64,000 nt of DNA from Kaistia algarum (GTDB lineage Bacteria; Pseudomonadota; Alphaproteobacteria; Rhizobiales; Kaistiaceae). Positions 1 through 64,000 of the stretch are shown here, in pieces; the first letter of the stretch is position 1, and each line of letters starts with the position of its first letter. The notes under the pieces were generated by a model. That model had not been told where the DNA came from and did not search any database. It worked only from the letters and a program-made list of their open reading frames with translations. The stretch spans positions 310,001 to 374,000 of the forward strand of contig NZ_JAPKNJ010000003.1 in the NCBI RefSeq assembly GCF_026343945.1, written 5' to 3'. Position numbers and translations under genes: made by a program.

Positions 1-566
1 CGATCAACGTCTTCCCGGACAGCTTCCTGAATTTCGGCATCGACATGGTCGGTCCGACGCCGCTCCCCTGGACGATCGTGCCGTTCCTCGTGCTGGCGCC
101 CATCTTTGCGATCGCACAGCAGAAGATGCCGGTCGGCCGGCGCATCTATGCGATCGGCGGCAATCCAGATACGGCGCGCTATTCCGGCATCCGTCTCGCT
201 CGCACCGTGTTCTGGCTGTTCGTCACCTCCGGCGTCGTCTGCGCGGCGGCCGGCATGGTCTATGCCGCGCGCCTGTCCAATGCCCGCGCCAATAACGCGC
301 TCGGCATCGAGCTCGATGTCATCACCATCGCGCTCTTGGGCGGCATCAGCGTCTTCGGTGGCAAGGGGCGGCTCACGGGCGTCCTTTGGGCCCTGCTTCT
401 GGTCGCCACGATCCGTAATGTGCTCGGTTTGCTGCAGATCGGCGGCGATGCGCAGGGCACCGTCATCGGCCTGCTGCTCATCGTCTCGCTTCTGGCAAGC
501 AACGCGGCCGAGCGCGTGTTCGGCAGCCTGCGCGTTCAGTTTCTCTCCCGAAAGACAGGCGAGTAA
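1..566 (+). CDS. Sugar ABC transporter permease (RbsC/FrcC type), 3' part
   Basis: The reading frame is already open at base 3 and the start lies upstream of the window; 187 codons are visible. It is the C-terminal half of a CUT2-family inner-membrane permease. Seen: the cytoplasmic loop with R-I-Y-A-I-G-G-N, several hydrophobic segments, and the conserved block GIELDVITIALLGGISVFGG typical of RbsC/XylH/FrcC proteins. The binding-protein gene follows 58 bp downstream, so the two form one operon. The ATPase of this system must lie upstream or elsewhere. The substrate is presumably a monosaccharide or polyol (inference). Confidence 0.9.
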   Translation, partial: INVFPDSFLNFGIDMVGPTPLPWTIVPFLVLAPIFAIAQQKMPVGRRIYAIGGNPDTARYSGIRLARTVFWLFVTSGVVCAAAGMVYAARLSNARANNALGIELDVITIALLGGISVFGGKGRLTGVLWALLLVATIRNVLGLLQIGGDAQGTVIGLLLIVSLLASNAAERVFGSLRVQFLSRKTGE

Positions 567-624
567 TTCCGGAATCTCGTCTGCACGTCACCAATCCGGA
601 TCGAAAGTCCCGAGGAGGAAGACC

Positions 625-1638
625 ATGAAGTCGCATCTCGTTAAGTCCCTGCTACTGGCTAGCAGCCTCGTTGCCGTCGCGTCGCTCGCATCCGTCGCGA
701 GCGCCGAGGAATGCGCGACCGCCCCCGTTACCGTCGGCTTCCTGCCGAAGCTCGACACGGACCCCTATTTCCAGGTGGCGCAGACCGGCGCCGAGGAAGC
801 GGCGGCCGAGATCGGCGGCAAGGCCATCAAGCAGGCTCCATCCCAGGCCACCGCCGAGGCACAGATCGAGTTCATCAACAATCTCGTATCGCAGAAGGTC
901 GGAGTCATCGCGATTTCGGCCAATGATGCCAATGCCGTTGCCCCCGCGCTGAAGCGCGCCATGCAGCAGGGCGTCAAGATCGTGTCCTACGATTCCGACG
1001 TCGCGCCCGCCGCCCGAACCGTCTTCCTCAATCAGGCAGCCGGCGACAGCCTTGCTGAGATGATGCTGGAATCGATGGGCAAGCTCATCGACTATGATGG
1101 CGAATTCGCCATTCTCTCCTCGACGCCCACCGCCACGAACCAGAACGCCTGGATCGACTTCATGAAGGCCAAGATGGCGGCCGAGCCGAAATACGCCAAG
1201 ATGAAGCTGGTCCAGGTCGCCTATGGCCAGGAGAGCGAGCAGGTGAACCAGCAGCAGGCGCTGGGACTCGCGCAGGCGTTCCCCAATCTGAAGGGCATCA
1301 TCATTCCTGCCGGCATCGGGCTGCCGGCCGCCGCGCGCGCCATGGAGCAGGCGGGCCTGCTCGGCAAGATCAAGCTGACCGGCCTCGCGCCCGCGACCTT
1401 GATCAAGAAGTACATCCAGGACGGTTCGGTTCAGGACATCTGGTGGAACGTCAAGGACCTCGGCTACCTGACCTATTTCGCGGCGCAGGCGGTGGCCCAG
1501 TGCAAGCTCACCGGCAAGGAAGGCGAAACCTTCAAGGCCGGGCGCCTCGGCGATTACACCGTCGGCAAGGGCGGCGAAGTGCTGCTCGGGCCGGCCGATA
1601 TCGTGACGCCGGCGAACGTCGAAGAGTTCAAGTTCTGA
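625..1638 (+). CDS. Periplasmic sugar-binding protein of a CUT2 ABC transporter
   Basis: 337-residue type I periplasmic binding protein (Peripla_BP_4/RbsB-like). The start is the ATG at 625, preceded by a strong GAGGAGG Shine-Dalgarno sequence. Residues 1-27 form a Sec signal peptide (K-rich n-region, Leu/Ala/Val core, cleavage near ASA-EEC). The mature protein opens with TVGFLPKLDTDPYF, the usual first strand and sugar-contact loop. It delivers ligand to the permease encoded just upstream. A GC-rich stem-loop follows the stop, as is common after highly expressed binding-protein genes. The neighbouring FrcK-like kinase suggests a fructose-like ligand, but this is inference only. Confidence 0.93.
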   Translation: MKSHLVKSLLLASSLVAVASLASVASAEECATAPVTVGFLPKLDTDPYFQVAQTGAEEAAAEIGGKAIKQAPSQATAEAQIEFINNLVSQKVGVIAISANDANAVAPALKRAMQQGVKIVSYDSDVAPAARTVFLNQAAGDSLAEMMLESMGKLIDYDGEFAILSSTPTATNQNAWIDFMKAKMAAEPKYAKMKLVQVAYGQESEQVNQQQALGLAQAFPNLKGIIIPAGIGLPAAARAMEQAGLLGKIKLTGLAPATLIKKYIQDGSVQDIWWNVKDLGYLTYFAAQAVAQCKLTGKEGETFKAGRLGDYTVGKGGEVLLGPADIVTPANVEEFKF

Positions 1639-1661
1639 TCTTTTGACGATCAAAGACAGAT

Positions 1662-1689
1662 GGCGCCGCCGCTCTCGGGTGGTGGCGCC
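1662..1689 (+). terminator. Intercistronic stem-loop after binding-protein gene
   Basis: GGCGCCGCC (1662-1670) can pair with GGTGGCGCC (1681-1689) with one G-U pair, leaving a 10-nt loop. There is no T-run, so it is more likely an mRNA-stabilising or read-through-limiting element between the abundant binding-protein message and the next gene than a full terminator. Confidence 0.5.
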
Positions 1690-1733
1690 CTTCGGCCTTT
1701 GGCTCCCACTTCGCCCTCATTGAGGATTGACCG

Positions 1734-2498
1734 ATGAAACCCGTCCTGTTGGCCGGCGAGACTTTCCACATCACGTCGTTCGCCTCCAAGGGCTACGAGG
1801 TCGGAGCCTCCTCCCGCTATACAAACGGCGCGGAACGCTATCTCGCCGCGATGGCAGCTTGCGGGATCGAGGTGACACAGATCGGGGGCGAGCGTTGCGA
1901 AAGTGAGTTTCCAACCAGCCTCGAAGCTCTTTCTGCCTTTTCCTGTGTCGTGCTTTCCGATGTCGGCATGCTGTCGCTTCTCTACACGCCGCAGACGCGT
2001 GCGGGCCGGCGGTCCGTCAATCGGCTCGAACTGCTGCGGCAATGGGTCGAGAGCGGCGGTGCGCTGATGATGGCCGGCGGCTACACCAGCTTCCAGGGCA
2101 TGGACGGCATGGCACTGTTCCATGGCACCGCGGTCGAGGAGTGTCTGCCCGTCGAGTGCCTGTCGGGTCCCGATGGCGTCGAGGCGCCGGAAGGTCTCGA
2201 CCCCGCGATCGTACAGCCCGGCCATCCGATATTGGACGGCATAAGCGTGCCGATCCCCTATATTCTCGGGATCAACCGAACCTTGGCCCGCGCGCCCAAC
2301 GACGCCACGATACTCGTTCAGGTCCCCTATCGCGGTGCCGTCCTCCCCCTCCTTGCCGTGCGCTTCTATGGCGCCGGCCGTACGCTCGCATGGGCGACCG
2401 ATATCGGCCCTCACTGGCTCTCTAGGGACTTCCTCGATTGGGAAGGCTATGACCGGCTGATGGCCAACATGATCCGGTGGTTGGTTCGGGAACAGTAG
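1734..2498 (+). CDS. GATase1-like protein (putative glutamine amidotransferase-like domain)
   Basis: 254 residues, cytoplasmic, no signal peptide. The sequence has the layout of the class I glutamine-amidotransferase-like fold found in conserved proteins of sugar-ABC operons (the PF07090-type family, by recognition). It opens with KPVLLAGETFHITSFASKG, and later has a LLRQWVESGGALMMAGGYTS turn and a C-terminal RTLAWATDIGPHW block. A canonical Cys-His-Glu amidotransferase triad is not obvious, so catalysis is unproven. It lies 95 bp after the binding protein and 18 bp before the kinase, in one apparent operon. Its role is unknown; a regulatory or sugar-related hydrolytic function is possible. 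Confidence 0.7.
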   Translation: MKPVLLAGETFHITSFASKGYEVGASSRYTNGAERYLAAMAACGIEVTQIGGERCESEFPTSLEALSAFSCVVLSDVGMLSLLYTPQTRAGRRSVNRLELLRQWVESGGALMMAGGYTSFQGMDGMALFHGTAVEECLPVECLSGPDGVEAPEGLDPAIVQPGHPILDGISVPIPYILGINRTLARAPNDATILVQVPYRGAVLPLLAVRFYGAGRTLAWATDIGPHWLSRDFLDWEGYDRLMANMIRWLVREQ

Positions 2499-2516
2499 GC
2501 AGTTGCCAGTTCAGCG

Positions 2517-3155
2517 ATGGACGGAAACGCCATGCAGCCCTTTTCGATCGACGAACTCACGACACTTCTAACGACGAAGATAGGAGCCACCCGGCACATG
2601 GTGGCCCTGGCCGGTCCGCCCGGCGCTGGCAAATCGACGCTCTCCGCGCAGCTTGAGGATCGCCTCAATGCTGTCTATCCCGGCGCCGCCGCCGTGCTGT
2701 CGATGGACGGCTATCATTTCGACGACCTTGTCCTCGTTCCGCGCGGCCTGCGCCCGCGCAAGGGCGCGCCCGAAACCTTCGATGTGGTGGGCTTCGAACA
2801 AATGTTGCGGCGCCTGCGCTCCGATGACGAGGATGAGATCGCGGTGCCGGTCTTCGACCGCGACATCGAGATCGCGCGCGCTGGCGCCCGGATTATCCCG
2901 CGCTCCGTGCGGTTGCTGATCGTTGAGGGCAACTACCTTCTGCTCGACCGCGAACCCTGGCGAAGCCTCGCCTTCGACACGACAATCATGATCACGGCGG
3001 CCCGCGAAGTCCTGCGCCAGCGCCTTTTCGAGCGCTGGACGCACTACCGGCTGAACGAGGCGGAGATGGCCGCCAAGATGGACGGCAACGACATGTCCAA
3101 TGTCGATCTCGTGCTGACGCAAAGCCGGCCTGCGATGTATTCCCTCCGGACATGA
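2517..3155 (+). CDS. frcK: P-loop kinase, FrcK/YggC-like (uridine/pantothenate kinase superfamily)
   Basis: 212 residues. Walker A GPPGAGKST lies at residues 33-41. An acidic LSMDGYHFDD strand follows, as in the nucleoside/pantothenate kinase-like P-loop family, then RKGAPETFDV and VEGNYLLL, all typical of the small kinase in rhizobial fructose-uptake (frc) operons. The predicted role is phosphorylation of the imported sugar or a related small molecule; the exact substrate is not established. Two in-frame ATGs (2517 and 2532) are possible; the first is given. A dispersed repeat begins right after the stop. The symbol is by family resemblance and context. Confidence 0.75.
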   Translation: MDGNAMQPFSIDELTTLLTTKIGATRHMVALAGPPGAGKSTLSAQLEDRLNAVYPGAAAVLSMDGYHFDDLVLVPRGLRPRKGAPETFDVVGFEQMLRRLRSDDEDEIAVPVFDRDIEIARAGARIIPRSVRLLIVEGNYLLLDREPWRSLAFDTTIMITAAREVLRQRLFERWTHYRLNEAEMAAKMDGNDMSNVDLVLTQSRPAMYSLRT

Positions 3156-3533
3156 CTGCGAATAGGCGCGGAATTATTGCCCCGGCCGAAATCGATCTAA
3201 CTATATGATTTTGATAATAAATCTTGAAGACAGCCGGGGGCTCTGCCGGCGCCGATCGAGGCCCCGACAGACATAGAATTTCGGAAGTATTCGCAATGTG
3301 TTGACGCCATCTCGTGTGAGGTCCCGCTTGGGCACCTGTTCACACCCAAGAGGGTGGATGCCTGTCTGATCCGCCAAATCTGGCCATTGCAGCCGGCCAA
3401 AACCTGTGCGCATATTTCGTTTGTGGCTCACACGTACAAAATAGTTTGACCCGATATTGCCTCGGATATCTGGATGCGCAGGGAAACCGCGTCCGTCCGA
3501 AATGGCAGCGACCTTCAACAGGGAAGCAATGAA
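3156..3533. other. Intergenic region with repeat copy A
   Basis: 378 bp without a convincing gene. The first half is repeat copy A; the rest (3345-3533) presumably carries the promoter of the next importer operon and ends with a GGGAAG Shine-Dalgarno 7 bp before the ATG at 3534. No clear operator palindrome was seen. Confidence 0.6.
3163..3344 (+). repeat. Dispersed ~182-bp repeat, copy A
   Basis: First of three near-full copies (others at 11807-11988 and 46556-46735). All begin with a GGCGCGGAATT-like edge and continue with an A+T-rich stretch containing AATCGA..TAA. They then share a central segment around GCGCCGATCGAGnCCCCG, the word AGAATtTCtGAAgtATTC, a GCGTTGAaGCCATC-like word, and finish at TTCACA. 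In this copy GGGGCTC and GAGGCCCC around the central GCGCCGATC can form an imperfect stem. The copy fills the gap between the kinase gene and the next binding-protein gene. It resembles rhizobial intergenic mosaic elements (inference). Confidence 0.75.
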
Positions 3534-4463
3534 ATGAACCGAACTCAGATATTCGGGGTTCTTGCGCTCGCAGCGCTGCCCTTCGTTTCGCCGGCGATCG
3601 CCGACGACAAACTCGACATCGGCATCATCACCTTTTCCACCTCGGACGTGGATACCAACCAGATGATCGATACGATGACGAAGCAGGCCGAGTCCAAGGG
3701 CTGGACTGTGGCGACGCTGAATGCCAATGGCGACCCGTCGCAGGCCATCGCCGGGATCAAGCAGCTTGTGACGAAAAAAGTCGATGCAATCATCGTCACG
3801 GTGTTCGATTCGACTGGCCTCGCCGCGGGCCTCGCCGCCGCGAAGGAAGCCAATATTCCAGTTCTCTCCGCAGGTGGCGGCATGGCGCCGGGAATTGCTC
3901 TTTCCGCCAGTACGGGCGCCGCTCCGCCGCTCATGGATCTGTTGCTCAAGAACATCAACAATGCCGGCACGGTGCTCGATTTGAGCTATCACCCCGGCAT
4001 TCCCTGCCGCGAGCGCGCTGATACATTCGACGCGGCGGTGGCCGCCAATCCGGGCCTCAAGGCGACGACGCACGAGATCACGATCCCGGGCGCGGCAGAG
4101 TCCTCCCAGGCCGCGACCAGCGCCTGGCTTGCGGCCACAGCCGGCGACAAGGGCCCATTCGCGATCTTCAATTGCTATGACGACAATGCCATGGGCGCGA
4201 TCGCCGCGCTGAAGCAGAACGGGCGGACAGACGTCCAGGTCTATTCCTTCAACGCCACTGCGCCGGCTGTACAAGCCGTCAAGGACGGCACCATGACAGC
4301 GACGCTCGGCGTCGACCTGACATCAGCCGGCAAGATGCTGATCGACCAGATCCCCGACGTCATCGCGGCAGGCGCCGCTTGGGAGCCGAAGTCATTCGTT
4401 CCCGGCTATGATCTCGTGACCAAGGACAATGTCGACCAGTTCATGAAAGACAATCCCCAATAG
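3534..4463 (+). CDS. Periplasmic sugar-binding protein (RbsB-like), second importer
   Basis: 309 residues from the ATG at 3534, chosen over an in-frame upstream start because a Shine-Dalgarno (GGGAAG) precedes it and a signal peptide begins there (residues 1-23, cleaving near AIA-DDK). The mature protein starts with LDIGIITFSTSDVDTNQM and continues with the QAIAGIKQLVTKKVDAIIV block of Peripla_BP_4 proteins. It binds ligand for the permease and ATPase encoded directly downstream. Because a cyclase and an amidase follow in the same operon, the ligand could be an amide-containing or cyclic compound rather than a plain sugar (inference). Confidence 0.93.
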   Translation: MNRTQIFGVLALAALPFVSPAIADDKLDIGIITFSTSDVDTNQMIDTMTKQAESKGWTVATLNANGDPSQAIAGIKQLVTKKVDAIIVTVFDSTGLAAGLAAAKEANIPVLSAGGGMAPGIALSASTGAAPPLMDLLLKNINNAGTVLDLSYHPGIPCRERADTFDAAVAANPGLKATTHEITIPGAAESSQAATSAWLAATAGDKGPFAIFNCYDDNAMGAIAALKQNGRTDVQVYSFNATAPAVQAVKDGTMTATLGVDLTSAGKMLIDQIPDVIAAGAAWEPKSFVPGYDLVTKDNVDQFMKDNPQ

Positions 4464-4484
4464 TCCTTGCCATCTCAGGACCAA

Positions 4485-4513
4485 GATCCGGCGGGGGCTC
4501 GCCCGGCCGGATC
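4485..4513 (+). terminator. Intercistronic stem-loop after binding-protein gene
   Basis: GATCCGGC and GCCGGATC form an 8-bp perfect stem around a G/C-rich loop that can extend it. There is no T-run. It is located between the binding-protein stop (4463) and the permease start (4541), the same place as in the other importer operons here. Confidence 0.5.
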
Positions 4514-4540
4514 GTCTACACAGCGGCAAGAGGAACTTTC

Positions 4541-5590
4541 ATGTTGGCCGACAAATCTCGCCCGGGGAGCACAGCCTCGGCTGCGCCGGGCCGGGCGAGC
4601 GTTCACGCGTCGCCCGCCGGAGACCGGTCTCGTGCCCGGCAGGCCCTGGCCATGCGCCTCCTCGGAACATACGGAACCATCCTCGTCCTGGTGACCATGC
4701 TGATCGTCTTCTCGGCGACCCAGCCCGGTACGTTCGCGACCGTCGGCAATTTCCGGAACATTCTCAACGATATGGCGATCGGCACGATCGTCGCCGCGGG
4801 TCTGACGCTTCCGCTCGTTGCCGGCGATTTCGACCTGAGCATCGGCTATGTTGCAAGCTTCTGCGGCTTGCTGGTAGTCGGACTTCTCAGCGCCAACCAA
4901 TTGCCGATCCCCATCGCTATCCTGATCGTCGTCGCCATCGGGACAGTGATCGGAATCGTTAATGGCATCATCGTCTCCAAGATCGGCGTCAACGCCTTCA
5001 TCGCGACGTTAGGAACGGGAACGGTGGTGGTGGGCCTCAACTACGCCTATTCGGGCGGTATTCCGCTGCAACTCACCCATTCGCGGGAATTCACGGATAT
5101 CGCCATCGGCCGTCTCGGCGGCGTGCCGCATCTTATTCTTATCATGGCGGCGGTGCTGATCGTCCTTTGGGTTATCCTGAACCGGACCGTCCAGGGGCAA
5201 CATATCAAAGCGATCGGCGTCAGCGCCGAATCGGCCCGACGGGCCGGCGTCGCCGTCGACCGCAGCCGTATCATCACCTTCGCGATCGCGAGCACCTGCG
5301 CGGCGATCGGCGGCGTGCTGATGGCATCCAATCTGGGTTCGGGCCAGGTCACCGCCGGGGACGGCTTCATGCTCACTTCGTTTTCCGCCGCCTTTCTCGG
5401 TTCAGCGGCCCTTCGCGAAGGGCAGTTTCACATCATCGGCACGCTGATCGGCGTGCTCACCGTGGCCGTTGGCAATAACGGCCTTGCGATGATCGGCGCG
5501 CCGATCTTCACCCAGTATCTCTTTGCGGGCTGCCTGCTGGTCCTCGCCGTAGCCCTTGGCGGGATCGGGCGGCGCTATGGGCGGGGTTAG
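4541..5590 (+). CDS. Sugar-type ABC transporter permease (RbsC family)
   Basis: 349 residues. A hydrophilic N-terminal tail of about 45 residues precedes the first membrane span (GTILVLVTMLIVF). About eight to ten hydrophobic segments follow. The CUT2 signature after the third span reads AGDFDLSIGY instead of the usual AGGIDLSVG, and the C-terminal conserved loop is altered (SFSAAFLGSAALREG instead of the usual IAAVIIGGTS-type block), so it is a divergent member. It forms the membrane channel for the importer with the genes on either side. An ATG with an AGGAA Shine-Dalgarno supports the start. Confidence 0.9.
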   Translation: MLADKSRPGSTASAAPGRASVHASPAGDRSRARQALAMRLLGTYGTILVLVTMLIVFSATQPGTFATVGNFRNILNDMAIGTIVAAGLTLPLVAGDFDLSIGYVASFCGLLVVGLLSANQLPIPIAILIVVAIGTVIGIVNGIIVSKIGVNAFIATLGTGTVVVGLNYAYSGGIPLQLTHSREFTDIAIGRLGGVPHLILIMAAVLIVLWVILNRTVQGQHIKAIGVSAESARRAGVAVDRSRIITFAIASTCAAIGGVLMASNLGSGQVTAGDGFMLTSFSAAFLGSAALREGQFHIIGTLIGVLTVAVGNNGLAMIGAPIFTQYLFAGCLLVLAVALGGIGRRYGRG

Positions 5591-5626
5591 GTCGATGCGG
5601 TGCGGGACGAACGGGGACACGGGAAC

Positions 5627-6412
5627 ATGACGCTGCTCAGCCTCCGGCAGATCAGCAAGAGCTTCGGCGGCATTCAAGCGCTCGACGCCGTGTCGCTCGA
5701 CCTTGCCAAGGGCGACATTCTGGGCCTTGTCGGCGACAATGGCGCCGGCAAGTCGACGTTGATCAAGATCCTCGCCGGGACCCATGATCCGACCTCGGGG
5801 CAGATCCTGTTGGATGGCCAGCCGACGACGCTTTCGCCGCCCGCCGAGGCGCAGCGCTTCGGCATCGAGACGGTCTATCAGGATCTTGCGCTGATCGGCA
5901 CGTTCTCGGCAGCGGAGAACTTCTTCCTCGGCCGCGAACTGGCGCTCGGCAAGGGTCCGGCGCTTTTTCGTTTCATACGACGTCGCGACATGCTGGAGAC
6001 AGCGAGCCGCGGGCTTGAGGAATTGCACATCGATATTCCCGGCGTGCGCAACAAGCCGGTCGATCGCATGTCCGGCGGGCAGCGTCAGCTCGTGGCCATC
6101 GCGCGCGGTGCCTTCTGGGGCCGCAAACTGCTGCTGCTGGACGAGCCAACGGCGGCATTGGGCGTGCGCGAATCCCGAGAAGTACTGGATTTGATTCGCC
6201 GGCTCGGTGAGCGAGGCCTCACGATCGTGATGGTCACCCATAATCTCGAGCATCTCTGGCAGGTGTGCAATCGGGTCGTCGTCATGCGGCGCGGACGCAA
6301 GGTCGCCGACATGAACAGCGGCGAGACCAACCTGGAGGAGGTCGTTGGTTACATTACCGGGGCCAGGGAGCCGCGGGAGACGCAGGGGCTCGAACTGGCG
6401 GTGGCGCCGTGA
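5627..6412 (+). CDS. ABC transporter ATP-binding protein, single-domain (FrcA-like)
   Basis: 261 residues from the ATG at 5627, chosen because the ABC domain begins immediately and a GGGAAC precedes it; an upstream in-frame ATG at 5600 is also possible. Walker A GDNGAGKST (36-44), Q-loop VYQDLAL, signature MSGGQRQ, Walker B LLLLDEPTAALG and the switch His (MVTHNLEH) are all present. Length and composition match one nucleotide-binding domain, as in FrcA, not the fused two-domain RbsA type, so a homodimer is expected. Its stop overlaps the start of the cyclase gene (GTGA), showing translational coupling. Confidence 0.92.
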   Translation: MTLLSLRQISKSFGGIQALDAVSLDLAKGDILGLVGDNGAGKSTLIKILAGTHDPTSGQILLDGQPTTLSPPAEAQRFGIETVYQDLALIGTFSAAENFFLGRELALGKGPALFRFIRRRDMLETASRGLEELHIDIPGVRNKPVDRMSGGQRQLVAIARGAFWGRKLLLLDEPTAALGVRESREVLDLIRRLGERGLTIVMVTHNLEHLWQVCNRVVVMRRGRKVADMNSGETNLEEVVGYITGAREPRETQGLELAVAP

Positions 6413-7365
6413 ACGCCGATCCCAAGACGCTTCACAGCCTTCTAGCCGATGCGCCGAACCGCTGGGGTCGCTGGGGTCCCAATGACGAGATTGGCGCGCT
6501 CAATTTCCTCGGCGAGCGCGAGGTCCGGCAGGGGCTGGCGGCCATCCGCCAGGCCCGCACCTTCACGCTCGGCGTGCCAATCGCGACAGATCGCGGCGAT
6601 CCCGTGTTTCCGGGGCGCTGGCCGGCGCGCCACTTCATGGTCGCCGACAAGGCGGGCTTCACCGCAGGTCACTGGCATCCGCTGCATGGCGGGCTGGAAT
6701 TCGCTGACGATTATGTCACCGGCTTCGCCCAGGCCGGCACGCATTGCGACGCGCTCGGCCATATGTGGTTCGATGATACGCTCTGGAACGGCTATCCGGC
6801 GGCAAGCACCAATGGCGGCATGACCAAGGCCGGCATCATGCCGATCGCCGAGCGCGGCATCGTCGGGCGCGGTGTGCTGCTCGACATAGCGCGGTTTCGC
6901 GGCAAGGCGGCGCTCGGCCGCGGCGAGACGATCACGCATCACGACCTCGTCGAATGCGCCCGCGCGCAAGGCGTCGAGATCCTGCCGCGCAGCATCCTGA
7001 TGGTGCGCACCGGCTGGGTCGGTGCGCTGCTCGGCGGCCGGGAGACCATAACGGACACGTATTGGGAGCCGGGGCTGACCTTCAGCCTCGATCTGGTGCG
7101 CTGGTTCGACGCCATGGAAATACCCTGCCTCGTCACCGATACGCTCGCCAATGAGACCACCTATGAGCCGGATACGGGGATGATGCTGGTGCTGCATGCG
7201 GCGCTGATGCGCAATCTCGGCATCGTCTTCACCGAAATGGCGTGGCTCGACGATCTCGCGGAACGGGCGGCGGCCGACCGACAATTTGACGGCCTCTTCT
7301 GCGGCAGCCCGGCCAAGGTCAGCAAGGGCACTGGCGGATCGATCAATCCCGTCTTCATCCGATAA
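6409..7365 (+). CDS. Cyclase family protein (KynB-like metal-dependent hydrolase)
   Basis: 318 residues starting at a GTG that overlaps the ATPase stop. The motif AGTHCDALGH near residues 108-118 matches the HxGTHxDxxxH metal-binding signature of the cyclase/kynurenine formamidase-like family (PF04199). These enzymes hydrolyse amide or cyclic ester/amide bonds with divalent metal. Translational coupling to an importer and the amidase that follows suggests it acts on the imported compound. It is longer than KynB (about 210 residues) and closer to the 300-320-residue bacterial cyclase subgroup. The substrate is not predictable. Confidence 0.85.
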   Translation: MNADPKTLHSLLADAPNRWGRWGPNDEIGALNFLGEREVRQGLAAIRQARTFTLGVPIATDRGDPVFPGRWPARHFMVADKAGFTAGHWHPLHGGLEFADDYVTGFAQAGTHCDALGHMWFDDTLWNGYPAASTNGGMTKAGIMPIAERGIVGRGVLLDIARFRGKAALGRGETITHHDLVECARAQGVEILPRSILMVRTGWVGALLGGRETITDTYWEPGLTFSLDLVRWFDAMEIPCLVTDTLANETTYEPDTGMMLVLHAALMRNLGIVFTEMAWLDDLAERAAADRQFDGLFCGSPAKVSKGTGGSINPVFIR

Positions 7366-7385
7366 CAACCCTGCGGAACACCTCC

Positions 7386-8867
7386 ATGACGACGCCAGAC
7401 GACGCAACGAAACTGTGCTTCCTGCCGGCGAGCGAACTCGCCGCCCGCATCAAGCGGCGCGACCTGTCGCCCGTCGAGGTGGTCGAGGCCTACCTTGCCC
7501 GGATCGAAACCCGTAACCCGATCGTCAACGCCTATACGCTGGTGCTGGCCGACCAGGCGAGGGACGCGGCGCGCGAGGCGGAGAAGGCGGTGATGGCCGG
7601 CGGCCCGCTCGGTCCGTTGCATGGCGTGCCAGTCGGCATCAAGGATCTCGACGACGTAGCTGGCATTCCGACCTCGATGGGCTCCCTGGCCGTCCAGAAC
7701 CGCGTGCCAAAGAAGAGCGCCGTCGCGGTCGAGCGCCTGCTGGCCGCAGGGGCCATCATTCTCGGCAAGACCAATACGCCGGAATTCGGCCACAAGGGCA
7801 TCACCGACAATCTGCGCTTCGGCCCGACCAGCACGCCCTTCGCCATCGGCTATAATTCCGGCGGCTCTTCCGGCGGCAGCGCGGCGGCGGTCGCCGACGG
7901 CATGGCGGCGCTGGCGCAGGGCACCGATGGCGGCGGCTCGGTCCGCATCCCCGCCGCCTTCAGCGGCACGGTCGGATTCAAGCCATCCTTCGGCCGCATC
8001 CCGTCGGTCACGCGGCCGGATGCTTTCCTCTGGGGCCATCCGCTGGTCCATATCGGGCCGCTCGCTCGCACGGTGACCGACGCGGCGCTGATGACGTCGA
8101 TTATGGCCGGACCGCATGCCCGCGATCCGCTGTCGCTACCCGATGACGGCACGCGCTATCTCGATGCCGCGGCGCGGCGGCAGCGCAAGATCCGCGTCGC
8201 CTACAGCCCGCGGCTCGGCAATTTCCCGGTCGATCCGCGCGTCGCTGCGGTCGTCCGCAATGCGGTTTCGGCTCTCTCGGGCAAGGATGTCGAGGTCGAG
8301 GAGATCGAACTGAAGCTGAAACCCGACCACAATGAGCTGGCGGCGCTGTGGGTGCGCACCATCGCCATCCACTACGCGGCGATTGCCGTGCACTGGAAGG
8401 CGGACGGCATCGATCTTCTGGGAGATCTGGCCGACAAATTGTCTCCAGATTTCCTGGCCATGCTGCAATCCGCCTATCGCGTCTCGGCCGTCGACCATGC
8501 GCTCGACGATCTGCTTCGCAGCCAGGTGTTCGACGCGATCGAGGATATCCTCGAATCCTGCGATCTGATCGTGTCGCCGACGCTGGCGATTCCGCCGGTG
8601 CGCAACGCCACGGACGGGCATACGCGCGGCCCGACCGAGATCAATGGCGAACCCGTCGATCCACTGATCGGCTGGTGCATGACCTATCCGATCAATTTCA
8701 CTGGCCACCCCGCCATCTCGGTTCCCGCGGGGCTGACGCCGGAAGGATTGCCAGTCGGCCTCCAGATCATCGGTCGCCGTCATGCCGATGCGAGTGTGTT
8801 GACGCTCGCCGCCCATTTCGAACGGCTGCGGCCCTGGCTGCAGAGCTATCCGGGCTTGAATGGCTAG
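7386..8867 (+). CDS. Amidase (amidase-signature family)
   Basis: 493 residues. The Ser-cisSer-Lys triad of the amidase-signature family can be placed at Lys86 (GIKDLDD), Ser161 (NSGGSSGGSAA) and Ser185 (DGGGSVRIP). The 75- and 24-residue spacings are the same as in fatty acid amide hydrolase and GatA. It hydrolyses a carboxamide to acid plus ammonia or amine, in the cytoplasm. It lies 20 bp after the cyclase gene in the importer operon, so the operon likely imports and then deamidates a compound. GatA is excluded by the lack of gatB/gatC neighbours and by divergent C-terminal sequence. Confidence 0.9.
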   Translation: MTTPDDATKLCFLPASELAARIKRRDLSPVEVVEAYLARIETRNPIVNAYTLVLADQARDAAREAEKAVMAGGPLGPLHGVPVGIKDLDDVAGIPTSMGSLAVQNRVPKKSAVAVERLLAAGAIILGKTNTPEFGHKGITDNLRFGPTSTPFAIGYNSGGSSGGSAAAVADGMAALAQGTDGGGSVRIPAAFSGTVGFKPSFGRIPSVTRPDAFLWGHPLVHIGPLARTVTDAALMTSIMAGPHARDPLSLPDDGTRYLDAAARRQRKIRVAYSPRLGNFPVDPRVAAVVRNAVSALSGKDVEVEEIELKLKPDHNELAALWVRTIAIHYAAIAVHWKADGIDLLGDLADKLSPDFLAMLQSAYRVSAVDHALDDLLRSQVFDAIEDILESCDLIVSPTLAIPPVRNATDGHTRGPTEINGEPVDPLIGWCMTYPINFTGHPAISVPAGLTPEGLPVGLQIIGRRHADASVLTLAAHFERLRPWLQSYPGLNG

Positions 8868-8882
8868 CCGCGGTTCGACTCC

Positions 8883-10160
8883 CTAGATCGGGAACCGCAG
8901 CAGGTCGGAGAGGACCAATCCGGCGGCGCCGAGCAGCGCGGCCTGGTCGCCGGCATCGCCGGCAATGATCTCGATCTCGCCGCCGGGGCGGCGGGGCACC
9001 ATGCTGCGGACGTGCCCGGCGATGGCGTCGATCATCCGCTCGCCGCCGAGCACGACGTCGCCATGCAGGATGAAGACGTTAGGTGCCAGCGTCTGCTGAA
9101 CATTCGCGACGCCGGCGGCGACGTTGCGGGCATAGCGATCGAGCAGCGACGCCGCGCCGGCGACTTCGCGATCGGCCATGGCGACCAGCCGGGCGGAATT
9201 GATGGCATCGGGATCCGGCAGGCCGATGGCTCGCGCCTCGCGGCGAAGCCAGCTCAGCGTCGCGACCGTATCCCAGCATCCGCGCCGGCCGCAGCGGCAG
9301 AGTTCGCCGTCGAGCTGCACGAAAGTATGCCCTAGTTCGCCGCCCGCGCCGGCGGCGCCCCGATAGAGATGACCCTCGACATAGAAGGCCCCGCCCAGGA
9401 CCTCGCCGGTATAAACGACGGCAAATTGCTCGGCGCCGCGGCCGCTGCCAAACCAGCGGTCGCCGACCAATAGTGCGCGCGGGTGATGATCGAGAACGAC
9501 GGGCAGATTGAACCGCGCCTGCAGCGCATCGGCGAGCGGGAATCGATCGAGCGCCGGCGCCAAATTGACGGCGACGATCGAGCCCAGATCCGTATCGACC
9601 ATTCCGCCTACGGCGACGCCGATGCCGAGCGGCGTGCGGCTCGCGCCGGCGAGCGTGCGCTGGACGCAGGTCACTATGGTTTCGATGATGGGGGCGGTTG
9701 GCCCGTCTCCGGGTGGCAGGTCGAGCTTGACCTCGACCAGGATCGTGCCCTCGAGCGTGACGAGGCAGGCATGCACCGCGTCCGGCATGAGCAGCACGCC
9801 GCAGATGGGCCGCGAATTCGGCGAGAACCACAGGGGGCGGGCCGGCTTGCCGCGCGCCGGCTGCCCGGGAGCCGCGTCGATCTCAACCAGCAAATCGTCG
9901 TCGATCAACGGCTGGACAATGCCGGATATGGTCGTGCGATGGACGCCGGAAAGTCGCGCCAGATCGGCCCGGCTCGTGGGGCCGAGGTCGAACAAAGCCT
10001 GCAGGACGCGGCCGCGGTTGGTCGACCCAACCGTCGATGACGTCAGCAGCGAATGGCGCGACTTGGTCGACCTTTCGCCGGAGATAGCGATCGCCTGTGC
10101 GATTTCGGGCAATCCACCGGACCTGCCGCCGAACTGTCCCCTGCTATGCCGATCATCCAT
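8883..10160 (-). CDS. ROK-family transcriptional regulator (NagC/XylR type)
   Basis: 425 residues from the ATG at 10160; in-frame starts further upstream (10220 and beyond) would add unstructured sequence. An N-terminal winged helix-turn-helix (TSRADLARLSGVHRTTIS) is followed by a sugar-kinase-like ROK domain with the zinc motif CRCGRRGCWD and the GAAGAGGELGH segment. Such repressors sense sugars or their derivatives. It is convergent with the amidase (15 bp between stops) and probably controls the preceding importer-cyclase-amidase operon. An inverted repeat at 10242-10256 is a possible autoregulatory site. Confidence 0.88.
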   Translation of the reverse strand: MDDRHSRGQFGGRSGGLPEIAQAIAISGERSTKSRHSLLTSSTVGSTNRGRVLQALFDLGPTSRADLARLSGVHRTTISGIVQPLIDDDLLVEIDAAPGQPARGKPARPLWFSPNSRPICGVLLMPDAVHACLVTLEGTILVEVKLDLPPGDGPTAPIIETIVTCVQRTLAGASRTPLGIGVAVGGMVDTDLGSIVAVNLAPALDRFPLADALQARFNLPVVLDHHPRALLVGDRWFGSGRGAEQFAVVYTGEVLGGAFYVEGHLYRGAAGAGGELGHTFVQLDGELCRCGRRGCWDTVATLSWLRREARAIGLPDPDAINSARLVAMADREVAGAASLLDRYARNVAAGVANVQQTLAPNVFILHGDVVLGGERMIDAIAGHVRSMVPRRPGGEIEIIAGDAGDQAALLGAAGLVLSDLLRFPI

Positions 10161-10666
10161 CGTCGTGTCATCCGAAGGCGCCAAAGCGCAATGAACCTGG
10201 AGGTCTCCTAGCCGATCCATACCCGCTATTCGAGGATTTAGTGTGAGTCTCTCACAAACCTGCTTTCGGCGCAGCAGGAACGGCCCCTCGTTGGACCGGA
10301 TCCGTTCAAGAAGCATTGGTGCGACCGTTGTTTGGGATCGAAAAGAGCGCAGCGCGTGAGTCGCGCATTCGCGGGCTGGAACGATTGCCCGAACAGCGGC
10401 ACGCAATACGATGTGTCGTGCCGGGCGAGCCGGCATGTCGCACTCGGCGCCCGCAAGTTCGCCACGTGTCCAGGCGTTGCGCGCGAAGCGAGGCTGACAT
10501 TGGCCGTATGACGTCAATAGTGCGCTCTTACACGCTCGTGACCTTGGTCATTGCGATCGCAGGCAGTGTTTTCTGATGTACAGGTCCAGCCGGCGGTTCT
10601 AGACGTCGCTGTCTGGCGAGTTGTTTACAGCCGTCCCAGCGCTGCTCTGATACCGAGTTCATTTCC
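10161..10666. other. Divergent intergenic region between ROK regulator and HPP gene
   Basis: 506 bp. Apart from the inverted repeat at 10242-10256, I see no gene with convincing composition or start signals. The regulator's frame stays open upstream to 10517 but that part has no recognisable domain. Confidence 0.45.
10242..10256. promoter_or_regulatory. Inverted repeat TGTGAG-N3-CTCACA, candidate operator
   Basis: A perfect 6-bp inverted repeat with a 3-bp spacer lies about 80 bp upstream of the ROK regulator start. Its position suits autoregulation or control of the divergent gene. No promoter hexamers were confidently assigned. Confidence 0.4.
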
Positions 10667-11761
10667 TTGCCGTCCGATCACAGCCCCAAACATCGCTTCC
10701 CGTTGTTCGTGCCGATTCTTGCCGGGGCAACGGCGCGAGAACGGGCGATAGGGTGCCTCGGAGCGCTGGTCGGCATTGCCGTCACCGGGTTGTTCTGCGG
10801 CTGGCTGGCTGGCCTCGGACCCCAATTCCCACTGATCGTCGCGCCGATCGGCGCCTCAGCCGTGCTCCTGTTTGCCGTCCCAGCTAGTCCGCTCGCCCAG
10901 CCATGGCCCATCATTGGCGGCAACACGATCTCTGCCTTTGTCGGCATCCTCGTCGCTCATCTCGTACACGAGCCGGTGCTGGCGATCGGCCTCGCGGTTT
11001 CGCTGGCGATCGCCGTCATGTCGCTAACCCGCAGCCTGCATCCGCCGGGCGGTGCCGCCGCCCTGACGGCGGCGCTGGGCGGTCCTGCCGTGGCCTCGGC
11101 GGGCTTCCTGTTTCCGCTGGTTCCAGTCGGTCTCAATTCGGTGCTGCTGGTGGCGATCGGAATCGCCTTCCACCGCCTAGCGCGCCGGCGCTATCCGCAC
11201 GTCGTGGTCCCGCCCACTGGCAATCAGCATCGGACGTCCGACATTCCCACGCCGTTGCGCGTCGGCTTTCGTGGCGAAGATATAGACGCCGCGCTCCGCT
11301 CTTTCGATGAGACCTTCGACATCGACAGGGCTGATCTCGACCGGCTGTTGCGGCAGGTCGAGTTGCAGGCGCTCATCCGTTCGACCGGCGCCGTCCTTTG
11401 CCGAGACGTCATGTCACGCGATGTCGTACGCGTCGGTCTGGACGCGCGCAGCGAAGCCGCTCGGAAGCTGCTGATCGATCACAACATCCGCACCTTACCG
11501 GTGGTCGATGATCGCGATGAACTCGTCGGCACGATCGGCCTTCGCGAGCTTGCTGGTGACGCCGAGTTCATCGCCGGCCTCGTCTCGGAATCGGCAACCG
11601 CCGCACCAGACGATCCGGCCCTCGGCCTCGTTCCGCTTCTGACCGACGGGCGCACCCACGCGGCCATCATCGTCGGCGAAGATCGCCGCATCGCTGGCCT
11701 GATCAGCCAGACCGACCTTTTCGCCCTGCTCGCAAAGACGCATATGTTGAGCAGCGGGTGA
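10667..11761 (+). CDS. HPP-family membrane protein with C-terminal CBS pair
   Basis: 364 residues from a TTG at 10667; no strong Shine-Dalgarno was seen, so the start is uncertain. The N-terminal half has four hydrophobic segments and the family-defining HPPGGAAALTAALGG motif (HPP family, PF04982). The C-terminal third contains two CBS repeats (CRDVMSRDVVRVGLDARSE; later RTHAAIIVGEDRRIAGLISQ), which usually bind adenosyl nucleotides. HPP proteins are inner-membrane proteins, some implicated in nitrite transport; the bacterial HPP-CBS architecture is common but its substrate is unknown. It does not look linked to its neighbours. Confidence 0.87.
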   Translation: MPSDHSPKHRFPLFVPILAGATARERAIGCLGALVGIAVTGLFCGWLAGLGPQFPLIVAPIGASAVLLFAVPASPLAQPWPIIGGNTISAFVGILVAHLVHEPVLAIGLAVSLAIAVMSLTRSLHPPGGAAALTAALGGPAVASAGFLFPLVPVGLNSVLLVAIGIAFHRLARRRYPHVVVPPTGNQHRTSDIPTPLRVGFRGEDIDAALRSFDETFDIDRADLDRLLRQVELQALIRSTGAVLCRDVMSRDVVRVGLDARSEAARKLLIDHNIRTLPVVDDRDELVGTIGLRELAGDAEFIAGLVSESATAAPDDPALGLVPLLTDGRTHAAIIVGEDRRIAGLISQTDLFALLAKTHMLSSG

Positions 11762-12467
11762 GTGGCGGACCAGTGGCCACGCGTTGTCCAGCAGCGCTGG
11801 CAGTGAATGGGCGCGGGATTTTGACCTCGGCTTGAATCGACCTAATCATCGAATCTTCTCATAGATATCGAAGACTATCCGGGTCTCAATCAGCGCCGAT
11901 CGAGACCCCGGTAGGCGCAGAATTTCTGAAACATTCTCAACGCGTTGAAGCCATCCGATGTGAGCTCCTGCGAGATCGCGCGTTCACAGACTATCTAGTT
12001 GCTGTCGAGCTCAAGCGGCCTACTGCACTAGAGGGTCGACCCTTGCACGCCCAATGACAGGGCGCGGTCGAAGTGAACCGCCCCGGGTTTGTCGAAGGCT
12101 CCAACTCCTGAGAAGGTGGAGTCATGACGAGCAAGACGACGAACAAGTTTTCGTCTGAGGTGCGCTCACGCGGTGCGGATGGTGCTGGATCATGAGGCTG
12201 AGCATCCGTCGCGCTGGCAGGCGATTGTGTCGATTGCGACCAAGATGGGCGGCTCGTGACACTCGTTGAACGAGCGGCTCAAGAAGGCTGAGGTCGACGC
12301 CGGCAAGCGGGCCGGGGAGACGACGGATATGGCGGCCAAGCTGAAGGCGTTCGAGCGGGAGAACCGCGAGTTGCGGCAGGCGAACAAGATTCTGCGCAAG
12401 GCGCCCTCGTATTTCCCGCGGGCGGAGCTCGACCGCCGGTCGAAGACAGGATCGCGTTCATCGACGA
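11762..12467. other. Intergenic region with repeat copy B and IS3 remnant
   Basis: 706 bp. It holds repeat copy B (11807-11988), about 85 bp with no recognisable content, then the left end and broken orfA of an IS3-family element. No intact gene was seen. Confidence 0.7.
11807..11988 (+). repeat. Dispersed ~182-bp repeat, copy B
   Basis: Same edges and order of conserved words as copies A and C. Here GGGTCTC and GAGACCC around the central segment form a clean inverted repeat; copies A and C carry different bases in these arms but keep partial pairing. It lies 85 bp before the left end of an IS3 remnant. Confidence 0.75.
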
Positions 12468-12475
12468 TCACCGCG
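12074..12475 (+). pseudogene. IS3-family element remnant: left end, broken orfA, start of orfB
   Basis: A TGAACCGCCCCGGGTTTG left-end inverted repeat precedes an orfA beginning at the ATG at 12124 ([16 protein letters not shown]). OrfA encodes the HTH transposase start of one IS3 subgroup. It is broken by a frameshift within about 60 bp (near 12170, after which the frame must change to read [17 protein letters not shown]) and by an in-frame TGA near 12257. The leucine-zipper part ([20 protein letters not shown]) is still readable, as are the first residues of orfB (RIAFIDDHR). Everything after about 12475 is lost. The remnant abuts the 3' end of the DUF4432 gene and supplies its stop codon. 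Confidence 0.85.
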
Positions 12476-13577
12476 TTGCGGACTCCAACATTCGCATCTC
12501 GTCAGCCCGGTCAGCGTCGATAATGGCGACGCGCAACGTGTATCGGCGGCTCTCGCCGGGCTGCAGAACGATCAGTTCCCCGCGGTCCTCGATCTCGCGC
12601 CGGCCGAAGCCGTTGCTGCACGGTTCGATTCCGACGGCATATTGCCCTTCGCCCATCATCCGCCATTCGATGTAGTTGGGCAGCGTCTTCTGATCATAGG
12701 CGACCGAGAGCCCGATTCCGCCCATCAGGCGCGGATTGAAGATCGCGACCTCCACCTCGCCGCTTTCATTGGCGCGCATGCGATGCTCGAAGGTTTGCTG
12801 GATCCAGTTGCGCTGCGGAGCGACGAATCGCGACCAACTGGTGCGGTCCTCCAGATCGGCCGTGCCGAACAAGAGCTTCGGCGTCCCGATGCTTGGCGCG
12901 ATGAACTCGGCACCGTAGTCGACGAACGGATAGCCGATATTGATGTGGTAGAGCAGCATATGGCTGGTCGGCGTATAGCCGCGGTTCTCGACCACATCCT
13001 CCATGGTGAAGGCGGATTGGCCGAGCACGGCCCGATAGGTCCGGGTAAGCACGAGATTCTCGCCATAGGCCTGCGCCTGCGTGACCCGCCCAATCGCCTC
13101 CATCACGTAACTCCCATCGATCCAGCGCTCGCCGAGGCTCACCAGTTCCGCCGGGATCAGCGCTGCCCGATCGTGAACGCCGTAGTGATCCGTGGGCCGG
13201 GCAGGGAAATTGTAGTGGCTGACATCGGCGTCTTCGGGATTGCCGATATGGAGCAGGCCGCAGGTATTGTTGAAGCCGCCGAGCCCGGCCCGCAGCCAGC
13301 CGAAATTGGCTTGATCCTCGAAATACCACGGCCCGGGCAGCATCGTCGGCGGCATCCAGGCGAGCGATGCCCCGCGATAGTCGCAACGGCCGACATCGAA
13401 GCCGCGATCGACGCCGATCTCGAAGGTGAAGCCGGTGCCTGTGCGGAATTCGACAAGACGCACCCCGCGCGAGGGACCATTGTCCGAAGTGATCAGGCGC
13501 ACGCCGCCAAGCTGGGACATATGGCCGACCCGGCGGCGCAGATCGTCCGGTGTCAGGCCCGCCGCAAAGAAATCCAT
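12468..13577 (-). CDS. DUF4432 family protein (aldose 1-epimerase-like)
   Basis: 369 residues from the ATG at 13577, which has a GGGAGGGAG Shine-Dalgarno. The protein belongs to the DUF4432 group of galactose-mutarotase-fold proteins; recognisable segments include [32 protein letters not shown] and a C-terminal [15 protein letters not shown]. It probably acts on a sugar or sugar acid in the cytoplasm. It is divergent from the LacI regulator, and its promoter overlaps a palindrome matching the one before the downstream importer, so it belongs to that regulon. The last codons and stop come from IS3 remnant sequence, so the native C-terminus may have been altered. Confidence 0.85.
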
Positions 13578-13590
13578 CGCTCCCTCCCAT

Positions 13591-13629
13591 ATGTTATCGG
13601 TATCATATCCACGGTCGTTCTCGACGCAA
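13591..13629 (-). promoter_or_regulatory. Promoter of DUF4432 gene with LacI-type operator
   Basis: On the minus strand TTGCGT (13629-13624) and TATGAT (13607-13602) are 16 bp apart. The operator-like word ATGATACCGATAACAT (13606-13591) overlaps and follows the -10 hexamer. Its core matches the perfect palindrome GTTACCGGTAAC at 14843-14854 in most positions, so both are likely sites for the LacI-family protein encoded between them. Confidence 0.65.
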
Positions 13630-13771
13630 TCCGCCCGATGCGATCCGCTTGCCGGCCGCCGCATTTTCGGACGCAGCGACGACACGTTCGCGATAAGAAG
13701 GGACGACAAGCCAACGGAACAAGAGCCCGGCTATTCGGGGAAGCGATGCAGGGCGCGAGCAGGGGAACATC

Positions 13772-14818
13772 GTGACGGAAAGCGGCAAGGCAGCGAAGGC
13801 CGGTTTCGGCGCGACCATGTCCGAAGTGGCGGCGCTGGCCGGCGTCACCAAGATGACGGTATCGCGGGTGCTGCGCCATCCCGAGAAGGTCAATGCCGAG
13901 ACGCGGGAACGGGTCACCGCCGCCATGGCCCGCATCGGCTATGTCCCGAACCGCCTTGCCGGCAGCCTGACCGCCGGCTCGACCGGGCTGGTGGCGGCGA
14001 TCGTGCCGACGCTGCGCCACTCCATCTTCGCCGATACGCTGGAAGGGATCAGCGACGTGCTGTCCGAGGCGGGTCTCGGCCTTTTCGTATCGTCGAGCGC
14101 CTATCGTACAGATGTCGAGGAGAGTCAGATCCGCTCGATCCTTGAGCGGCGGCCCGATGCGCTAGTGTTGACTGGGCTCACGCATACCGGGGCGACGCGC
14201 GAATTGCTGCGCGGCTTCGGCATTCCCGTCGTCGAGACGTGGGAGACCGGCGATGAGCCGGTTGACATGGCCGTTGGCTTCTCCAATCGCGAGGCGGCGC
14301 ATGCGATGACGGCCGAACTGATCCGTTCGGGCTATCGCCGCATCGCTTTCGTCAACGGGCCGAGCGAGAGCAATGAGCGCGCCCGGCACCGGGCCGAGGG
14401 CTATCTTGATGCGATGCGCGAAGCGGGGCTGTCGGCGCCGCCGATCCAAGTCGTCCATGACGAGGCCGCGATCTTGCCGGAGACGGGGGCGCGAGCGATC
14501 CGCATGCTGCGCAAGAATGCGCCGGACGTGGATGCGGTGTTCTTCACCTCCGACGTCTTCGCGGTCGGCGCGATCCTCGCCTGCCGCGAACTCGGCGTCC
14601 GGGTGCCGGAGCAACTAGGCATTGCCGGGTTCCATGATCTCGAAATCGGCCGTGTCGTCTCGCCAACCCTGACCACGGTTCACGTCCCAGCCATGGAGAT
14701 GGGGCGAAAGGCCGGTCACATGATCCTGGCGCGTCTCGCCGGAAGCAAGGGTGCGAGCGAGCGCTACGATCTCGGCTTCTCGATCATTTCGCGCGAATCG
14801 AGCCGTCGCAAACACTGA
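13772..14818 (+). CDS. LacI-family transcriptional repressor (GntR/gluconate-repressor-like)
   Basis: 348 residues from the GTG at 13772 with an AGGGGA Shine-Dalgarno. Residues about 14-65 form the LacI HTH and hinge helix (MSEVAALAGVTKMTVSRVL, then NRLAGSLTAGST). The remainder is a periplasmic-binding-protein-like effector domain ending with a PTLTTVHVPAMEMG segment. Architecture and HTH resemble the gluconate repressor subgroup. It is divergent from DUF4432 and followed by the importer operon, with operators at both promoters. Predicted effector: the imported sugar or its acid (inference). Confidence 0.92.
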   Translation: MTESGKAAKAGFGATMSEVAALAGVTKMTVSRVLRHPEKVNAETRERVTAAMARIGYVPNRLAGSLTAGSTGLVAAIVPTLRHSIFADTLEGISDVLSEAGLGLFVSSSAYRTDVEESQIRSILERRPDALVLTGLTHTGATRELLRGFGIPVVETWETGDEPVDMAVGFSNREAAHAMTAELIRSGYRRIAFVNGPSESNERARHRAEGYLDAMREAGLSAPPIQVVHDEAAILPETGARAIRMLRKNAPDVDAVFFTSDVFAVGAILACRELGVRVPEQLGIAGFHDLEIGRVVSPTLTTVHVPAMEMGRKAGHMILARLAGSKGASERYDLGFSIISRESSRRKH

Positions 14819-14827
14819 GCGAGACGA

Positions 14828-14856
14828 TTGACTCTGTCATAAGTTACCGGTAACAT
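14828..14856 (+). promoter_or_regulatory. Promoter of importer operon with perfect LacI palindrome
   Basis: TTGACT (14828-14833) and TAACAT (14851-14856) are separated by 17 bp. The perfect 12-bp palindrome GTTACCGGTAAC (14843-14854) covers the spacer and -10, an arrangement expected for direct repression. The first gene starts at 14923 behind GGAGG. Confidence 0.75.
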
Positions 14857-14922
14857 TTTTCCGCATTCAACGATTGAGTGTCGAGCCGCGGCAAGAAGAC
14901 CGGCGGCCAGGGAGGATGAAAG

Positions 14923-15918
14923 ATGCTGAAGACATTGCTGGCGGCCGCCGCAGCGGCAGCCTTCGCGACGACGTTCGCCTTCGCGGCCGACAAGCCCACC
15001 GTCGGCCTGATCCAGATCGACCTGTCCAATCCCTTCCACCTGGGCGAGGTCGATGGCGCCAAGGAAGCGGCCCGACGTGCCGGCTTCGATCTCGTCGTCA
15101 CCAGCGGCGAGGGAGACGTCACCAAGCAGATCCAGGCGATGGAGAACCTGATCAATCAGGGCGTCGACGTCATCTCGATCAATTTCATCGACGCCGCGGC
15201 CTTTGGCCCGACCATGGCCAAGGCCGCCGCCGCGAAGATCCCGGTGGTCTGCCTGCATTCCAAGATCGACGGCTGCGCGGCGGTGCTCGGCTTCGACGAG
15301 CGATATACCGGCAAGATCGTCGGCGAATATGCGGCCGAGTTGCTGAAGGCTCGCTACGGCGAGGTGAAGGGCGAGGTCGCCAATCTGCAGGGCCTGCTCG
15401 GCCAGGGCCTCAATACCGACCGTTCCGGCGGCTTCACCGACGTCATGGCGCAGTATCCAGGCGTCAAGGTCGTGGCCCAGGAGCCAACGAGCTGGGATCC
15501 GACCAAGGCGGTGTCGATCACCGAGAACTGGATGACTGCCTATCCGAATCTCGACCTGATTTACGGCAATTCCGACAGCCTCACTGTTCCCGCTGCCGGC
15601 GTCATCGGAAGGTCCGGAAAACAGGATCAGGTGATGCTCGTATCCGTGGATGGCACCGAACCTGGCCTGAAGGCAGTCAAGGACGGCACCATGAAGAGTA
15701 CGGTTCTTCTCGCCCCGCAATATTCCGGCTTCTGGAAGGCCTATCTCCCCTTCCTGATCGCAACCGCGAAGGATGACCGCAAGGAAGTGCTGATCAAGGG
15801 CGTGCTGGTGACCAGCGACAATGTCGACAAGGCATTGAAGCTAGCCTCCGACCAGGTCAACAACATGCAGAGTTTCCCGTTCGAGAAGCCGCTCGCCGAT
15901 ATCGTCGCCGGCTACTGA
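14923..15918 (+). CDS. Periplasmic sugar-binding protein, LacI-controlled importer
   Basis: 331 residues with a strong GGAGG Shine-Dalgarno. The signal peptide (about 1-21) has an unusual run of Ala residues and ends near AFA-ADK. The mature domain is a Peripla_BP_4/RbsB type (PTVGLIQIDLSNPFHLGEV, VSVDGTEPGLKAVKDG). It serves the two-domain ATPase and double-length permease encoded next. The downstream dehydrogenase and galactonate-dehydratase-like enzyme suggest an aldose or aldonate ligand (inference). Confidence 0.93.
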   Translation: MLKTLLAAAAAAAFATTFAFAADKPTVGLIQIDLSNPFHLGEVDGAKEAARRAGFDLVVTSGEGDVTKQIQAMENLINQGVDVISINFIDAAAFGPTMAKAAAAKIPVVCLHSKIDGCAAVLGFDERYTGKIVGEYAAELLKARYGEVKGEVANLQGLLGQGLNTDRSGGFTDVMAQYPGVKVVAQEPTSWDPTKAVSITENWMTAYPNLDLIYGNSDSLTVPAAGVIGRSGKQDQVMLVSVDGTEPGLKAVKDGTMKSTVLLAPQYSGFWKAYLPFLIATAKDDRKEVLIKGVLVTSDNVDKALKLASDQVNNMQSFPFEKPLADIVAGY

Positions 15919-15925
15919 TCCAACA

Positions 15926-15950
15926 GCCCGCGGCGGTCGACGCCGCGGGC
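15926..15950 (+). terminator. Perfect 10-bp stem-loop after binding-protein gene
   Basis: GCCCGCGGCG pairs perfectly with CGCCGCGGGC around a GTCGA loop, starting 8 bp after the binding-protein stop. No T-run follows and the ATPase gene begins 17 bp later, so partial read-through or mRNA 3'-end protection is the likely role. Confidence 0.65.
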
Positions 15951-15966
15951 GCCTCGTCGGGCATCC

Positions 15967-17487
15967 GTGATTTCCATGACCGCTTCCCTGCCATCATCGC
16001 CGCCTGCACTCGAGATCGTCGGTCTCGGCAAGCGGTTCCCGGGTGTCGTCGCCCTCGCCGACGTATCGCTCCGCATCGATGCGGGCAGCGTGCATGGGTT
16101 GGTCGGCCAGAACGGTGCCGGCAAGTCGACGTTGATCAACATCTTATCGGGGATGTATGCGGCCGATGAAGGCGTCGTTCGCCTTGCGGGCCAGCCGGTA
16201 GAGATCACCGACACGCGCCGCGCGCTCGGCCTTGGCATCGCCACCGTCTACCAGGAACTGAGCCTGCTTCCCAATCTGACCATTGCGGAGAACCTGTCGC
16301 TCGGTCGTGAGCCGCGCCGGCGCGGCATACTCGATCGTCCGGCCATGATCGCCGGCACCAGGCAGGCATTGGACCGGCTCGGTCTCGCGCTCGATCCACT
16401 CGCGATCGTTGGCAATCTCTCTCTGGCCGAGAAGCAGATGGTCGAGATCGCCAAGGCCCTTGCCACCGATCCCCGCATCCTCGTTCTCGACGAGCCGACC
16501 GCACCACTGGGTGCGCATGAGAGCGGCATCCTCTTTGCCGCCATCGCGAGGCTGAAGGCCCAGGGCGTCGCGATTCTCTACGTATCTCATCGCTTCGCCG
16601 AGGTCCTGGCGCTCTGCGACACCGCCACCGTGCTGCGAAACGGCCGCCATGTTGTGACCGCGCCGCTCACGGGCTGGACCGAGAGCCGCCTCACCGACGC
16701 CATGATCGGTTCGAGGACGGAGCGCTTCGAACACAAAGCGCGCCAGCCCGGCGAGGTGGCGGTCGCACTCCAGGGCATTACATTCGGACACCAGCTTCGC
16801 GGCATCGATCTCGTCGCTCGCCGCGGCGAGATAGTCGGCGTCACCGGTCTGCTCGGCGCCGGGCAGAATGAACTTGGCCGGCTCATCGGCGGCGATATCG
16901 TGGCCGATGGCGGAGAGATGGTGGTCGGCGGACGGCCACGCCGTTTTCGCGGTCCGGCAGACGCGGTCAAGGCGGGCGTCTGCCTGCTGACCGAGGAGCG
17001 CAAGGCCGAGGGCATCCTGCCCAATTTAACGCTGCGCGAGAATATCGGCGTTTCGTCGCTCAGGGATCGGCGCGGCCCCCTCGGCCTAGTTCGCACCGGC
17101 GCCGAGCAACAGGCAACGGAGGCTGCGGCCGCGACCTTCGGCGTCGTCGCTGCCTCGATGGAAACACCGATCCGCCGTCTCTCCGGCGGCAACCAGCAAA
17201 AGGCGCTGGTGGCGCGGTGGCATCTCGCCAACGTCGACATATTCGTCCTTATCGAGCCGACGCGCGGTGTCGATGTCGGCGCCCGCACCGAGATCTACCG
17301 GCGACTGGACGAGCTCGCGCGAGCCGGAAAAGCGATCATCGTCGTTTCTTCCGAACTCGCCGAAGTCCTTGCGCTTGCCGACCGGATATTGGTCGTCCGT
17401 GCCGGCCGCATCGACGTCGTGGTCGATCCGGCATCGGTCGACGAGGAAGTACTCAACCTCGTCGTACAGGGCGCGGAGGCCGCATGA
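15967..17487 (+). CDS. Two-domain sugar ABC transporter ATPase (RbsA/MglA type)
   Basis: 506 residues from the GTG at 15967; an ATG at 15976 is an alternative. The N-terminal domain has Walker A GQNGAGKST, signature-like LSLAEKQMVEIAKAL and Walker B ILVLDEPTAPLG. The C-terminal domain has the degenerate P-loop GLLGAGQNELG usual in this family, a good signature LSGGNQQKALVARW, and a Walker B reading VLIEPTRGVDVG. In that last motif the expected Asp before the Glu is Ile, which may reduce catalysis in the second site. The stop overlaps the permease start (ATGA). Confidence 0.93.
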   Translation: MISMTASLPSSPPALEIVGLGKRFPGVVALADVSLRIDAGSVHGLVGQNGAGKSTLINILSGMYAADEGVVRLAGQPVEITDTRRALGLGIATVYQELSLLPNLTIAENLSLGREPRRRGILDRPAMIAGTRQALDRLGLALDPLAIVGNLSLAEKQMVEIAKALATDPRILVLDEPTAPLGAHESGILFAAIARLKAQGVAILYVSHRFAEVLALCDTATVLRNGRHVVTAPLTGWTESRLTDAMIGSRTERFEHKARQPGEVAVALQGITFGHQLRGIDLVARRGEIVGVTGLLGAGQNELGRLIGGDIVADGGEMVVGGRPRRFRGPADAVKAGVCLLTEERKAEGILPNLTLRENIGVSSLRDRRGPLGLVRTGAEQQATEAAAATFGVVAASMETPIRRLSGGNQQKALVARWHLANVDIFVLIEPTRGVDVGARTEIYRRLDELARAGKAIIVVSSELAEVLALADRILVVRAGRIDVVVDPASVDEEVLNLVVQGAEAA

Positions 17488-19448
17488 TCGCTTCCACGCT
17501 TCCGTCCGGTTCCGGCCGCATCGCCAGCCTTGTGACGCGGAACGCGATGCTGGTTGCGGCGGTCCTGCTGCTGGCCGCCTTCGTTCTGACATCCCCTGTT
17601 TTCGGCACGCCCGGCAACGCCGCCAACATTTTGCGCCAATCGGCGTCGGTGCTGGTCCTGGGGCTCGCCATGACGCTCGTCGTGCTGGTCGGGGGCATCG
17701 ATCTCTCGGTCGGATCGGTCGTGCTGCTGTCCGCAACGTTTTCCGGCGCCGCCCTCGCTCTCGGTCTGCCGCCGGCGATGGCGGTCATGGCCGGCATTCT
17801 CGTCGGCGCCGTTGTCGGGTTAGTCAATGCGCTGCTGATCGAGGGCCTCCGCATCAGCCCGGTAATCGTGACGCTCGGCACGATGATCGCCGTTCGCGGA
17901 TTGGGGCTGATGGTGCTCGGCCACTTCAATTCCTGGATTGAGATCAAGGGACCGGTTTTTGACGATCTCGCGCGGCGAACGATCCTCGGCCTACCGCTCG
18001 ACGCGCTCGTCGCCATCCTGGCGGCGTTCGCCCTTGGCTTCGTGCTGCAGCGAACCGTGCTGGGGCGCGCCTTTCACGCGATAGGCGACGCGCCGGTTGC
18101 CTCGCGGCTTGCCGGGCTCCCCGTCCGCACGATGCGCGGTTGTGCCTATGTCGGCTGCGGTGCCCTGGCGGGTCTCGCAGGCGTGTTGGTCGCTGCCCGC
18201 ACGGGCCTCATCAGCCCGTCGATTGGACAGGGGCTCGAATTCTTCGCCATTGCCGTGGTCGCGCTCGGCAGCGGCGGGCTGCCGGCCGGCCGGGTCTCGG
18301 TGCTCCACGCCGTCATCGGCACGCTGATCCTCATGATGATCTTCAACTACATGACGATCCGCGGCGTCCCCGGCACCTGGCAGACGACGGTGACCGGCCT
18401 GCTACTGCTGATCGCGATGGTCGGCGGGGGGGTCCTGAAGCGCGGCAGCGGCGAGGTTTCGACTGGCGAAGCCTTCCGCGACGAATATGCCAGTATGAGC
18501 GTGATGGGAGCTCGCCTGTCGCGCGGCGCCGTAACCGTCGCGACCGTCTTGCTGGCCCTCGTCTTCGCGCTCGTCAATCCGCGCTTCGCCACCCTTCCGA
18601 ACGCGATCGCCCTGATCGAGCAGAACAGCACGCTGGCGATCATCGCGGTCGGCGCCATGATCGGCATCGTGTCGCGGACGGTGGACATCTCCCCGGGCTC
18701 GGTCGTGGCGCTCGGAGCCGTGGTCGCGGCGCTCGCCGCGAAGGCCGGGGTTCCCGTGCCCCTGGCGCTCGCTTTCGGGTTCGCCGGCTGCGTCGGCGTC
18801 TATGTCCTGAATGGCATCATTGTCGGCGGGCTCCGGCTCGACCCGCTCATCGTCACCCTCGCCGCGTGGATCTGGGCCCGCGGCCTCGCCATCTCCTTGA
18901 CCGGAGCGAACACGGTATCCTTCGACATGGGCTTCGTGACGATGATGAACGCGCCAGTCGCCTTCGGCTTCACCCTGGTGCCGTTCCTTGTCGTCCTCGC
19001 CTTCCTGCTCGGCTGGCTGATCCTGGCGCGGCTGCCCCTTGGCCTTCGCATCTATGCCGTCGGCGGCGATCCCCGCATGCTGCGGCAGGCCGGTGTCAGC
19101 GAAGCGTGGCTCAAGCTCACGATCCTCATCGTGATGTCCGTCTTCACTGCGACCGGCATGCTGGTGATGCTGGGCCGCCTCGGTGCGGCAGCCCCGACGG
19201 CAGGTTTCGGGCTCGAACTCGATGCGATCGTCGCGGTGATCATCGGCGGCGCCTCGTTCCGCGGCGGCACCGGCCGGCTGCGCGATACGGCGATCGGCGT
19301 CGCTTTCCTCGCCATCCTCAACAATGGGCTGTCGGGCCTGCAGATGGGCGACGCGCAGTTCTATGTGATCAAGGGGACGATCATCATCGCCGCCCTGACA
19401 TTGAGGGCGGTAACGCAGCTCTATTTCGAGCGGGGAGCCTCGAGATGA
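17484..19448 (+). CDS. Fused double permease of a CUT2 sugar ABC transporter
   Basis: 654 residues, about twice the usual 320-340. Two complete RbsC-like halves are joined in one frame. The first (about 1-320) carries LVGGIDLSVGSVVLLSA and ends near LLLLIAMVGG. A short hydrophilic linker (about 320-345) follows. The second (about 345-654) carries SRTVDISPGSVVALGA and GGASFRGGTGRL. The halves are clearly diverged, so the fusion joins two distinct permeases rather than a recent duplication. One chain would replace the permease heterodimer. It overlaps the ATPase upstream and the dehydrogenase downstream by 4 nt each. Confidence 0.9.
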   Translation: MIASTLPSGSGRIASLVTRNAMLVAAVLLLAAFVLTSPVFGTPGNAANILRQSASVLVLGLAMTLVVLVGGIDLSVGSVVLLSATFSGAALALGLPPAMAVMAGILVGAVVGLVNALLIEGLRISPVIVTLGTMIAVRGLGLMVLGHFNSWIEIKGPVFDDLARRTILGLPLDALVAILAAFALGFVLQRTVLGRAFHAIGDAPVASRLAGLPVRTMRGCAYVGCGALAGLAGVLVAARTGLISPSIGQGLEFFAIAVVALGSGGLPAGRVSVLHAVIGTLILMMIFNYMTIRGVPGTWQTTVTGLLLLIAMVGGGVLKRGSGEVSTGEAFRDEYASMSVMGARLSRGAVTVATVLLALVFALVNPRFATLPNAIALIEQNSTLAIIAVGAMIGIVSRTVDISPGSVVALGAVVAALAAKAGVPVPLALAFGFAGCVGVYVLNGIIVGGLRLDPLIVTLAAWIWARGLAISLTGANTVSFDMGFVTMMNAPVAFGFTLVPFLVVLAFLLGWLILARLPLGLRIYAVGGDPRMLRQAGVSEAWLKLTILIVMSVFTATGMLVMLGRLGAAAPTAGFGLELDAIVAVIIGGASFRGGTGRLRDTAIGVAFLAILNNGLSGLQMGDAQFYVIKGTIIIAALTLRAVTQLYFERGASR

Positions 19449-20548
19449 GCGTCTGGCCGCCGATCGATTTTGGCCATACGCCGTATGACGCCGCATTCGG
19501 CAGGGGTGATGTCTATGCGGTCAAGGGCGATGCGGCCCGGATGGCCAAGCGGCCGCTGAGGCTCGGCATTGCCGGTGCCGGCGGCGTCGCTCAGGCCAAA
19601 TGGATTCCGGCCATCCGCCGTCTTGAGGTCGTCGGCGAGCCGGTGGAGATCGTCGGCATTGCCGATCCGGACGAACTGGCGCGGGAGAAGGCTGGCCGGC
19701 TCGCCGGATGCCCGGCCTATGACGACGTTCTCGCCTTGCTGGAGGAAGCCCAACCCGATCTGCTTCTGGTGCTGACAGCCGATTCCGCCCATGCCGCTGC
19801 GGCGAAGGCCGCGATCGAACGAGGGGTCGCCGCGCTGGTCGAGAAGCCGATCTGCCGCGATGCGGGTGAAGCCCGCCGGCTGGTCGAATTCGCCGACCGG
19901 CAGGGCGTTCTCCTCGGCGCCGTGGCCAACAAGCGATTCTCGCCGCCCTATGCCATGGCCAAGGCGCTGATCGAACAAGGTGCGCTGCATTCGCCGCCGA
20001 AGATATTCACGGGGAAGTTCACGCTCGGCTATCCCTATGTCGATCTTCTCGAAGGCGGCACGGTCCATCTGCTCGATCTGATGCGCTGGTTCATGGGACC
20101 GGTCGCGAAGCTGCATGCCCGCGCAATCCTGGCCGATGGCGGGCAGATCGAAAGCGCCACGATTTCGGTCGGCTTCGCTTCAGGCGCCATCGGCACACTG
20201 ATGACGAGCCGCGCTGGTCTCAGCTTCAAGCCCTGGGAGCGCGTCGAGATCTTCGGTGCCAACGCATTTCTGGTTGTCGACGATCAGCGCGAGACGACGC
20301 TCTACGACGAGGAGACGGGGCCGGCCAAGAACTGGTCACCTTCCATCCCCAACACGCTGCTCTTCGACGAGGCCTTCGGCGGCTATTGCGGATTGCTCGA
20401 AAACACGCTCGACGCCATTCGCGGTCTGGTGCCGCTGGCCGCCACCGGCGCGGACGGCGCCGCCGCCGTCGAACTGATCGCGGCCATCCGCCTTGCCATC
20501 GAGAGCGGCACCGACATCGACATGAACAGCCGAGGGCTCGCCCGATGA
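19445..20548 (+). CDS. Gfo/Idh/MocA family NAD(P)-dependent oxidoreductase
   Basis: 367 residues with ATGA overlap to the permease. After about 38 residues the Rossmann motif GIAGAGGVAQAKWIPAI appears, followed by the LVEKPICRDAGEARRLV segment with the conserved EKP catalytic lysine. The C-terminal Gfo/Idh/MocA domain follows (GTVHLLDLMRWFMG has the conserved His/Asp positions). It likely oxidises the imported sugar or sugar derivative in the cytoplasm. Its coupling to a galactonate-dehydratase-like gene suggests sequential steps in sugar-acid catabolism; the actual substrate is unknown. Confidence 0.9.
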   Translation: MSVWPPIDFGHTPYDAAFGRGDVYAVKGDAARMAKRPLRLGIAGAGGVAQAKWIPAIRRLEVVGEPVEIVGIADPDELAREKAGRLAGCPAYDDVLALLEEAQPDLLLVLTADSAHAAAAKAAIERGVAALVEKPICRDAGEARRLVEFADRQGVLLGAVANKRFSPPYAMAKALIEQGALHSPPKIFTGKFTLGYPYVDLLEGGTVHLLDLMRWFMGPVAKLHARAILADGGQIESATISVGFASGAIGTLMTSRAGLSFKPWERVEIFGANAFLVVDDQRETTLYDEETGPAKNWSPSIPNTLLFDEAFGGYCGLLENTLDAIRGLVPLAATGADGAAAVELIAAIRLAIESGTDIDMNSRGLAR

Positions 20549-21714
20549 AGATCAAGAAGCTCGAGACCTTTCTCGCCAATGCCGGCCAGCGCAATTACCT
20601 CTTCGTGCGGATCACGACCGATACCGGCATCGTCGGCATCGGCGAGGCGACGCTGGAATGGCAGGAGCGGGCCGTCGAGGTGCTGATCAATGAATGGGTT
20701 GCCTCGCGCATCATCGGCAAGGATCCATTCGACATCGAGGCGGTGATCGGCGGCATGATCCGTGACCAGTATCAGGGCGGGTCGACGGTGATGACGGCGA
20801 TATCGAGCGCCGAAATCGCGCTCTGGGACATTATCGGCAAGGCGACCGGCCAGCCGGTCTACCGCCTCATCGGCGGCAAGGCGAAGCCGGTGCTGAAGGC
20901 CTATGCGAATGGCTGGTATGGCGGCTGCCAGACGGCCGGCGAATTTGCCGCGCGGGCGGCTCAGGTCATCGCGCTCGGTTATGAAGCGCTGAAATTCGAC
21001 CCTTTCGCCACGGCCTGGAAACAACTCGACGCCGAGGAGGAAGACCGGGCCGTCGCGATCGTCGAGGCCATCGCCGCCGCCATCGGCCCCGGCGTCAAGA
21101 TGATGATCGAGATCCATGGCCGGCTCGGCGTCAGCGACGCGATGCGCTTCATCGACCGGATAGCCCATCTTCCGATTGCCTGGTGCGAGGAGCCCGTTGC
21201 GCCGGAGAGCGTCGAACTGCTGCGCGAATTGAAGGATCGCATCCGCGTTCCGATCTCCTCCGGGGAGCGACTCTATGCCATCGCCGATTTCGCCCGTCTG
21301 ATCGCGCTTCGCGCTGCCGACGTCGTGCAGATGGATGTCGCCCATTGCGGTGGGATCGCCGTCGCCAAGAAGATCGCGGCCATGGCCGCGGCGCAGGATA
21401 TTGCCATCTCGCCGCATTGCTCCGTCGGTCCGGTAGCGCTCGCCGCCGCGCTCCATGTCGCATGGTCGACGCCCAACATGTTGATGCTGGAGAGCTTCGC
21501 CGAGTTCGACGTCGATTGGCGCAGCGATCTTGTCAGCGGCTGGAACCCGCTGGAACGGGGCCGCTTTGCGCTGCCCGAGCGTCCCGGCCTCGGCATCGAG
21601 CTCAACGAGGCCGCGATTGCCGCGCACCCTTATCGCCCGCTGGCCTTTCCGTCCTTGTGGGACGCGACCTGGAAGGATGAATTCACGGGAACGGCGAGAC
21701 TGGCCGGCCTGTAA
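20545..21714 (+). CDS. Enolase-superfamily dehydratase (galactonate dehydratase-like)
   Basis: 389 residues of the mandelate racemase/muconate lactonizing enzyme family. Seen: N-terminal capping domain, EIHGRLGVSDAMRFIDRI with the first metal ligand region, WCEEPVAPESVELL with the Glu ligand, ISSGERLY with the third ligand region, and the C-terminal ISPHCSVGPVALAAALH with the catalytic His. This pattern fits DgoD-like acid-sugar dehydratases, which convert aldonates to 2-keto-3-deoxy acids. It is coupled by ATGA to the oxidoreductase gene and is the last gene of the operon. The precise acid sugar is not assignable by reading. Confidence 0.88.
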   Translation: MKIKKLETFLANAGQRNYLFVRITTDTGIVGIGEATLEWQERAVEVLINEWVASRIIGKDPFDIEAVIGGMIRDQYQGGSTVMTAISSAEIALWDIIGKATGQPVYRLIGGKAKPVLKAYANGWYGGCQTAGEFAARAAQVIALGYEALKFDPFATAWKQLDAEEEDRAVAIVEAIAAAIGPGVKMMIEIHGRLGVSDAMRFIDRIAHLPIAWCEEPVAPESVELLRELKDRIRVPISSGERLYAIADFARLIALRAADVVQMDVAHCGGIAVAKKIAAMAAAQDIAISPHCSVGPVALAAALHVAWSTPNMLMLESFAEFDVDWRSDLVSGWNPLERGRFALPERPGLGIELNEAAIAAHPYRPLAFPSLWDATWKDEFTGTARLAGL

Positions 21715-22156
21715 CGGATCTGAGAACCTCACACAGGGTTCCGGTTCAGTGGTCGAGCCGGCACTCTCCGCCGTTCACTCTGTCACTATCCGTGTGGATA
21801 GGTCTTGAAATGAGGCCGAGGCCCCAATTCCGCGCCACTTCACGGTGACCGTTCCCGATGGCTGGCGGGTTCACATGCCATGGGCTGCCATGGCACTCGG
21901 CATCCTGGCTTTTGGCCCCGGCCGCGCGTCGCTCGATCACCTGATCGGTTGGTTTTTCCTTAGGCGGGCAGCGCCGGCGCTATCCGCCGGGACCTGACCA
22001 ATCCGGCGCAGCGTCGAGGATGCGGCATCTGGCGGCATCGCCTCCGATCCTGCTGGGCCGAGCGGCTGCTCATGCTACGAAGGAACGGAAGCTTCGCGGC
22101 TTCGTCCCCCGGCCGGCATTGCCTGCACAAGGCAGCGCTCGACAGCGAGACCATTC
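21715..22156. other. Intergenic region with repeat fragment
   Basis: 442 bp. It contains a short inverted fragment of the dispersed repeat near 21805-21836. No gene, clear terminator or promoter was recognised in the rest. Confidence 0.5.
21805..21836 (-). repeat. Fragment of the dispersed repeat, reverse orientation
   Basis: Read on the minus strand it starts GGCGCGGAATTGGGG and shares the 17-nt word GGAATTGGGGCCTCGGC with copy C before diverging. Only the first ~32 bp of the element are present, so it is a truncated copy. Confidence 0.55.
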
Positions 22157-22861
22157 ATGATCCGCTTCTACTATCATCCGACGCCCAATCCGGCCAAAGT
22201 CGCGCTGCTGCTGGAGGAGACCGGACTTCAATACGAAACCATCCCGATCGACACGAGCCGCGGCGAGCAGCACTCACCGTCGTTCCGGGCGATCAATCCG
22301 AACGGCAAGGTCCCGGCGATCGTCGATACGGACGGACCCGAAGGCCGCGAGGTGCGCGTTTTCGATTCGACGGCGATCCTCCTCTACCTCGCCGAGAAGA
22401 GCGGCCGCTTCCTGGGCGCTCCCGCTGATCGTCCCGAGCTGCTGTCCTGGCTGCTGTTCATCGCCTCCGGCCTCGGACCGTTCTCAGGCCAGGCGGTGCA
22501 CTTCCAGTTTGCCGCGCCGGAGGGGTTGGACTATGCGGTGAACCGCTATCGGCGCGAGGCTGAGCGGCACTACGAGGTCCTCGACGATCATCTCGAAGGC
22601 CGCGACTTCATCGTTGGAGACGACTACACCATCGCCGACATGTCGGCCTGGGGCTGGCTCGATCGGGCATCGCGCGTCCGCAAGGGCGAGGACAATCCGC
22701 TCGCGCTGTATCCCAACCTCAAACGTCTTTTCGAGACCGTCGATGCACGGCCGGCAGCTTCCCGCGCCCGGCTGGTGGGGAAAGATCACGCGTTCAAGCG
22801 AACCAATGACGAGGAAACGAGACGCGCGCTCTTCCCGTCGAACTATCCGCCCGCCATCTGA
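22157..22861 (+). CDS. Glutathione S-transferase family protein
   Basis: 234 residues. The N-terminal thioredoxin-like domain has INPNGKVPAIVD (cis-Pro) and FDSTAILLYLAEK (glutathione gamma-Glu binding). The C-terminal all-helical domain has the N-capping segment DDYTIADMSAWGWL. It is YfcG/Ure2p-like in motif style. It probably reduces disulfides or conjugates glutathione in the cytoplasm. It sits 29 bp upstream of a YghU-like gene; the pair likely forms an operon. Confidence 0.92.
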   Translation: MIRFYYHPTPNPAKVALLLEETGLQYETIPIDTSRGEQHSPSFRAINPNGKVPAIVDTDGPEGREVRVFDSTAILLYLAEKSGRFLGAPADRPELLSWLLFIASGLGPFSGQAVHFQFAAPEGLDYAVNRYRREAERHYEVLDDHLEGRDFIVGDDYTIADMSAWGWLDRASRVRKGEDNPLALYPNLKRLFETVDARPAASRARLVGKDHAFKRTNDEETRRALFPSNYPPAI

Positions 22862-22890
22862 GCGGGCACCACCCAACAACGGAGACACAA

Positions 22891-23763
22891 ATGGCGGATT
22901 CGACCGAATACACGCCGCCGAAGGTCTGGACCTGGAACCAGCCCAGCGGCGGCGCCTTCGCGAACATCAACCGGCCGATTGCCGGCCCGACTCACGACAA
23001 GGGGCTGCCCATAGGGCGCCATCCGCTGCAGCTCTATTCGCTCGCCACGCCGAACGGCCAGAAGGTGACGATCCTGCTCGAGGAGTTGCTGGCGCTCGGC
23101 CATGCGGGAGCCGAATATGACGCGTGGCTGATCAATATCGGCAAGGGCGACCAGTTCGGCAGCGGCTTCGTCGCGGTCAACCCCAATTCCAAGATCCCCG
23201 CGTTGATGGACCGTTCCGGGTCCGAGCCGATCCGCGTGTTCGAGTCGGGATCGATCCTCGTCTATCTCGCGGAAAAGTTTGGCGCGTTCCTGCCGACGGA
23301 GCAGCCGGCGCGCGCCGAATGCCTGTCCTGGCTATTCTGGCAGATGGGCAGCGCGCCCTATCTCGGCGGCGGGTTCGGTCACTTCTACGCTTATGCGCCG
23401 GTCAAGATCGAATATGCGATCAACCGCTTCGCCATGGAGGTGAAGCGCCAGCTCGACGTCCTCGACCGTCGCTTAGCGGAGAGCGAGTTCCTGGCCGGCG
23501 ACGCCTATACCATCGCCGATATCGCCGTTCTCCCCTGGTATGGCGGGCTCGCCAAGGGCTGGCAGTACGGCGCCGGCGAGTTCCTTTCGGTGCAGGACTA
23601 CAAGAACGTGCTGCGCTGGGCGGATGCGCTCTTCGACCGTCCGGCCGTGAAGCGGGGCCGCATGGTCAACCGCACCTACGGCGAGCTCTCGGAACAATTG
23701 CACGAGCGCCACGACGCCGGCGACTTCGAGACGAAGACGGCGGACAAGCTCGCCAAGAGCTGA
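22891..23763 (+). CDS. yghU: Glutathione-dependent disulfide-bond oxidoreductase, YghU-like
   Basis: 290 residues, with the N-terminal extension characteristic of YghU (TPPKVWTWNQPSGGAFANIN, RPIAGPTHDK). It is followed by a thioredoxin-like fold (NGQKVTILLEELL, VNPNSKIPALMD, FESGSILVYLAEKFG) and an alpha-helical domain (GDAYTIADIAVLPWYGGL). YghU binds two glutathione molecules and has disulfide reductase activity. The length matches the family. The start ATG has a GGAGAC Shine-Dalgarno. Confidence 0.94.
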   Translation: MADSTEYTPPKVWTWNQPSGGAFANINRPIAGPTHDKGLPIGRHPLQLYSLATPNGQKVTILLEELLALGHAGAEYDAWLINIGKGDQFGSGFVAVNPNSKIPALMDRSGSEPIRVFESGSILVYLAEKFGAFLPTEQPARAECLSWLFWQMGSAPYLGGGFGHFYAYAPVKIEYAINRFAMEVKRQLDVLDRRLAESEFLAGDAYTIADIAVLPWYGGLAKGWQYGAGEFLSVQDYKNVLRWADALFDRPAVKRGRMVNRTYGELSEQLHERHDAGDFETKTADKLAKS

Positions 23764-23806
23764 GTTCGGGCCATATTCATTCACCCATTCGGGGGGCGAT
23801 CGACGC

Positions 23807-24736
23807 TCACGTCTGGTCGATCGGCTTCCCCGCGCGGGCCGCTTCGACGAGGCGCGCCTTGAGGCGAGGCGCGGCGAAATCCATGAATGCGCCGAGCTTG
23901 CGCGGCGCGAGCCCTTGCCCGGCATGGACCAGACTGACCGGCCAGGCGGCTGGCGCAAAGGCTTCGAGGACGCATTCCAGCGCCCCCGATCGCAGCGCCG
24001 CCTCGACCTGGTATGACAGCACGCGCGTGATCCCGACCCCGGCAATCGCGGCATCGATCGCTGCCTCGGCCGTGTTGACGACAAGGCGCGGGGCAACGGT
24101 GACGCGGCGCTGGTTCGGCGGTTCGCCAAACGACCAGGCGGTGGACGAGAGAGCGCCCTCGAACGCGACAACGGCATGGCCCGCGAGATCATCGGGATCG
24201 GCGGGGCGGCCGCTTCGCCCGAGATAGGCCGGGCTGGCGCAGAGGACAGGCCGAATGATGCCGACGGTCCGCGCGACAAGGCGACTGTCGCCGAGGGCGC
24301 CGATGCGCAGCGCGATGTCCACATGATCGTCTACCAGATCGACCACCCGGTCCGAGAGGGCCAGACGGATGCGGATCTCCGGATAGGCGGCCAGGAACGC
24401 CGAGACGACCGGCAGCACATGCAGCCGGCCGAACACGATCGGCGCGGAGATGACGAGTTCGCCGCGGGGAACCGCATATTCGCCGGCCGCCACCCGCTCG
24501 GCCTCCTCGACGCGCTCGAGAATCTGCCGGCATGCCGCGACATAGGTGCGCCCCGCCTCCGTCAGCGCCAGCTGCCGGGTAGTCCGCGACAGCAACCGCG
24601 TTCCGAGATTCGCTTCGAGATCGGCAACCTTGCGGCTCACGGTGGCGAGCGGCATGCCGAGCGCGCGGCCCGCGGCCGAAAAGCTGCCTCCATCAACCAC
24701 GGCGACAAGCACGCTCATCTGATCGAAGCGATCCAT
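23807..24736 (-). CDS. LysR-family transcriptional regulator
   Basis: 309 residues. N-terminal winged HTH: MDRFDQMSVLVAVVDGGSFS, then ATVSRKVADLEANLGTRLL and TRQLALTEAG. The effector domain follows (ELVISAPIVFGRLHVLPVVS). It is divergent from the CMD-family gene and convergent with yghU. By the usual LysR logic it controls the divergent gene and the detoxification genes after it. The short interval 24737-24858 contains ATTCCGAAT (24783-24791), a small dyad that could be part of its site. Confidence 0.92.
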   Translation of the reverse strand: MDRFDQMSVLVAVVDGGSFSAAGRALGMPLATVSRKVADLEANLGTRLLSRTTRQLALTEAGRTYVAACRQILERVEEAERVAAGEYAVPRGELVISAPIVFGRLHVLPVVSAFLAAYPEIRIRLALSDRVVDLVDDHVDIALRIGALGDSRLVARTVGIIRPVLCASPAYLGRSGRPADPDDLAGHAVVAFEGALSSTAWSFGEPPNQRRVTVAPRLVVNTAEAAIDAAIAGVGITRVLSYQVEAALRSGALECVLEAFAPAAWPVSLVHAGQGLAPRKLGAFMDFAAPRLKARLVEAARAGKPIDQT

Positions 24737-24858
24737 CCGTTTGTTCCATGAATCGGGATAGTCATTCTCGAAATGGCAGTCTATTCCGAATAATGGAGCA
24801 TTGCTACGTCAGGAGCCGCGGCGCCACCTTCGGCCCGCTTCAATCCAAGGTGTTCCCG

Positions 24859-25410
24859 ATGTCCCGTATCCCGACCCCCGCCAGCATCGACGCCGCACCG
24901 GAGGCCTCGCGGCCGCTGCTTGAGGCCGTGAAGAAGAAGATCGGCGTCGTGCCGAACCTCTTCCGCGTCGTCGCAAACAGTCCGGCCGCGCTCGAAGGCT
25001 ATCTCGCCCTCTCGGCGGCGCTCGACAAGGGCGTGCTGGCCGCCGCGACCCGCGAGCGGATCGCCCTCGCCGTCGCAGAGCTCAATGGCTGCGCCTATTG
25101 CGTGTCGGCCCACACCTATATCGGCAGCACGGTCGCCAAGCTCGACGAAGTTGAGATCGCCGCCAACCGCGCCGGCCATTCGACCGACGCTCAGGCAGAT
25201 GCCGCCGTGCGCTTTGCGGCAAGGCTCGTTTTGGAGCGCGGCCATGTCGACGACGCCGATCTCGCTGCGCTCCGGGCGGCCGGCTATGGCGACGCCGAGA
25301 TCATCGAGATCGTCCAGCATGTCGCGCTCAACACCTGGACCAATTACGTCAACGAGGTCGCTAGGACCGTGATCGACTTCCCCGCCGTCACTGCGCTGAA
25401 GGCCGCCTGA
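24859..25410 (+). CDS. Carboxymuconolactone decarboxylase / AhpD-like peroxidase-related protein
   Basis: 183 residues from the ATG at 24859, which has an AAGG Shine-Dalgarno; an upstream GTG-type start would add a region without homology features. Glu74 and the CxxC motif with trailing His (ELNGCAYCVSAH, Cys78, Cys81, His85) match the AhpD/CMD thiol-peroxidase active site. Predicted role: disulfide-dependent reduction of peroxides or an electrophile in the cytoplasm. It is the first gene in the divergent operon facing the LysR regulator. Confidence 0.9.
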   Translation: MSRIPTPASIDAAPEASRPLLEAVKKKIGVVPNLFRVVANSPAALEGYLALSAALDKGVLAAATRERIALAVAELNGCAYCVSAHTYIGSTVAKLDEVEIAANRAGHSTDAQADAAVRFAARLVLERGHVDDADLAALRAAGYGDAEIIEIVQHVALNTWTNYVNEVARTVIDFPAVTALKAA

Positions 25411-25419
25411 GCCGGAGTG

Positions 25420-25442
25420 GCCGCCGGCCTCGCGCCGGCGGC
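25420..25442 (+). terminator. Strong stem-loop between CMD and DUF1348 genes
   Basis: GCCGCCGGC and GCCGGCGGC form a 9-bp perfect stem with a CTCGC loop, followed by TTGTGT. It starts 9 bp after the stop of the CMD gene and may attenuate transcription into the next gene. Confidence 0.5.
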
Positions 25443-25472
25443 TTGTGTGCCGACCAAGGATGAGAGAGAGCC

Positions 25473-25937
25473 ATGACCCGCCCGCCCTTGCCGCCGTTTA
25501 CGTCCGACTCCGCTGCCGAAAAGGTCCGCATGGCGGAGAACGCCTGGAACGGTCGAGACCCGGCCGCGGTCGCGCTCGCCTACACGCCGGACAGTCTCTG
25601 GCGAAACCGCACGGAATTTCTCGCCGGCCGCGCGGCCATCACCGCGTTCCTCGCGCGAAAATGGTCGACGGAGCTGGACTATCGCCTCGTCAAGGAGCTC
25701 TGGACCTTTGCAGCCGACCGCATCGCCGTGCGCTTCGCTTATGAATGGCACGACGCCGGCGGCCAGTGGTTTCGCAGCTATGGCAACGAGAACTGGGAGT
25801 TTGACTCGGCCGGGCTGATGCGGCGGCGGATTGCCAGCATCAACGATCACCCGATCGCCGACGCCGAACGTCGGTTTCATTGGCCGCTCGGCCCCCGCCC
25901 ATCCGAGCATCCCGGTCTGTCGGAACAGGGACTCTAG
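25473..25937 (+). CDS. DUF1348 family protein (NTF2/SnoaL-like fold)
   Basis: 154 residues, typical for DUF1348. It has the family's sequence run: [79 protein letters not shown]. These small cone-shaped NTF2-like proteins have no established reaction. Co-location with the CMD and PNPOx-like genes under the LysR regulator suggests a redox-stress or detoxification role (inference). Confidence 0.88.
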
Positions 25938-25946
25938 GGAGGCGTC

Positions 25947-26561
25947 ATGATCATGTCCCAAGCCACGCCGAGCGATGTGGCCTTCAGCCCGACGGTGAAG
26001 GCGATCCAGCAGCAGAAGGGTTCCCGCCGCGCCTATGCGCGACAGGAGGAGGCCGGCGGCTGGCCCGACCACATCGATCCGGGGATGGCCGCCTTCATCG
26101 GAGCGCAGACAAGCGTTTTCCTCGGAACGGCCAGTGCGGAGGGTCAGCCCTATATCCAGCATCGAGGCGGACCGCCGGGCTTTCTCAAGGTTCTCGACTC
26201 GAAGACGCTCGGCTTTGCCGATTTCGCAGGGAACCGGCAATATATCACGCTCGGCAATCTCGCCGACAATCCGAAGGCCTTCCTGTTCCTGATCGACTAT
26301 ACCCACCGCCGCCGTGTCAAGATCTGGGGCACGGCTCGGATGGTCGAGGGCGACGAGCCACTGCTCAGGCGCCTGATGCCAGAGCACTACAAGGCGCGGC
26401 CGGAACGGGCACTGCTGTTCGACGTCGCGGCGCTCGACATCAACTGCCCACAGCACATTCCCCAGCGCTTCGAGGCGGCCGATGTCTCGGCCGCCCTCGC
26501 CGCACGCGACCAGCGGATCGCTGAACTGGAGGGGGAGCTCGAGCGCCTGCGGCGCGCGTGA
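25947..26561 (+). CDS. Pyridoxamine 5'-phosphate oxidase-like flavin-binding protein
   Basis: 204 residues. The split-barrel flavin-binding region is visible (FIGAQTSVFLGTASAEGQPY, IQHRGGPPGFLKVLD, ADNPKAFLFLIDY, RVKIWGTARMV). A C-terminal coiled segment (AARDQRIAELEGELERL) follows. It is not a PdxH itself: the family is the PNPOx-like general group, which uses FMN or F420. It is ten bases downstream of DUF1348. An F420-type cofactor is conceivable given the genes at 37-43 kb, but nothing here proves it. Confidence 0.87.
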   Translation: MIMSQATPSDVAFSPTVKAIQQQKGSRRAYARQEEAGGWPDHIDPGMAAFIGAQTSVFLGTASAEGQPYIQHRGGPPGFLKVLDSKTLGFADFAGNRQYITLGNLADNPKAFLFLIDYTHRRRVKIWGTARMVEGDEPLLRRLMPEHYKARPERALLFDVAALDINCPQHIPQRFEAADVSAALAARDQRIAELEGELERLRRA

Positions 26562-26746
26562 CGATCGAGCTTGAGCGGCTCTGTCGGACCTTAGTCACTG
26601 CTCCTGCCGCTCTTGCTTGATCGAAGCGCGACGGTCGCGAAAGCTGGAATGGGGTCGAAAGCCCGCAGTTGGCCACGATTGTGGGTCCCGGAGGATTGGC
26701 GACGATCACCGGCCTTGCAGAGATGTGGGGCCGGCCGTTAGGCGTG

Positions 26747-27442
26747 TCAGCGGGCGCTCAGCTGTTTCTCACGCCACGCCCGCCAGCGCCGGCGCAACTC
26801 GCCGTCGCGAAGGCCGATCGCATCGTCCGAAACCTCCGCGCTTACCATGCGGTCGGTGCGAAAGTGCCGGAAATCCCGCCGCAATTCGCACCAGGCCACC
26901 AGCAACCGGCTAGTCTCGGAATACCCCAGAATGACGGGCCAGACGATACGAACTGTCAGCTCTTCGGATTCCGACCGATAGCCAAGGCGGAGTTTTCGTC
27001 CGTCTCGGATTGCTTTGCGAATAGATGCGGCATCTATGCTCTCGCTCGGCAGCGACTGCGGCGGCCTTATGCCCATGCTCGGTTCGGCGATGAACGGTAG
27101 AAGGGCATCGGGAATGACAGCCGCTATTTTGCTGACGACATCGCTGGCAGCGTTGGCGATGGCCGCGTCCGAATGCGAGGCCACCCATTGGGCGCCGAGA
27201 ACGATGGCTTCAATCTCGTCCGGCGTGAACATGAGAGGTGGCATGTCGAAGCCGGGCTGGAGAACGTAGCCAAGGCCGGGCGCACCGCTGATCGGTACCC
27301 GCTGGCCCATCAGATCGGCAATGTCGCGATAGACTGTACGCTTGGAAACTTCCAGTTCCCGCGCGATGGCTGCGGCCGTCCGCGGCCGGCTGCTACGCCG
27401 GAGGATCTGAATGAGCTGAAAAAGACGGTCCGCTCTGCGCAT
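26747..27442 (-). CDS. WYL-domain HTH regulator (YafY family)
   Basis: 231 residues from the ATG at 27442, chosen because the DeoR-like HTH begins right there (MRRADRLFQLIQILR, then ARELEVSKRTVYRDIADL). The C-terminal WYL domain includes DGRKLRLGYRSESEELTVR and LGYSETSRLLVAWCELRRDF. WYL regulators usually respond to nucleotides or other ligands. It is divergent from the VOC gene, its probable target. Confidence 0.9.
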   Translation of the reverse strand: MRRADRLFQLIQILRRSSRPRTAAAIARELEVSKRTVYRDIADLMGQRVPISGAPGLGYVLQPGFDMPPLMFTPDEIEAIVLGAQWVASHSDAAIANAASDVVSKIAAVIPDALLPFIAEPSMGIRPPQSLPSESIDAASIRKAIRDGRKLRLGYRSESEELTVRIVWPVILGYSETSRLLVAWCELRRDFRHFRTDRMVSAEVSDDAIGLRDGELRRRWRAWREKQLSAR

Positions 27443-27534
27443 ATGTTGACTCGTGCTGCCATGATGCTGGCAACACCGGTGTGAAACAAGCTCTGCGATA
27501 CGCGGCAAAAGTGCCGCTAGCGCAGGAGCTGATT

Positions 27535-27933
27535 TTGAAACTCGCATCCATCCGCATCATCGCCGGCGACGTCCAACAGATGGTCGCCTTCTATGAGATG
27601 GTCACAGGGGTCTCTGCACATTGGCTGGCGCCGGTGTTTGCCGAACTCATCATGCCTGGCGCGGTCATTGCGATCGGCTCGGTGGAGACAGTTCCACTCT
27701 GGCAGGAAAACAGCGCCGAGCCGGGTGCCAACCGCACGATTTTCAGCGAGTTTCAGGTCGCCGATATCGATGTGGAATACGCCCGCCTCAAAGATCGCGT
27801 TCCCCTCGTGCATGAACTCAAAACCATGCCTTGGGGCAATAGAACGTTCCAGTTCCGCGATCCGGAAGGCAATGCCGTATCGCTGTTCATGCCGGCGACG
27901 GAGGAGGCTAGACGCCGGTTCGCCGGCCGGTGA
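27535..27933 (+). CDS. VOC-family protein (glyoxalase/bleomycin-resistance fold)
   Basis: 132 residues from the TTG at 27535, chosen over the GTG at 27481 because AGGAG lies 6 bp before it and the domain starts immediately ([19 protein letters not shown]). Two beta-alpha-beta units are visible, ending with [19 protein letters not shown], the usual last metal-ligand segment. It may be a lyase, dioxygenase or binding protein; no substrate is evident. It is divergent from the WYL regulator. Confidence 0.83.
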
Positions 27934-27943
27934 TCGAAATAGA

Positions 27944-28429
27944 GACGTGGCGCGCAATGTCCTAATCCTGAACATCGTCGATGAAGTCACACGGGAATGC
28001 CTGGCGGCCATACCCGACACCTCGATCGCGGGAAGGCGTGTGGTCCGCGACTTGGCGGCTCTGATCGAACAGCGTGGCAAGCTCGGCATGATTGTTTCCG
28101 ACAACGGCACCGAATTCACCTCGAACGCCATGCTCGCCTGGGTGCCGGGGAACCGCGTCACCTGGCATTTCATCGCGCCGGGCAGGCCGATGCAAAACGG
28201 CGTCTGCGAGAGCTTCAACGGCCGCATGCGTGACGAACGGCTCAACGAGAGCCTGTTCTTCGGGCTCGACCATGCCCGAGCCAAGATCGCCGAATGGGTT
28301 GACGACTATAACCTCCGTCGGCTTCACTCGGCGCTCGAAGACATTCCACCGGCGGCCTACGCCGCCAGTCTCATCACCACCGCACAATCCCGCGCAAAAC
28401 CCGCCGAGGCTCCAATCGCCGCTGGATGA
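27944..28429 (+). pseudogene. IS3-family transposase orfB, C-terminal fragment
   Basis: Only the later half of the integrase core remains: [14 protein letters not shown], then [16 protein letters not shown] with the second Asp, [15 protein letters not shown] with the Glu, and the tail [19 protein letters not shown]. The first catalytic Asp and the whole orfA are missing, and there is no start codon. The subgroup differs from the remnant at 12074. It lies just after the VOC gene, 77 bp before the convergent AsnC gene. Confidence 0.88.
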
Positions 28430-28506
28430 CAAACCAGCGGCAGGTCAAGCCGTCTGCAGCGAAGCAGCAGTCGAGGCCCGCGAGCCCATGCTGATCATAG
28501 AAGCGG

Positions 28507-29007
28507 CTATCGTGGTGAGCGGTACTCTAGTAATTCGGCGAGAGGGTAGCCCTCAAAACGCTTGACAGTTTTCGTCACGACGTAGGTGAAATAGACAGAA
28601 ATGCCAATCTCTCGCGCCAGAAGATCATCTATGACTTCCTGATAGTGACCGATGCTTCTGGCGACGATCTGGAGGACATAGTCTATCCCGCCCCCGACTG
28701 CGTAGCAGTTGATGATCTCTGGAATGTTCTTCACCACTTGCTCGAACCGCATGAAATGTGCGCTCGTGTGGTATTGCAGGCTGAGCGTGGTGACGATGAG
28801 TTCGGTCTTGATGAGCCGCGCCAGGTCGATCTCGGTGTTGTAGCCCCGCACATAGCCGGCTTTTTCGAGCTTTTGCAGGCGGTCCCAGCAAGACGATAGC
28901 GACAGTCCGATCGCGGCGGCGAGGTCGACCTTCTTGATACGGCCGTTGCTTTGCAGAAGCGTCAGGATCCTGACATCTACCGCATCAAGCTTTTCCTCCG
29001 ACATCAA
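28507..29007 (-). CDS. Lrp/AsnC-family transcriptional regulator
   Basis: 166 residues. N-terminal HTH (LDAVDVRILTLLQSNGRIKK, LAAAIGLSLSSCWDRLQKL) and C-terminal RAM domain (FMRFEQVVKNIPEIINCYAV). A start at the second Met (29004) is equally possible. It sits at the 3' end of the Liv-importer gene string. AsnC regulators of this kind (such as DoeX) accompany ectoine-degradation genes, and an ectoine-hydrolase-like gene lies at 39711. It presumably senses an amino acid-like ligand. Confidence 0.92.
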   Translation of the reverse strand: MMSEEKLDAVDVRILTLLQSNGRIKKVDLAAAIGLSLSSCWDRLQKLEKAGYVRGYNTEIDLARLIKTELIVTTLSLQYHTSAHFMRFEQVVKNIPEIINCYAVGGGIDYVLQIVARSIGHYQEVIDDLLAREIGISVYFTYVVTKTVKRFEGYPLAELLEYRSPR

Positions 29008-29037
29008 CGTCTCCTCATCAGGCTGAAGGTTCGCTGC

Positions 29038-30165
29038 TCAGCGAAAGGTCCGCTCCAGCCAGCCTTTTGGCAGAGCGGGAACAAAATTTCCATCGCGCCC
29101 GGTCATGTCATCGTTGGCAATCAACGCATTCAGGATTGCCTCCTCGATACCGTGCACGACGGCATCGAAAAACGGATCGATGTCGCAATCGGGAATATAC
29201 TCGGCACGCGCAACAGCGCCGCTGGCGCAGGCGGCGGCCTCGCCGTTTGCCGTCGAAAAGGCAAGGAAGATATCTCCGGAGCTGTGATAGCCGAGGCCGC
29301 CGGTCCAGGCTATGCCGAGCGGAATTCGACGGGCGAGCCGCTTCAATTGATGAGGCAGGAAGGGCGCGTCGGTTGCCACCACGGCGATGATTGAGCCCTT
29401 CTCGCGACGCGGCGTGCGTTCAACCATAGGCGGCTCGGCGAGTTCGGCCCCGACCCGCCGGCCACGAATCATCAGATTGCGGCGTTTGCCGAAATTGGCC
29501 TGCACGAAGCTGCCGATCGTATAGGTCAGGCCTTGCCAGTCGACCTCCCGTGACGCCGTGCCAGAGCCAGCCTTGAATTCATAGGCGATCATGCCAGTGC
29601 CGCCGCCGACGCTGCCTTCGTCGATTGCGCCGGTGGTGGCGGAGTCGATGGCGGCGGCGACATGCGCCATCGTTACGTGATGGCCGTTGATGTCGTTCAG
29701 GAATCCGTCATAGGTCTCGGCCGCGACCGGCAGGCCCCACGCGGCGTCGAGCGCGTCGGGCGCGGTCGCCGTCAGCCAGCGCAGCGTGCCGTCGCGGGTG
29801 ACGCCGCAGGAATGGGTGTTGGTGATGGTGATCGGGAAGGTGAACGCGCCGATCTCCTCGATGATGTGCGACCCGGTCATCTCGCCATTGCCGTTGGCAC
29901 TGAACAGTCCAGCGAAAACCGGCTGCGCGAGGTCAGCCCTTGGCCGCGGCAGGATCGCGGTGACGCCGGTACGGATCGGGCCTTCGCCGACAACGAGCGG
30001 GCCGCCGCCCTCGATCAGGGTCGTGTAGCCAACGGCCACGCCCGGCACGTCGGTGATGGCGTTGTTTGGCCCCGGACGTCCTTCGAAGGGGATCGCGTAG
30101 TGCCGGGCACGCGGCTTGCCGGCTGGCGTGGTGTGGTGGCTGGAGAGGGGCATGGTCGAACTCAC
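29038..30165 (-). CDS. P1-family peptidase (DmpA/BapA-like aminopeptidase)
   Basis: 375 residues, no signal peptide seen. The family is recognised by ITDVPGVAVGYTTLIEG at the start, by THSCGVTRDGTL, and by EGSVGGGTGMIAYEFKAGSG followed by TASR. That last region includes the Gly-Ser/Thr autocleavage and nucleophile area of self-processing N-terminal-nucleophile enzymes. The C-terminal part contains GDIFLAFSTANGE. Relatives hydrolyse D-amino-acid amides or beta-peptides. Placement behind the importer genes suggests it trims an imported amide-bonded compound (inference). Confidence 0.9.
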   Translation of the reverse strand: MSSTMPLSSHHTTPAGKPRARHYAIPFEGRPGPNNAITDVPGVAVGYTTLIEGGGPLVVGEGPIRTGVTAILPRPRADLAQPVFAGLFSANGNGEMTGSHIIEEIGAFTFPITITNTHSCGVTRDGTLRWLTATAPDALDAAWGLPVAAETYDGFLNDINGHHVTMAHVAAAIDSATTGAIDEGSVGGGTGMIAYEFKAGSGTASREVDWQGLTYTIGSFVQANFGKRRNLMIRGRRVGAELAEPPMVERTPRREKGSIIAVVATDAPFLPHQLKRLARRIPLGIAWTGGLGYHSSGDIFLAFSTANGEAAACASGAVARAEYIPDCDIDPFFDAVVHGIEEAILNALIANDDMTGRDGNFVPALPKGWLERTFR

Positions 30166-30243
30166 GCGGAAAGGACGGCGCCAAAGGCTATGGAATGCAA
30201 TGGAACGATACGCCCGCCAGGCGGCGTCCCTATCGGGCGAGTG

Positions 30244-31140
30244 TTACGGACGACCGCCTAGCACAGGCGCCGCATAAAACGGCAGATGCTCCGTGCGCGG
30301 CTGCCACGCCCCGGTCTCGATGAGGCCACCGATGTGATCGGCAATCTCGCTAAGGGTCGCGAACCAGACGTCGCCCTTCGCTTGCATATGCCGTACCAGA
30401 TCGCGAATCGCCAAAGCCTGGGCCGGACGCCCGCTGACGGCGGGATGCCAGACCGACACCCAGAGGCCGCCGAACTCCCACAACGCGTCGAACTCGGCTT
30501 TGTAGACCTCCAGCGCCTGACGCGGCGATGAGATCTTCATCAGATAGTCGAAGGCGCGGCTTGAAACATACTGGTTGTAGTCGTCGACCGAAGCCGGCAC
30601 GGACAGTTCCAGCAGGCGTCCCTTGCCATTGTCGAGCACGATCGGGACATCGTCGGCGAACAGCGAGGAATCATAGGCAAGGCCAGCTTCGATCAGCAGG
30701 TCGAAGGTCTTCGGCGACAGGCCGTAATAGGGAGCGCGATAACCACGCGGGCGGCAGCCCGTAGTGCGTTCGATGATCTCGATGCCGCGTTGCAGCGTTT
30801 CGCGCTCTGCCTCGACCGATTGTTGGTTCGGCCATTCGTGGAAATGGCCGTGGTGACCGATCTCGTTGCCATGCCGAAGGATCGCTTCAATCGCCGCCGG
30901 ATAGGTCTCCATCACCCAGCCCGGAACGAAGCAGGTGAGGGGGACGTTGTGGGCGGCGAACAGTTCGGCGAGCCGGGGCGTGGCGACGAAGGGATCGTAA
31001 CGCATATGCGCCAGCGCATGCGGCATATCGATCGCGCCAGCTCTGTGCGTCGCATGCACGACGCTGTCGGCGTCGACATCGAAACTGAATGCGACCGCAC
31101 AACGCGCCCCGTTGGGCCAGGGAGGCGGATTCCGGATCAT
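30244..31140 (-). CDS. Polysaccharide deacetylase-family (NodB-fold) hydrolase
   Basis: 298 residues from the ATG at 31140; the open frame continues upstream but the domain starts here (WPNGARCAVAFSFDVDADS). The NodB catalytic pieces are SFDVDAD (base/metal Asp), GHHGHFHEW (metal His residues) and RAPYYGLSPKTFDLL. It lacks a signal peptide, so a cytoplasmic amidohydrolase acting on a small molecule, in the manner of PuuE-type allantoinases, is more likely than cell-wall deacetylation. It lies between the importer and the P1 peptidase. Confidence 0.88.
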   Translation of the reverse strand: MIRNPPPWPNGARCAVAFSFDVDADSVVHATHRAGAIDMPHALAHMRYDPFVATPRLAELFAAHNVPLTCFVPGWVMETYPAAIEAILRHGNEIGHHGHFHEWPNQQSVEAERETLQRGIEIIERTTGCRPRGYRAPYYGLSPKTFDLLIEAGLAYDSSLFADDVPIVLDNGKGRLLELSVPASVDDYNQYVSSRAFDYLMKISSPRQALEVYKAEFDALWEFGGLWVSVWHPAVSGRPAQALAIRDLVRHMQAKGDVWFATLSEIADHIGGLIETGAWQPRTEHLPFYAAPVLGGRP

Positions 31141-31255
31141 CGGGGTCTTATCCTCAGGAAAGCCAACGCCGCTCGGGCGAATTCGAGCCTCTACCCTAAC
31201 ACGGTCGCCGCGACGGCAAGTCGGCGTAGGGCGGCCGCGTGCGTTGAAGAAAACT

Positions 31256-31975
31256 CTAGCTGGTCCGCACGCCGCCATCCATAAAGAGGTCATGCAGGTG
31301 GCGGGTGTCGATCTCGCCAGCGGGCACGTCCAGCGCCTCGCGGCCGCGCACGAGGACGCAGACCCGATCGGCGATCTCGAGCGCCTTGTTGACGTTCTGT
31401 TCGACCAGCAGGACTGGGATCGACAGCGTTTTGTGGATGTCCTGGATTGCCCTGAAGACGATGTCGACGGTGGCCGGGGCCAGATCGCTGCTCGGCTCGT
31501 CGAGCAACAGCACCTTCGGCTTCAGGAGCAGAGTCAAGCCGATCGAGAGCATACGTCGTTCTCCTCCGCTGAGATTGCCGGCGCGTTCGCGTCGCCGCTC
31601 CTTGATCCGGGGGAAGAGGGCGAAGACCTCCTCGACGTCATGCGCGAACTGCTTCGGCCGCAGGTAACCGCCCATGCGCAGGTTGTCGGTGACGCTCATG
31701 TCCTGGAAAACATTGCGAGTCTGCGGAACATAGCCGAGGCCGGCGGCGGCGCGGAGGTGCGGGGGAGCCGCCGTGATCGGCTTGTCACCCAGCGCCAGAG
31801 CTCCGCTTGTAACGCGGGTGAGGCCCATCGCCGTCTTCAGGACGGTGGACTTGCCGCAGCCATTGGCGCCGAGAATGGTGAGGATCTCGCCTGCGCGCAA
31901 CGTCAGCGAAAGGTCGTTGAGAACTGTGATCGTTCCGTAGCCGGCAGTCACGTTCCTCAGGGAGAGAATTTCCAT
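31256..31975 (-). CDS. livF: Branched-chain amino acid-type ABC ATPase (LivF)
   Basis: 239 residues. Walker A GANGCGKST, signature LSGGERRML, Walker B KVLLLDEPSSDLAP and the switch-His region LLVEQNVNKAL are present. Length and the C-terminus fit LivF. It pairs with LivG (10 bp upstream) on LivH/LivM. HAAT-family importers carry amino acids, amides, urea and other organic acids, so the name does not prove a branched-chain substrate. Confidence 0.92.
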   Translation of the reverse strand: MEILSLRNVTAGYGTITVLNDLSLTLRAGEILTILGANGCGKSTVLKTAMGLTRVTSGALALGDKPITAAPPHLRAAAGLGYVPQTRNVFQDMSVTDNLRMGGYLRPKQFAHDVEEVFALFPRIKERRRERAGNLSGGERRMLSIGLTLLLKPKVLLLDEPSSDLAPATVDIVFRAIQDIHKTLSIPVLLVEQNVNKALEIADRVCVLVRGREALDVPAGEIDTRHLHDLFMDGGVRTS

Positions 31976-31985
31976 GCGCCAGTTC

Positions 31986-32747
31986 CTAGGAATTTGCCGG
32001 TTGGCCGAGATAGGAACGGATCACGGTTTCGTTGCCGCGAATCTCGGCTGGGGTGCCTTCGGCGATCACCTGGCCGCCATCCAGCACGAAGACGTGGTCG
32101 CAGACATTGGCGATCATTTCCATATTATGCTCGATCAGGATGATGATCCGTCCTTCGTCGCGCAGCGCCTTGAGCAGCGCCACCTGTTGTTCGATCAGCA
32201 CCGGATTGACGCCCGCCGCCGGTTCGTCGAGCAGGAGCGCTGCCGGATCCGACATCAGTAGCATGCCCATGGTCAGCAGCTTCTGCTGCCCGCCCGAGAG
32301 GCTGCCGGCATAGTCGTTGGCCTTGTGGCCAAGGCCGAGTCTTTCGAGCATGGCGGTTGCGCGTTTGCTTGCCTGCTTTTCCTGCGCCTTGACCTTGCCG
32401 GGCCTGAGGAGCAGGTCGGCGATGCGCTCGCCACAATGGTCGCGCTCCCCAGCCAGCATGTTCTGGAATACCGTCAGGCGATGGGCGAGTCGGGGCACCT
32501 GGAAGGTTCGGCCAATGCCGGCTTGGGCGACCTTGTCGGGCCGGCCGATCGGCAGCGGCAGATTGCCAAGGGTCAACTGGCCGCTATCGGGCACATAGAC
32601 GCCGCCGATGACATTGAGCAGCGTTGACTTGCCGGATCCGTTGGGGCCGATCAGGCCGGTCACCGTGCCAGGTCTCGCCTCGATGGTGACGCCACGCAGC
32701 GCCATGAAACCACCGAAGGAGAGGGTGATGTCAGTCGCGCTCAGCAT
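31986..32747 (-). CDS. livG: Branched-chain amino acid-type ABC ATPase (LivG)
   Basis: 253 residues. Walker A GPNGSGKST, signature LSGGQQKLL, Walker B AALLLDEPAAGVNP and switch His ILIEHNMEM are seen. The longer helical insert and C-terminal GTPAEIRGNETVIRSYLG are LivG features. Its start overlaps the end of livM by 17 bp. Confidence 0.93.
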   Translation of the reverse strand: MLSATDITLSFGGFMALRGVTIEARPGTVTGLIGPNGSGKSTLLNVIGGVYVPDSGQLTLGNLPLPIGRPDKVAQAGIGRTFQVPRLAHRLTVFQNMLAGERDHCGERIADLLLRPGKVKAQEKQASKRATAMLERLGLGHKANDYAGSLSGGQQKLLTMGMLLMSDPAALLLDEPAAGVNPVLIEQQVALLKALRDEGRIIILIEHNMEMIANVCDHVFVLDGGQVIAEGTPAEIRGNETVIRSYLGQPANS

Positions 32748-33606
32748 CGTGCACCTGCTTCGCTTCGGGGATGAGGCCCTGCGGCCGATAGAGGAACATC
32801 AGCACCAGCACGAGGCCGAAAGAGGCAAGCCGGAGATTGGCGATCAGGTCGGGCGGAAGGTCGATCCACTGGGCGATGAAGCGGGACGACACGCCGAGCA
32901 GCTGGATGATCGCCGCGCCGAAGATGACGCCCATGTTGCGACCGGGGCCTCCGAGGATCACCGCGGTCCAGATGATGAAGGTCTCGGTAACGGTGAAGCT
33001 GGAGGGAGCCACGTAGCCGGTGATGTGAGCGTAGGTGACACCCGCCGCCGCGGCCATCATCCAGGCAATCACGGAGACGGAGGCCTGGTAGCGGATGGGA
33101 CTGCGGCCAAGTGTCGAGGCCAGGATCTCGTCCTCGCGCACCACCCTGAGCATGCGGCCATAGGGGGACGAACTGATGCGCTGGGCCAGCAGGAACGTGA
33201 CGATCAGCACGGCCACGGCAATGGTCATCGCCAGGATTGGATCGATGATGCGCGGCACGTTGAGGCCGTCGGCGCCGCCGGTTAACGCCGGGGTATTGAG
33301 AACCGTGAGACGGAATATCTCGGCCGCCCCGAGCGTGATCAGCGCCCAATAGTCCTGCGCCAGCCTTTGCGCCGGCATGATGACCAGCAGGGCGATGAGG
33401 GGGGCCGCGATCAGCCCGGCGAGGGCGCCGATCCACCAGGGATAGCCGAGCGAGGCCGCGATGCCGGCGGCGTAGGCGCCAAGCGCGAAAGGAAGGATCT
33501 GGCCGAAATTGACCAGACCGGTCATGCCGAACTGGATGTTCAGGCTTAGGGCAAGTATCGACCAGACCGCGATGATGGTGATCGAATAGACGGCGAAATC
33601 AAGCAT
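32731..33606 (-). CDS. livM: Branched-chain amino acid-type ABC permease (LivM)
   Basis: 291 residues from the ATG at 33606. About eight to ten hydrophobic segments; LivM hallmarks are SLNIQFGMTGLVNFGQ, VREDEILASTLGRSP and TAVILGGPGRNMGVIFGA. The longer open frame upstream overlaps livH and is not needed. It partners LivH in the inner membrane; the livH stop is 5 bp upstream of this start. Confidence 0.92.
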   Translation of the reverse strand: MLDFAVYSITIIAVWSILALSLNIQFGMTGLVNFGQILPFALGAYAAGIAASLGYPWWIGALAGLIAAPLIALLVIMPAQRLAQDYWALITLGAAEIFRLTVLNTPALTGGADGLNVPRIIDPILAMTIAVAVLIVTFLLAQRISSSPYGRMLRVVREDEILASTLGRSPIRYQASVSVIAWMMAAAAGVTYAHITGYVAPSSFTVTETFIIWTAVILGGPGRNMGVIFGAAIIQLLGVSSRFIAQWIDLPPDLIANLRLASFGLVLVLMFLYRPQGLIPEAKQVHDAERD

Positions 33607-33611
33607 GGCGG

Positions 33612-34505
33612 TTACCTCTTGGCCGCTGCCGCAGAACTGCGCGAGCGCAGCAGCAGCACAAGGACGAGCGCGAGGACCGCGACATAGTCTCGGAATTTCG
33701 TGGGGATGTGCCAGGGGTCGCCGAAGAGCAGAGTGCCGAAGTCGAACCAGATCAGGAAGTTCTGGGCCAGTGATAGGATCAAGGCGCCGGTCACCGCCCC
33801 GAAGACGTTGCTGAGGCCACCGATGGTCACTGCGGCGAAGATCGGCAGCATGATGACGAGATCCATGCTGGGCTGCAGGCGCGTCTGAATCGCAATCAGG
33901 GATCCGCCGATGGCAGCCAGACTGCCGGAGAGGAACCACATCAGCCGGATCAGCCGGTCGCCGGGAATGCCGCGCGTGACGGCAAGCTCCTGGTTGCTGG
34001 CAAGGGCGCGAAGGCCGGAGCCTATGCGGGTGCGATACAGGAACAGATGCAGGGCGACCATCAGCACCAGGGTCGCGCAGGCTATGATGACGTCCAGCGT
34101 CGTGAACACGGCATCGCCGACCACGATGGTGCTGCTGGGGACGTCGAAGACGCGTGCCGAGCCGCCATAGATCGCCGCGACGATCGAGCGGATGAACAGA
34201 GCTACGCCCCAGGAAACGATCATCTTGCCTTCTGCCGAGGTGTTGCGCAGCCGACTGAAGACGAGGATGTCGATGAGGATGGCCATGAGGCCGGTCATGA
34301 CCGCGCTAGCGAGCATCGCCAGCGGTAAGGGCAGGGCGAGGCCAGGAATGGTGGCGAAGCTATAGGTCAGGTAGCCGCCAACGACCGCGAACTGGATATG
34401 GGCGAAGTTGGCGAAGCGAAGGATCGAGTAGCACAGCGATACACCGACCGCGATGATGGCGATCTCGCTGGCGTAGACGATCGAGTTGACAAGAACCTGG
34501 ATCAC
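33612..34505 (-). CDS. livH: Branched-chain amino acid-type ABC permease (LivH)
   Basis: 297 residues, highly hydrophobic, with LivH landmarks YSILRFANFAHIQFAVVG, RALASNQELAVTRGIPGD and IFAAVTIGGLSNVFGAVTGA. It forms the channel with LivM. It lies 93 bp after livK in the same minus-strand operon. Confidence 0.93.
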   Translation of the reverse strand: MIQVLVNSIVYASEIAIIAVGVSLCYSILRFANFAHIQFAVVGGYLTYSFATIPGLALPLPLAMLASAVMTGLMAILIDILVFSRLRNTSAEGKMIVSWGVALFIRSIVAAIYGGSARVFDVPSSTIVVGDAVFTTLDVIIACATLVLMVALHLFLYRTRIGSGLRALASNQELAVTRGIPGDRLIRLMWFLSGSLAAIGGSLIAIQTRLQPSMDLVIMLPIFAAVTIGGLSNVFGAVTGALILSLAQNFLIWFDFGTLLFGDPWHIPTKFRDYVAVLALVLVLLLRSRSSAAAAKR

Positions 34506-34598
34506 GGGTGACAGCGCCGTTCCTAAAATAGGACAAGGATCGAGCCGCCGTCACGAGGCCCTGGGGACTTGTGGCGGCGGCTGCAGCGAAGGCCAGGA

Positions 34599-35717
34599 TC
34601 AGTTGCGGGTCGCCGTCGTCTCGAACTTGCCATCCTTGTAGGTCAGGACGTCGATCGGCGGATCGATGCGCTGGCCGCGATCGTCCCAGACGATCTTGCC
34701 GCTCGCGCCGTTATAGGTCTTCACGACTTCCGGCATGGTCTTGGCGATCGCGGCAGCGTCGGTGCCACCCTTCTTCATCGCTTCGGCCAGAACCATCATG
34801 GCATCATAGCCGTAATAGACATGGGCCAGGATGTCCTTGTCGCCGAATTTGGCGGCATACTTGTCCTGCACGGCCTTGCCGACGCCCTGCGAATAGCCGC
34901 CATTGTCGACGCCCAGGAGGCGGCCGTTCATCCATTCCTTGTTGTCGATTTCGAGGATTGAGGGATAGGCGGCGAACCAGGTCGCATTGATGCCGAGTTC
35001 GCGTACGTTGCGCAGGACGGTGCGAGAGTCATCGCCATAGCCCGCAGTGATGATCGCATCCGGCTTGGCCTTGACGAGGGCTTGCACGTCGGCGCGATAG
35101 TCGGGTTGTCCTTCGGTATAGGCAATATTCTCGACGATCTTGCCGCCCTTGGCTTCGAAGGCTGCAGAGGCTGCTTCCGCGACGCCGAGGCCGAAGGCGT
35201 TGTTGGGGACGACGACGGCAGCGGTTTTTGCGCCGCTCTCGGCGATGAGGTTGCCGAGTTCCTTTGCCAGAATGTCGTCGAGCGGCAGGATGCTGAACAG
35301 CGTGCCGGGATAATTGCCGAGCTTGGGTGAGGACGACGAGGTGTTGATCAGGATCTTGCCCTTGTCCCTGGCAAGTTCCGCCACCGGGATCATCAGGCTG
35401 CTGCCGCCGAACATGATGGCGGCGTCGACCTTGTCGACGCTGAAGAGCTTGGTGGCCGCGTTCATAGCTTCCTGGGCGCGGTATTCGGAATCCTCGACGA
35501 TCAGCTTGATCGGCCGGCCGTTGATGCCGCCGGCGGCGTTGATGTCATCGGCGGCCAGTTCGACGCCACGGCTCATCTGCAAGCTTGTCTTGACGTCCTG
35601 GCCCGTCAGGTTGGCGATCACGCCGACCTGGATCGGATCCGCCGCATGAGCGGGACCTTGCAGGCCGAGCACGGCGAGCACGCTGCAAAAGGCCAATGGC
35701 AACCCTGTCATCTTCAT
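34599..35717 (-). CDS. Periplasmic binding protein of Liv/HAAT ABC importer
   Basis: 372 residues with a signal peptide (about 1-25, cleaving near AHA-ADP). It is a type I binding protein of the LivJ/LivK/AmiC family: IQVGVIANLTGQDVKTSLQM, AADDINAAGGINGRPIKLIV and VYYGYDAMMVLAEAMKKGG. It defines what the LivHMGF importer brings in. The associated genes (P1 peptidase, NodB hydrolase, aminotransferase, M24 hydrolase) suggest an amino acid-like or cyclic amide/amidine compound rather than leucine. Confidence 0.92.
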   Translation of the reverse strand: MKMTGLPLAFCSVLAVLGLQGPAHAADPIQVGVIANLTGQDVKTSLQMSRGVELAADDINAAGGINGRPIKLIVEDSEYRAQEAMNAATKLFSVDKVDAAIMFGGSSLMIPVAELARDKGKILINTSSSSPKLGNYPGTLFSILPLDDILAKELGNLIAESGAKTAAVVVPNNAFGLGVAEAASAAFEAKGGKIVENIAYTEGQPDYRADVQALVKAKPDAIITAGYGDDSRTVLRNVRELGINATWFAAYPSILEIDNKEWMNGRLLGVDNGGYSQGVGKAVQDKYAAKFGDKDILAHVYYGYDAMMVLAEAMKKGGTDAAAIAKTMPEVVKTYNGASGKIVWDDRGQRIDPPIDVLTYKDGKFETTATRN

Positions 35718-36072
35718 CGTTCGTCTCTCTGGATCTGGAGGTGATTTTGATTATTCGTTTTGTGAGCCGTCGTTGCAGTGCCCAGCGTGATCCAAACTAT
35801 TCGGGGGGCAGAAGAGAAACAATCAACCGGCGCGGAGGTTGACCGAAGGAGTTTCGCCGCGACGCTCGCCTTCCGAAGATGATGCGACGCAGCATCCGCG
35901 TCGTGCCGGATGGATACCGATCCATGCGCCGTTCCGGGGCATGTGGCGGCCATTTCTCCCTACGCCTCTTGGCGCATACCGGAGAAACACCTGCCGCCGG
36001 AAGTCCGGACCGACGATTCTCCGGACTGGCATGGCTAAGCTGGGCCATCGCTTCTCCAACGGGATTTCGAGC
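35718..36072. other. Divergent intergenic region between livK and nucleoside hydrolase
   Basis: 355 bp which must hold both divergent promoters. I saw no convincing palindrome, repeat or small gene. An in-frame upstream extension of the hydrolase frame is open but has no domain content. Confidence 0.45.
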
Positions 36073-37017
36073 ATGGCGCCACGCAAGATCATTATCGACA
36101 CGGATCCGGGGCAGGACGACGCGTTCGCGATCCTTCTGGCGTTGGGCTCCCCGTCCGAGCTGGAGGTGGTCGGCCTAACGGCTATCGCTGGAAACGTCCC
36201 GCTGTCGCGCACCGCGCGGAATGCCCAGATGGTCCTCGAGCTTGCTGGGCGGGGGGATATCCCTGTCTATCCAGGTTGCGAGCGTCCCATCGTGCGCCCG
36301 TTGTTCACAGCCGAATATGTGCATGGCGACAGCGGCCTCGATGGCTGCGACCTGCCTGAGCCCTCACATCCGCTGGCCGGCCAGCATGCTGTCGACTTCA
36401 TCATCGACACCGTCATGGCGGCCGAGCCGGGCGAGATCACGCTGTGTCCGCTGGGGCCGATGACCAACATTGCCATGGCGATGGTGAAGTGCCCGGCCAT
36501 CGTGCCACGCATCCGCGAAGTCGTGCTGATGGGGGGAGGCTTCTTCGAAGGCGGCAATACGACGCCGGCGGCCGAGTTCAACATATTCGTCGATCCGCAC
36601 GCAGCGCATGTCGTGTTCACGTCCGGCGTGAAGCTGACGATGGTGCCGATCGATTGCACCTACAAGGCGGTGATGACACCGGCTTGGCTCAAACGGCTGC
36701 GAGCCGTCGGCACCCACACGGCGATCCAGGCGGCCGGCATGGCCGAATTCTACCAGGAATACGGCAACCAGAAATTCGGCACCGACGAATATCCGCTGCA
36801 CGATCCCTGTGTGATTGGCTACCTGCTGCGCCCCGATCTGTTCAAGGGCCGTGAATGCCATGTGGAGATCGAGATCACGTCGCCGACAACCATGGGCATG
36901 ACCGTCGTCGATTGGTGGAATGTCACCAAGAAGCCGACGAATTGCCTCGTTCTGCGCGATCTCGACAATCCGCCGTTCTACGAACTGCTGCTGGAACGAT
37001 TGTCGCGCCTGCCGTAG
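36073..37017 (+). CDS. Nucleoside hydrolase (inosine-uridine preferring family)
   Basis: 314 residues from the ATG at 36073, where the family starts; an upstream in-frame Met would add only about 14 residues. The calcium-binding N-terminal signature DTDPGQDDA (9-17) is intact, as are LGPMTNIAMAM and LMGGGF. HDPCVIGYLL near residue 247 carries the last Ca-binding Asp. It cleaves the N-glycosidic bond of nucleosides or related N-ribosides in the cytoplasm. It is divergent from the Liv operon and faces the cofC stop. Its link to the island is uncertain. Confidence 0.93.
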   Translation: MAPRKIIIDTDPGQDDAFAILLALGSPSELEVVGLTAIAGNVPLSRTARNAQMVLELAGRGDIPVYPGCERPIVRPLFTAEYVHGDSGLDGCDLPEPSHPLAGQHAVDFIIDTVMAAEPGEITLCPLGPMTNIAMAMVKCPAIVPRIREVVLMGGGFFEGGNTTPAAEFNIFVDPHAAHVVFTSGVKLTMVPIDCTYKAVMTPAWLKRLRAVGTHTAIQAAGMAEFYQEYGNQKFGTDEYPLHDPCVIGYLLRPDLFKGRECHVEIEITSPTTMGMTVVDWWNVTKKPTNCLVLRDLDNPPFYELLLERLSRLP

Positions 37018-37245
37018 CGGGGACGGTTTCCGGCGGAGAGGAAATCTCCGCCGGTGTTCCTGCGCCTCGTCGGATCGGGGCGGCATCCCGCGAGCGATCT
37101 CGTGCGGTGGAACGCCTGCTAGACGAGGTCCAGCCGAGAATCCCGGCGCGCGGCGAAGCGCTCCGGCCCGGCCAGCTCGAAAGGCCGACTGCATCGGTAT
37201 CGGAGAGGCGATGGCCGGCGGCGGCGTGGTCGAGCCCGTCGCGGG

Positions 37246-37944
37246 TCATGATGCGACCTGCTGGAGCACGGGTTGGGGCATCGCAAAGCGGTCGGCCGAA
37301 CCTATGAGCGCAGCGAGGAAGGCATGAGTATGGGTCGGAGCCGGGCGCTTCATAAAAGCGGCGAGATCGTCTGGCCGGTCGATGTCGCGGGCAAGGTTTG
37401 GCAAGGACGGAAGCATCGGGACGATGTTACATGCGCGCGCCGCACCGTGATGGCGCGCAAAACTGCCTTCGCCAAAACCGAACGGAATGGCGTTCACGGG
37501 CGAACAGGCGAGGGCGTTGGTGCCACCATCGGCTTCGGCGGCAACAAGGGTAACCGCCGGGCCTGACCCATGTGCGTCAAGCAGGGCAACGATATCTGCC
37601 GGCGTGACCGAGGGCACGTCGGCTGGCAGGACCAGGATGCCACGGGCGCCGGTGTCGATCAGATATCGGGCGGCACGCTCGACGGCGGCATTGTATCCCT
37701 GATCGGACTCGTCGGCGATGACGCCGACGCCGATCTCGCTAGCCAGCGCGGCGATCGTCAGATCGGCGGTGACGACGAGCACGCCTGCGAGAGCGTCAAC
37801 CGCGATGACGGCCCGCAGAACATCCTCCGCCATGGCGCGAGCGAGGCCGGCGCGCTCCGTCGCGTCGAGCACCGGCGCCAGCCGCAGCTTGGCCTGTTGC
37901 AGGCGCTTCACCGGAACGACGCACCAGATCGCGTTCGCGGTCAT
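37246..37944 (-). CDS. cofC: 2-phospho-L-lactate/PEP guanylyltransferase CofC (F420 biosynthesis)
   Basis: 232 residues from the ATG at 37944, which overlaps the cofD stop by 4 nt. The nucleotidyltransferase start WCVVPVKRLQQAKLRL, the LVLPADVPSVTPADI strand with the metal Asp, and VTLVAAEADGGTNALACSP are CofC/FbiD family marks. It activates 2-phospholactate, phosphoenolpyruvate or 3-phosphoglycerate with GTP for CofD. Which donor is used cannot be read from sequence. A C-terminal tail of about 30 residues beyond the usual fold is present. Confidence 0.9.
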   Translation of the reverse strand: MTANAIWCVVPVKRLQQAKLRLAPVLDATERAGLARAMAEDVLRAVIAVDALAGVLVVTADLTIAALASEIGVGVIADESDQGYNAAVERAARYLIDTGARGILVLPADVPSVTPADIVALLDAHGSGPAVTLVAAEADGGTNALACSPVNAIPFGFGEGSFARHHGAARACNIVPMLPSLPNLARDIDRPDDLAAFMKRPAPTHTHAFLAALIGSADRFAMPQPVLQQVAS

Positions 37945-38912
37945 GCGGTGCCCCGCAGCCGCAGCGAGGCTGCGAAGTCCAGCACGGCACGGGCGAGACG
38001 GTCGCGGTCCTCCAGCGTATCCATGACTGCCCCGGTCACCGCGACGGGTACTTCGAGCGCGTCGGCCTCGGCCGCGTCCGCATTGTCGATGATCAGGCCA
38101 TCGAGCAAGCCGCGATAATGCTCCGCCACCGCGTGCACGGTCACGGGCAGGCCGAGCTCGGTCATGATCTTGGCGGTCGGCCCCTTGATGGCGCGGCCGC
38201 CGACGATCGGCGATATGGCGATAACGGGTGCAGGGGCCGCTTCCAGCGCCGCGCGAAAACCGGGCACGGACAGGATCGGATCGACGCTGAGATAGGGGTT
38301 GGACGGGCAGATGACGATTGCCGCGAGGGTCTCGTCGGCCAGCGCAGCGAGTACCTCCGGCTGGACGCGCGCCTTGCTGGCGCCCTCGAAGGAGATTTCG
38401 TTCACGGCGGGGCGGCATTGCTCCCCGACGAAATAGCGCTGGAAGGCCATTGGCCCGTCTCTCGTTCCGACGATGGTGCGGACGGAGTCGTCGCTCATCG
38501 GCAGCAGCCTCGCCTCAATGCCGAGGCGTGTGGCCAAGTCGCTGGTCACCTGCGAAAGCGTTTCGCCGGCCTTCAGTCGGAGCGTGCGCTGGACATGAGT
38601 GGCCAGATCCTGGTCGCCCAGCAGGAACCAGTTTTCGCCGCCGAGCCGCTGAAGCGCGGCCATGAAGCCCCAGCTCTCATTGGCAAGTCCCCAGCCGCGA
38701 TGCGTATCGTTGAGGCCGGCCAGCGTGTAGGTGACGGTGTCGATGTCGGGTGAGACATGCAGGCCGAGATGCTCGAAATCGTCGCCTGTGTTGATGGCGA
38801 CCGTCAGCCGGCCGGGGGCCAGCGTGCGGTAGAGGCCGAGCGCCAGTTTGGCGCCGCCGATGCCGCCGCAGATTGCCAGTACCCTGGCGTCCGATGTCCC
38901 TTCCGGAACCAT
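37941..38912 (-). CDS. cofD: 2-phospho-L-lactate transferase CofD (F420 biosynthesis)
   Basis: 323 residues. Family signatures: ICGGIGGAKLALGLYRTL, NTGDDFEHLGLHVSPDID, IVICPSNPYLSVDPIL and AISPIVGGRAIKGPTAKI. It joins the activated phospho-acid to Fo (7,8-didemethyl-8-hydroxy-5-deazariboflavin) to make F420-0. It overlaps cofC and follows cofE by 29 bp in one operon. F420 synthesis genes are standard in Archaea and Actinobacteria but patchy in Proteobacteria, so this is a notable cluster. Confidence 0.94.
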   Translation of the reverse strand: MVPEGTSDARVLAICGGIGGAKLALGLYRTLAPGRLTVAINTGDDFEHLGLHVSPDIDTVTYTLAGLNDTHRGWGLANESWGFMAALQRLGGENWFLLGDQDLATHVQRTLRLKAGETLSQVTSDLATRLGIEARLLPMSDDSVRTIVGTRDGPMAFQRYFVGEQCRPAVNEISFEGASKARVQPEVLAALADETLAAIVICPSNPYLSVDPILSVPGFRAALEAAPAPVIAISPIVGGRAIKGPTAKIMTELGLPVTVHAVAEHYRGLLDGLIIDNADAAEADALEVPVAVTGAVMDTLEDRDRLARAVLDFAASLRLRGTA

Positions 38913-38941
38913 GCTTGTGCCGCCTTACTTGACGTGAGGAT

Positions 38942-39703
38942 CTATCGAAACATGTCTTCGGCCTTGGCGCGAACGAGCGTTGAGGCAGGAACAGGGGGCC
39001 TTGACCAGGACAGCCCACGCATCAGCACAGCGGGCTGGCCCTCGGACGCCTGTCCCATCAGCAGCGACGCTGCCGCCGCCACTTCGTCGGCGAGGCCGAC
39101 CTGCGTGATCCGGAGCTTGCGGCCGAACAGGTCAGGCTCACCGACGCAATCGAGCAAAGCGGGGAGGCCGGCGGCACCTATCGCCACGCCGACCGTGCCG
39201 TAGCGCCAGGCGCGGCCGAAGCTGTCGTTCATCACAACGGCCATCTCGACGCCGAAATGCGCCATCAGTCGCTGCCGAAGGGCTTCGCACCAGCCGTCCG
39301 GATCCTCCGGCAGCAGCAGCACATTCGTGTCGCCGTCGGTCTGTTCCACGTTGGACTGGTCGACGCCGGCATTCGCCATGACGAAACCGAGCTTGTGCGC
39401 GACAACGATCGCGCCGCGCCGATGCGCCACGACCTCGGTCGATTGCGACAGGATCACCTCGACGAGGCGTGGGTCTTTGTCGACGGCGATGGCCAGTTCC
39501 TCGGCGCGGGCCGATGGCACGACCTGCCTCAGATCGACGAAACGCCCCTCGGCCTTCGAAACCACCTTCTGCGCGACGATCAGGATCTCGCGCGCCTGCG
39601 GAACGATGCCGGCGCGCTCGATCGCTGCGATCAGGAGGGCGCCCAGGTCGTCGCCGGGTGCAACCAGAGGGACGTCCGGCAAGGAGGTGAGGGTGAGGGT
39701 CAT
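38942..39703 (-). CDS. cofE: Coenzyme F420-0:L-glutamate ligase CofE
   Basis: 253 residues, a stand-alone CofE without the C-terminal nitroreductase-like domain of actinobacterial FbiB. Recognised by ILIVAQKVVSKAEGRFVDL, GFVMANAGVDQSN and VVMNDSFGRAWRYGTVGVAI. It adds glutamate residues to F420-0 using GTP. It lies 7 bp after the M24 hydrolase gene and before cofD. The dehydro-F420 reductase and the Fo synthase (CofG/CofH or FbiC) are not in the window. Confidence 0.94.
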   Translation of the reverse strand: MTLTLTSLPDVPLVAPGDDLGALLIAAIERAGIVPQAREILIVAQKVVSKAEGRFVDLRQVVPSARAEELAIAVDKDPRLVEVILSQSTEVVAHRRGAIVVAHKLGFVMANAGVDQSNVEQTDGDTNVLLLPEDPDGWCEALRQRLMAHFGVEMAVVMNDSFGRAWRYGTVGVAIGAAGLPALLDCVGEPDLFGRKLRITQVGLADEVAAAASLLMGQASEGQPAVLMRGLSWSRPPVPASTLVRAKAEDMFR

Positions 39704-39710
39704 CGGCGTG

Positions 39711-40886
39711 TCACGGCTTGACGACCAGATCGCGGGGGAAGCTGGTCAGGATCTCGGGTGCTCCGGATGGGCGAACGCAGAATGTTTCGCTCAATTCGTA
39801 GCCCCAGTCATCCATCCACATGCCCAGGATCATGTGGAAGCACATATTGGCCTCCAGCACGGTCTCGTCGCCCTCGCGCAGGCTCGCGGTGCGCTCGCCC
39901 CAATCGGGCGGATAGTTGAGCCCGATCGAATAGCCGATCCGCGATGCCTTGTGATAGCCGGCGCGGTTGATGACTTTGCGCCAGGCCGCTTCGACATTGT
40001 GGCATGTCGTGCCTGCCCGGGCGGCATCCAGCGCCACGTCCAACCCCTCGGCGACGACCTTGGCGACATCCAGCAGGGCTTGCGGCGGCTTGCCCAGGTA
40101 GAGCGTGCGCGCCAGCGCCGCGTGATAGCGGTGATGGCAGCCGCCGAGTTCGAGATAGGCGACTGTGTCCTGCTCGTAGCGGTCGCCGGACCATGTCATA
40201 TGCGGCGCGGCGCTCTTGCGACCGCTTGGCACCTGGGCGAGGGCGGCAGGGTAGTCGCCCCAGAAATCGGCCGTGCCGTGGAACTGGGCCGCCGTGATCT
40301 CTGCCACCGCATCGCATTCGCGCACGCCGGGGGCGACAGCCTCCATGCCGACCGCCATCGCCTTCGAGACGATGGAGGCGGCCCCGCGCATCAGCGCGAC
40401 CTCGGCCGGCGATTTGACCAGGCGGACCCAGTTCACCAAGCCCTCTGAATCAACGAAGGATGCCTCGGGCAGCGCCTTCATCAATTCCAGATAGGCGCGG
40501 GCGGTGAAATAGAACGCGTCGAGATCGACGCCAATGCGGGCGCGGTTGCAACTGCGCTCGCGCAGCACCGCGGCGACGAACTGCGCCGGATGCAGGAGGG
40601 CCGAATCCACATGGGTTTCGGGATAGGGAACGATATTCTCCGGCCGGACAAACGTTGTCATGTGCGCGCCCGGCGCATCCATCGCACGGCCGATCCAGAG
40701 CGGTTCTTCGTCGTCGAGCGACAGCACCGCGTATTGATGGACATAGAACGACCAGCCGTCATAACCGGTCAGATAGTTCAAATTGGCCGGATCCGCGCAG
40801 ACCAGTACGTCGATCCCGGCCGCTATCATGCGAGCCTTCACACGGGCAATGCGGGCAACGAACTCGGATCGGCCGAAAACGGGCAT
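39711..40886 (-). CDS. M24-family hydrolase, ectoine hydrolase (DoeA)-like
   Basis: 391 residues of the creatinase/prolidase (pita-bread) fold. It resembles ectoine hydrolase DoeA along its length: DPANLNYLTGYDGWSFYVHQ, ARIGVDLDAFYFTARAYLEL, GYSIGLNYPPDWGERTASL and FHMILGMWMDDWGYELSET. The canonical M24 metal ligands (Asp, Asp, His, Glu, Glu) are partly replaced (for example LELGGCHHRYHAALARTLYL), as I recall for DoeA, so it is probably an amidine/amide hydrolase and not a prolidase. DoeB is missing from the window, so the substrate may be another cyclic amidine. Same operon as the LLM enzyme and cofEDC. Confidence 0.8.
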   Translation of the reverse strand: MPVFGRSEFVARIARVKARMIAAGIDVLVCADPANLNYLTGYDGWSFYVHQYAVLSLDDEEPLWIGRAMDAPGAHMTTFVRPENIVPYPETHVDSALLHPAQFVAAVLRERSCNRARIGVDLDAFYFTARAYLELMKALPEASFVDSEGLVNWVRLVKSPAEVALMRGAASIVSKAMAVGMEAVAPGVRECDAVAEITAAQFHGTADFWGDYPAALAQVPSGRKSAAPHMTWSGDRYEQDTVAYLELGGCHHRYHAALARTLYLGKPPQALLDVAKVVAEGLDVALDAARAGTTCHNVEAAWRKVINRAGYHKASRIGYSIGLNYPPDWGERTASLREGDETVLEANMCFHMILGMWMDDWGYELSETFCVRPSGAPEILTSFPRDLVVKP

Positions 40887-40892
40887 GGTGGC

Positions 40893-41816
40893 CTAGAAGA
40901 ACTCGGGGAGGGCGGCGCGGAAGCTCCGGATCGCGTCGATATGGGCCTGCGGGTCCGAAAGGCCGCCAATGGCCGCCTTGTTCCAGCGCTGCTCTTCCTC
41001 GACCCAGCGCTCCGGCATGGTGTTGAGCGTGACATGGGTTGCGCCGATGGCGCGCCAGGCTTCCAATTCCTCTCGCAGTTCGGCTGGCGTACGATCGATG
41101 ATCGTCATCGTCGCCTCTATGCCGATCTTGCCGGGATCGCGGCCATGGCTGACGGCGACTTCGCGCATCGCCTCGATGCTGCGGCGGCCGAGATCGTCTG
41201 CCTGGAAATTCGGTAGCCAGCCGTCGCCCAGCCGGCCGACACGCTTGATCGCGGCCTCCGAAATGCCGCCGATCCAGATCGGGATCGGGCGCTGTATGGG
41301 CAGCGGGTTGATACCGCCATCTTCGATGCGGTGAAACTTGCCCTCATAGGTGATCAAGTCGTCGCACCAGAGCTTGCGCAGAACGTCGATTTGCTCGTCG
41401 ATCCGCTTGCCGCGATTGCCGAATTCCTCGCCGCAGGCCTCGAATTCCTCCGGCTTGACGCCGACGCCGACGCCGAGGCGCAGGCGGCCGCCGCTCAACA
41501 GATCGACCTCCGCCGCCTGCTTGGCGACCAGCGCCGTGCCGCGCATCGGCAGCACGAGCACGCCGGTGACGAATTCGATGCGCTTGGTAACGGCGGCGAG
41601 ATAGCCGAACAGCACGAAGAGCTCGTGAAACATGTCTGCGGCGTCATGGACATATTTCCAGTCGGGGCGGCTGGCCTTGTTGAGACCGATGATTTGGTCG
41701 AAAGCCGTCAGGTGGGTGTAGCCGAGTTCTTCCGCCGTGATGGCGAAGTCGCGAATATGGGCGGGGTTCAGGCCAATCTCGAACTGGGGAAACAGGGCGC
41801 CGATCTTCATGTCCAA
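40893..41816 (-). CDS. LLM-class F420-dependent oxidoreductase
   Basis: 307 residues, bacterial luciferase-like TIM barrel. It matches the probable F420-dependent group by MKIGALFPQFEIGLNPAHIR, AAVTKRIEFVTGVLVLPMRG, LLSGGRLRLGVGVGVKPEEF and PIPIWIGGISEAAIKRVGRL. It is 6 bp upstream of the M24 gene and heads the operon that also makes F420, which makes F420 a much better cofactor guess than FMN. It probably reduces or oxidises the catabolic substrate before or after hydrolysis. Confidence 0.9.
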   Translation of the reverse strand: MDMKIGALFPQFEIGLNPAHIRDFAITAEELGYTHLTAFDQIIGLNKASRPDWKYVHDAADMFHELFVLFGYLAAVTKRIEFVTGVLVLPMRGTALVAKQAAEVDLLSGGRLRLGVGVGVKPEEFEACGEEFGNRGKRIDEQIDVLRKLWCDDLITYEGKFHRIEDGGINPLPIQRPIPIWIGGISEAAIKRVGRLGDGWLPNFQADDLGRRSIEAMREVAVSHGRDPGKIGIEATMTIIDRTPAELREELEAWRAIGATHVTLNTMPERWVEEEQRWNKAAIGGLSDPQAHIDAIRSFRAALPEFF

Positions 41817-42061
41817 CTCACTCCCGATGGCCTTGGACTCGCCGGTTCGCGATACGCGTCGCCAAGGCGATTCTCTCTATCATCGGGCGAGATTAGCGCA
41901 GAGCCGGTCGAATTGCGGCTTCACTAGGAGTACCTCGCCCAAAACTATCCGGCCAGAACGCGGGCCGCGCCGAAACTCTTCCGTTCGCGTCGGCGATAGG
42001 GCCGTAACCTGTTTGCTGCGGGTGCACGATACTGGGCACCAGGTGATCAGGAAGAAGTGAC

Positions 42062-43066
42062 ATGCTGCGATTCGGCTACAAGGCTTCGGCGGAACAGTTT
42101 GCGCCGCGCCAGCTCTTGGATTTCGCGATTCTGGCGGAGGAAGTCGGCTTCGACTCCTGCTTTGTCAGCGATCACTTTCAGCCTTGGCGCCATACGGACG
42201 GCCATGCGCCGTTTTCCTTCGCCTGGATGGCGGCCCTCGGCGAACGAACGCAGCGGATGACCATCGGCACCAGCGTCGTGACGCCGACCTTCCGCTATCA
42301 CCCCTCTGTTGTTGCCCAGGCTGTCGCGACGCTGGGTGCGCTTTATCCCAACCGGATGATCCTGGGTGTCGGCACCGGTGAATCGCTGAACGAGGTGCCT
42401 TCGATCGGCATCGAATGGCCGGGTTTCAAGGAGCGCGAGGGGCGGCTTCGCGAAGCTGTCGCTCTCATGCGCCGCCTGTGGACGGAGGAGCGGGTCTCAC
42501 ACCACGGCACCTATTACCAGACCGAGAACGCCACGATCTATGACCGGCCCGAGCAGCCCGTGCCGATCTATCTCGGTGCGTCTGGCCCCAAGGCGGCCTT
42601 CATGGCGGGCGAGCTTGGCGACGGCTTCATTTGCACCAGTGGCAAGAAGCCGGAGCTCTATCGTGAGACCCTGCTGCCCAACCTCGAAAAGGGGCGGGCG
42701 GCGGCCGGCAAGACGATGGCCGGGCTCGAACTGATGATCGAGGTGAAAGTGTCGTTCGACGAGGACGCCCAGCGGGCGCTGGAGGACACGCGCCATTGGG
42801 CAGCACTGGCGCTGTCGCCGGAAGAGAAGATGGGCATCGAGGACCCGGTCGAGATGGAGCGGCTTGCCGACGCTTTGCCATTGGAGCGGGCGGCCAGCCG
42901 CTGGATTGTCTGCAACGAGGTAGAGCCGCTGATCGAGGGTCTGCGTCCGTATGTCGAGCTCGGCTTCCGCCATCTCGTTTTCCACGCGCCTGGCCCGGAC
43001 CAGGCGCGTTTCCTCAAGCTGTTCGCCGAGCGCGCGATGCCGCGCCTGCGCGCCGAATTCGAGTAG
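42062..43066 (+). CDS. fgd: F420-dependent glucose-6-phosphate dehydrogenase-like protein (FGD)
   Basis: 334 residues, close in sequence to mycobacterial FGD1 from the first residues (FGYKASAEQFAPRQLLDFAI) to the end (HLVFHAPGPDQARFLKLF). Residues matching the FGD1 active site are all present: His38 and Trp42 (SDHFQPWRH), Glu107 (GVGTGESLNE), and the phosphate-binding Lys195 (CTSGK), Lys256 (SPEEKMGIEDP) and Arg280 (SRWIV). It should oxidise glucose-6-phosphate to 6-phosphogluconolactone while making F420H2 in the cytoplasm. The gene is divergent from the LLM/cof operon (245 bp apart). AGGAAGAA precedes the ATG. Confidence 0.92.
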   Translation: MLRFGYKASAEQFAPRQLLDFAILAEEVGFDSCFVSDHFQPWRHTDGHAPFSFAWMAALGERTQRMTIGTSVVTPTFRYHPSVVAQAVATLGALYPNRMILGVGTGESLNEVPSIGIEWPGFKEREGRLREAVALMRRLWTEERVSHHGTYYQTENATIYDRPEQPVPIYLGASGPKAAFMAGELGDGFICTSGKKPELYRETLLPNLEKGRAAAGKTMAGLELMIEVKVSFDEDAQRALEDTRHWAALALSPEEKMGIEDPVEMERLADALPLERAASRWIVCNEVEPLIEGLRPYVELGFRHLVFHAPGPDQARFLKLFAERAMPRLRAEFE

Positions 43067-43137
43067 CGCGCGCGATCGGGCCGCCACGCAACATCGAGAG
43101 CCGCTCCGCGCTCCATGGAAACGCTGAACGGCTCTGA

Positions 43138-43160
43138 CGATCTGTTGGATCGCGTTTTTT
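43138..43160 (+). terminator. Possible Rho-independent terminator after fgd
   Basis: CGATC-TGTTG-GATCG forms a short stem followed within 2 bp by six T residues. It lies 72 bp after the fgd stop and before the convergent aminotransferase stop. The stem is only 5 bp, so strength is doubtful. Confidence 0.4.
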
Positions 43161-43195
43161 CACCCGAACCGCTGTCGGATTCGCTCGGGAATTTC

Positions 43196-44584
43196 CTAGA
43201 GCGTGGCGGCGACCTCGTCGACGGCCTTGACCGTCGCGGCGACGACGATGTCCGCCTCCTCGCGCGTCAGGCAGAGCGGCGGTGCGAAGCCGAGGATATC
43301 GCCCTGTGGCATGGCCCGGCCGATGACACCCTGACCGAGCAACGCGGCCGAGATGCGGGGACCAACCTTTTCGGCAGTCTCGAAGAACACGCGGTCATCG
43401 CGATCCCTCACGAACTCGACCGCGGCCAGCAGTCCCTCGCCGCGCACATCGCCGACGATCGCGTGACCACCGACCGCGTCGGCGAGGCTGGCACGGAAAT
43501 AGGCGCCGACATCGCGCGCATTGTTGACGAGATCCAATTCGTCGACGACCTCGAGATTGGCGACGCCGGCCGCCGTGCAGAGCGGATGCGACGAATAGGT
43601 CCAGCCATGACCAATCGGCCCGAAGGTATCCGAGCCCTGTTCCAGGATGCGCCAGAGCTTCTCCGAGACGATGACGCCGGAAAGCGGCGCATAGGCGGAG
43701 GTCAGGCCTTTGGCGATGGTGATCAGGTCCGGCTTCATGCCGTAATGATCGGAGCCGAACATCGAGCCGAGACGACCGAAGGCGGTCACCACCTCATCGG
43801 CGATCAAGATGATGTCGTATTTGTCGAGGATGGCCTGGATCGTCGGCCAGTAGCCGGCCGGTGGCGGAACAATGCCGCCCGTGCCCAGCACCGGTTCGCC
43901 GATGAAGGCGGCGATGGTCTCGGGGCCTTCGGCCAGGATCATCTCTTCCAGCTTATCGGCGCAGAACTGCACAAACTGCTCCTCGCTCAGGCTGCGATCC
44001 TCGCGGCGGTAGAAATACGGCGCCTCGGTATGCAGCACCGGCGCGCGTGGCAGGTCGAACAGATTGTGGAAAGCGGCTAGGCCCGTCAGGCTGCCGGTCA
44101 TGATGCCGGAGCCGTGGTAGCCGCGCCACCGCGAGATGATCTTCTTTTTCTCCGGCCGGCCGAGAACATTGTTGATGTACCAGACCAGCTTGATGTTGGT
44201 CTCGTTGGCATCCGAGCCGGACAAGCCGAAGAAGACGCGGCTCATGTGCTTCGGGGCGCGGTCGATCACCATCTTGGCGAGCCGGATCGACGGCTCCGAA
44301 GCGTGACCGACATAGGCGTGATAATAGGGAAGCTGCGCCGCCTGGCGGGCGATCGCGTCGCTGATCTTGGTGCGGCCATAGCCGACATTGACGCAATAGA
44401 GCCCGGCAAAGGCGTCGAGGCTGCGCCTGCCGTCGATGTCGGTGATGTAAACGCCCTCGCCGCCGGCCATGATCCGGTTCGGGGTATCGCCGCGCGCATG
44501 CTGCGCCATGTGGGTCGAGGGATGGAAGAAGTGATCCCGGTCCCAGGCGGAGAGTTCATTGTGCGATGAGGGGTGGTCGAGCAT
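43196..44584 (-). CDS. Class III PLP-dependent aminotransferase
   Basis: 462 residues of the omega-amino acid/putrescine-pyruvate aminotransferase subgroup. Key segments: DAFAGLYCVNVGYGR, LPYYHAYVGHASEPS, SRWRGYHGSGIMTGSLTG, ILIADEVVTAFGRLG (PLP Asp) and ITIAKGLTSAYAPLSG with the Schiff-base Lys near residue 290. It converts a terminal amine into an aldehyde with pyruvate or another acceptor. The aldehyde dehydrogenase gene 15 bp upstream provides the next step, as in DoeD/DoeC of ectoine breakdown. Confidence 0.93.
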   Translation of the reverse strand: MLDHPSSHNELSAWDRDHFFHPSTHMAQHARGDTPNRIMAGGEGVYITDIDGRRSLDAFAGLYCVNVGYGRTKISDAIARQAAQLPYYHAYVGHASEPSIRLAKMVIDRAPKHMSRVFFGLSGSDANETNIKLVWYINNVLGRPEKKKIISRWRGYHGSGIMTGSLTGLAAFHNLFDLPRAPVLHTEAPYFYRREDRSLSEEQFVQFCADKLEEMILAEGPETIAAFIGEPVLGTGGIVPPPAGYWPTIQAILDKYDIILIADEVVTAFGRLGSMFGSDHYGMKPDLITIAKGLTSAYAPLSGVIVSEKLWRILEQGSDTFGPIGHGWTYSSHPLCTAAGVANLEVVDELDLVNNARDVGAYFRASLADAVGGHAIVGDVRGEGLLAAVEFVRDRDDRVFFETAEKVGPRISAALLGQGVIGRAMPQGDILGFAPPLCLTREEADIVVAATVKAVDEVAATL

Positions 44585-44599
44585 GGCGAGTTCCTTGGA

Positions 44600-46099
44600 T
44601 TAGGCGAGATCGAGACAGGTGTATTTGAGGTCGGTGAAGGCTTCGAGGCCGTGGCGGGAGCCTTCTCGGCCGAGGCCCGATTGCTTGACGCCGCCGAACG
44701 GTATCGCCGCGCCGGTGATCTTGACGCGGTTGATCGCGACCATGCCGAAGTCGAGCGCGCGCGACAGGCGCAGCGCGCGGCCTGAATCCTTGGTCACGAC
44801 ATAGGCGACGAGGCCGTATTCTGTGTCGTTAGCACGGGCGATGACTTCGGCCTCGCTATCGAACGGCGTCACCGCCGCGACAGGCCCGAAGGTCTCCTCG
44901 CGCATAATGGTGGCGTCGTCAGGCACGTCGGCCAGCAGTGTCGGCGGATAGAAGAGCGAACCGTCGCCGTCTGCACCGACAAGACGCCTGGCGCCACGGG
45001 CCATGGCATCGCGTACCTGCGCCGCGACCTTGGCAACGGCGCGATGATGCATCAGCGGCCCGATGTCGATGCCTGGTTCGAGGCCGGCGCCCATCTTGAG
45101 GCTCGCCACGCGTTTCGTGAAGGCTTCGCAGAAAGCTGGATAAAGGGCGCGTTGCACGAAGATCCGGTTGGCCGCGAGGCAATCCTGTCCGGATGTGGCG
45201 AACTTGGCGTCGAGGGCGATGCCGGCCGCCCGTTCGACGTCGGCGTCGTCGAAGATGATCAGCGGCGCGTGGCCACCGAGCTCCATGACGACGCGCTTGA
45301 CGGTCGGTGCGCATTGCGCCGCGATCAGCCGGCCGATCTCCGTCGAGCCGGTGAAGCTGACGACGCGAACCAGGGGATCTCTACAAAACACACCGGCGAT
45401 CGTTGCGGCATCGCCTGTGACAATGTTCAACACGCCCGCCGGGATGCCGGCGCGCTGGGCGAGAACCGCCAGCGCCAGCGCCGATAGCGGCGCATGGGCC
45501 GAGGGGTGGGCGACGACCGTGCAGCCGGCAGCGAGCGCGGCAGCGGCCTTGCGCGTCAGCATGGCGGCAGGGAAATTCCAGGGTGTCATTAGGGCGGCGA
45601 CGCCGAGCGGCTCGCGATGCACCAGCATTTCAGTGCCGGGCAGATGGCTCGTCACGCTCTCCGCGTTCAAGCGTTTGCCTTCCTCCGCATACCACTCGAC
45701 GAAGGAAGCGGCATAGTCGATCTCGCCCCGCGCCTCGGCCAGCGGTTTGCCCTGTTCATGCGTCATGATCAGTGCGAGATCTTCGCGCGCAGCGATGATC
45801 AGGTCGAACCATCGACGAAGAATGGTCGCGCGCTGGTGCGGCAACAGGGCCTTCCAGGCGGGAAGCGCTCGGGAAGCGGCCATTATCGCGTCCTGCGCGG
45901 CCGCAGCGGGCAGGCTCGCTACAAGCGCGATCAAGGAAGACGTGGCCGGATCTCGAACTTCGAAGGTTGCGCCCGACGGCGCCGTGATCCAGCGGCCATC
46001 GACAAAGGCACGTTCTCGCAGAAGATCCGGATCTGCGACGTGACCCCGGATGGAGCTGTACGCGGTCCTTGAAGCGTGGCCCACATTGGCTTTCATCAA
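44600..46099 (-). CDS. NAD(P)-dependent aldehyde dehydrogenase (succinate-semialdehyde type)
   Basis: 499 residues. Catalytic Cys near 305 (ATSGQDCLAANRIFVQ) and general-base Glu near 271 (VMELGGHAP), plus PWNFPAAMLTRK, FTGSTEIGRLIA and EETFGPVAAV, place it in the GabD-like branch. The GGVKQSGLGREGS end is typical. It likely oxidises the semialdehyde made by the aminotransferase gene that follows it. This is the first gene of the two-gene minus-strand unit; its start is the ATG at 46099, with a second Met directly behind. Confidence 0.93.
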   Translation of the reverse strand: MMKANVGHASRTAYSSIRGHVADPDLLRERAFVDGRWITAPSGATFEVRDPATSSLIALVASLPAAAAQDAIMAASRALPAWKALLPHQRATILRRWFDLIIAAREDLALIMTHEQGKPLAEARGEIDYAASFVEWYAEEGKRLNAESVTSHLPGTEMLVHREPLGVAALMTPWNFPAAMLTRKAAAALAAGCTVVAHPSAHAPLSALALAVLAQRAGIPAGVLNIVTGDAATIAGVFCRDPLVRVVSFTGSTEIGRLIAAQCAPTVKRVVMELGGHAPLIIFDDADVERAAGIALDAKFATSGQDCLAANRIFVQRALYPAFCEAFTKRVASLKMGAGLEPGIDIGPLMHHRAVAKVAAQVRDAMARGARRLVGADGDGSLFYPPTLLADVPDDATIMREETFGPVAAVTPFDSEAEVIARANDTEYGLVAYVVTKDSGRALRLSRALDFGMVAINRVKITGAAIPFGGVKQSGLGREGSRHGLEAFTDLKYTCLDLA

Positions 46100-46340
46100 A
46101 CGGCCCCATTCCGTTGCTCCGCGCTTTCAGCCAAAGCCCCTGGGCCAAGCAGCGCTGCGATGGAGTTTACTGCCGGAGGAGCCGGGTCATTCTCGGCTTT
46201 AGTGCCCGTTGTTGGATGGTCCTTCCAAGGAAGCGCGCAATTTCCGTGCTTTCTTCGGATCGGAGTCTGGGAAGGCGGACCGACCGATGACAGATCTGCA
46301 GTTGGCGAAGAGGCACAGACTTTCTTTGGACGCAATGCCT

Positions 46341-46496
46341 GGGGTCAGGACTCAATGATCAGAGCCAAAAGATGACTGCAGCTGCGATACAGATGGTTGA
46401 GAAGAAGGTGTGTGCGCATCGGTCGTAGCAGGTTGCGAGACGGTGCCAATCCTGGAGCTTGGCAAAGAGGCTCTCGGCGTGGCGTTGGCGGTAGAG
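46341..46496 (-). pseudogene. IS5-like transposase C-terminal fragment with one IS end
   Basis: On the minus strand about 45 codons read as the end of an IS5-type transposase (AESLFAKLQDWHRLATCYDR, CAHTFFSTICIAAAVIFWL, stop at 46361-46359). The flanking GGGTCAGGACTCA near 46342 resembles a terminal inverted repeat. The rest of the element is absent. Confidence 0.75.
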
Positions 46497-46555
46497 TGAA
46501 GACAGGCGCCCGATCGATCACCCCACAACAGATGACTTCAACACATTGCAGCCGG

Positions 46556-46735
46556 CTGTGTGGAATTGGGGCCTCGGCTCAAATCGAACTAAATATCTGA
46601 TTTAATTATATATCGTGAAGACAATCGGGGTCCAGACCCGCGCCGATCGAGACCCCGGCAGACACAGAATCTCTGAAGTATTCTCGATGCGTTGAAGCCA
46701 TCTTGCGTGGTGTCCCGCTTGGGCGCTTGTTCACA
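46556..46735 (+). repeat. Dispersed ~180-bp repeat, copy C
   Basis: Third near-full copy. CGGGGTC and GACCCCG around the central GCGCCGATC can form a stem. It differs from copy A in all three codon positions of the minus-strand frame, arguing against a conserved protein. It lies 60 bp after the IS5-like remnant. Confidence 0.75.
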
Positions 46736-46895
46736 TTCAGACAAACCGGGTCATCTCTCTTCTGGACCTGACCGCCGCAGCCACCGCAGAACGGATTGAC
46801 ATGGACGTCTGGGGCCGAGGCGACCCTGACAACGCCGCCCTCGATCTGTTCGACAAGCATGGGATCAAGTGCGGATAGCGGCGCGATATCCGCCT

Positions 46896-48125
46896 CTATC
46901 GCGAATCGCGCGTCTCCGCATGGACCAATTTGATGTCCATGCCGGCAGCCCAAGTGGCAATATCGTTGCGCTGCAGAGAGGCCGCCATCAGTTCGGGGAA
47001 GAGGTCAGGAGTGCAGGCGAAGACCGGAATGCCAAGTTGGGCGACCGCCCCGGCCATGGCTGGATCATAGGCAGGACGACCCAGATCGCTCAGCGCCAGC
47101 AGCACGATGACATTGACGCCGACGCGCACCATGGCTGCCAGTCGTTGCAGCATCTCCGTCCCGTTGCCACCTTCGTAGAGATCGGTGACCAATACGAAAT
47201 GCGTTTTCGTCGGACGTTCGATACGTTCGGCGCAATAGGCGACGGCTTGGTTGATGTCCGTTCCGCCACCGAGTTGGACGCCGAATAAGACCTCCACCGG
47301 GTCAGCCAGGTCGTCGGTCAGGTCAATGATCACCGTATCGAAGCAAACGAGTTTGGTCTTCACCACCGGCAGCGACGCCAAGACTGCAGCGAAAATCGAT
47401 GCGTAGACCACTGAACTGGCCATCGAGCCGGACTGGTCGACGCACAGCACGACCTCATCAAGGTCGGCAAGGCGCCTTTGCTGGCGCATGAAGCCCACCA
47501 ACTTCTCGGGAACGATTGTCTTGTGCTCGGGCTGGTAGTGTCGAAGATTGGCCTGGATGGTGCGCCGCCAGTCGATGTCGCGCTCGCGTGGATGATAGGT
47601 GCGCCGGGACCGGTCGAGCGCCCCGCGGATTGCCTCGGCCGTCTTGCGTTCCAACCGCTCCATCAGTTTCGCGACGATGTCGGCGATCACGCTGCGCGCC
47701 AGCTCGCGGGTCCGGGACGGCATCACATTGCGCAGCGAGATAAGGTCTGCGACCAGATTCACGTCGGCTTCGACGGCCTTCAGAAATTCCGGCTCCATCA
47801 GCATCTGCTTGAGGTCGAGTCGCTCGAAGGCATCCTTCTGGACGATCTGCACGACTTGCTGCGGAAAGAAGGAACGGATGTCCCCCAACCATTGGGCGAC
47901 CTTCGGCGCCGAACTACCGAGACCGCCGCGCTGCTTTCGCGAGTCGGGACCTCCGTTTTCTCCGTCGCCGTAGAGTGCGCTCAGCGCGGCAGACAGCCGC
48001 CGGTCTTCATCCGAAAGCGCGGAGCTATCCGCGTCGTCGGCGCCGATCGCCAACCGCCAGCGGCGTTCGCGCTCGCTTTCGCTTGTGAGGGGCATATTGG
48101 TCGCCGGTTCGTTTGCCTCATCCAT
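46896..48125 (-). CDS. VWA-domain protein of the SWIM/MoxR/DUF5682 operon
   Basis: 409 residues. A helical N-terminal half precedes a C-terminal von Willebrand A domain with the MIDAS motif DQSGSMASS (Asp near residue 226). GGGTDINQAV and VLVTDLYEGGNG supply the other metal ligands. No signal peptide or membrane segment, so it is cytoplasmic. It overlaps the end of the DUF5682 gene by 8 bp and is the last gene of the five-gene operon. VWA partners of MoxR ATPases act with them in metal insertion or remodelling (family knowledge); the target here is unknown. Confidence 0.9.
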   Translation of the reverse strand: MDEANEPATNMPLTSESERERRWRLAIGADDADSSALSDEDRRLSAALSALYGDGENGGPDSRKQRGGLGSSAPKVAQWLGDIRSFFPQQVVQIVQKDAFERLDLKQMLMEPEFLKAVEADVNLVADLISLRNVMPSRTRELARSVIADIVAKLMERLERKTAEAIRGALDRSRRTYHPRERDIDWRRTIQANLRHYQPEHKTIVPEKLVGFMRQQRRLADLDEVVLCVDQSGSMASSVVYASIFAAVLASLPVVKTKLVCFDTVIIDLTDDLADPVEVLFGVQLGGGTDINQAVAYCAERIERPTKTHFVLVTDLYEGGNGTEMLQRLAAMVRVGVNVIVLLALSDLGRPAYDPAMAGAVAQLGIPVFACTPDLFPELMAASLQRNDIATWAAGMDIKLVHAETRDSR

Positions 48126-50427
48126 TGGAAGGTGCTCCGACCAGCCAGGGAATCAGGGCGGTGAGATGCTGCCGCCAACCTTCGCCGCCGTCCGGAGCCG
48201 GCACCAGTATGGCCGGCAATCGTCCTGCGCCACCTAGCACTGCCTGGACCAGCCGTCGGCGCTCCATGCCGTCAAGGCTGGAGAAAACACGACGAAGCAA
48301 CGGCAGATGCGCGATGAAGCTCTCCTCTTCGATGCCACTTAGCCATCGATCGACGGCGCCTCGCAACGCATCATCATAGATCAGCCGCTGGCCTGCGCCG
48401 CTGAAGAAGCCCTCGAGAAACGCGGACGCGCTCGGCACAGGTGTCCCGGGCGAAAGTCGCTGCGCCAGAAGGGCGGCCGCATCCTCGGCCTTCAGTGCGC
48501 CAGCCTCGTAGAGCAGGTGCGCGCTGCAACCGGCGACAAGCGGCGTTGAGTGTCCACTGTCGAGAACCTCGGCGAGGCCCTTATGCCAAGCCTCAAGGAT
48601 CGATGGGCCGGCTTCGATCAGCGCAATTCCGCCGGCCGCGGCACGCATGGCGGTGACGAACGAGGCGGCGGCCTCGGCATCGAGGGTTCGGGCGGCGTAA
48701 GGCAGGGCGATCGCTGCCTCGACGATCAGGCGATTCAGCAGGCCCAGCAAATGCTCCGCATCGGAGCGTCGAGCTTCGCCATAGCGTCCCGTATCGGCAA
48801 GGGGAGGGATCGCGCCGAGCATTTCCTGGCAATCACTGCTGAGCGCCGCCTTTTCCTCCAGTGCGGCCAGGCCCGATGCGGCAGCCTCGTCGAGATCCGC
48901 CGTGATCGCGCTTTGTACGAGACGCGCCAACTCATCGAGGCTCTTGGCCTCGCCGAGCCTCTGGATCAGCTTGCCGTTGGCGGCCTTGGCGATCGTTGGC
49001 CCATGGATCAGGTTCTCGACCAGACGCACGGAAAATTCCGGCTCCCAGCGCAGCAGCCAGCGCTCGCGGAAGGTGCCGCGGCTTCGCCCGGCATCGGTCA
49101 GCTTGCCCCACGGGACATCGAGCACGTCGAGGCGGTGCAGCAGTGTCGACCGGTTGAGGCCGCCCTCTGAGCGCAGGTCGAGCGAGAGTTCGCGATCAAG
49201 GGCCTCAGGCTTCAGCCGGGCTTCCCTTTGGCACCGCTGAAGGTCCACGATGAGCGGCGCGAGCGGCACATCCGCCGGTATCTCGCCGACGTCGTTTCCG
49301 AGCAGCAACTCGGCCTCGATCATCCGCCACAACAGGGGATCGCCGCCAAGCAGAGCCGAAACCACCGCCTCGCGGAGTTCCTCGAAGCCGGCTTTGGGAC
49401 GGCCACGGATCGCTGCGAGCGCCAATGCCAGGCGTTCGGCGTCGATCAGCGATGCCGTCGAGATCAAATATCCCTTGGCGCGCAGCACCGCGGCAATCCG
49501 GGCAAGCCAGACGCTGGCACCGTCGGTGCGGTCCCGCATTTGCCACAGATGCCGGCTCCAGCCGGGTGCGGCCACGCCGGCCCCGTAGCCATGACCGAAT
49601 GCGAGGCGCGGACCTGTCCAGGGCGCCCAGGTCGTCATGCTCTTCTTGCGCGACATGCCCTTGAGCAGGGCCTGGTCGTCCTTCCGGGCGATTTTCGCTT
49701 TCAACGCCGGCACGTGCCAAGCGCCGCATACCACCGCGATCGGTCCTTCAAACTCCTTCTCGGCTGCCGCAATCGACTGACGCATATGGGCCTCGCGCTT
49801 CGCCTCAAACGCCGATAGCGGGGCGCCGTTGTCGCGCAGCGTGATCATGGCGTCTGCGATCGCGGCGAAGATCGGGCCGGGCGCTGGGTTCTGTTCGATG
49901 ACGTCCGACCACCAGCTCTCGCCGTCCTCATACCCCGCGATCCGCGCCAGCGTTCCGATCGGGTCGCCCATATAGGCGGGCTCCGCAGGAGCGTCGGCGG
50001 TCGATTGTCGTTCCTCGGCGGGCTCTTCCCCGGCGGCGGTTTCTTTCGTCGTTTCGCCGGAAACCTGCAGCGGCTCGCCTCCGGGCTCTGCCTTCGGAGG
50101 GGCGAACCTCTCTGACGCGGGCAGATCGATGAAGCGCAACGCCGCGCCCTCGCGAACCGCCCAGAGTACCGCCTGGTATTCCGGCGAGAACTCTGCGTAT
50201 GGCCAGAAGCCGGTCGCTGCCGGCACGTCTTCCTGATAGCAGAGCAGCGCGACAGGCGGCCGCATCGCGCTATTGGCGAGCATCGGCAGCAAGTCGGACG
50301 CATCGGCCGGCCCCTCGATCAGCACGGCCACCGGACGTAGCTCATCCAGCGCCGCCAGCAGGCTCTTCGCAGAGCCAGGGCCGTGATGGCGAATGCCGAA
50401 AAAAGAGATCCTCTCCGCCTTCGCCAT
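48118..50427 (-). CDS. DUF5682 family protein (TraB/EreA-like N-terminal domain)
   Basis: 769 residues from the ATG at 50427, 1 bp after the AAA gene stop; longer in-frame starts would overlap that gene. The N-terminus has FFGIRHHGPGSAKS (His14, His15) and an IEGPAD strand. Near residue 234 it has IAVVCGAWHVPAL, a pairing reminiscent of the TraB/TIKI/EreA-like metal-dependent hydrolase group (inference). A low-complexity Glu/Pro/Ala segment lies near 110-145, and the rest is helical. No known reaction. Always found in this type of operon as far as I recall. Confidence 0.82.
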   Translation of the reverse strand: MAKAERISFFGIRHHGPGSAKSLLAALDELRPVAVLIEGPADASDLLPMLANSAMRPPVALLCYQEDVPAATGFWPYAEFSPEYQAVLWAVREGAALRFIDLPASERFAPPKAEPGGEPLQVSGETTKETAAGEEPAEERQSTADAPAEPAYMGDPIGTLARIAGYEDGESWWSDVIEQNPAPGPIFAAIADAMITLRDNGAPLSAFEAKREAHMRQSIAAAEKEFEGPIAVVCGAWHVPALKAKIARKDDQALLKGMSRKKSMTTWAPWTGPRLAFGHGYGAGVAAPGWSRHLWQMRDRTDGASVWLARIAAVLRAKGYLISTASLIDAERLALALAAIRGRPKAGFEELREAVVSALLGGDPLLWRMIEAELLLGNDVGEIPADVPLAPLIVDLQRCQREARLKPEALDRELSLDLRSEGGLNRSTLLHRLDVLDVPWGKLTDAGRSRGTFRERWLLRWEPEFSVRLVENLIHGPTIAKAANGKLIQRLGEAKSLDELARLVQSAITADLDEAAASGLAALEEKAALSSDCQEMLGAIPPLADTGRYGEARRSDAEHLLGLLNRLIVEAAIALPYAARTLDAEAAASFVTAMRAAAGGIALIEAGPSILEAWHKGLAEVLDSGHSTPLVAGCSAHLLYEAGALKAEDAAALLAQRLSPGTPVPSASAFLEGFFSGAGQRLIYDDALRGAVDRWLSGIEEESFIAHLPLLRRVFSSLDGMERRRLVQAVLGGAGRLPAILVPAPDGGEGWRQHLTALIPWLVGAPSNG

Positions 50428-50428
50428 C

Positions 50429-51508
50429 TCACAGAGCGTCGTTGAGCGCCGTGTAATAGTCGGCAAATTCCGGGCGCTTCTTGAGAACCGTCTCGAGGTA
50501 CTCCTCAAGCACTGCCTTGTCCTGAACCGGGTCCTTGATGATAGCGCCGACCATGCTGGGGGCGACCCCGGCCGCGGACAATCTTCCATCGTCGAACCAG
50601 GCAGCCTGGCTCAGTCCGCCGATCAGAGTGGCAATGGCCTCCGCGGTCGAGAGCGAACTGGTCGGCGTCTTCAACGTGACCTTGCCGTCAGCCGTGCTTC
50701 CGGATCTTAGCTCGCGGAAAATGGTCAATACGCGCGCGATTTCCTCGCCGACATTCTTCGGCACGGGCAGGTCGAGCCCGCCGGCCATTTCCCCGACACG
50801 CTTCGATACGATACGCACCTCTTCCTCGATGTCGCTTGGCAAGGGGAGCACGACGACGTTGAAACGCCGCTTCAGGGCCGAGGAAAGCTCGTTGACCCCT
50901 TTGTCACGATTGTTGGCAGTGGCGATCACGTTGAAACCGCGCTTGGCATAGACGGCCGAATTGAGCTCCGGGATCGGCATCATCTTTTCCGAGAGCACGG
51001 TGATCAGCGCATCCTGAACATCGGAACCCATGCGCGTCAGCTCCTCGAGGCGGCAGAGCTTGCCCTCCTGCATGGAGCGATAGACGGGCGTCGGTACGAG
51101 CGCGGTTTCGCTCGGCCCCTTGGCAAGAAGCTCCGCATAGTTCCAGCCATAGCGGATCTGGTTCTCGTCCGTGCCGGCCGTACACTGCACCAGCAAGGTC
51201 GAATCGCCCGTGATGGCTGCGGCCAGATGCTCCGACACCCAGGATTTGGCCGTCCCGGGCACGCCGAGCAGGAGCAGCGCGCGATCGGTAGCGAGTGTTG
51301 CCACGGCGGTTTCCATCAGCCGTCGGCTACCGACATATTTGGGCGAGATCGGTGTGCCGTCGCCAGCCGTGCCGCCGAGGAGATAGGTCAGCACGGCGCG
51401 CGGCGACATCTTCCAGCCCTGCGGCCTTTGAGCGTCGTCACCACGCACCAGCGCCTGCAGTTCGGTTGCGTAGCCTTGTTCGGCAGGCAGGCGCAGCAAG
51501 GTGGTCAT
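50429..51508 (-). CDS. MoxR-like AAA ATPase
   Basis: 359 residues. Walker A variant GVPGTAKS at 82-89, a Walker B-like segment GKLCRLEELTRMGSDVQDAL, sensor 1 VIATANNRDKGVNELS and an arginine-finger region SALKRRFNVVVLPLP. It belongs to the MoxR branch of AAA+ proteins, which remodel VWA-associated targets. The start overlaps the DUF5691 stop by 4 nt. It supplies ATP-driven motion for the five-protein system. Confidence 0.92.
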   Translation of the reverse strand: MTTLLRLPAEQGYATELQALVRGDDAQRPQGWKMSPRAVLTYLLGGTAGDGTPISPKYVGSRRLMETAVATLATDRALLLLGVPGTAKSWVSEHLAAAITGDSTLLVQCTAGTDENQIRYGWNYAELLAKGPSETALVPTPVYRSMQEGKLCRLEELTRMGSDVQDALITVLSEKMMPIPELNSAVYAKRGFNVIATANNRDKGVNELSSALKRRFNVVVLPLPSDIEEEVRIVSKRVGEMAGGLDLPVPKNVGEEIARVLTIFRELRSGSTADGKVTLKTPTSSLSTAEAIATLIGGLSQAAWFDDGRLSAAGVAPSMVGAIIKDPVQDKAVLEEYLETVLKKRPEFADYYTALNDAL

Positions 51509-52938
51509 ACCGTTCTCCTTAGGTCCTGCTGATCGTCCAGCGCGGCGTTGAGGCGCAGCAGCGCCAATGACGGATTGACGGGATCAAGACCGGCTGCCGT
51601 CAGGTCTGCTGCGATCGCAGCCGCAGCCTCCGCCGTTGCCAAAGTGCCGAAGGCGTTGAGGTCGGGGACGACGCGTTTGGTTGTGTCATTGCCGACAATG
51701 CCGGCGCGGATTTCCTTGTAGAGGCGTGAGCCGATCAACTCATCCCGTCCGAACGTGCCGGCCGGTATGTCGGCTATGGCGTCCAGAAGCGGAAGGCCGG
51801 CGCTGCCACCGGCCAGCACGGCTTCAATGAAACGTCGGCGCCAGCTGTGGTCGAGCCGTGTTTCGAGCTGCAGCAGCGCCCGGAGGTCGCCGGCGTGGAG
51901 AAGGCGCCCAGCAAGTTGAGCCACGGCGACATCGCCGGCCGAGGCGTTGACCATCGAAGCGAACGAAGCGTCGACTTCATCCTTGCCGCCAAGCTGCCAG
52001 CCGGCAACAAGGCCTTCCTCTCCAGTACCGAGCTTGGCCGCCAGATCGATGAGCCTGCAGCTCTCGAAGAGTCGCGCCCGTCGCTGCAGCTGCGCGTGAG
52101 ATTTGAGCTCGCGCGGCTTGTAGACGGTAGCGCGTCGCAGAAGTCCTGCCTTGCCCGGTTCGATGAATCCCGCAAGCTCCGCTGCCTCATTGGAGCTCTC
52201 GTCGTCGGCCGCGCCATGACCCAGACGAGCCATCAGGCTGGCAGCGAGATGCCGCACCTTGGCCGAACGATCCGCGGCAAGGCTCTGCAAATACGGCAAG
52301 TCGGCCGCACTCAAATTCACGCGCAGCAGTTCGATCAGGGTGAGCCGTGCCTCGGCGGCTTCGGCCCCAGCCCTGGCTTCCAGCAGTTGCCTGGCCCGTT
52401 CGGGATCAGATCGACGAATGTCCGCCAGCGCGTTCCGCCGCGCCGCCGGATAGAAATCTTCCCAGTTCTCGGTCGTCAGGTCCACCGACGCGGGCCCGCT
52501 CGCGCCGCTGGGCTGCGCCAGCCAGTCGACCCAAGGCGCATAGACGGGCGGTGCGGCGACATTCGAGGCTGCCGGCATCCAGTCGAGCGGGTGCGCGACG
52601 AAACCGCGGGATGCCACCAGAATCGCGACGCGAGACCGCCCGCGCGGGTCCTGCGTCTGTCTCAATGCCGCGCGAAAGAGCGGCCGCAATCGGTCGGGCA
52701 GGATTGGCAGCGCCAGCTCGGGCAAGGCCGGGCGCCGAATGAGGGTCTTCGGCGCGGCGGGCCGGAAATCGATCTCGAGCGCCTGCCCGGCGATGATGAG
52801 CAACGCCCTCTCGCGCTCGGCTTTCGGGAGGGAAGCGGCGATCATCTCCCACTCGGGCGATGCGAGATCGGCGGCCGAGCCGCCGGCGATCCAGGCGTCA
52901 CGCATCTTCGCCAGGCCCAAGCGCTCGCTTTCGTTCAT
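51505..52938 (-). CDS. DUF5691 family protein
   Basis: 477 residues, mostly helical, no catalytic motif visible. HEAT-like helical character is suggested by the repeated LRALLQLETRLDHSWRRRFI and LQSLAADRSAKVRHLAASLM segments. Known only as a conserved partner of SWIM and MoxR genes. The start overlaps the SWIM gene stop by 1 nt (TGATG). Probably a scaffold or adaptor (inference). Confidence 0.8.
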   Translation of the reverse strand: MNESERLGLAKMRDAWIAGGSAADLASPEWEMIAASLPKAERERALLIIAGQALEIDFRPAAPKTLIRRPALPELALPILPDRLRPLFRAALRQTQDPRGRSRVAILVASRGFVAHPLDWMPAASNVAAPPVYAPWVDWLAQPSGASGPASVDLTTENWEDFYPAARRNALADIRRSDPERARQLLEARAGAEAAEARLTLIELLRVNLSAADLPYLQSLAADRSAKVRHLAASLMARLGHGAADDESSNEAAELAGFIEPGKAGLLRRATVYKPRELKSHAQLQRRARLFESCRLIDLAAKLGTGEEGLVAGWQLGGKDEVDASFASMVNASAGDVAVAQLAGRLLHAGDLRALLQLETRLDHSWRRRFIEAVLAGGSAGLPLLDAIADIPAGTFGRDELIGSRLYKEIRAGIVGNDTTKRVVPDLNAFGTLATAEAAAAIAADLTAAGLDPVNPSLALLRLNAALDDQQDLRRTV

Positions 52939-54326
52939 CAGAGGCCGAGCCTTCCGAATTGGCTCTGCGCGGCCAGCAGATCAAGGCGGACTCCATCCCA
53001 CAATCCGGCCGAGGCCCGGAGCGCAATCCCGAGGACCGGCTCAGGCGGATCGCTGGCCAGCGGCAAGGCGATGTCGTTCGCGGTATTGTCCCCTTGCCAC
53101 CAGAGGGCTCCTCGATCGTCGCGAGCCAGCGAACCGGCGGGCAGCAGGATCGGCGTTCTGCTCGACCATGGCGCGGCGCGCTGGCGAAGGATATGCGCCG
53201 CGAGCGGATCCGACAGGGTTTGGTGCATTGGGTTCGGCCATGGGCCATCCGCGGCGATGGCGCCGCTGCGTTCGGCGATCAAAGCCCGCAAGGGATAGCG
53301 GGCCGGATAGAAGACGAGGCTGGCGTCGAACCGCTCACCGGCAGAAAAAGCCTGAGAGCGTCGGCCGGCAGAGGCTGGATAGTAGTCCTGCAGCAGCGCA
53401 AAGCGAGGCTCGTCCTCGCCGACGGTCATGAGCCAGGTTCCGTGACTAACAAGGCCGTCCTTGCGGGTCTCGATCCGCTCCCCCAGAACCTCCCAGGACG
53501 CGGTTATGCGCGGTGCGTCGGGATCCGCGAATATCTGTTCACGCGTCTCCGAATTGGCCACGAGACGCCCCAGTTCCGGATCGTCCGGGGCCGCGCGCCA
53601 TGCGCGTGCCAAAAGTGCGATCTTGCCGAGTTCGCGAATAGCGGTTTCGGGGCGCTCTTCGCTGCGCAAAGCGAGCAGCTGCGCCGGAAGCTCGTCGATC
53701 TGGCTGGCCAGCGAAGCCGCCTTGGCATCGACGAGACGCGCCGCGATCCGGCGGCAGCGTTCGCCGGCGGCATCGACAAAGCCCGAGAGCCCGAGGCGCA
53801 ACTGATCGGCGATCCATTGGTCCAGTTCGTCCAGACCGGCAGCGATCGAGAGCCTGGCATTCGCAGCCCGTTGACGCTGTGCCGCCTCGCGGCGTTCCGC
53901 AGCCTGCGGATCCTCCGACTTTGCAGGCGTCTCCTGCTCGCCAACCAGTCCGATGTTCTTTGCCGAGGAATCAACCGCCGTCCCGACTGCGCCGCTTTTT
54001 CTGCGGCGGCTGAGCCACTCATGGACCCATTCCGGAATTTCATTCGAGGGTGCGAATTCCAGGGGCGCGGTGACGCTGATCCACATCAACGCCAGCGAAT
54101 GCTTGCAAGGAAACTTCCGCGACGGGCACGTGCATTTGTAGCCTTGGTCGTCCTCATCGACCATGACACGGTACGGATTGGCGCCTGATCCCTGGCATTC
54201 GCCCCAAAGGAGACTGCTGCTTCGCTCGAGGCGAATCCAGTGGTTTCGCTTCGCCAGCTTGGACGCTGCACTCAACGACGCTTGATCCGGCGCCAGCGCT
54301 TCTATTGCCCCAAGATCAATCGCCAC
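52938..54326 (-). CDS. SWIM zinc-finger protein
   Basis: 462 residues. The SWIM motif CxCx6CxH is intact: Cys65, Cys67, Cys74, His76 (KCTCPSRKFPCKHSLAL). The rest is helical with no other recognised motif. SWIM domains bind nucleic acid or protein partners. As the first gene of the operon it may set target choice for the MoxR/VWA machine. The upstream 660 bp contain an IS3 left-end fragment. Confidence 0.88.
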   Translation of the reverse strand: MAIDLGAIEALAPDQASLSAASKLAKRNHWIRLERSSSLLWGECQGSGANPYRVMVDEDDQGYKCTCPSRKFPCKHSLALMWISVTAPLEFAPSNEIPEWVHEWLSRRRKSGAVGTAVDSSAKNIGLVGEQETPAKSEDPQAAERREAAQRQRAANARLSIAAGLDELDQWIADQLRLGLSGFVDAAGERCRRIAARLVDAKAASLASQIDELPAQLLALRSEERPETAIRELGKIALLARAWRAAPDDPELGRLVANSETREQIFADPDAPRITASWEVLGERIETRKDGLVSHGTWLMTVGEDEPRFALLQDYYPASAGRRSQAFSAGERFDASLVFYPARYPLRALIAERSGAIAADGPWPNPMHQTLSDPLAAHILRQRAAPWSSRTPILLPAGSLARDDRGALWWQGDNTANDIALPLASDPPEPVLGIALRASAGLWDGVRLDLLAAQSQFGRLGL

Positions 54327-54987
54327 GCGTGTCCTGCCTGAGCCGCGGAATCACTGCGTGCAGGATCGCTGCATTTGGTATCTGGTTGCAAGCCTGGGTG
54401 AATTGCCCCCAGATTCCTGGACGCGTTCTTCCCTGGATTTTGAGGCAAGGAGGACCCGATGGGCAAAGTGAACTTGACCGAGGACTTCAAGCGCGATGCG
54501 GTCTGACCTGCCTTCGGAAATTCGGACCATGTTGAACGGCAGTTCTCCACTTATGTTCTCTGACCCCATTGTTTGGATCGCCGGATCGGACGCGGAGCGT
54601 TTCGTGAAACAGCGAGTTTCGGATACCCACGGAAATAACGTCGCTCTCCAGAGGTGTCCGGTCCGAGGTCGGGAGGAAAGCGCTCTCAGTGGCTTCAGCG
54701 CCGACCAGGGAATACAGGCAGAGGCAGGTCTATGGTGGAATGCTTCCTCCACCCATTTCTACAACGGTCGAGTTCTCTGCAGAAGTCGCTGAGAATCCTG
54801 TGGCATTTCCGTGGCTTGCCTTTGTTCCGCTCGCGACGCTCCCCGTTTGCAGCGCGATTTCTACCTGCATTCAGGCGCACTTCGGGCCGCGATCCATGGA
54901 GGATTTCTGGGGTTTCCGCATCCATCGCGACGCCCAAAACAAAGACCGGGTTAGCGTCGATCTGAGACCGGTTTGATCCGGCGCCGC
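54327..54987. other. Intergenic region with IS3 left-end remnant
   Basis: 661 bp. It includes the presumed SWIM-operon promoter and an IS3 left end (54399-54510). The remainder (54511-54987) has open frames up to about 95 codons without Shine-Dalgarno, family resemblance or normal codon bias. I cannot assign anything there. Confidence 0.5.
54399..54510 (+). pseudogene. IS3-family left end with orfA start
   Basis: TGAATTGCCCCCAGATTCC is an IS3-type terminal repeat. AAGGAGG then precedes an ATG at 54460 and the first orfA codons MGKVNLTEDFKRDAV before a stop. Only the first ~110 bp remain. Confidence 0.75.
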
Positions 54988-55677
54988 CTATGGTTTTGCC
55001 TGGCTCAGCAGCGAGACGAGCCGTTGACCGCCAACGACGATGTCGCGTTCGATCGCCTTGCGGACGGCCTCGCCGTCGCGTTGCTTGAGGCCGTGCAGCA
55101 CGGCCAGATGCTGGTGCCCCTCGGGGTCGCGCGGCGGCGAGACCTCGTAGAGCACGCCCATGGCGGGGCCGCATTGGACCCAGAGGTTCTCGACGAACTG
55201 GAGCAGCATCGGCATCTGCGCCAGCATGCATAGATGCAAATGGAATTGCCCGTTCATCTCGAGCGCGAGCGCCGAATCCTGGTTCTTCTCGGCCGCCGCC
55301 ATGCGCTCGTGAATGGCAGCAAGCCGCTCGATGTCGGCCGTGCTCACCGTGTCGACGGCGCGCAGGCCCGCCTGTCCCTCCAGCCAGAGGCGCAGGTCGC
55401 GAATCTCCAGATAGCGCTCGAGCGTCATTTCCGGGACGAAGGCGGTGCCGCGGCTGTCGAATCGGACGATACCTTCCGACCCTAAGCGAAGCAGCGCCTC
55501 GCGTACCGGCGTGGCGCTGATGCCGAGTTGCTCGGCGAGGCTGCGCAGCACCAGTTTCTGCCCGGATTTGAGCCGGCTCTGGGCCAGCGCATTGCGGATC
55601 TGCCGGTAGGCGCTCTCGCTCAGGTTCTGCCTGCTCAGCGCATCGAACGGCGAAGCCGCCATCACGTCGTCGTTCAT
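54988..55677 (-). CDS. GntR-family regulator with FCD domain
   Basis: 229 residues. N-terminal winged HTH (SESAYRQIRNALAQSRLKSG, LAEQLGISATPVREALLRL) and C-terminal FCD domain with FHLHLCMLAQMP and GHQHLAVLHGL His residues for metal or ligand. It is divergent from the ThDP-enzyme gene, and the promoter there overlaps a perfect palindrome. FCD regulators usually respond to organic acids. The start is the ATG at 55677. Confidence 0.93.
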   Translation of the reverse strand: MNDDVMAASPFDALSRQNLSESAYRQIRNALAQSRLKSGQKLVLRSLAEQLGISATPVREALLRLGSEGIVRFDSRGTAFVPEMTLERYLEIRDLRLWLEGQAGLRAVDTVSTADIERLAAIHERMAAAEKNQDSALALEMNGQFHLHLCMLAQMPMLLQFVENLWVQCGPAMGVLYEVSPPRDPEGHQHLAVLHGLKQRDGEAVRKAIERDIVVGGQRLVSLLSQAKP

Positions 55678-55713
55678 CTCGATCCCCAGCCGAAACCGTC
55701 GCCGACAAGGTGC

Positions 55714-55754
55714 TTGACAACAGCTCGGAGTGCAAGTTTATTTGTTATAACAAA
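55714..55754 (+). promoter_or_regulatory. Promoter with perfect GntR/FCD palindrome
   Basis: TTGACA (55714-55719) and TTTATT (55737-55742) are 17 bp apart. A 14-bp perfect palindrome TTTGTTATAACAAA (55741-55754) starts in the -10 region. This is the layout of a repressor operator for the divergent GntR protein. Confidence 0.78.
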
Positions 55755-55776
55755 CATCATATAACACGAGGATCGA

Positions 55777-57513
55777 ATGGCCGGAGAGACAAAGGGCACG
55801 CGCATCGACGAGACCGTCGTTGCCATGCGGCTGGCCGGGGCCTTCAGGCGTCACGGCGTGGATCATGTCTTCGGCCAGTCCATTCCGAGCGCGTTCCATC
55901 TTGCGGCGCCGCATGTCGGCATCCGCCAGATCGTCTACCGGACGGAGAATGCCGGCGGCACCATGGCCGATGGCTATGCGCGGGTGACGCGGAAGGTCGG
56001 CGTGGTGACCGCGCAGAACGGCCCGGCCGCGACGCTTCTGGTGCCGCCGCTCGCCGAGGCGTTGAAGGCCTCCGTTCCCATGGTCGCGCTCGTCCAGGAT
56101 GTGGCGCGCTCGCAGACCGACAAGAACGCCTTCCAGGAATTCGACCATCTCCGTCTGTTCGATTCCTGCGCCAAATGGGTCCGCCGGATCGAGGATGCGA
56201 GCCGGATCGACGATTATGTCGACATGGCGTTCGTCGCGGCGACCTCGGGTCGTCCCGGTCCCGCGGTGCTGATCGTGCCCGTGGATCTCCTGATCGAGAC
56301 GGCCGGCCCGGCGCCGCTAGTGCCGCGCAAGAACCAGTATGGCACGGCACCGCTCGACCGTCCCACGCCCGATGCGGCGGCGATCGCGACCGCGGCGCGG
56401 CTTCTCGCCGAGGCCAAGGCGCCGCTCGTCATCGCCGGCGGCGGCGTCCATGGTTCGGATGCCAGCGCCGAGCTCGCCTGGCTGCAGGAGACGTTCCATC
56501 TTCCGGTGGCGACCACCGTCATGGGCAAGGGCGTCGTCTCCGAGCGTCATCCGCTCTCGCTCGGCGTCGTCGGCTATTTCATGGGGGAGGGTAGCCGCAG
56601 CCGCGATCTCCGTCCGCTGATCGACAACGCCGACGTCGTCCTGCTGATCGGCAACCGGACCAACCAGAACGGTACCGACAGCTGGTCGCTCTATCCGAAT
56701 GCGGCGACCTTCATCCATCTCGACGTCGACCCGATGGAGATCGGCCGGAACTATGAGGCTCTGCGCCTCGTCGGCGACGCTCGGCAAGGCATCCGCGCGC
56801 TCGGCGAGGCGATGACGGGTCTCGATCTGTCGCGCCGCGTCGCCGCCCGCGCCGATACCGAGGCGACGATCGCCGCGGCGCGTGCCGCCTGGGAGTCGTT
56901 GACCGACCGCATCCGCACACAGGACGCGGTGCCGATCCGGCCGGAGCGTGTCATGGCGGTGATCGATGCCGCCCTGACGGCGGAGACGATCGTCACGACG
57001 GATGCGAGCTATTCCTCGATCTGGGCGGCGAACTATCTGACCGCGGTGGAGGCCGGGGCGCGCTTCATCACCCCGCGCGGGCTTGCCGGTCTCGGCTGGG
57101 GGCTGCCGCTCGCCATCGGTGCCAGCCTGGCGCGGCCGGGCGCGCCGGTCATCACCATCGTCGGCGATGGCGGCTTCGGCCATGTCTGGTCCGAGCTCGA
57201 AACGCTGAAGCGTCTCGACCTTCCCGTCATCACCATCGTCCTCAACAACCAGATCCTCGGCTACCAGAAGGATTCGGAAGACGCGCTCTATGGCGAGCAC
57301 ACCGACGCAGTCTATTTCGCGCCGGTCGACCACGCCAAGATCGCGGCAGCCTGCGGCATACGCGGTGTTCGCGTCGAGGACGGCGCGGAACTGGCGGGCG
57401 TGCTGGCCGAGGCGCTGGCGAGCGGCAAGCCGGCTGTCATCGACGTGCTCACCGATTCCGGCGCGCAGCCGCCGGTGACTGTCTATGCCGGCAAATTCGC
57501 CAGCCCGTTCTGA
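55777..57513 (+). CDS. Thiamine diphosphate-dependent enzyme (acetolactate synthase-like)
   Basis: 578 residues of the ThDP enzyme family. The activating Glu57 (YRTENAGGTMADGYARV) and the ThDP/Mg motif GDGGFGHVWSELETL with NN near residue 492 are present. There is a central Rossmann-like domain. Unlike biosynthetic acetolactate synthase, no small subunit gene is nearby and a GntR/FCD regulator governs it, so a catabolic or decarboxylase/carboligase role is more likely. An alcohol dehydrogenase follows; together they may oxidise or cleave an alpha-keto intermediate (inference). Confidence 0.88.
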   Translation: MAGETKGTRIDETVVAMRLAGAFRRHGVDHVFGQSIPSAFHLAAPHVGIRQIVYRTENAGGTMADGYARVTRKVGVVTAQNGPAATLLVPPLAEALKASVPMVALVQDVARSQTDKNAFQEFDHLRLFDSCAKWVRRIEDASRIDDYVDMAFVAATSGRPGPAVLIVPVDLLIETAGPAPLVPRKNQYGTAPLDRPTPDAAAIATAARLLAEAKAPLVIAGGGVHGSDASAELAWLQETFHLPVATTVMGKGVVSERHPLSLGVVGYFMGEGSRSRDLRPLIDNADVVLLIGNRTNQNGTDSWSLYPNAATFIHLDVDPMEIGRNYEALRLVGDARQGIRALGEAMTGLDLSRRVAARADTEATIAAARAAWESLTDRIRTQDAVPIRPERVMAVIDAALTAETIVTTDASYSSIWAANYLTAVEAGARFITPRGLAGLGWGLPLAIGASLARPGAPVITIVGDGGFGHVWSELETLKRLDLPVITIVLNNQILGYQKDSEDALYGEHTDAVYFAPVDHAKIAAACGIRGVRVEDGAELAGVLAEALASGKPAVIDVLTDSGAQPPVTVYAGKFASPF

Positions 57514-57532
57514 GCCCACGGAGCCGATGCGC

Positions 57533-58585
57533 ATGCTGGCGTTCCAGAAAACCGGTGCGGCGTATGGATTGGAGCGGGTGGAGACCCCCGCGCCCGTCGT
57601 GGCTGCCGGCGACGACGTCCTGATCGAGGTCGAGGCCGTCGGCATCTGCGGCTCCGATGTCCACGCCTATGAATGGACCGACGGCTATCAGTTCCTGACC
57701 GCGCATCTCCCGCGCACGCTCGGCCATGAAGCGAGCGGCCGTATCGTCGGCGTGGGCCACGATGTCGTCGGGTTCGCTCCCGGCGACCGTGTCGTCATCG
57801 CGCCGGTCGTGGTCTGCGGCCATTGCTCCGCCTGCCGGATCGGCGAGCCGCAATTCTGTGCCAACCGCAGCATCGTCGGCTTCCATCGCGATGGCGCCTT
57901 CGCCGAGCGGGTCGTGGTGCCTGCCGCCAATTGCTTCCGCCTGCCGGACGGTGTCGATGCCGAGCTCGGTGCGCTGATCGAGCCGCTCTGCGTGGCTGGC
58001 AACGCCGTCGATGTCGGCGCCGTGCGCTGGGGGGATCGGGTCATCGTGATGGGTGCCGGCCCGATCGGGGTCGGCATTGCCTGGCTCGCGCGGCGGGCCG
58101 GCGCGACCAGCGTGCTGCTGGTCGGCAAGGACGATGGAACAAGGCTTGCGGCGGCCCGACGCCTCGGGATCGAACGAACGCTCGACCTGGGTACGGACAG
58201 TGTGGCGGACGCGACGACGCTGCTGGGCGGCGAGGCGGATATCGTGTTCGAGGCGACCGGCGTCCCGGAATCGATCGAGGCCGGCCTCGGCTGGCTGAGG
58301 CCGGGCGGCGTCCTCGTCGCGACGGGCATCCATGCTCGTCCGGTGCAGTTCGACCTGACGCGCTTCGTCCGCTCGAAGCAGCAGCTCCGTGCCGCCTATG
58401 ATTCCTCGCCAGCGACCTTCGCCCGCATGCTGTCAATTCTGGCTGAAGATGGCGAGGCGCTGCGCGCGATGATCACGCATCGCCTGCCTCTTGCCGCGAC
58501 GCTAGAAGGCTTCGAAATTGCGGCCAGCCGGCAGGCGCTCAAGGTGATGCTGCTGGCCGATCGCGATAGCGCGGTGACGCCATGA
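57533..58585 (+). CDS. Zinc-dependent alcohol/polyol dehydrogenase (MDR family)
   Basis: 350 residues from the ATG at 57533, preferred over the ATG at 57527 because GGAG (57520-57523) is 9 bp away rather than 3. Catalytic zinc ligands Cys39 and His65-Glu66 (TLGHEASG) and the structural zinc Cys95, 98, 101, 109 (CGHCSACRIGEPQFC) are present. Cofactor motif GAGPIG lies near 174-179. It belongs to the sorbitol/threonine dehydrogenase-like branch. It follows the ThDP gene by 19 bp. It is convergent with the second GntR regulator. Confidence 0.92.
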   Translation: MLAFQKTGAAYGLERVETPAPVVAAGDDVLIEVEAVGICGSDVHAYEWTDGYQFLTAHLPRTLGHEASGRIVGVGHDVVGFAPGDRVVIAPVVVCGHCSACRIGEPQFCANRSIVGFHRDGAFAERVVVPAANCFRLPDGVDAELGALIEPLCVAGNAVDVGAVRWGDRVIVMGAGPIGVGIAWLARRAGATSVLLVGKDDGTRLAAARRLGIERTLDLGTDSVADATTLLGGEADIVFEATGVPESIEAGLGWLRPGGVLVATGIHARPVQFDLTRFVRSKQQLRAAYDSSPATFARMLSILAEDGEALRAMITHRLPLAATLEGFEIAASRQALKVMLLADRDSAVTP

Positions 58586-58611
58586 GTTCGGCTCTCGCCT
58601 TCGGCGTCCGA

Positions 58612-59328
58612 TCAGCCGCGCTGGCGCAGCCGCGTCGCGGCGTTGCGCAGATGCTGTTCTGCCGCCAGGCGCGCCGCGTCCTTGTTGCCCTCGGCGATCG
58701 CCTTGTAGATCTCGCGATGCTCCTGCTGGACGAGGTCCGTCAGGCCGGCGCGCGAACTGTTGGCGCGCGCCTCGCGGATCAGGTGGCGGACCCGGTTCTC
58801 GAGGAAGGCGGCGAAGGAGATGAAGAACTCGTTGTTCGTCGCGGCCGAGATCTGGGCGTGGAACTGGAGGTCCTCGTCGATACCCGTCTCGTTGCGGCGA
58901 ATGGCGTCCTCCATCGCGTCGAGAGCGGTCTTGATCCGCGCGAGTTCCTCGGCCGACCGACGCTCCGCGGCGAGGCCGGCGGCGGCGGATTCATGCGCGA
59001 GAAGGAATTCGAGAACCCGGTCCAGTTCGTCGCGGTCGCTGAGATCCGCCTCGGCGAGGCGGAACGTCGCTTCCGGCAGCTTGCCGGATACGAAAATGCC
59101 ACGCCCCTGATAGCTCTCGAGAACGCCGCCCTGCTTCAGCGCGCTGACCGCCTCGCGAATGACGGCGCGGCTGACACCGAAGGTCGCGCAAAGCGCGCCT
59201 TCTGTCGGAAGCCGCTCGCCGGGCCTGAACACGCCGCGATCGATCTCCGCGCGCAAAATATCCGCGATCTTGTTGGCATAGCTGCGAGGAGGCGCCAAAC
59301 GCCGGTTCGTCGTGTCCATACCGCTCAT
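58612..59328 (-). CDS. GntR-family regulator with FCD domain (FadR/PdhR-like)
   Basis: 238 residues. Winged HTH (FRPGERLPTEGALCATFGVS, AVIREAVSALKQGGVLESYQ) and FCD domain (EDLQFHAQISAATNNEFF). The divergent operon starts 338 bp away and contains a GntR-like dyad at 59418-59434, so this protein probably controls the final sugar importer. Its stop is 26 bp from the convergent dehydrogenase stop. Confidence 0.92.
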   Translation of the reverse strand: MSGMDTTNRRLAPPRSYANKIADILRAEIDRGVFRPGERLPTEGALCATFGVSRAVIREAVSALKQGGVLESYQGRGIFVSGKLPEATFRLAEADLSDRDELDRVLEFLLAHESAAAGLAAERRSAEELARIKTALDAMEDAIRRNETGIDEDLQFHAQISAATNNEFFISFAAFLENRVRHLIREARANSSRAGLTDLVQQEHREIYKAIAEGNKDAARLAAEQHLRNAATRLRQRG

Positions 59329-59666
59329 CTATCGCTCCGCCACAATCCGGGGCGCTACCACCATAGCACGTAACTAAGCGCATCGATGGATACGAGCAAG
59401 CCAGCAATCTTATTAGTAGCTTGTCAGGCAAGCTGATTAGTGCCATAGAGTCGTCAACATCACGGCGTGCCTGATGCCGCCGATCGTCGTCCTTGCGGCA
59501 CGACGAGCCTTGGGAGGGGCATATGCAGTCTGGACCTTGTTCGCCATCGGCCGGCATCGGCGCCGTCCTGTCGATCCAAGACTCGTCGATCCTGCACCGT
59601 TAGCCGGTCGCCCGGGCCATCCAATGTGCATTCTCCGTGAAGGCGGGAGAGTGAAGGGAGTCGTGA
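59329..59666. other. Intergenic control region of last importer operon
   Basis: 338 bp with a GntR-type dyad at 59418-59434. A possible promoter is TTGTCA (59421-59426) and CATAGA (59444-59449), 17 bp apart. The leader is about 215 nt; I see no clear structured RNA in it. Confidence 0.5.
59418..59434. promoter_or_regulatory. GntR/FCD-type operator AGCTTG-N5-CAAGCT
   Basis: A 6-bp perfect inverted repeat with CTTGTCAGGCAAG core, close to the CTTGTCnGACAAG-like sites of FCD regulators. It overlaps the candidate -35 of the importer promoter, consistent with repression by the adjacent regulator. Confidence 0.6.
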
Positions 59667-60662
59667 ATGTCGGCTAGTCAAACAGAGCGCGGTCGAGGTG
59701 GGTTCAAGCTCACCCAGGAGAACATCGTGTTCTTCATCGCGCTGCTGCTCTTCATCGGCTTTTCCGTCCTGCTTCCGGGGTTTTTCGATACGTCGAACCT
59801 CCTCTCCCTCGTCCAGAACGTCGCCATTCTGGGCATTCTGGGCATCGGCATGGGCATCGTCGTCATCGGCCGCGGCATCGATCTCGCCATGGTCGCGACC
59901 ATGGCGCTCTCGACCGCCTGGACCGTGGCGCTGATCAATCGCGGCTTCGGGACGGGCGAGGCGATCGGCCTCGGGCTCGCCTTCGCCGCAGCCGTCGGCA
60001 TCATCATGGGCGTGCTCGTCGCCTATGTCGAAATCCCGGCGATCTTCGCGACGCTAGCGATGTCGACCGTCATCTACGGCTTCGGCCGCCTGGCGCTGGT
60101 CGATCTCGACGTCATCTACCTGCCGGACAACGAGATCTGGCTGCGGTCGATTTCGAACTCGTTCCTCGGCGTGCCGCTGCCGGTGATCTGGTTCTCGGTG
60201 CTGGCGATCCTCGCCTATCTGTTCCTGCGTTTCACCAAATGGGGCCGCTACTTCTACGCCATCGGGGACAACCGTGCCGCGGCGCGCATCGCCGGCATTC
60301 CCGTCCGGCCGATGACCGTGATCCAGTACCTGATCTCGTCGATCATCGCCTTCGGTGCCGGCCTCATCACCGCCTCGCTGCTCGCGTCGGTCAATATCCG
60401 CGTGGCGCAGTCGACCATGGTCTACGACGTGATCCTCGTCGTCGTCCTCGGCGGCATCGGGCTCAGCGGCGGCAAGGGCGGCGTACGCAACATCCTGGTC
60501 GGCACCATCCTGATCGGCATCCTGCTGAACGGAATGACGATCCTCGATATGCCCTTCACCATGCAGAACATCGTCAAGGGCACGGTTCTGCTCATCGCGA
60601 TCATCGTCGACAGCCTGGCTAACCCGCGCGACGAGCAGACGGCTCAGCAGGGCGACATCTGA
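59667..60662 (+). CDS. Sugar ABC transporter permease (CUT2 family)
   Basis: 331 residues, ATG with GAAGGGAG Shine-Dalgarno. Hydrophobic segments from residue 15; CUT2 motif VIGRGIDLAMVATMALSTAW, loop GDNRAAARIAGIPVRPM and C-terminal VILVVVLGGIGLSGGKGG. It is the first gene of an importer whose second permease is fused to an SMP-30-like domain. No ATPase gene is in the window; it is probably further downstream. Confidence 0.92.
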   Translation: MSASQTERGRGGFKLTQENIVFFIALLLFIGFSVLLPGFFDTSNLLSLVQNVAILGILGIGMGIVVIGRGIDLAMVATMALSTAWTVALINRGFGTGEAIGLGLAFAAAVGIIMGVLVAYVEIPAIFATLAMSTVIYGFGRLALVDLDVIYLPDNEIWLRSISNSFLGVPLPVIWFSVLAILAYLFLRFTKWGRYFYAIGDNRAAARIAGIPVRPMTVIQYLISSIIAFGAGLITASLLASVNIRVAQSTMVYDVILVVVLGGIGLSGGKGGVRNILVGTILIGILLNGMTILDMPFTMQNIVKGTVLLIAIIVDSLANPRDEQTAQQGDI

Positions 60663-60687
60663 TCATCTGAAATCGGAGGAGGAAATA

Positions 60688-61704
60688 ATGAAGAAATTCA
60701 TCGGAAGAACATTGGCTGCTCTGTTGGCCATCGGCTCTGTATCCACGGCGATCGCCGATCAGTTCGACGACGGACTGGCGCCGTCCTATTACGATACTTT
60801 CAAGGGCAAGAAGGTCGTGTTCCTGCCGCTCGCCATGAGCTTCGACCTGCCGCAGGTCTGGGCGAAGGCGATGGAGACGCAGGGCAAGCGCCTCGGCTAC
60901 GACTTCTCGGTGCGCGATCCGAACTGGAGCAGCGACGCCGGCGCGCAGGCGCTGACGACGCTGATCACGGAGAAGCCGGACCTTCTCGTCGTCCATAATC
61001 CGGATATGCAGGTCTATGCGCGGCTGCTGCAGCGCGCGCAGAAGGAAGGCATCCCGGTCATCCAGATCAATCTGAAGTCGGTGGCGACCACCGACGCCTA
61101 TGTCGGCGTCAACTGGTACGAGGTCGGCCTGCATCAGGCGAAGATGGCCGTCGACGCCTGCAGCCCCGCTGCCGGCAAGAGCGGCAAGATCGCCATCATG
61201 CAGGGCACGCCGACCAATCCGAACAACGCCATCACCATGACGGCGATCGAAGATACGCTGGCGCAGCATCCCGACATCAAGGTGGTTTCCAGCCAGTCGG
61301 CTGACTGGGACGCGACCAAGGCGCATGCCGTGGCCTCGACCGTCATCAAGCAGAACCCGGACCTGTGCGCCTATGTCGGCCTCTGGGAGGTCATGGATGC
61401 CGGCGTCGCCGCCGCGATCCGCGAAGCCGGCAAGACCGGCGCCATCCAGCTGATCACCAATGGTGGCGGCCAGAAGCCGGCCTGCGACAATATCGAGAAC
61501 GGCACCTTCAACGGCTATGTCAGCTATGACGCCATCGGCCAGGCGCGCGATCTGACCGACGCCATTGCCCAGGTGCTGCAGGTCAAGGCCAAGCCCGGTT
61601 CCCAGCCCTACGGCATCTACACGCCGATCAAGGACATCTCGCGCGAGACCATGCGCGCGAATTCCTGCTGGACCATGGAAGACGTCGCCGCCGCGCCGTT
61701 CTGA
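60688..61704 (+). CDS. Periplasmic sugar-binding protein, last importer
   Basis: 338 residues with a GGAGGAGG Shine-Dalgarno. Signal peptide at residues 1-24 (KKFIGRTLAALLAIGSVS, cleavage near AIA-DQF). The Peripla_BP_4 core includes GKKVVFLPLAMSFDLPQVWA and GKIAIMQGTPTNPNNA. A Cys pair (Cys151-region DACSPAA and KPACDNIENG) may form a disulfide. It delivers ligand to the two permeases on either side. A strong stem-loop follows its stop. Confidence 0.93.
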   Translation: MKKFIGRTLAALLAIGSVSTAIADQFDDGLAPSYYDTFKGKKVVFLPLAMSFDLPQVWAKAMETQGKRLGYDFSVRDPNWSSDAGAQALTTLITEKPDLLVVHNPDMQVYARLLQRAQKEGIPVIQINLKSVATTDAYVGVNWYEVGLHQAKMAVDACSPAAGKSGKIAIMQGTPTNPNNAITMTAIEDTLAQHPDIKVVSSQSADWDATKAHAVASTVIKQNPDLCAYVGLWEVMDAGVAAAIREAGKTGAIQLITNGGGQKPACDNIENGTFNGYVSYDAIGQARDLTDAIAQVLQVKAKPGSQPYGIYTPIKDISRETMRANSCWTMEDVAAAPF

Positions 61705-61711
61705 CCCTTAA

Positions 61712-61742
61712 GGCAGCTCCGCCCGCATCCGGCGGAGCTGCC
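61712..61742 (+). terminator. Perfect 12-bp stem-loop after binding-protein gene
   Basis: GGCAGCTCCGCC pairs perfectly with GGCGGAGCTGCC around a 7-nt loop, 7 bp after the stop, followed by TCTTTCG. This is the strongest hairpin of the window. Incomplete termination would set a high ratio of binding protein to the downstream permease. Confidence 0.7.
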
Positions 61743-61777
61743 TCTTTCGTGACCACGAGATCTTGAGGCGTCGCGAC

Positions 61778-63898
61778 ATGTCGGTTTCTGAATCCTTTGC
61801 CAAATGGCGATACCGGCTCGTCCCGGATCATCTGCTCGGCGAGGTGCTCTCGAAGAACTGGATCGACAACACGATCCCGTTCCTCTTCCTCATCATCGTG
61901 GTCGTGCTGTTCCAGTCGCTGATCCCCGGCTTTCTTTCGATCGCCGGGTTCGCCGATCTGGCCCGCCAATTGGGCGAGGTCGCCTTCGTGGCGATCGGGC
62001 TCGCCATCGTCATGCTGGCCGGCGGTATCGACCTGTCCGTCGGTTCGGTTTTCGCGCTCGCCAATTTCGCGGCGCTCGCCTTCATCAATTATCTCGGCTG
62101 GCCGCTCTATCTCGCCATTCCCGCCGTCGCCGCCATCGGGGCTTTCGTCGGCCTGATCAACGGCCTGCTCGTCGGCTATCTGCGGTTGCGCGCCTTCCTG
62201 ACGACGCTGGCGACGCTGATCATCGTGCGCGCCGTCGTCGACCTGCTCATCCTCGCCTATGCCCGCAAGGTCGCGATGACGATGAGCGATTCCGACGCCT
62301 GGCTGTTCCTGGGCGAGGGCGATTTCTTCGGCATCCCGTTCAATTTCGTGCTGCTCGTGGCTGTCGCCATCATCGCGCATCTGGTGCTGAGCCGCTCGCG
62401 CTATGGCTGGCACATCCTGGCCGTGGGCGGCTCGCGCCGCTCGGCCTATAATGCCGGCATCGCGGTCCGCCGCACCATCTGCATCACCTATGTCATCTCC
62501 GGCATGTTCGCGGCGATCGGCGGCATGTTCTACGCCGCCCGGCTCGGCAGCGTCGGTCCGGACACCGGCATCGGCCTCGAAGTCACCGTGCTGACGGCGG
62601 CCGTGCTCGGCGGCGTCAGCCTCGGCGGCGGTCGTGGCTCGATCTTCAAGGCGCTGCTCGGCACCGCGATCGTGCTCCTCGTCACCAACAGCCTGATCCG
62701 CCTCAACATGCCGAGCGGTGCGACGCCGTTGGTGCTCGGGCTTCTCCTGCTGCTCGCGGTCGCGGTCGATATCCGCTGGCTCAAGAACCGCCACAAGCTG
62801 CTGTCGCGGGTCTATGTGTCGCCGACCTATTTCGAGCTGCCGCAGCGCCCGGCGACCGAAGCCGGCTCCGCCTCGCCCTATGCCGTCAACGATGCCTTCC
62901 ATGGCGTCGAGGCGATCGGCCTCGGCGAGCTGGATGGCCCGGAAGACATGATCTTCGACAGCCATGACAATCTCTATACCGGCGGCCGGCAGGGCGACAT
63001 CGTCCGCTTCCTGGCGCCCGACTACCGCAAGTCCGAGGTCTTCGTTCATCTCGGCGGCTTCCCGCTCGGCCTTGCCTTCGACGCCAAGGACAATCTTCAC
63101 GCCTGCGTCGCCGGCATGGGCGTCTACATGGTGACGCCCGAGCGCGAGATCGTGCGTCTGTCGGACGAGACCAATCGCAGCTTGCTGTCGATCATCGACG
63201 ATTCCCGCATCCGCATGGCCGATGATCTCGACATCGCCCCCGATGGCCGGGTCTTCTTCAGCGAGGCGACGGTTCGCTACGGCGTGTCCGACTGGGCCGT
63301 CGATGCGCTGGAAGGCCGCGGCAATGGCCGCATCATCGCCTATGACCCCCGCAGCAAGACGACCCGCACGGTTCTCTCCGGCCGGATCTTCCCCAACGGC
63401 ATCTGCATGGTCGGCGATGGCGAATCGCTGCTCTTCGCGGAGACCTGGGCCTGCCGCATCAGCCGGTTCTGGTTTGCGGGCCCGAAGAAGGGCCAGGTCG
63501 AGACTGTCGTCGCCGATCTGCCGGGCTATCCCGACAATCTGAACAAGGCGTCAGACGGAAGCTTCTGGGTCGCGCTCGCCGGCATGCGCTCGCCCGTCTT
63601 CGACATGAGCCTCACCGTGCCGTCGTTCCGCCGCCGCATGGCGCAGCGCGTCGCCATGGATGAATGGCTCTACCCGAACCTGAACACCGGCTGCGTGGTC
63701 AAGGTGTCACTGGACGGGACCGTGACGGAATCGCTCTGGGATCTCGGCGGCGCCTCGCATCCGCAGATCACCTCGGTGCGCGAGCACAAGGGCTATCTCT
63801 ATCTCGGCGGCATCAACAACAACCGCATCGGCCGCCACAAGCTGGCGGATGCGGACCCGTCCTGGACCAGCCAGTACGCCTATTGGGGACAGCCCTGA
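61778..63898 (+). CDS. CUT2 permease fused to an SMP-30/gluconolactonase-like domain
   Basis: 706 residues from the ATG at 61778 (GAGG 9 bp upstream). Residues about 1-345 are a full CUT2 permease (MLAGGIDLSVGSVFALANFA, GGVSLGGGRGSIFKALLG). Residues about 385-706 are a beta-propeller lactonase-like domain: GELDGPEDMIFDSHDNLYTG, then ADDLDIAPDGRVFFSEATVR, FPNGICMVGDGESLLFAETW and GYPDNLNKASDGSFWVALAG, a strictosidine synthase/SMP-30 pattern. There is no stop or frameshift between them. The lactonase part should lie on the cytoplasmic side and may hydrolyse a lactone on entry. Confidence 0.88.
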   Translation: MSVSESFAKWRYRLVPDHLLGEVLSKNWIDNTIPFLFLIIVVVLFQSLIPGFLSIAGFADLARQLGEVAFVAIGLAIVMLAGGIDLSVGSVFALANFAALAFINYLGWPLYLAIPAVAAIGAFVGLINGLLVGYLRLRAFLTTLATLIIVRAVVDLLILAYARKVAMTMSDSDAWLFLGEGDFFGIPFNFVLLVAVAIIAHLVLSRSRYGWHILAVGGSRRSAYNAGIAVRRTICITYVISGMFAAIGGMFYAARLGSVGPDTGIGLEVTVLTAAVLGGVSLGGGRGSIFKALLGTAIVLLVTNSLIRLNMPSGATPLVLGLLLLLAVAVDIRWLKNRHKLLSRVYVSPTYFELPQRPATEAGSASPYAVNDAFHGVEAIGLGELDGPEDMIFDSHDNLYTGGRQGDIVRFLAPDYRKSEVFVHLGGFPLGLAFDAKDNLHACVAGMGVYMVTPEREIVRLSDETNRSLLSIIDDSRIRMADDLDIAPDGRVFFSEATVRYGVSDWAVDALEGRGNGRIIAYDPRSKTTRTVLSGRIFPNGICMVGDGESLLFAETWACRISRFWFAGPKKGQVETVVADLPGYPDNLNKASDGSFWVALAGMRSPVFDMSLTVPSFRRRMAQRVAMDEWLYPNLNTGCVVKVSLDGTVTESLWDLGGASHPQITSVREHKGYLYLGGINNNRIGRHKLADADPSWTSQYAYWGQP

Positions 63899-64000
63899 TG
63901 TCGTTCCTCAAGCGAACCTATGATTCGATCTTCGGCGCAGGCGAGGCGGCGGTAACGGTGCCGCCGCTCGACGGGGCGCTGCTGCCGAACGACGCGCTGG
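63898..64000 (+). CDS. Partial gene, probably SMP-30-like or related, overlapping the fusion gene
   Basis: An ATG at 63898 overlaps the previous stop (TGATG) and the frame stays open to the window edge (34 codons: MSFLKRTYDSIFGAGEAA, VTVPPLDGALLPNDAL). Tight coupling shows it belongs to the importer operon. Too little is visible for certain assignment; the start is reminiscent of another SMP-30/lactonase-type protein. Confidence 0.55.
   Translation, partial: MSFLKRTYDSIFGAGEAAVTVPPLDGALLPNDAL

Follow-up and report, generated by a model that had tools for sequence, protein, structure and literature searches.

We analyzed a 64,000-nucleotide stretch of the Kaistia algarum genome (contig NZ_JAPKNJ010000003.1), referred to here as the window. 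A plus-strand gene at 42062 to 43066 encodes a 334-amino-acid protein that matched TIGR03554, the NCBI equivalog profile for F420-dependent glucose-6-phosphate dehydrogenase (FGD), over residues 2 to 330, with 461.5 bits in the profile search against a cut-off of 420. Divergent from it, on the minus strand, is an LLM-class oxidoreductase of the TIGR03619 family (40893 to 41816; 264 bits versus a cut-off of 166.9), presumed to be the F420-using enzyme of the operon, followed by an M24-family hydrolase resembling the ectoine hydrolase DoeA (39711 to 40886, minus; TIGR02993, 445 bits, below the cut-off of 613; 355 bits to 6twk). A 7-bp gap (39704 to 39710) leads to three minus-strand genes of F420 synthesis: cofE, the F420-0:glutamate ligase (38942 to 39703; TIGR01916, 246 bits versus 180.65); cofD, the 2-phospho-L-lactate (or PEP) transferase with FO as acceptor (37941 to 38912; TIGR01819, 293 bits versus 257.45); and cofC, the guanylyltransferase (37246 to 37938; TIGR03552, 149.8 bits versus 105). 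All three scored over their family cut-offs with open reading frames, and we infer that cofC starts at 37938, inside a longer ORF (37246 to 38418). The near-invariant columns of each family were nearly all kept (117/118 in FGD, with two haloarchaeal rows left out; 37/38 in cofE and 17/17 in cofC, with 3/90 cofE and 6/66 cofC matches dropped by length limits; 61/61 in cofD).

Beyond a 228-bp gap (37018 to 37245) lies a plus-strand nucleoside hydrolase (36139 to 37017), of the uridine/pyrimidine type by its closest relatives (NF052221, 294 bits, below the cut-off of 450; 260 bits to 6ba0, a cytidine/uridine-specific hydrolase). Five minus-strand genes for a branched-chain-amino-acid-type ABC importer follow (31256 to 35717), encoding a binding protein (34599 to 35717; NF011933, 89 bits), two permeases (33612 to 34505 and an ORF at 32731 to 33939; PF02653), and two ATPases (31986 to 32747 and 31256 to 31975; PF00005), and then a polysaccharide-deacetylase-fold hydrolase related to the allantoinase PuuE (30244 to 31185, minus; PF01522; TIGR03212, 88.7 bits, below 424.6; 217 bits to 3rxz and 70 bits to 3cl6). 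A peptidase family S58 (DmpA-type) gene (29038 to 30165, minus) sits between this hydrolase and an Lrp-type regulator (28507 to 29007, minus; NF008370, 97.9 bits, below the cut-off of 233). On the other side of FGD are a class III aminotransferase (43196 to 44584, minus; NF005684, 831.7 bits versus 687) and a succinate-semialdehyde-dehydrogenase-like aldehyde dehydrogenase (44600 to 46099, minus; NF008415, 585.6 bits, below 828), a pair that is also widespread on rhizobial plasmids. Farther along (46896 to 50589, minus), a VWA/CoxE-like protein adjoins an 823-amino-acid DUF5682 protein. Plasmid searches found no orthologue of the LLM at E 1e-50 and no near-identical copy of the cluster covering 80% of its 15.9 kb.

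Identity of the FGD protein

The first-pass annotation had proposed that the protein follows FGD1 from end to end and keeps its catalytic and phosphate-binding residues, and both statements were borne out. The alignment with the two solved FGD1 structures (EC 1.1.98.2; PDB 3b4y and 5lxe, from M. tuberculosis and R. jostii) ran end to end at 56 to 58% identity, with the same fold and the same catalytic and phosphate residues. His38, Trp42, Glu107, Lys195, Lys256, and Arg280 were all present and fixed in 103/103 aligned rows. In the FGD tree, the window protein fell within the 103-row FGD side, from which two haloarchaeal rows of TIGR03557 were separated (support 99). From family score, structure identity, and the six residues, the protein is very likely an FGD-family member, and its sequence and fold predict that it is probably active as an FGD.

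That the protein is instead an F420-dependent dehydrogenase acting on a different alcohol or sugar phosphate, like Adf or Fsd, is unlikely. Fsd enzymes of wider substrate range do resemble Fgd, according to the accessible part of PMC8498797, and a T. roseum protein deposited in the PDB under the title FGD is just 36 to 37% identical to the window FGD and lacks K195 by our reading of the alignment. Against this stand the 461.5 bits to the FGD equivalog and the phosphate trio (Lys195, Lys256, and Arg280), invariant across all 103 FGD rows, whereas in Adf (1rhc) the K195 and R280 positions hold Ala and Asn by alignment reading. An FMN-dependent LLM monooxygenase, with which the protein shares the barrel fold, was ruled out by the family score and the fold ranking and is hardly credible.

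Distribution of FGD and origin of the window copy

Within the window's order, 19 of the 397 sampled genomes had an FGD over cut-off. A 2021 review had predicted Fgd in alphaproteobacterial F420 producers, although as of that review the FGD of Alphaproteobacteria was still unassayed. The claim of an FGD outside Actinobacteria therefore stands as to the enzyme itself but not as to its novelty; the window FGD is ordinary in kind, with neither the enzyme nor its group being a surprise. Among named genomes, at least 596 stretches matched, and the 80 loci kept as the best of 585 were mostly Pseudomonadota; among these 80, at least one cof gene lay within the examined flank in 68, and cofD without cofGH in 23 (Ancylobacter loci among them), the latter a count of flanks only. 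The window FGD shares the proximity of cof genes with alphaproteobacterial FGD-cofE-cofD-cofC-cofGH operons but lies outside its cof operon, in a genome without cofGH. The R. jostii plasmid FGD lies beside gnd and pgi, and the window FGD instead beside cofC, cofD, cofE, and the LLM. One genome (G028; loci L030 and L032) has two FGDs, each beside its own cofC-cofGH and in different surroundings.

The window FGD grouped as sister (SH-aLRT 99) to a copy with 75% identity in a metagenome-assembled genome labelled uncultured Acetobacteraceae, where the locus carries FGD-cofE-cofD-cofC-cofGH. The tree was made by a quick method from 105 rows, including R. jostii and Nocardia but not M. tuberculosis FGD1 itself, with two haloarchaeal TIGR03557 rows as the only outgroup, and 41 of its 102 inner branches were open, including the deeper placement of the window row. 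Unlike the hosts of FGD1, the window's host is a proteobacterium, and its nearest tree neighbor is proteobacterial, so the tree, quick as the method was, does not support direct transfer from Actinobacteria. Over-cut-off FGD was found in 0/13 same-genus genomes searched, and gain by transfer, from a proteobacterial pool, is therefore likely. The first-pass annotation had read the surrounding importers as a sign of horizontal acquisition; some transfer is likely, as stated, but the importers do not mark it, because the identical importer order stands beside the same LLM in two relatives. Base composition gave no mark of transfer either, with an FGD GC content of 0.646 (GC3, 0.806) against a window mean of 0.644.

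The operon in two relatives

An orthologue of the LLM was found only in 3 of the 28 genomes of the family search: the window's own (G000) and two relatives, G018 and G017. The G018 operon reads hydrolase, importer, nucleoside hydrolase, cofGH, cofC, cofD, cofE, npdG, M24 hydrolase, and LLM. The window operon has the same order and strands, but 228 bp replaces the 2.4-kb cofGH and 7 bp replaces npdG. The operon DNA of the two genomes could be aligned at 70 to 77% for its long pieces, and protein identities were 83% for the LLM, 81% for the nucleoside hydrolase, 71% for the M24 hydrolase, 66% for cofD, 58% for cofE, and 46% for cofC. G017 has the operon, importer order included, without cof genes inside it (LLM, 81%; nucleoside hydrolase, 78%; M24 hydrolase, 70%), and orthologues of the window's aminotransferase (79%) and Lrp-type regulator (68%) lie beside it. 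Profile searches found no cofD and no cofH in G017. Elsewhere, this genome has FGD-cofE together with an ABC transporter that belongs to the "putative F420-0" families, and its FGD sits on a different tree branch from the window FGD.

The arrangement of cofGH beside cofC also occurs in G003, G010, G011, S. meliloti pSymA, and Agrobacterium rubi. Because all of these keep cofGH beside cofC, loss of cofGH in the window's lineage is the simpler reading of the gene orders.

Absence of FO synthase and npdG from the window's genome

The first-pass annotation had overlooked the cof genes next to FGD, as well as the lack of an FO synthase. No FO synthase was found in G000 at E 1e-3 by a cofG HMM, a cofH HMM, or a CofGH protein query from G028; the protein search had a positive control in G028 itself, which gave two matches. 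The G000 assembly comprises 5.26 Mb in 10 contigs with a completeness of 100. In the window, the best tblastn match of G018 CofGH had an E value of 0.36, leaving no remnant in the 228-bp gap. The best npdG match in G000 reached 27.2 bits against the TIGR01915 cut-off of 149.8. An apparent npdG remnant at 39984 to 39706 (tblastn E 4e-15) was not npdG; the match came from an out-of-frame M24 stretch in the query, and the rest of the query found nothing better than E 0.58 in the window by tblastn.

Across the order, cofD matched strongly in 47 genomes (46 over cut-off, and G106 just under). cofH was over cut-off in 44 of the 47 and partial in two, G154 and G190; G000 alone had none. In G190 (contig C156), cofD and cofH are broken, with a TAG inside the cofD match, and in G154 (C14), a genome 78% complete, they are cut off. 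An F420 system with cofC, cofD, cofE, and FGD but without FO synthase is a new variant.

That the strain has an FO synthase which the assembly lacks (a gap or a lost plasmid) or which is too divergent for these models, so that the strain makes its own F420, is doubtful. The genome is a draft in 10 contigs, the cofC/D/E-without-cofGH state occurs in one genome only, and cofH accompanies cofD in 44 of the 47 cofD genomes of the order. However, the site of G018's cofGH falls inside a long contig, where only the remnant-free 228 bp lies, and three queries were negative while the controls were positive.

A lapsed F420 pathway, with cofGH and npdG lost and cofC, cofD, cofE, and FGD on the way out, is improbable. 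Two pathway genes are indeed absent, and the FO source for the cell is putative; yet the four genes are open and keep their near-invariant columns at the counts given above, and the gain of an FGD would be odd in a dying pathway.

F420-0 transport cassettes among FGD genomes of the order

Thirteen of the 19 FGD genomes of the order (G017 and 12 of one family, f6) have neither cofD nor cofH (0/13). The F420-0 binding protein TIGR03868 occurred in all 13, over cut-off in 12, with G174 at 387.5 bits against 392.4. Its gene shares a single cassette with FGD and cofE in 12 of the 13, the exception being G258, where the cassette sits on a separate contig. The five FGD genomes that have cofD and cofH gave no TIGR03868 match above 128.5 bits, and the best score in G000 was 36.6 bits against the cut-off of 392.4. 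In the G029 cassette, the binding protein was over cut-off, with the permease at 436.7 bits versus 437.35 and the ATPase at 330.5 versus 372.4. Loci L029, L031, L114 to L116, and L118 to L124 are FGD-cofE-F420-0 transporter cassettes, usually adjoined by a TIGR03842 LLM. Cassettes of the TIGR03868 type were first described from Actinobacteria. Transport of F420-0 by the TIGR03868/03869/03873 cassette ("putative F420-0 ABC transporter") is itself putative, a proposal of the model names.

Like the window, these cassettes combine an FGD with the lack of FO synthase in the genome, but G000 retains cofC and cofD and has no F420-0 binding protein. The outsourced step would be FO in the window's genome and F420-0 in the cassette genomes. 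Genomes of the order that have an FGD commonly show such outsourcing. Our literature search found no report of natural FO auxotrophy or of an FGD/F420-0 salvage cassette in Proteobacteria; earlier mention is possible in Ney et al. 2017, Selengut and Haft 2010, and a 2016 F420 review.

DISCUSSION

The genome's ability to use F420 is supported by its sequence, which places cofC, cofD, cofE, and another LLM of an F420 family within 5 kb of FGD. The explanation toward which we lean, by a small measure, is that a true FGD provides F420H2 for the LLM operon and that FO from outside is finished by CofC, CofD, and CofE. FGD would oxidize glucose-6-phosphate and reduce F420, as its sequence and fold suggest, and from the neighborhood alone, the F420H2 most likely feeds the adjacent TIGR03619 LLM. 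FGD may have replaced npdG as the F420 reductase. Since cofGH is absent from G000, FO, the CofGH product, would have to come from outside. FO released by neighbors would be taken up by the cell through a putative carrier and converted to F420 by the retained CofC, CofD, and CofE. The observations behind this scavenging reading are gene content, gene order, and absence in this assembly.

A parallel exists in the engineered yeast Sc-F420, which, as described in the accessible text of PMC10949242, has CofC, CofD, and the CofE-type ligase FbiB without an FO synthase and makes F420 from FO in the medium. That system is artificial and was fed FO, whereas the window's state is natural and its FO supply putative. 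The accessible part of PMC11104420 reports FO in M. rhizoxinica supernatant. The yeast study, in the same accessible text, suspects low FO import, and a review (PMC12855090, in its accessible part) describes mycobacteria as unable to scavenge deazaflavins; the accessible portion of review PMC8498797 does not mention scavenging, uptake, or excretion. Several points count against FO scavenging: G000 is without the F420-0 binding protein, there is no candidate FO carrier, the state is seen in one genome only, and CofC is 46% identical to that of G018, far below the 83% of the LLM. The branched-chain-type importer was set aside as an FO carrier because it is also present in G018, itself a maker of FO.

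The LLM belongs to an import-and-degradation operon with the importer, nucleoside hydrolase, PuuE-like hydrolase, and M24 hydrolase, parts that point to a nucleoside or an N-heterocycle as the substrate. They would fit a reductive, pyrimidine-like route in which F420H2 replaces NADPH, although this is speculation and several of the proteins score below their family cut-offs. In such a route, import and the nucleoside hydrolase would come first; the LLM, standing in for an NADPH dehydrogenase, would then reduce the ring, the PuuE-like hydrolase would open it, and the M24 hydrolase would cleave the amide; the aminotransferase and aldehyde dehydrogenase would perhaps follow. We do not take the latter two as proof of the pathway, given how common the pair is on rhizobial plasmids. 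The idea of nucleobase reduction parallels a 2025 proposal which, in the accessible text of PMC12507026, suggests an F420-dependent luciferase-family reductase for the purine ring in Chloroflexota uric-acid clusters.

Related clusters occur on plasmids. The fbi/cof cluster of S. meliloti pSymA (CP130049; L065) resembles the window in joining a branched-chain-type importer, cofD, cofC, a TIGR03619 LLM, and hydrolases, but it includes both cofGH and npdG and, over the 20.8 kb covered, lacks FGD, the opposite of the window, and its hydrolases differ, being dihydroorotase-like and an M20 deacylase. It also carries a transhydrogenase. A genome-wide association study, according to the accessible part of PMC8407117, linked nodule competitiveness to the fbi operon that some strains of S. 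meliloti carry. On the Agrobacterium rubi plasmid NZ_CP049208 (L066), cofD-cofC-cofGH-cofE-npdG lies among 5-oxoprolinase-like, carboxylase, and aminotransferase genes, again with an LLM together with cyclic-amide hydrolases.

In our reading, G018, G000, and G017 outsource the cofactor to three different degrees around a single F420-using operon: full synthesis in G018, putative FO scavenging with CofC, CofD, and CofE in G000, and putative F420-0 scavenging with CofE alone in G017. G000 would then be a natural FO auxotroph recharged by FGD. The widest form of this reading, with FO as a shared vitamin of soil bacteria, one family's operon at three levels of self-sufficiency, and the operon as a new F420H2-driven pyrimidine-type nucleoside route, is a long shot that we offer tentatively.

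The FGD itself is of smaller value here. The pattern in the 13 genomes that lack cofD and cofH and have the binding protein tests the proposed F420-0 transporter independently, beyond the group in which it was named. F420 biology is usually read as an organism either making the cofactor or not using it. Should FO scavenging occur in nature, a census based on biosynthesis genes would overlook genuine F420 users, and FO would be a traded vitamin. The window's order offers a test series of full makers, one FO taker, and F420-0 takers, in which one shared operon links G018, G000, and G017.
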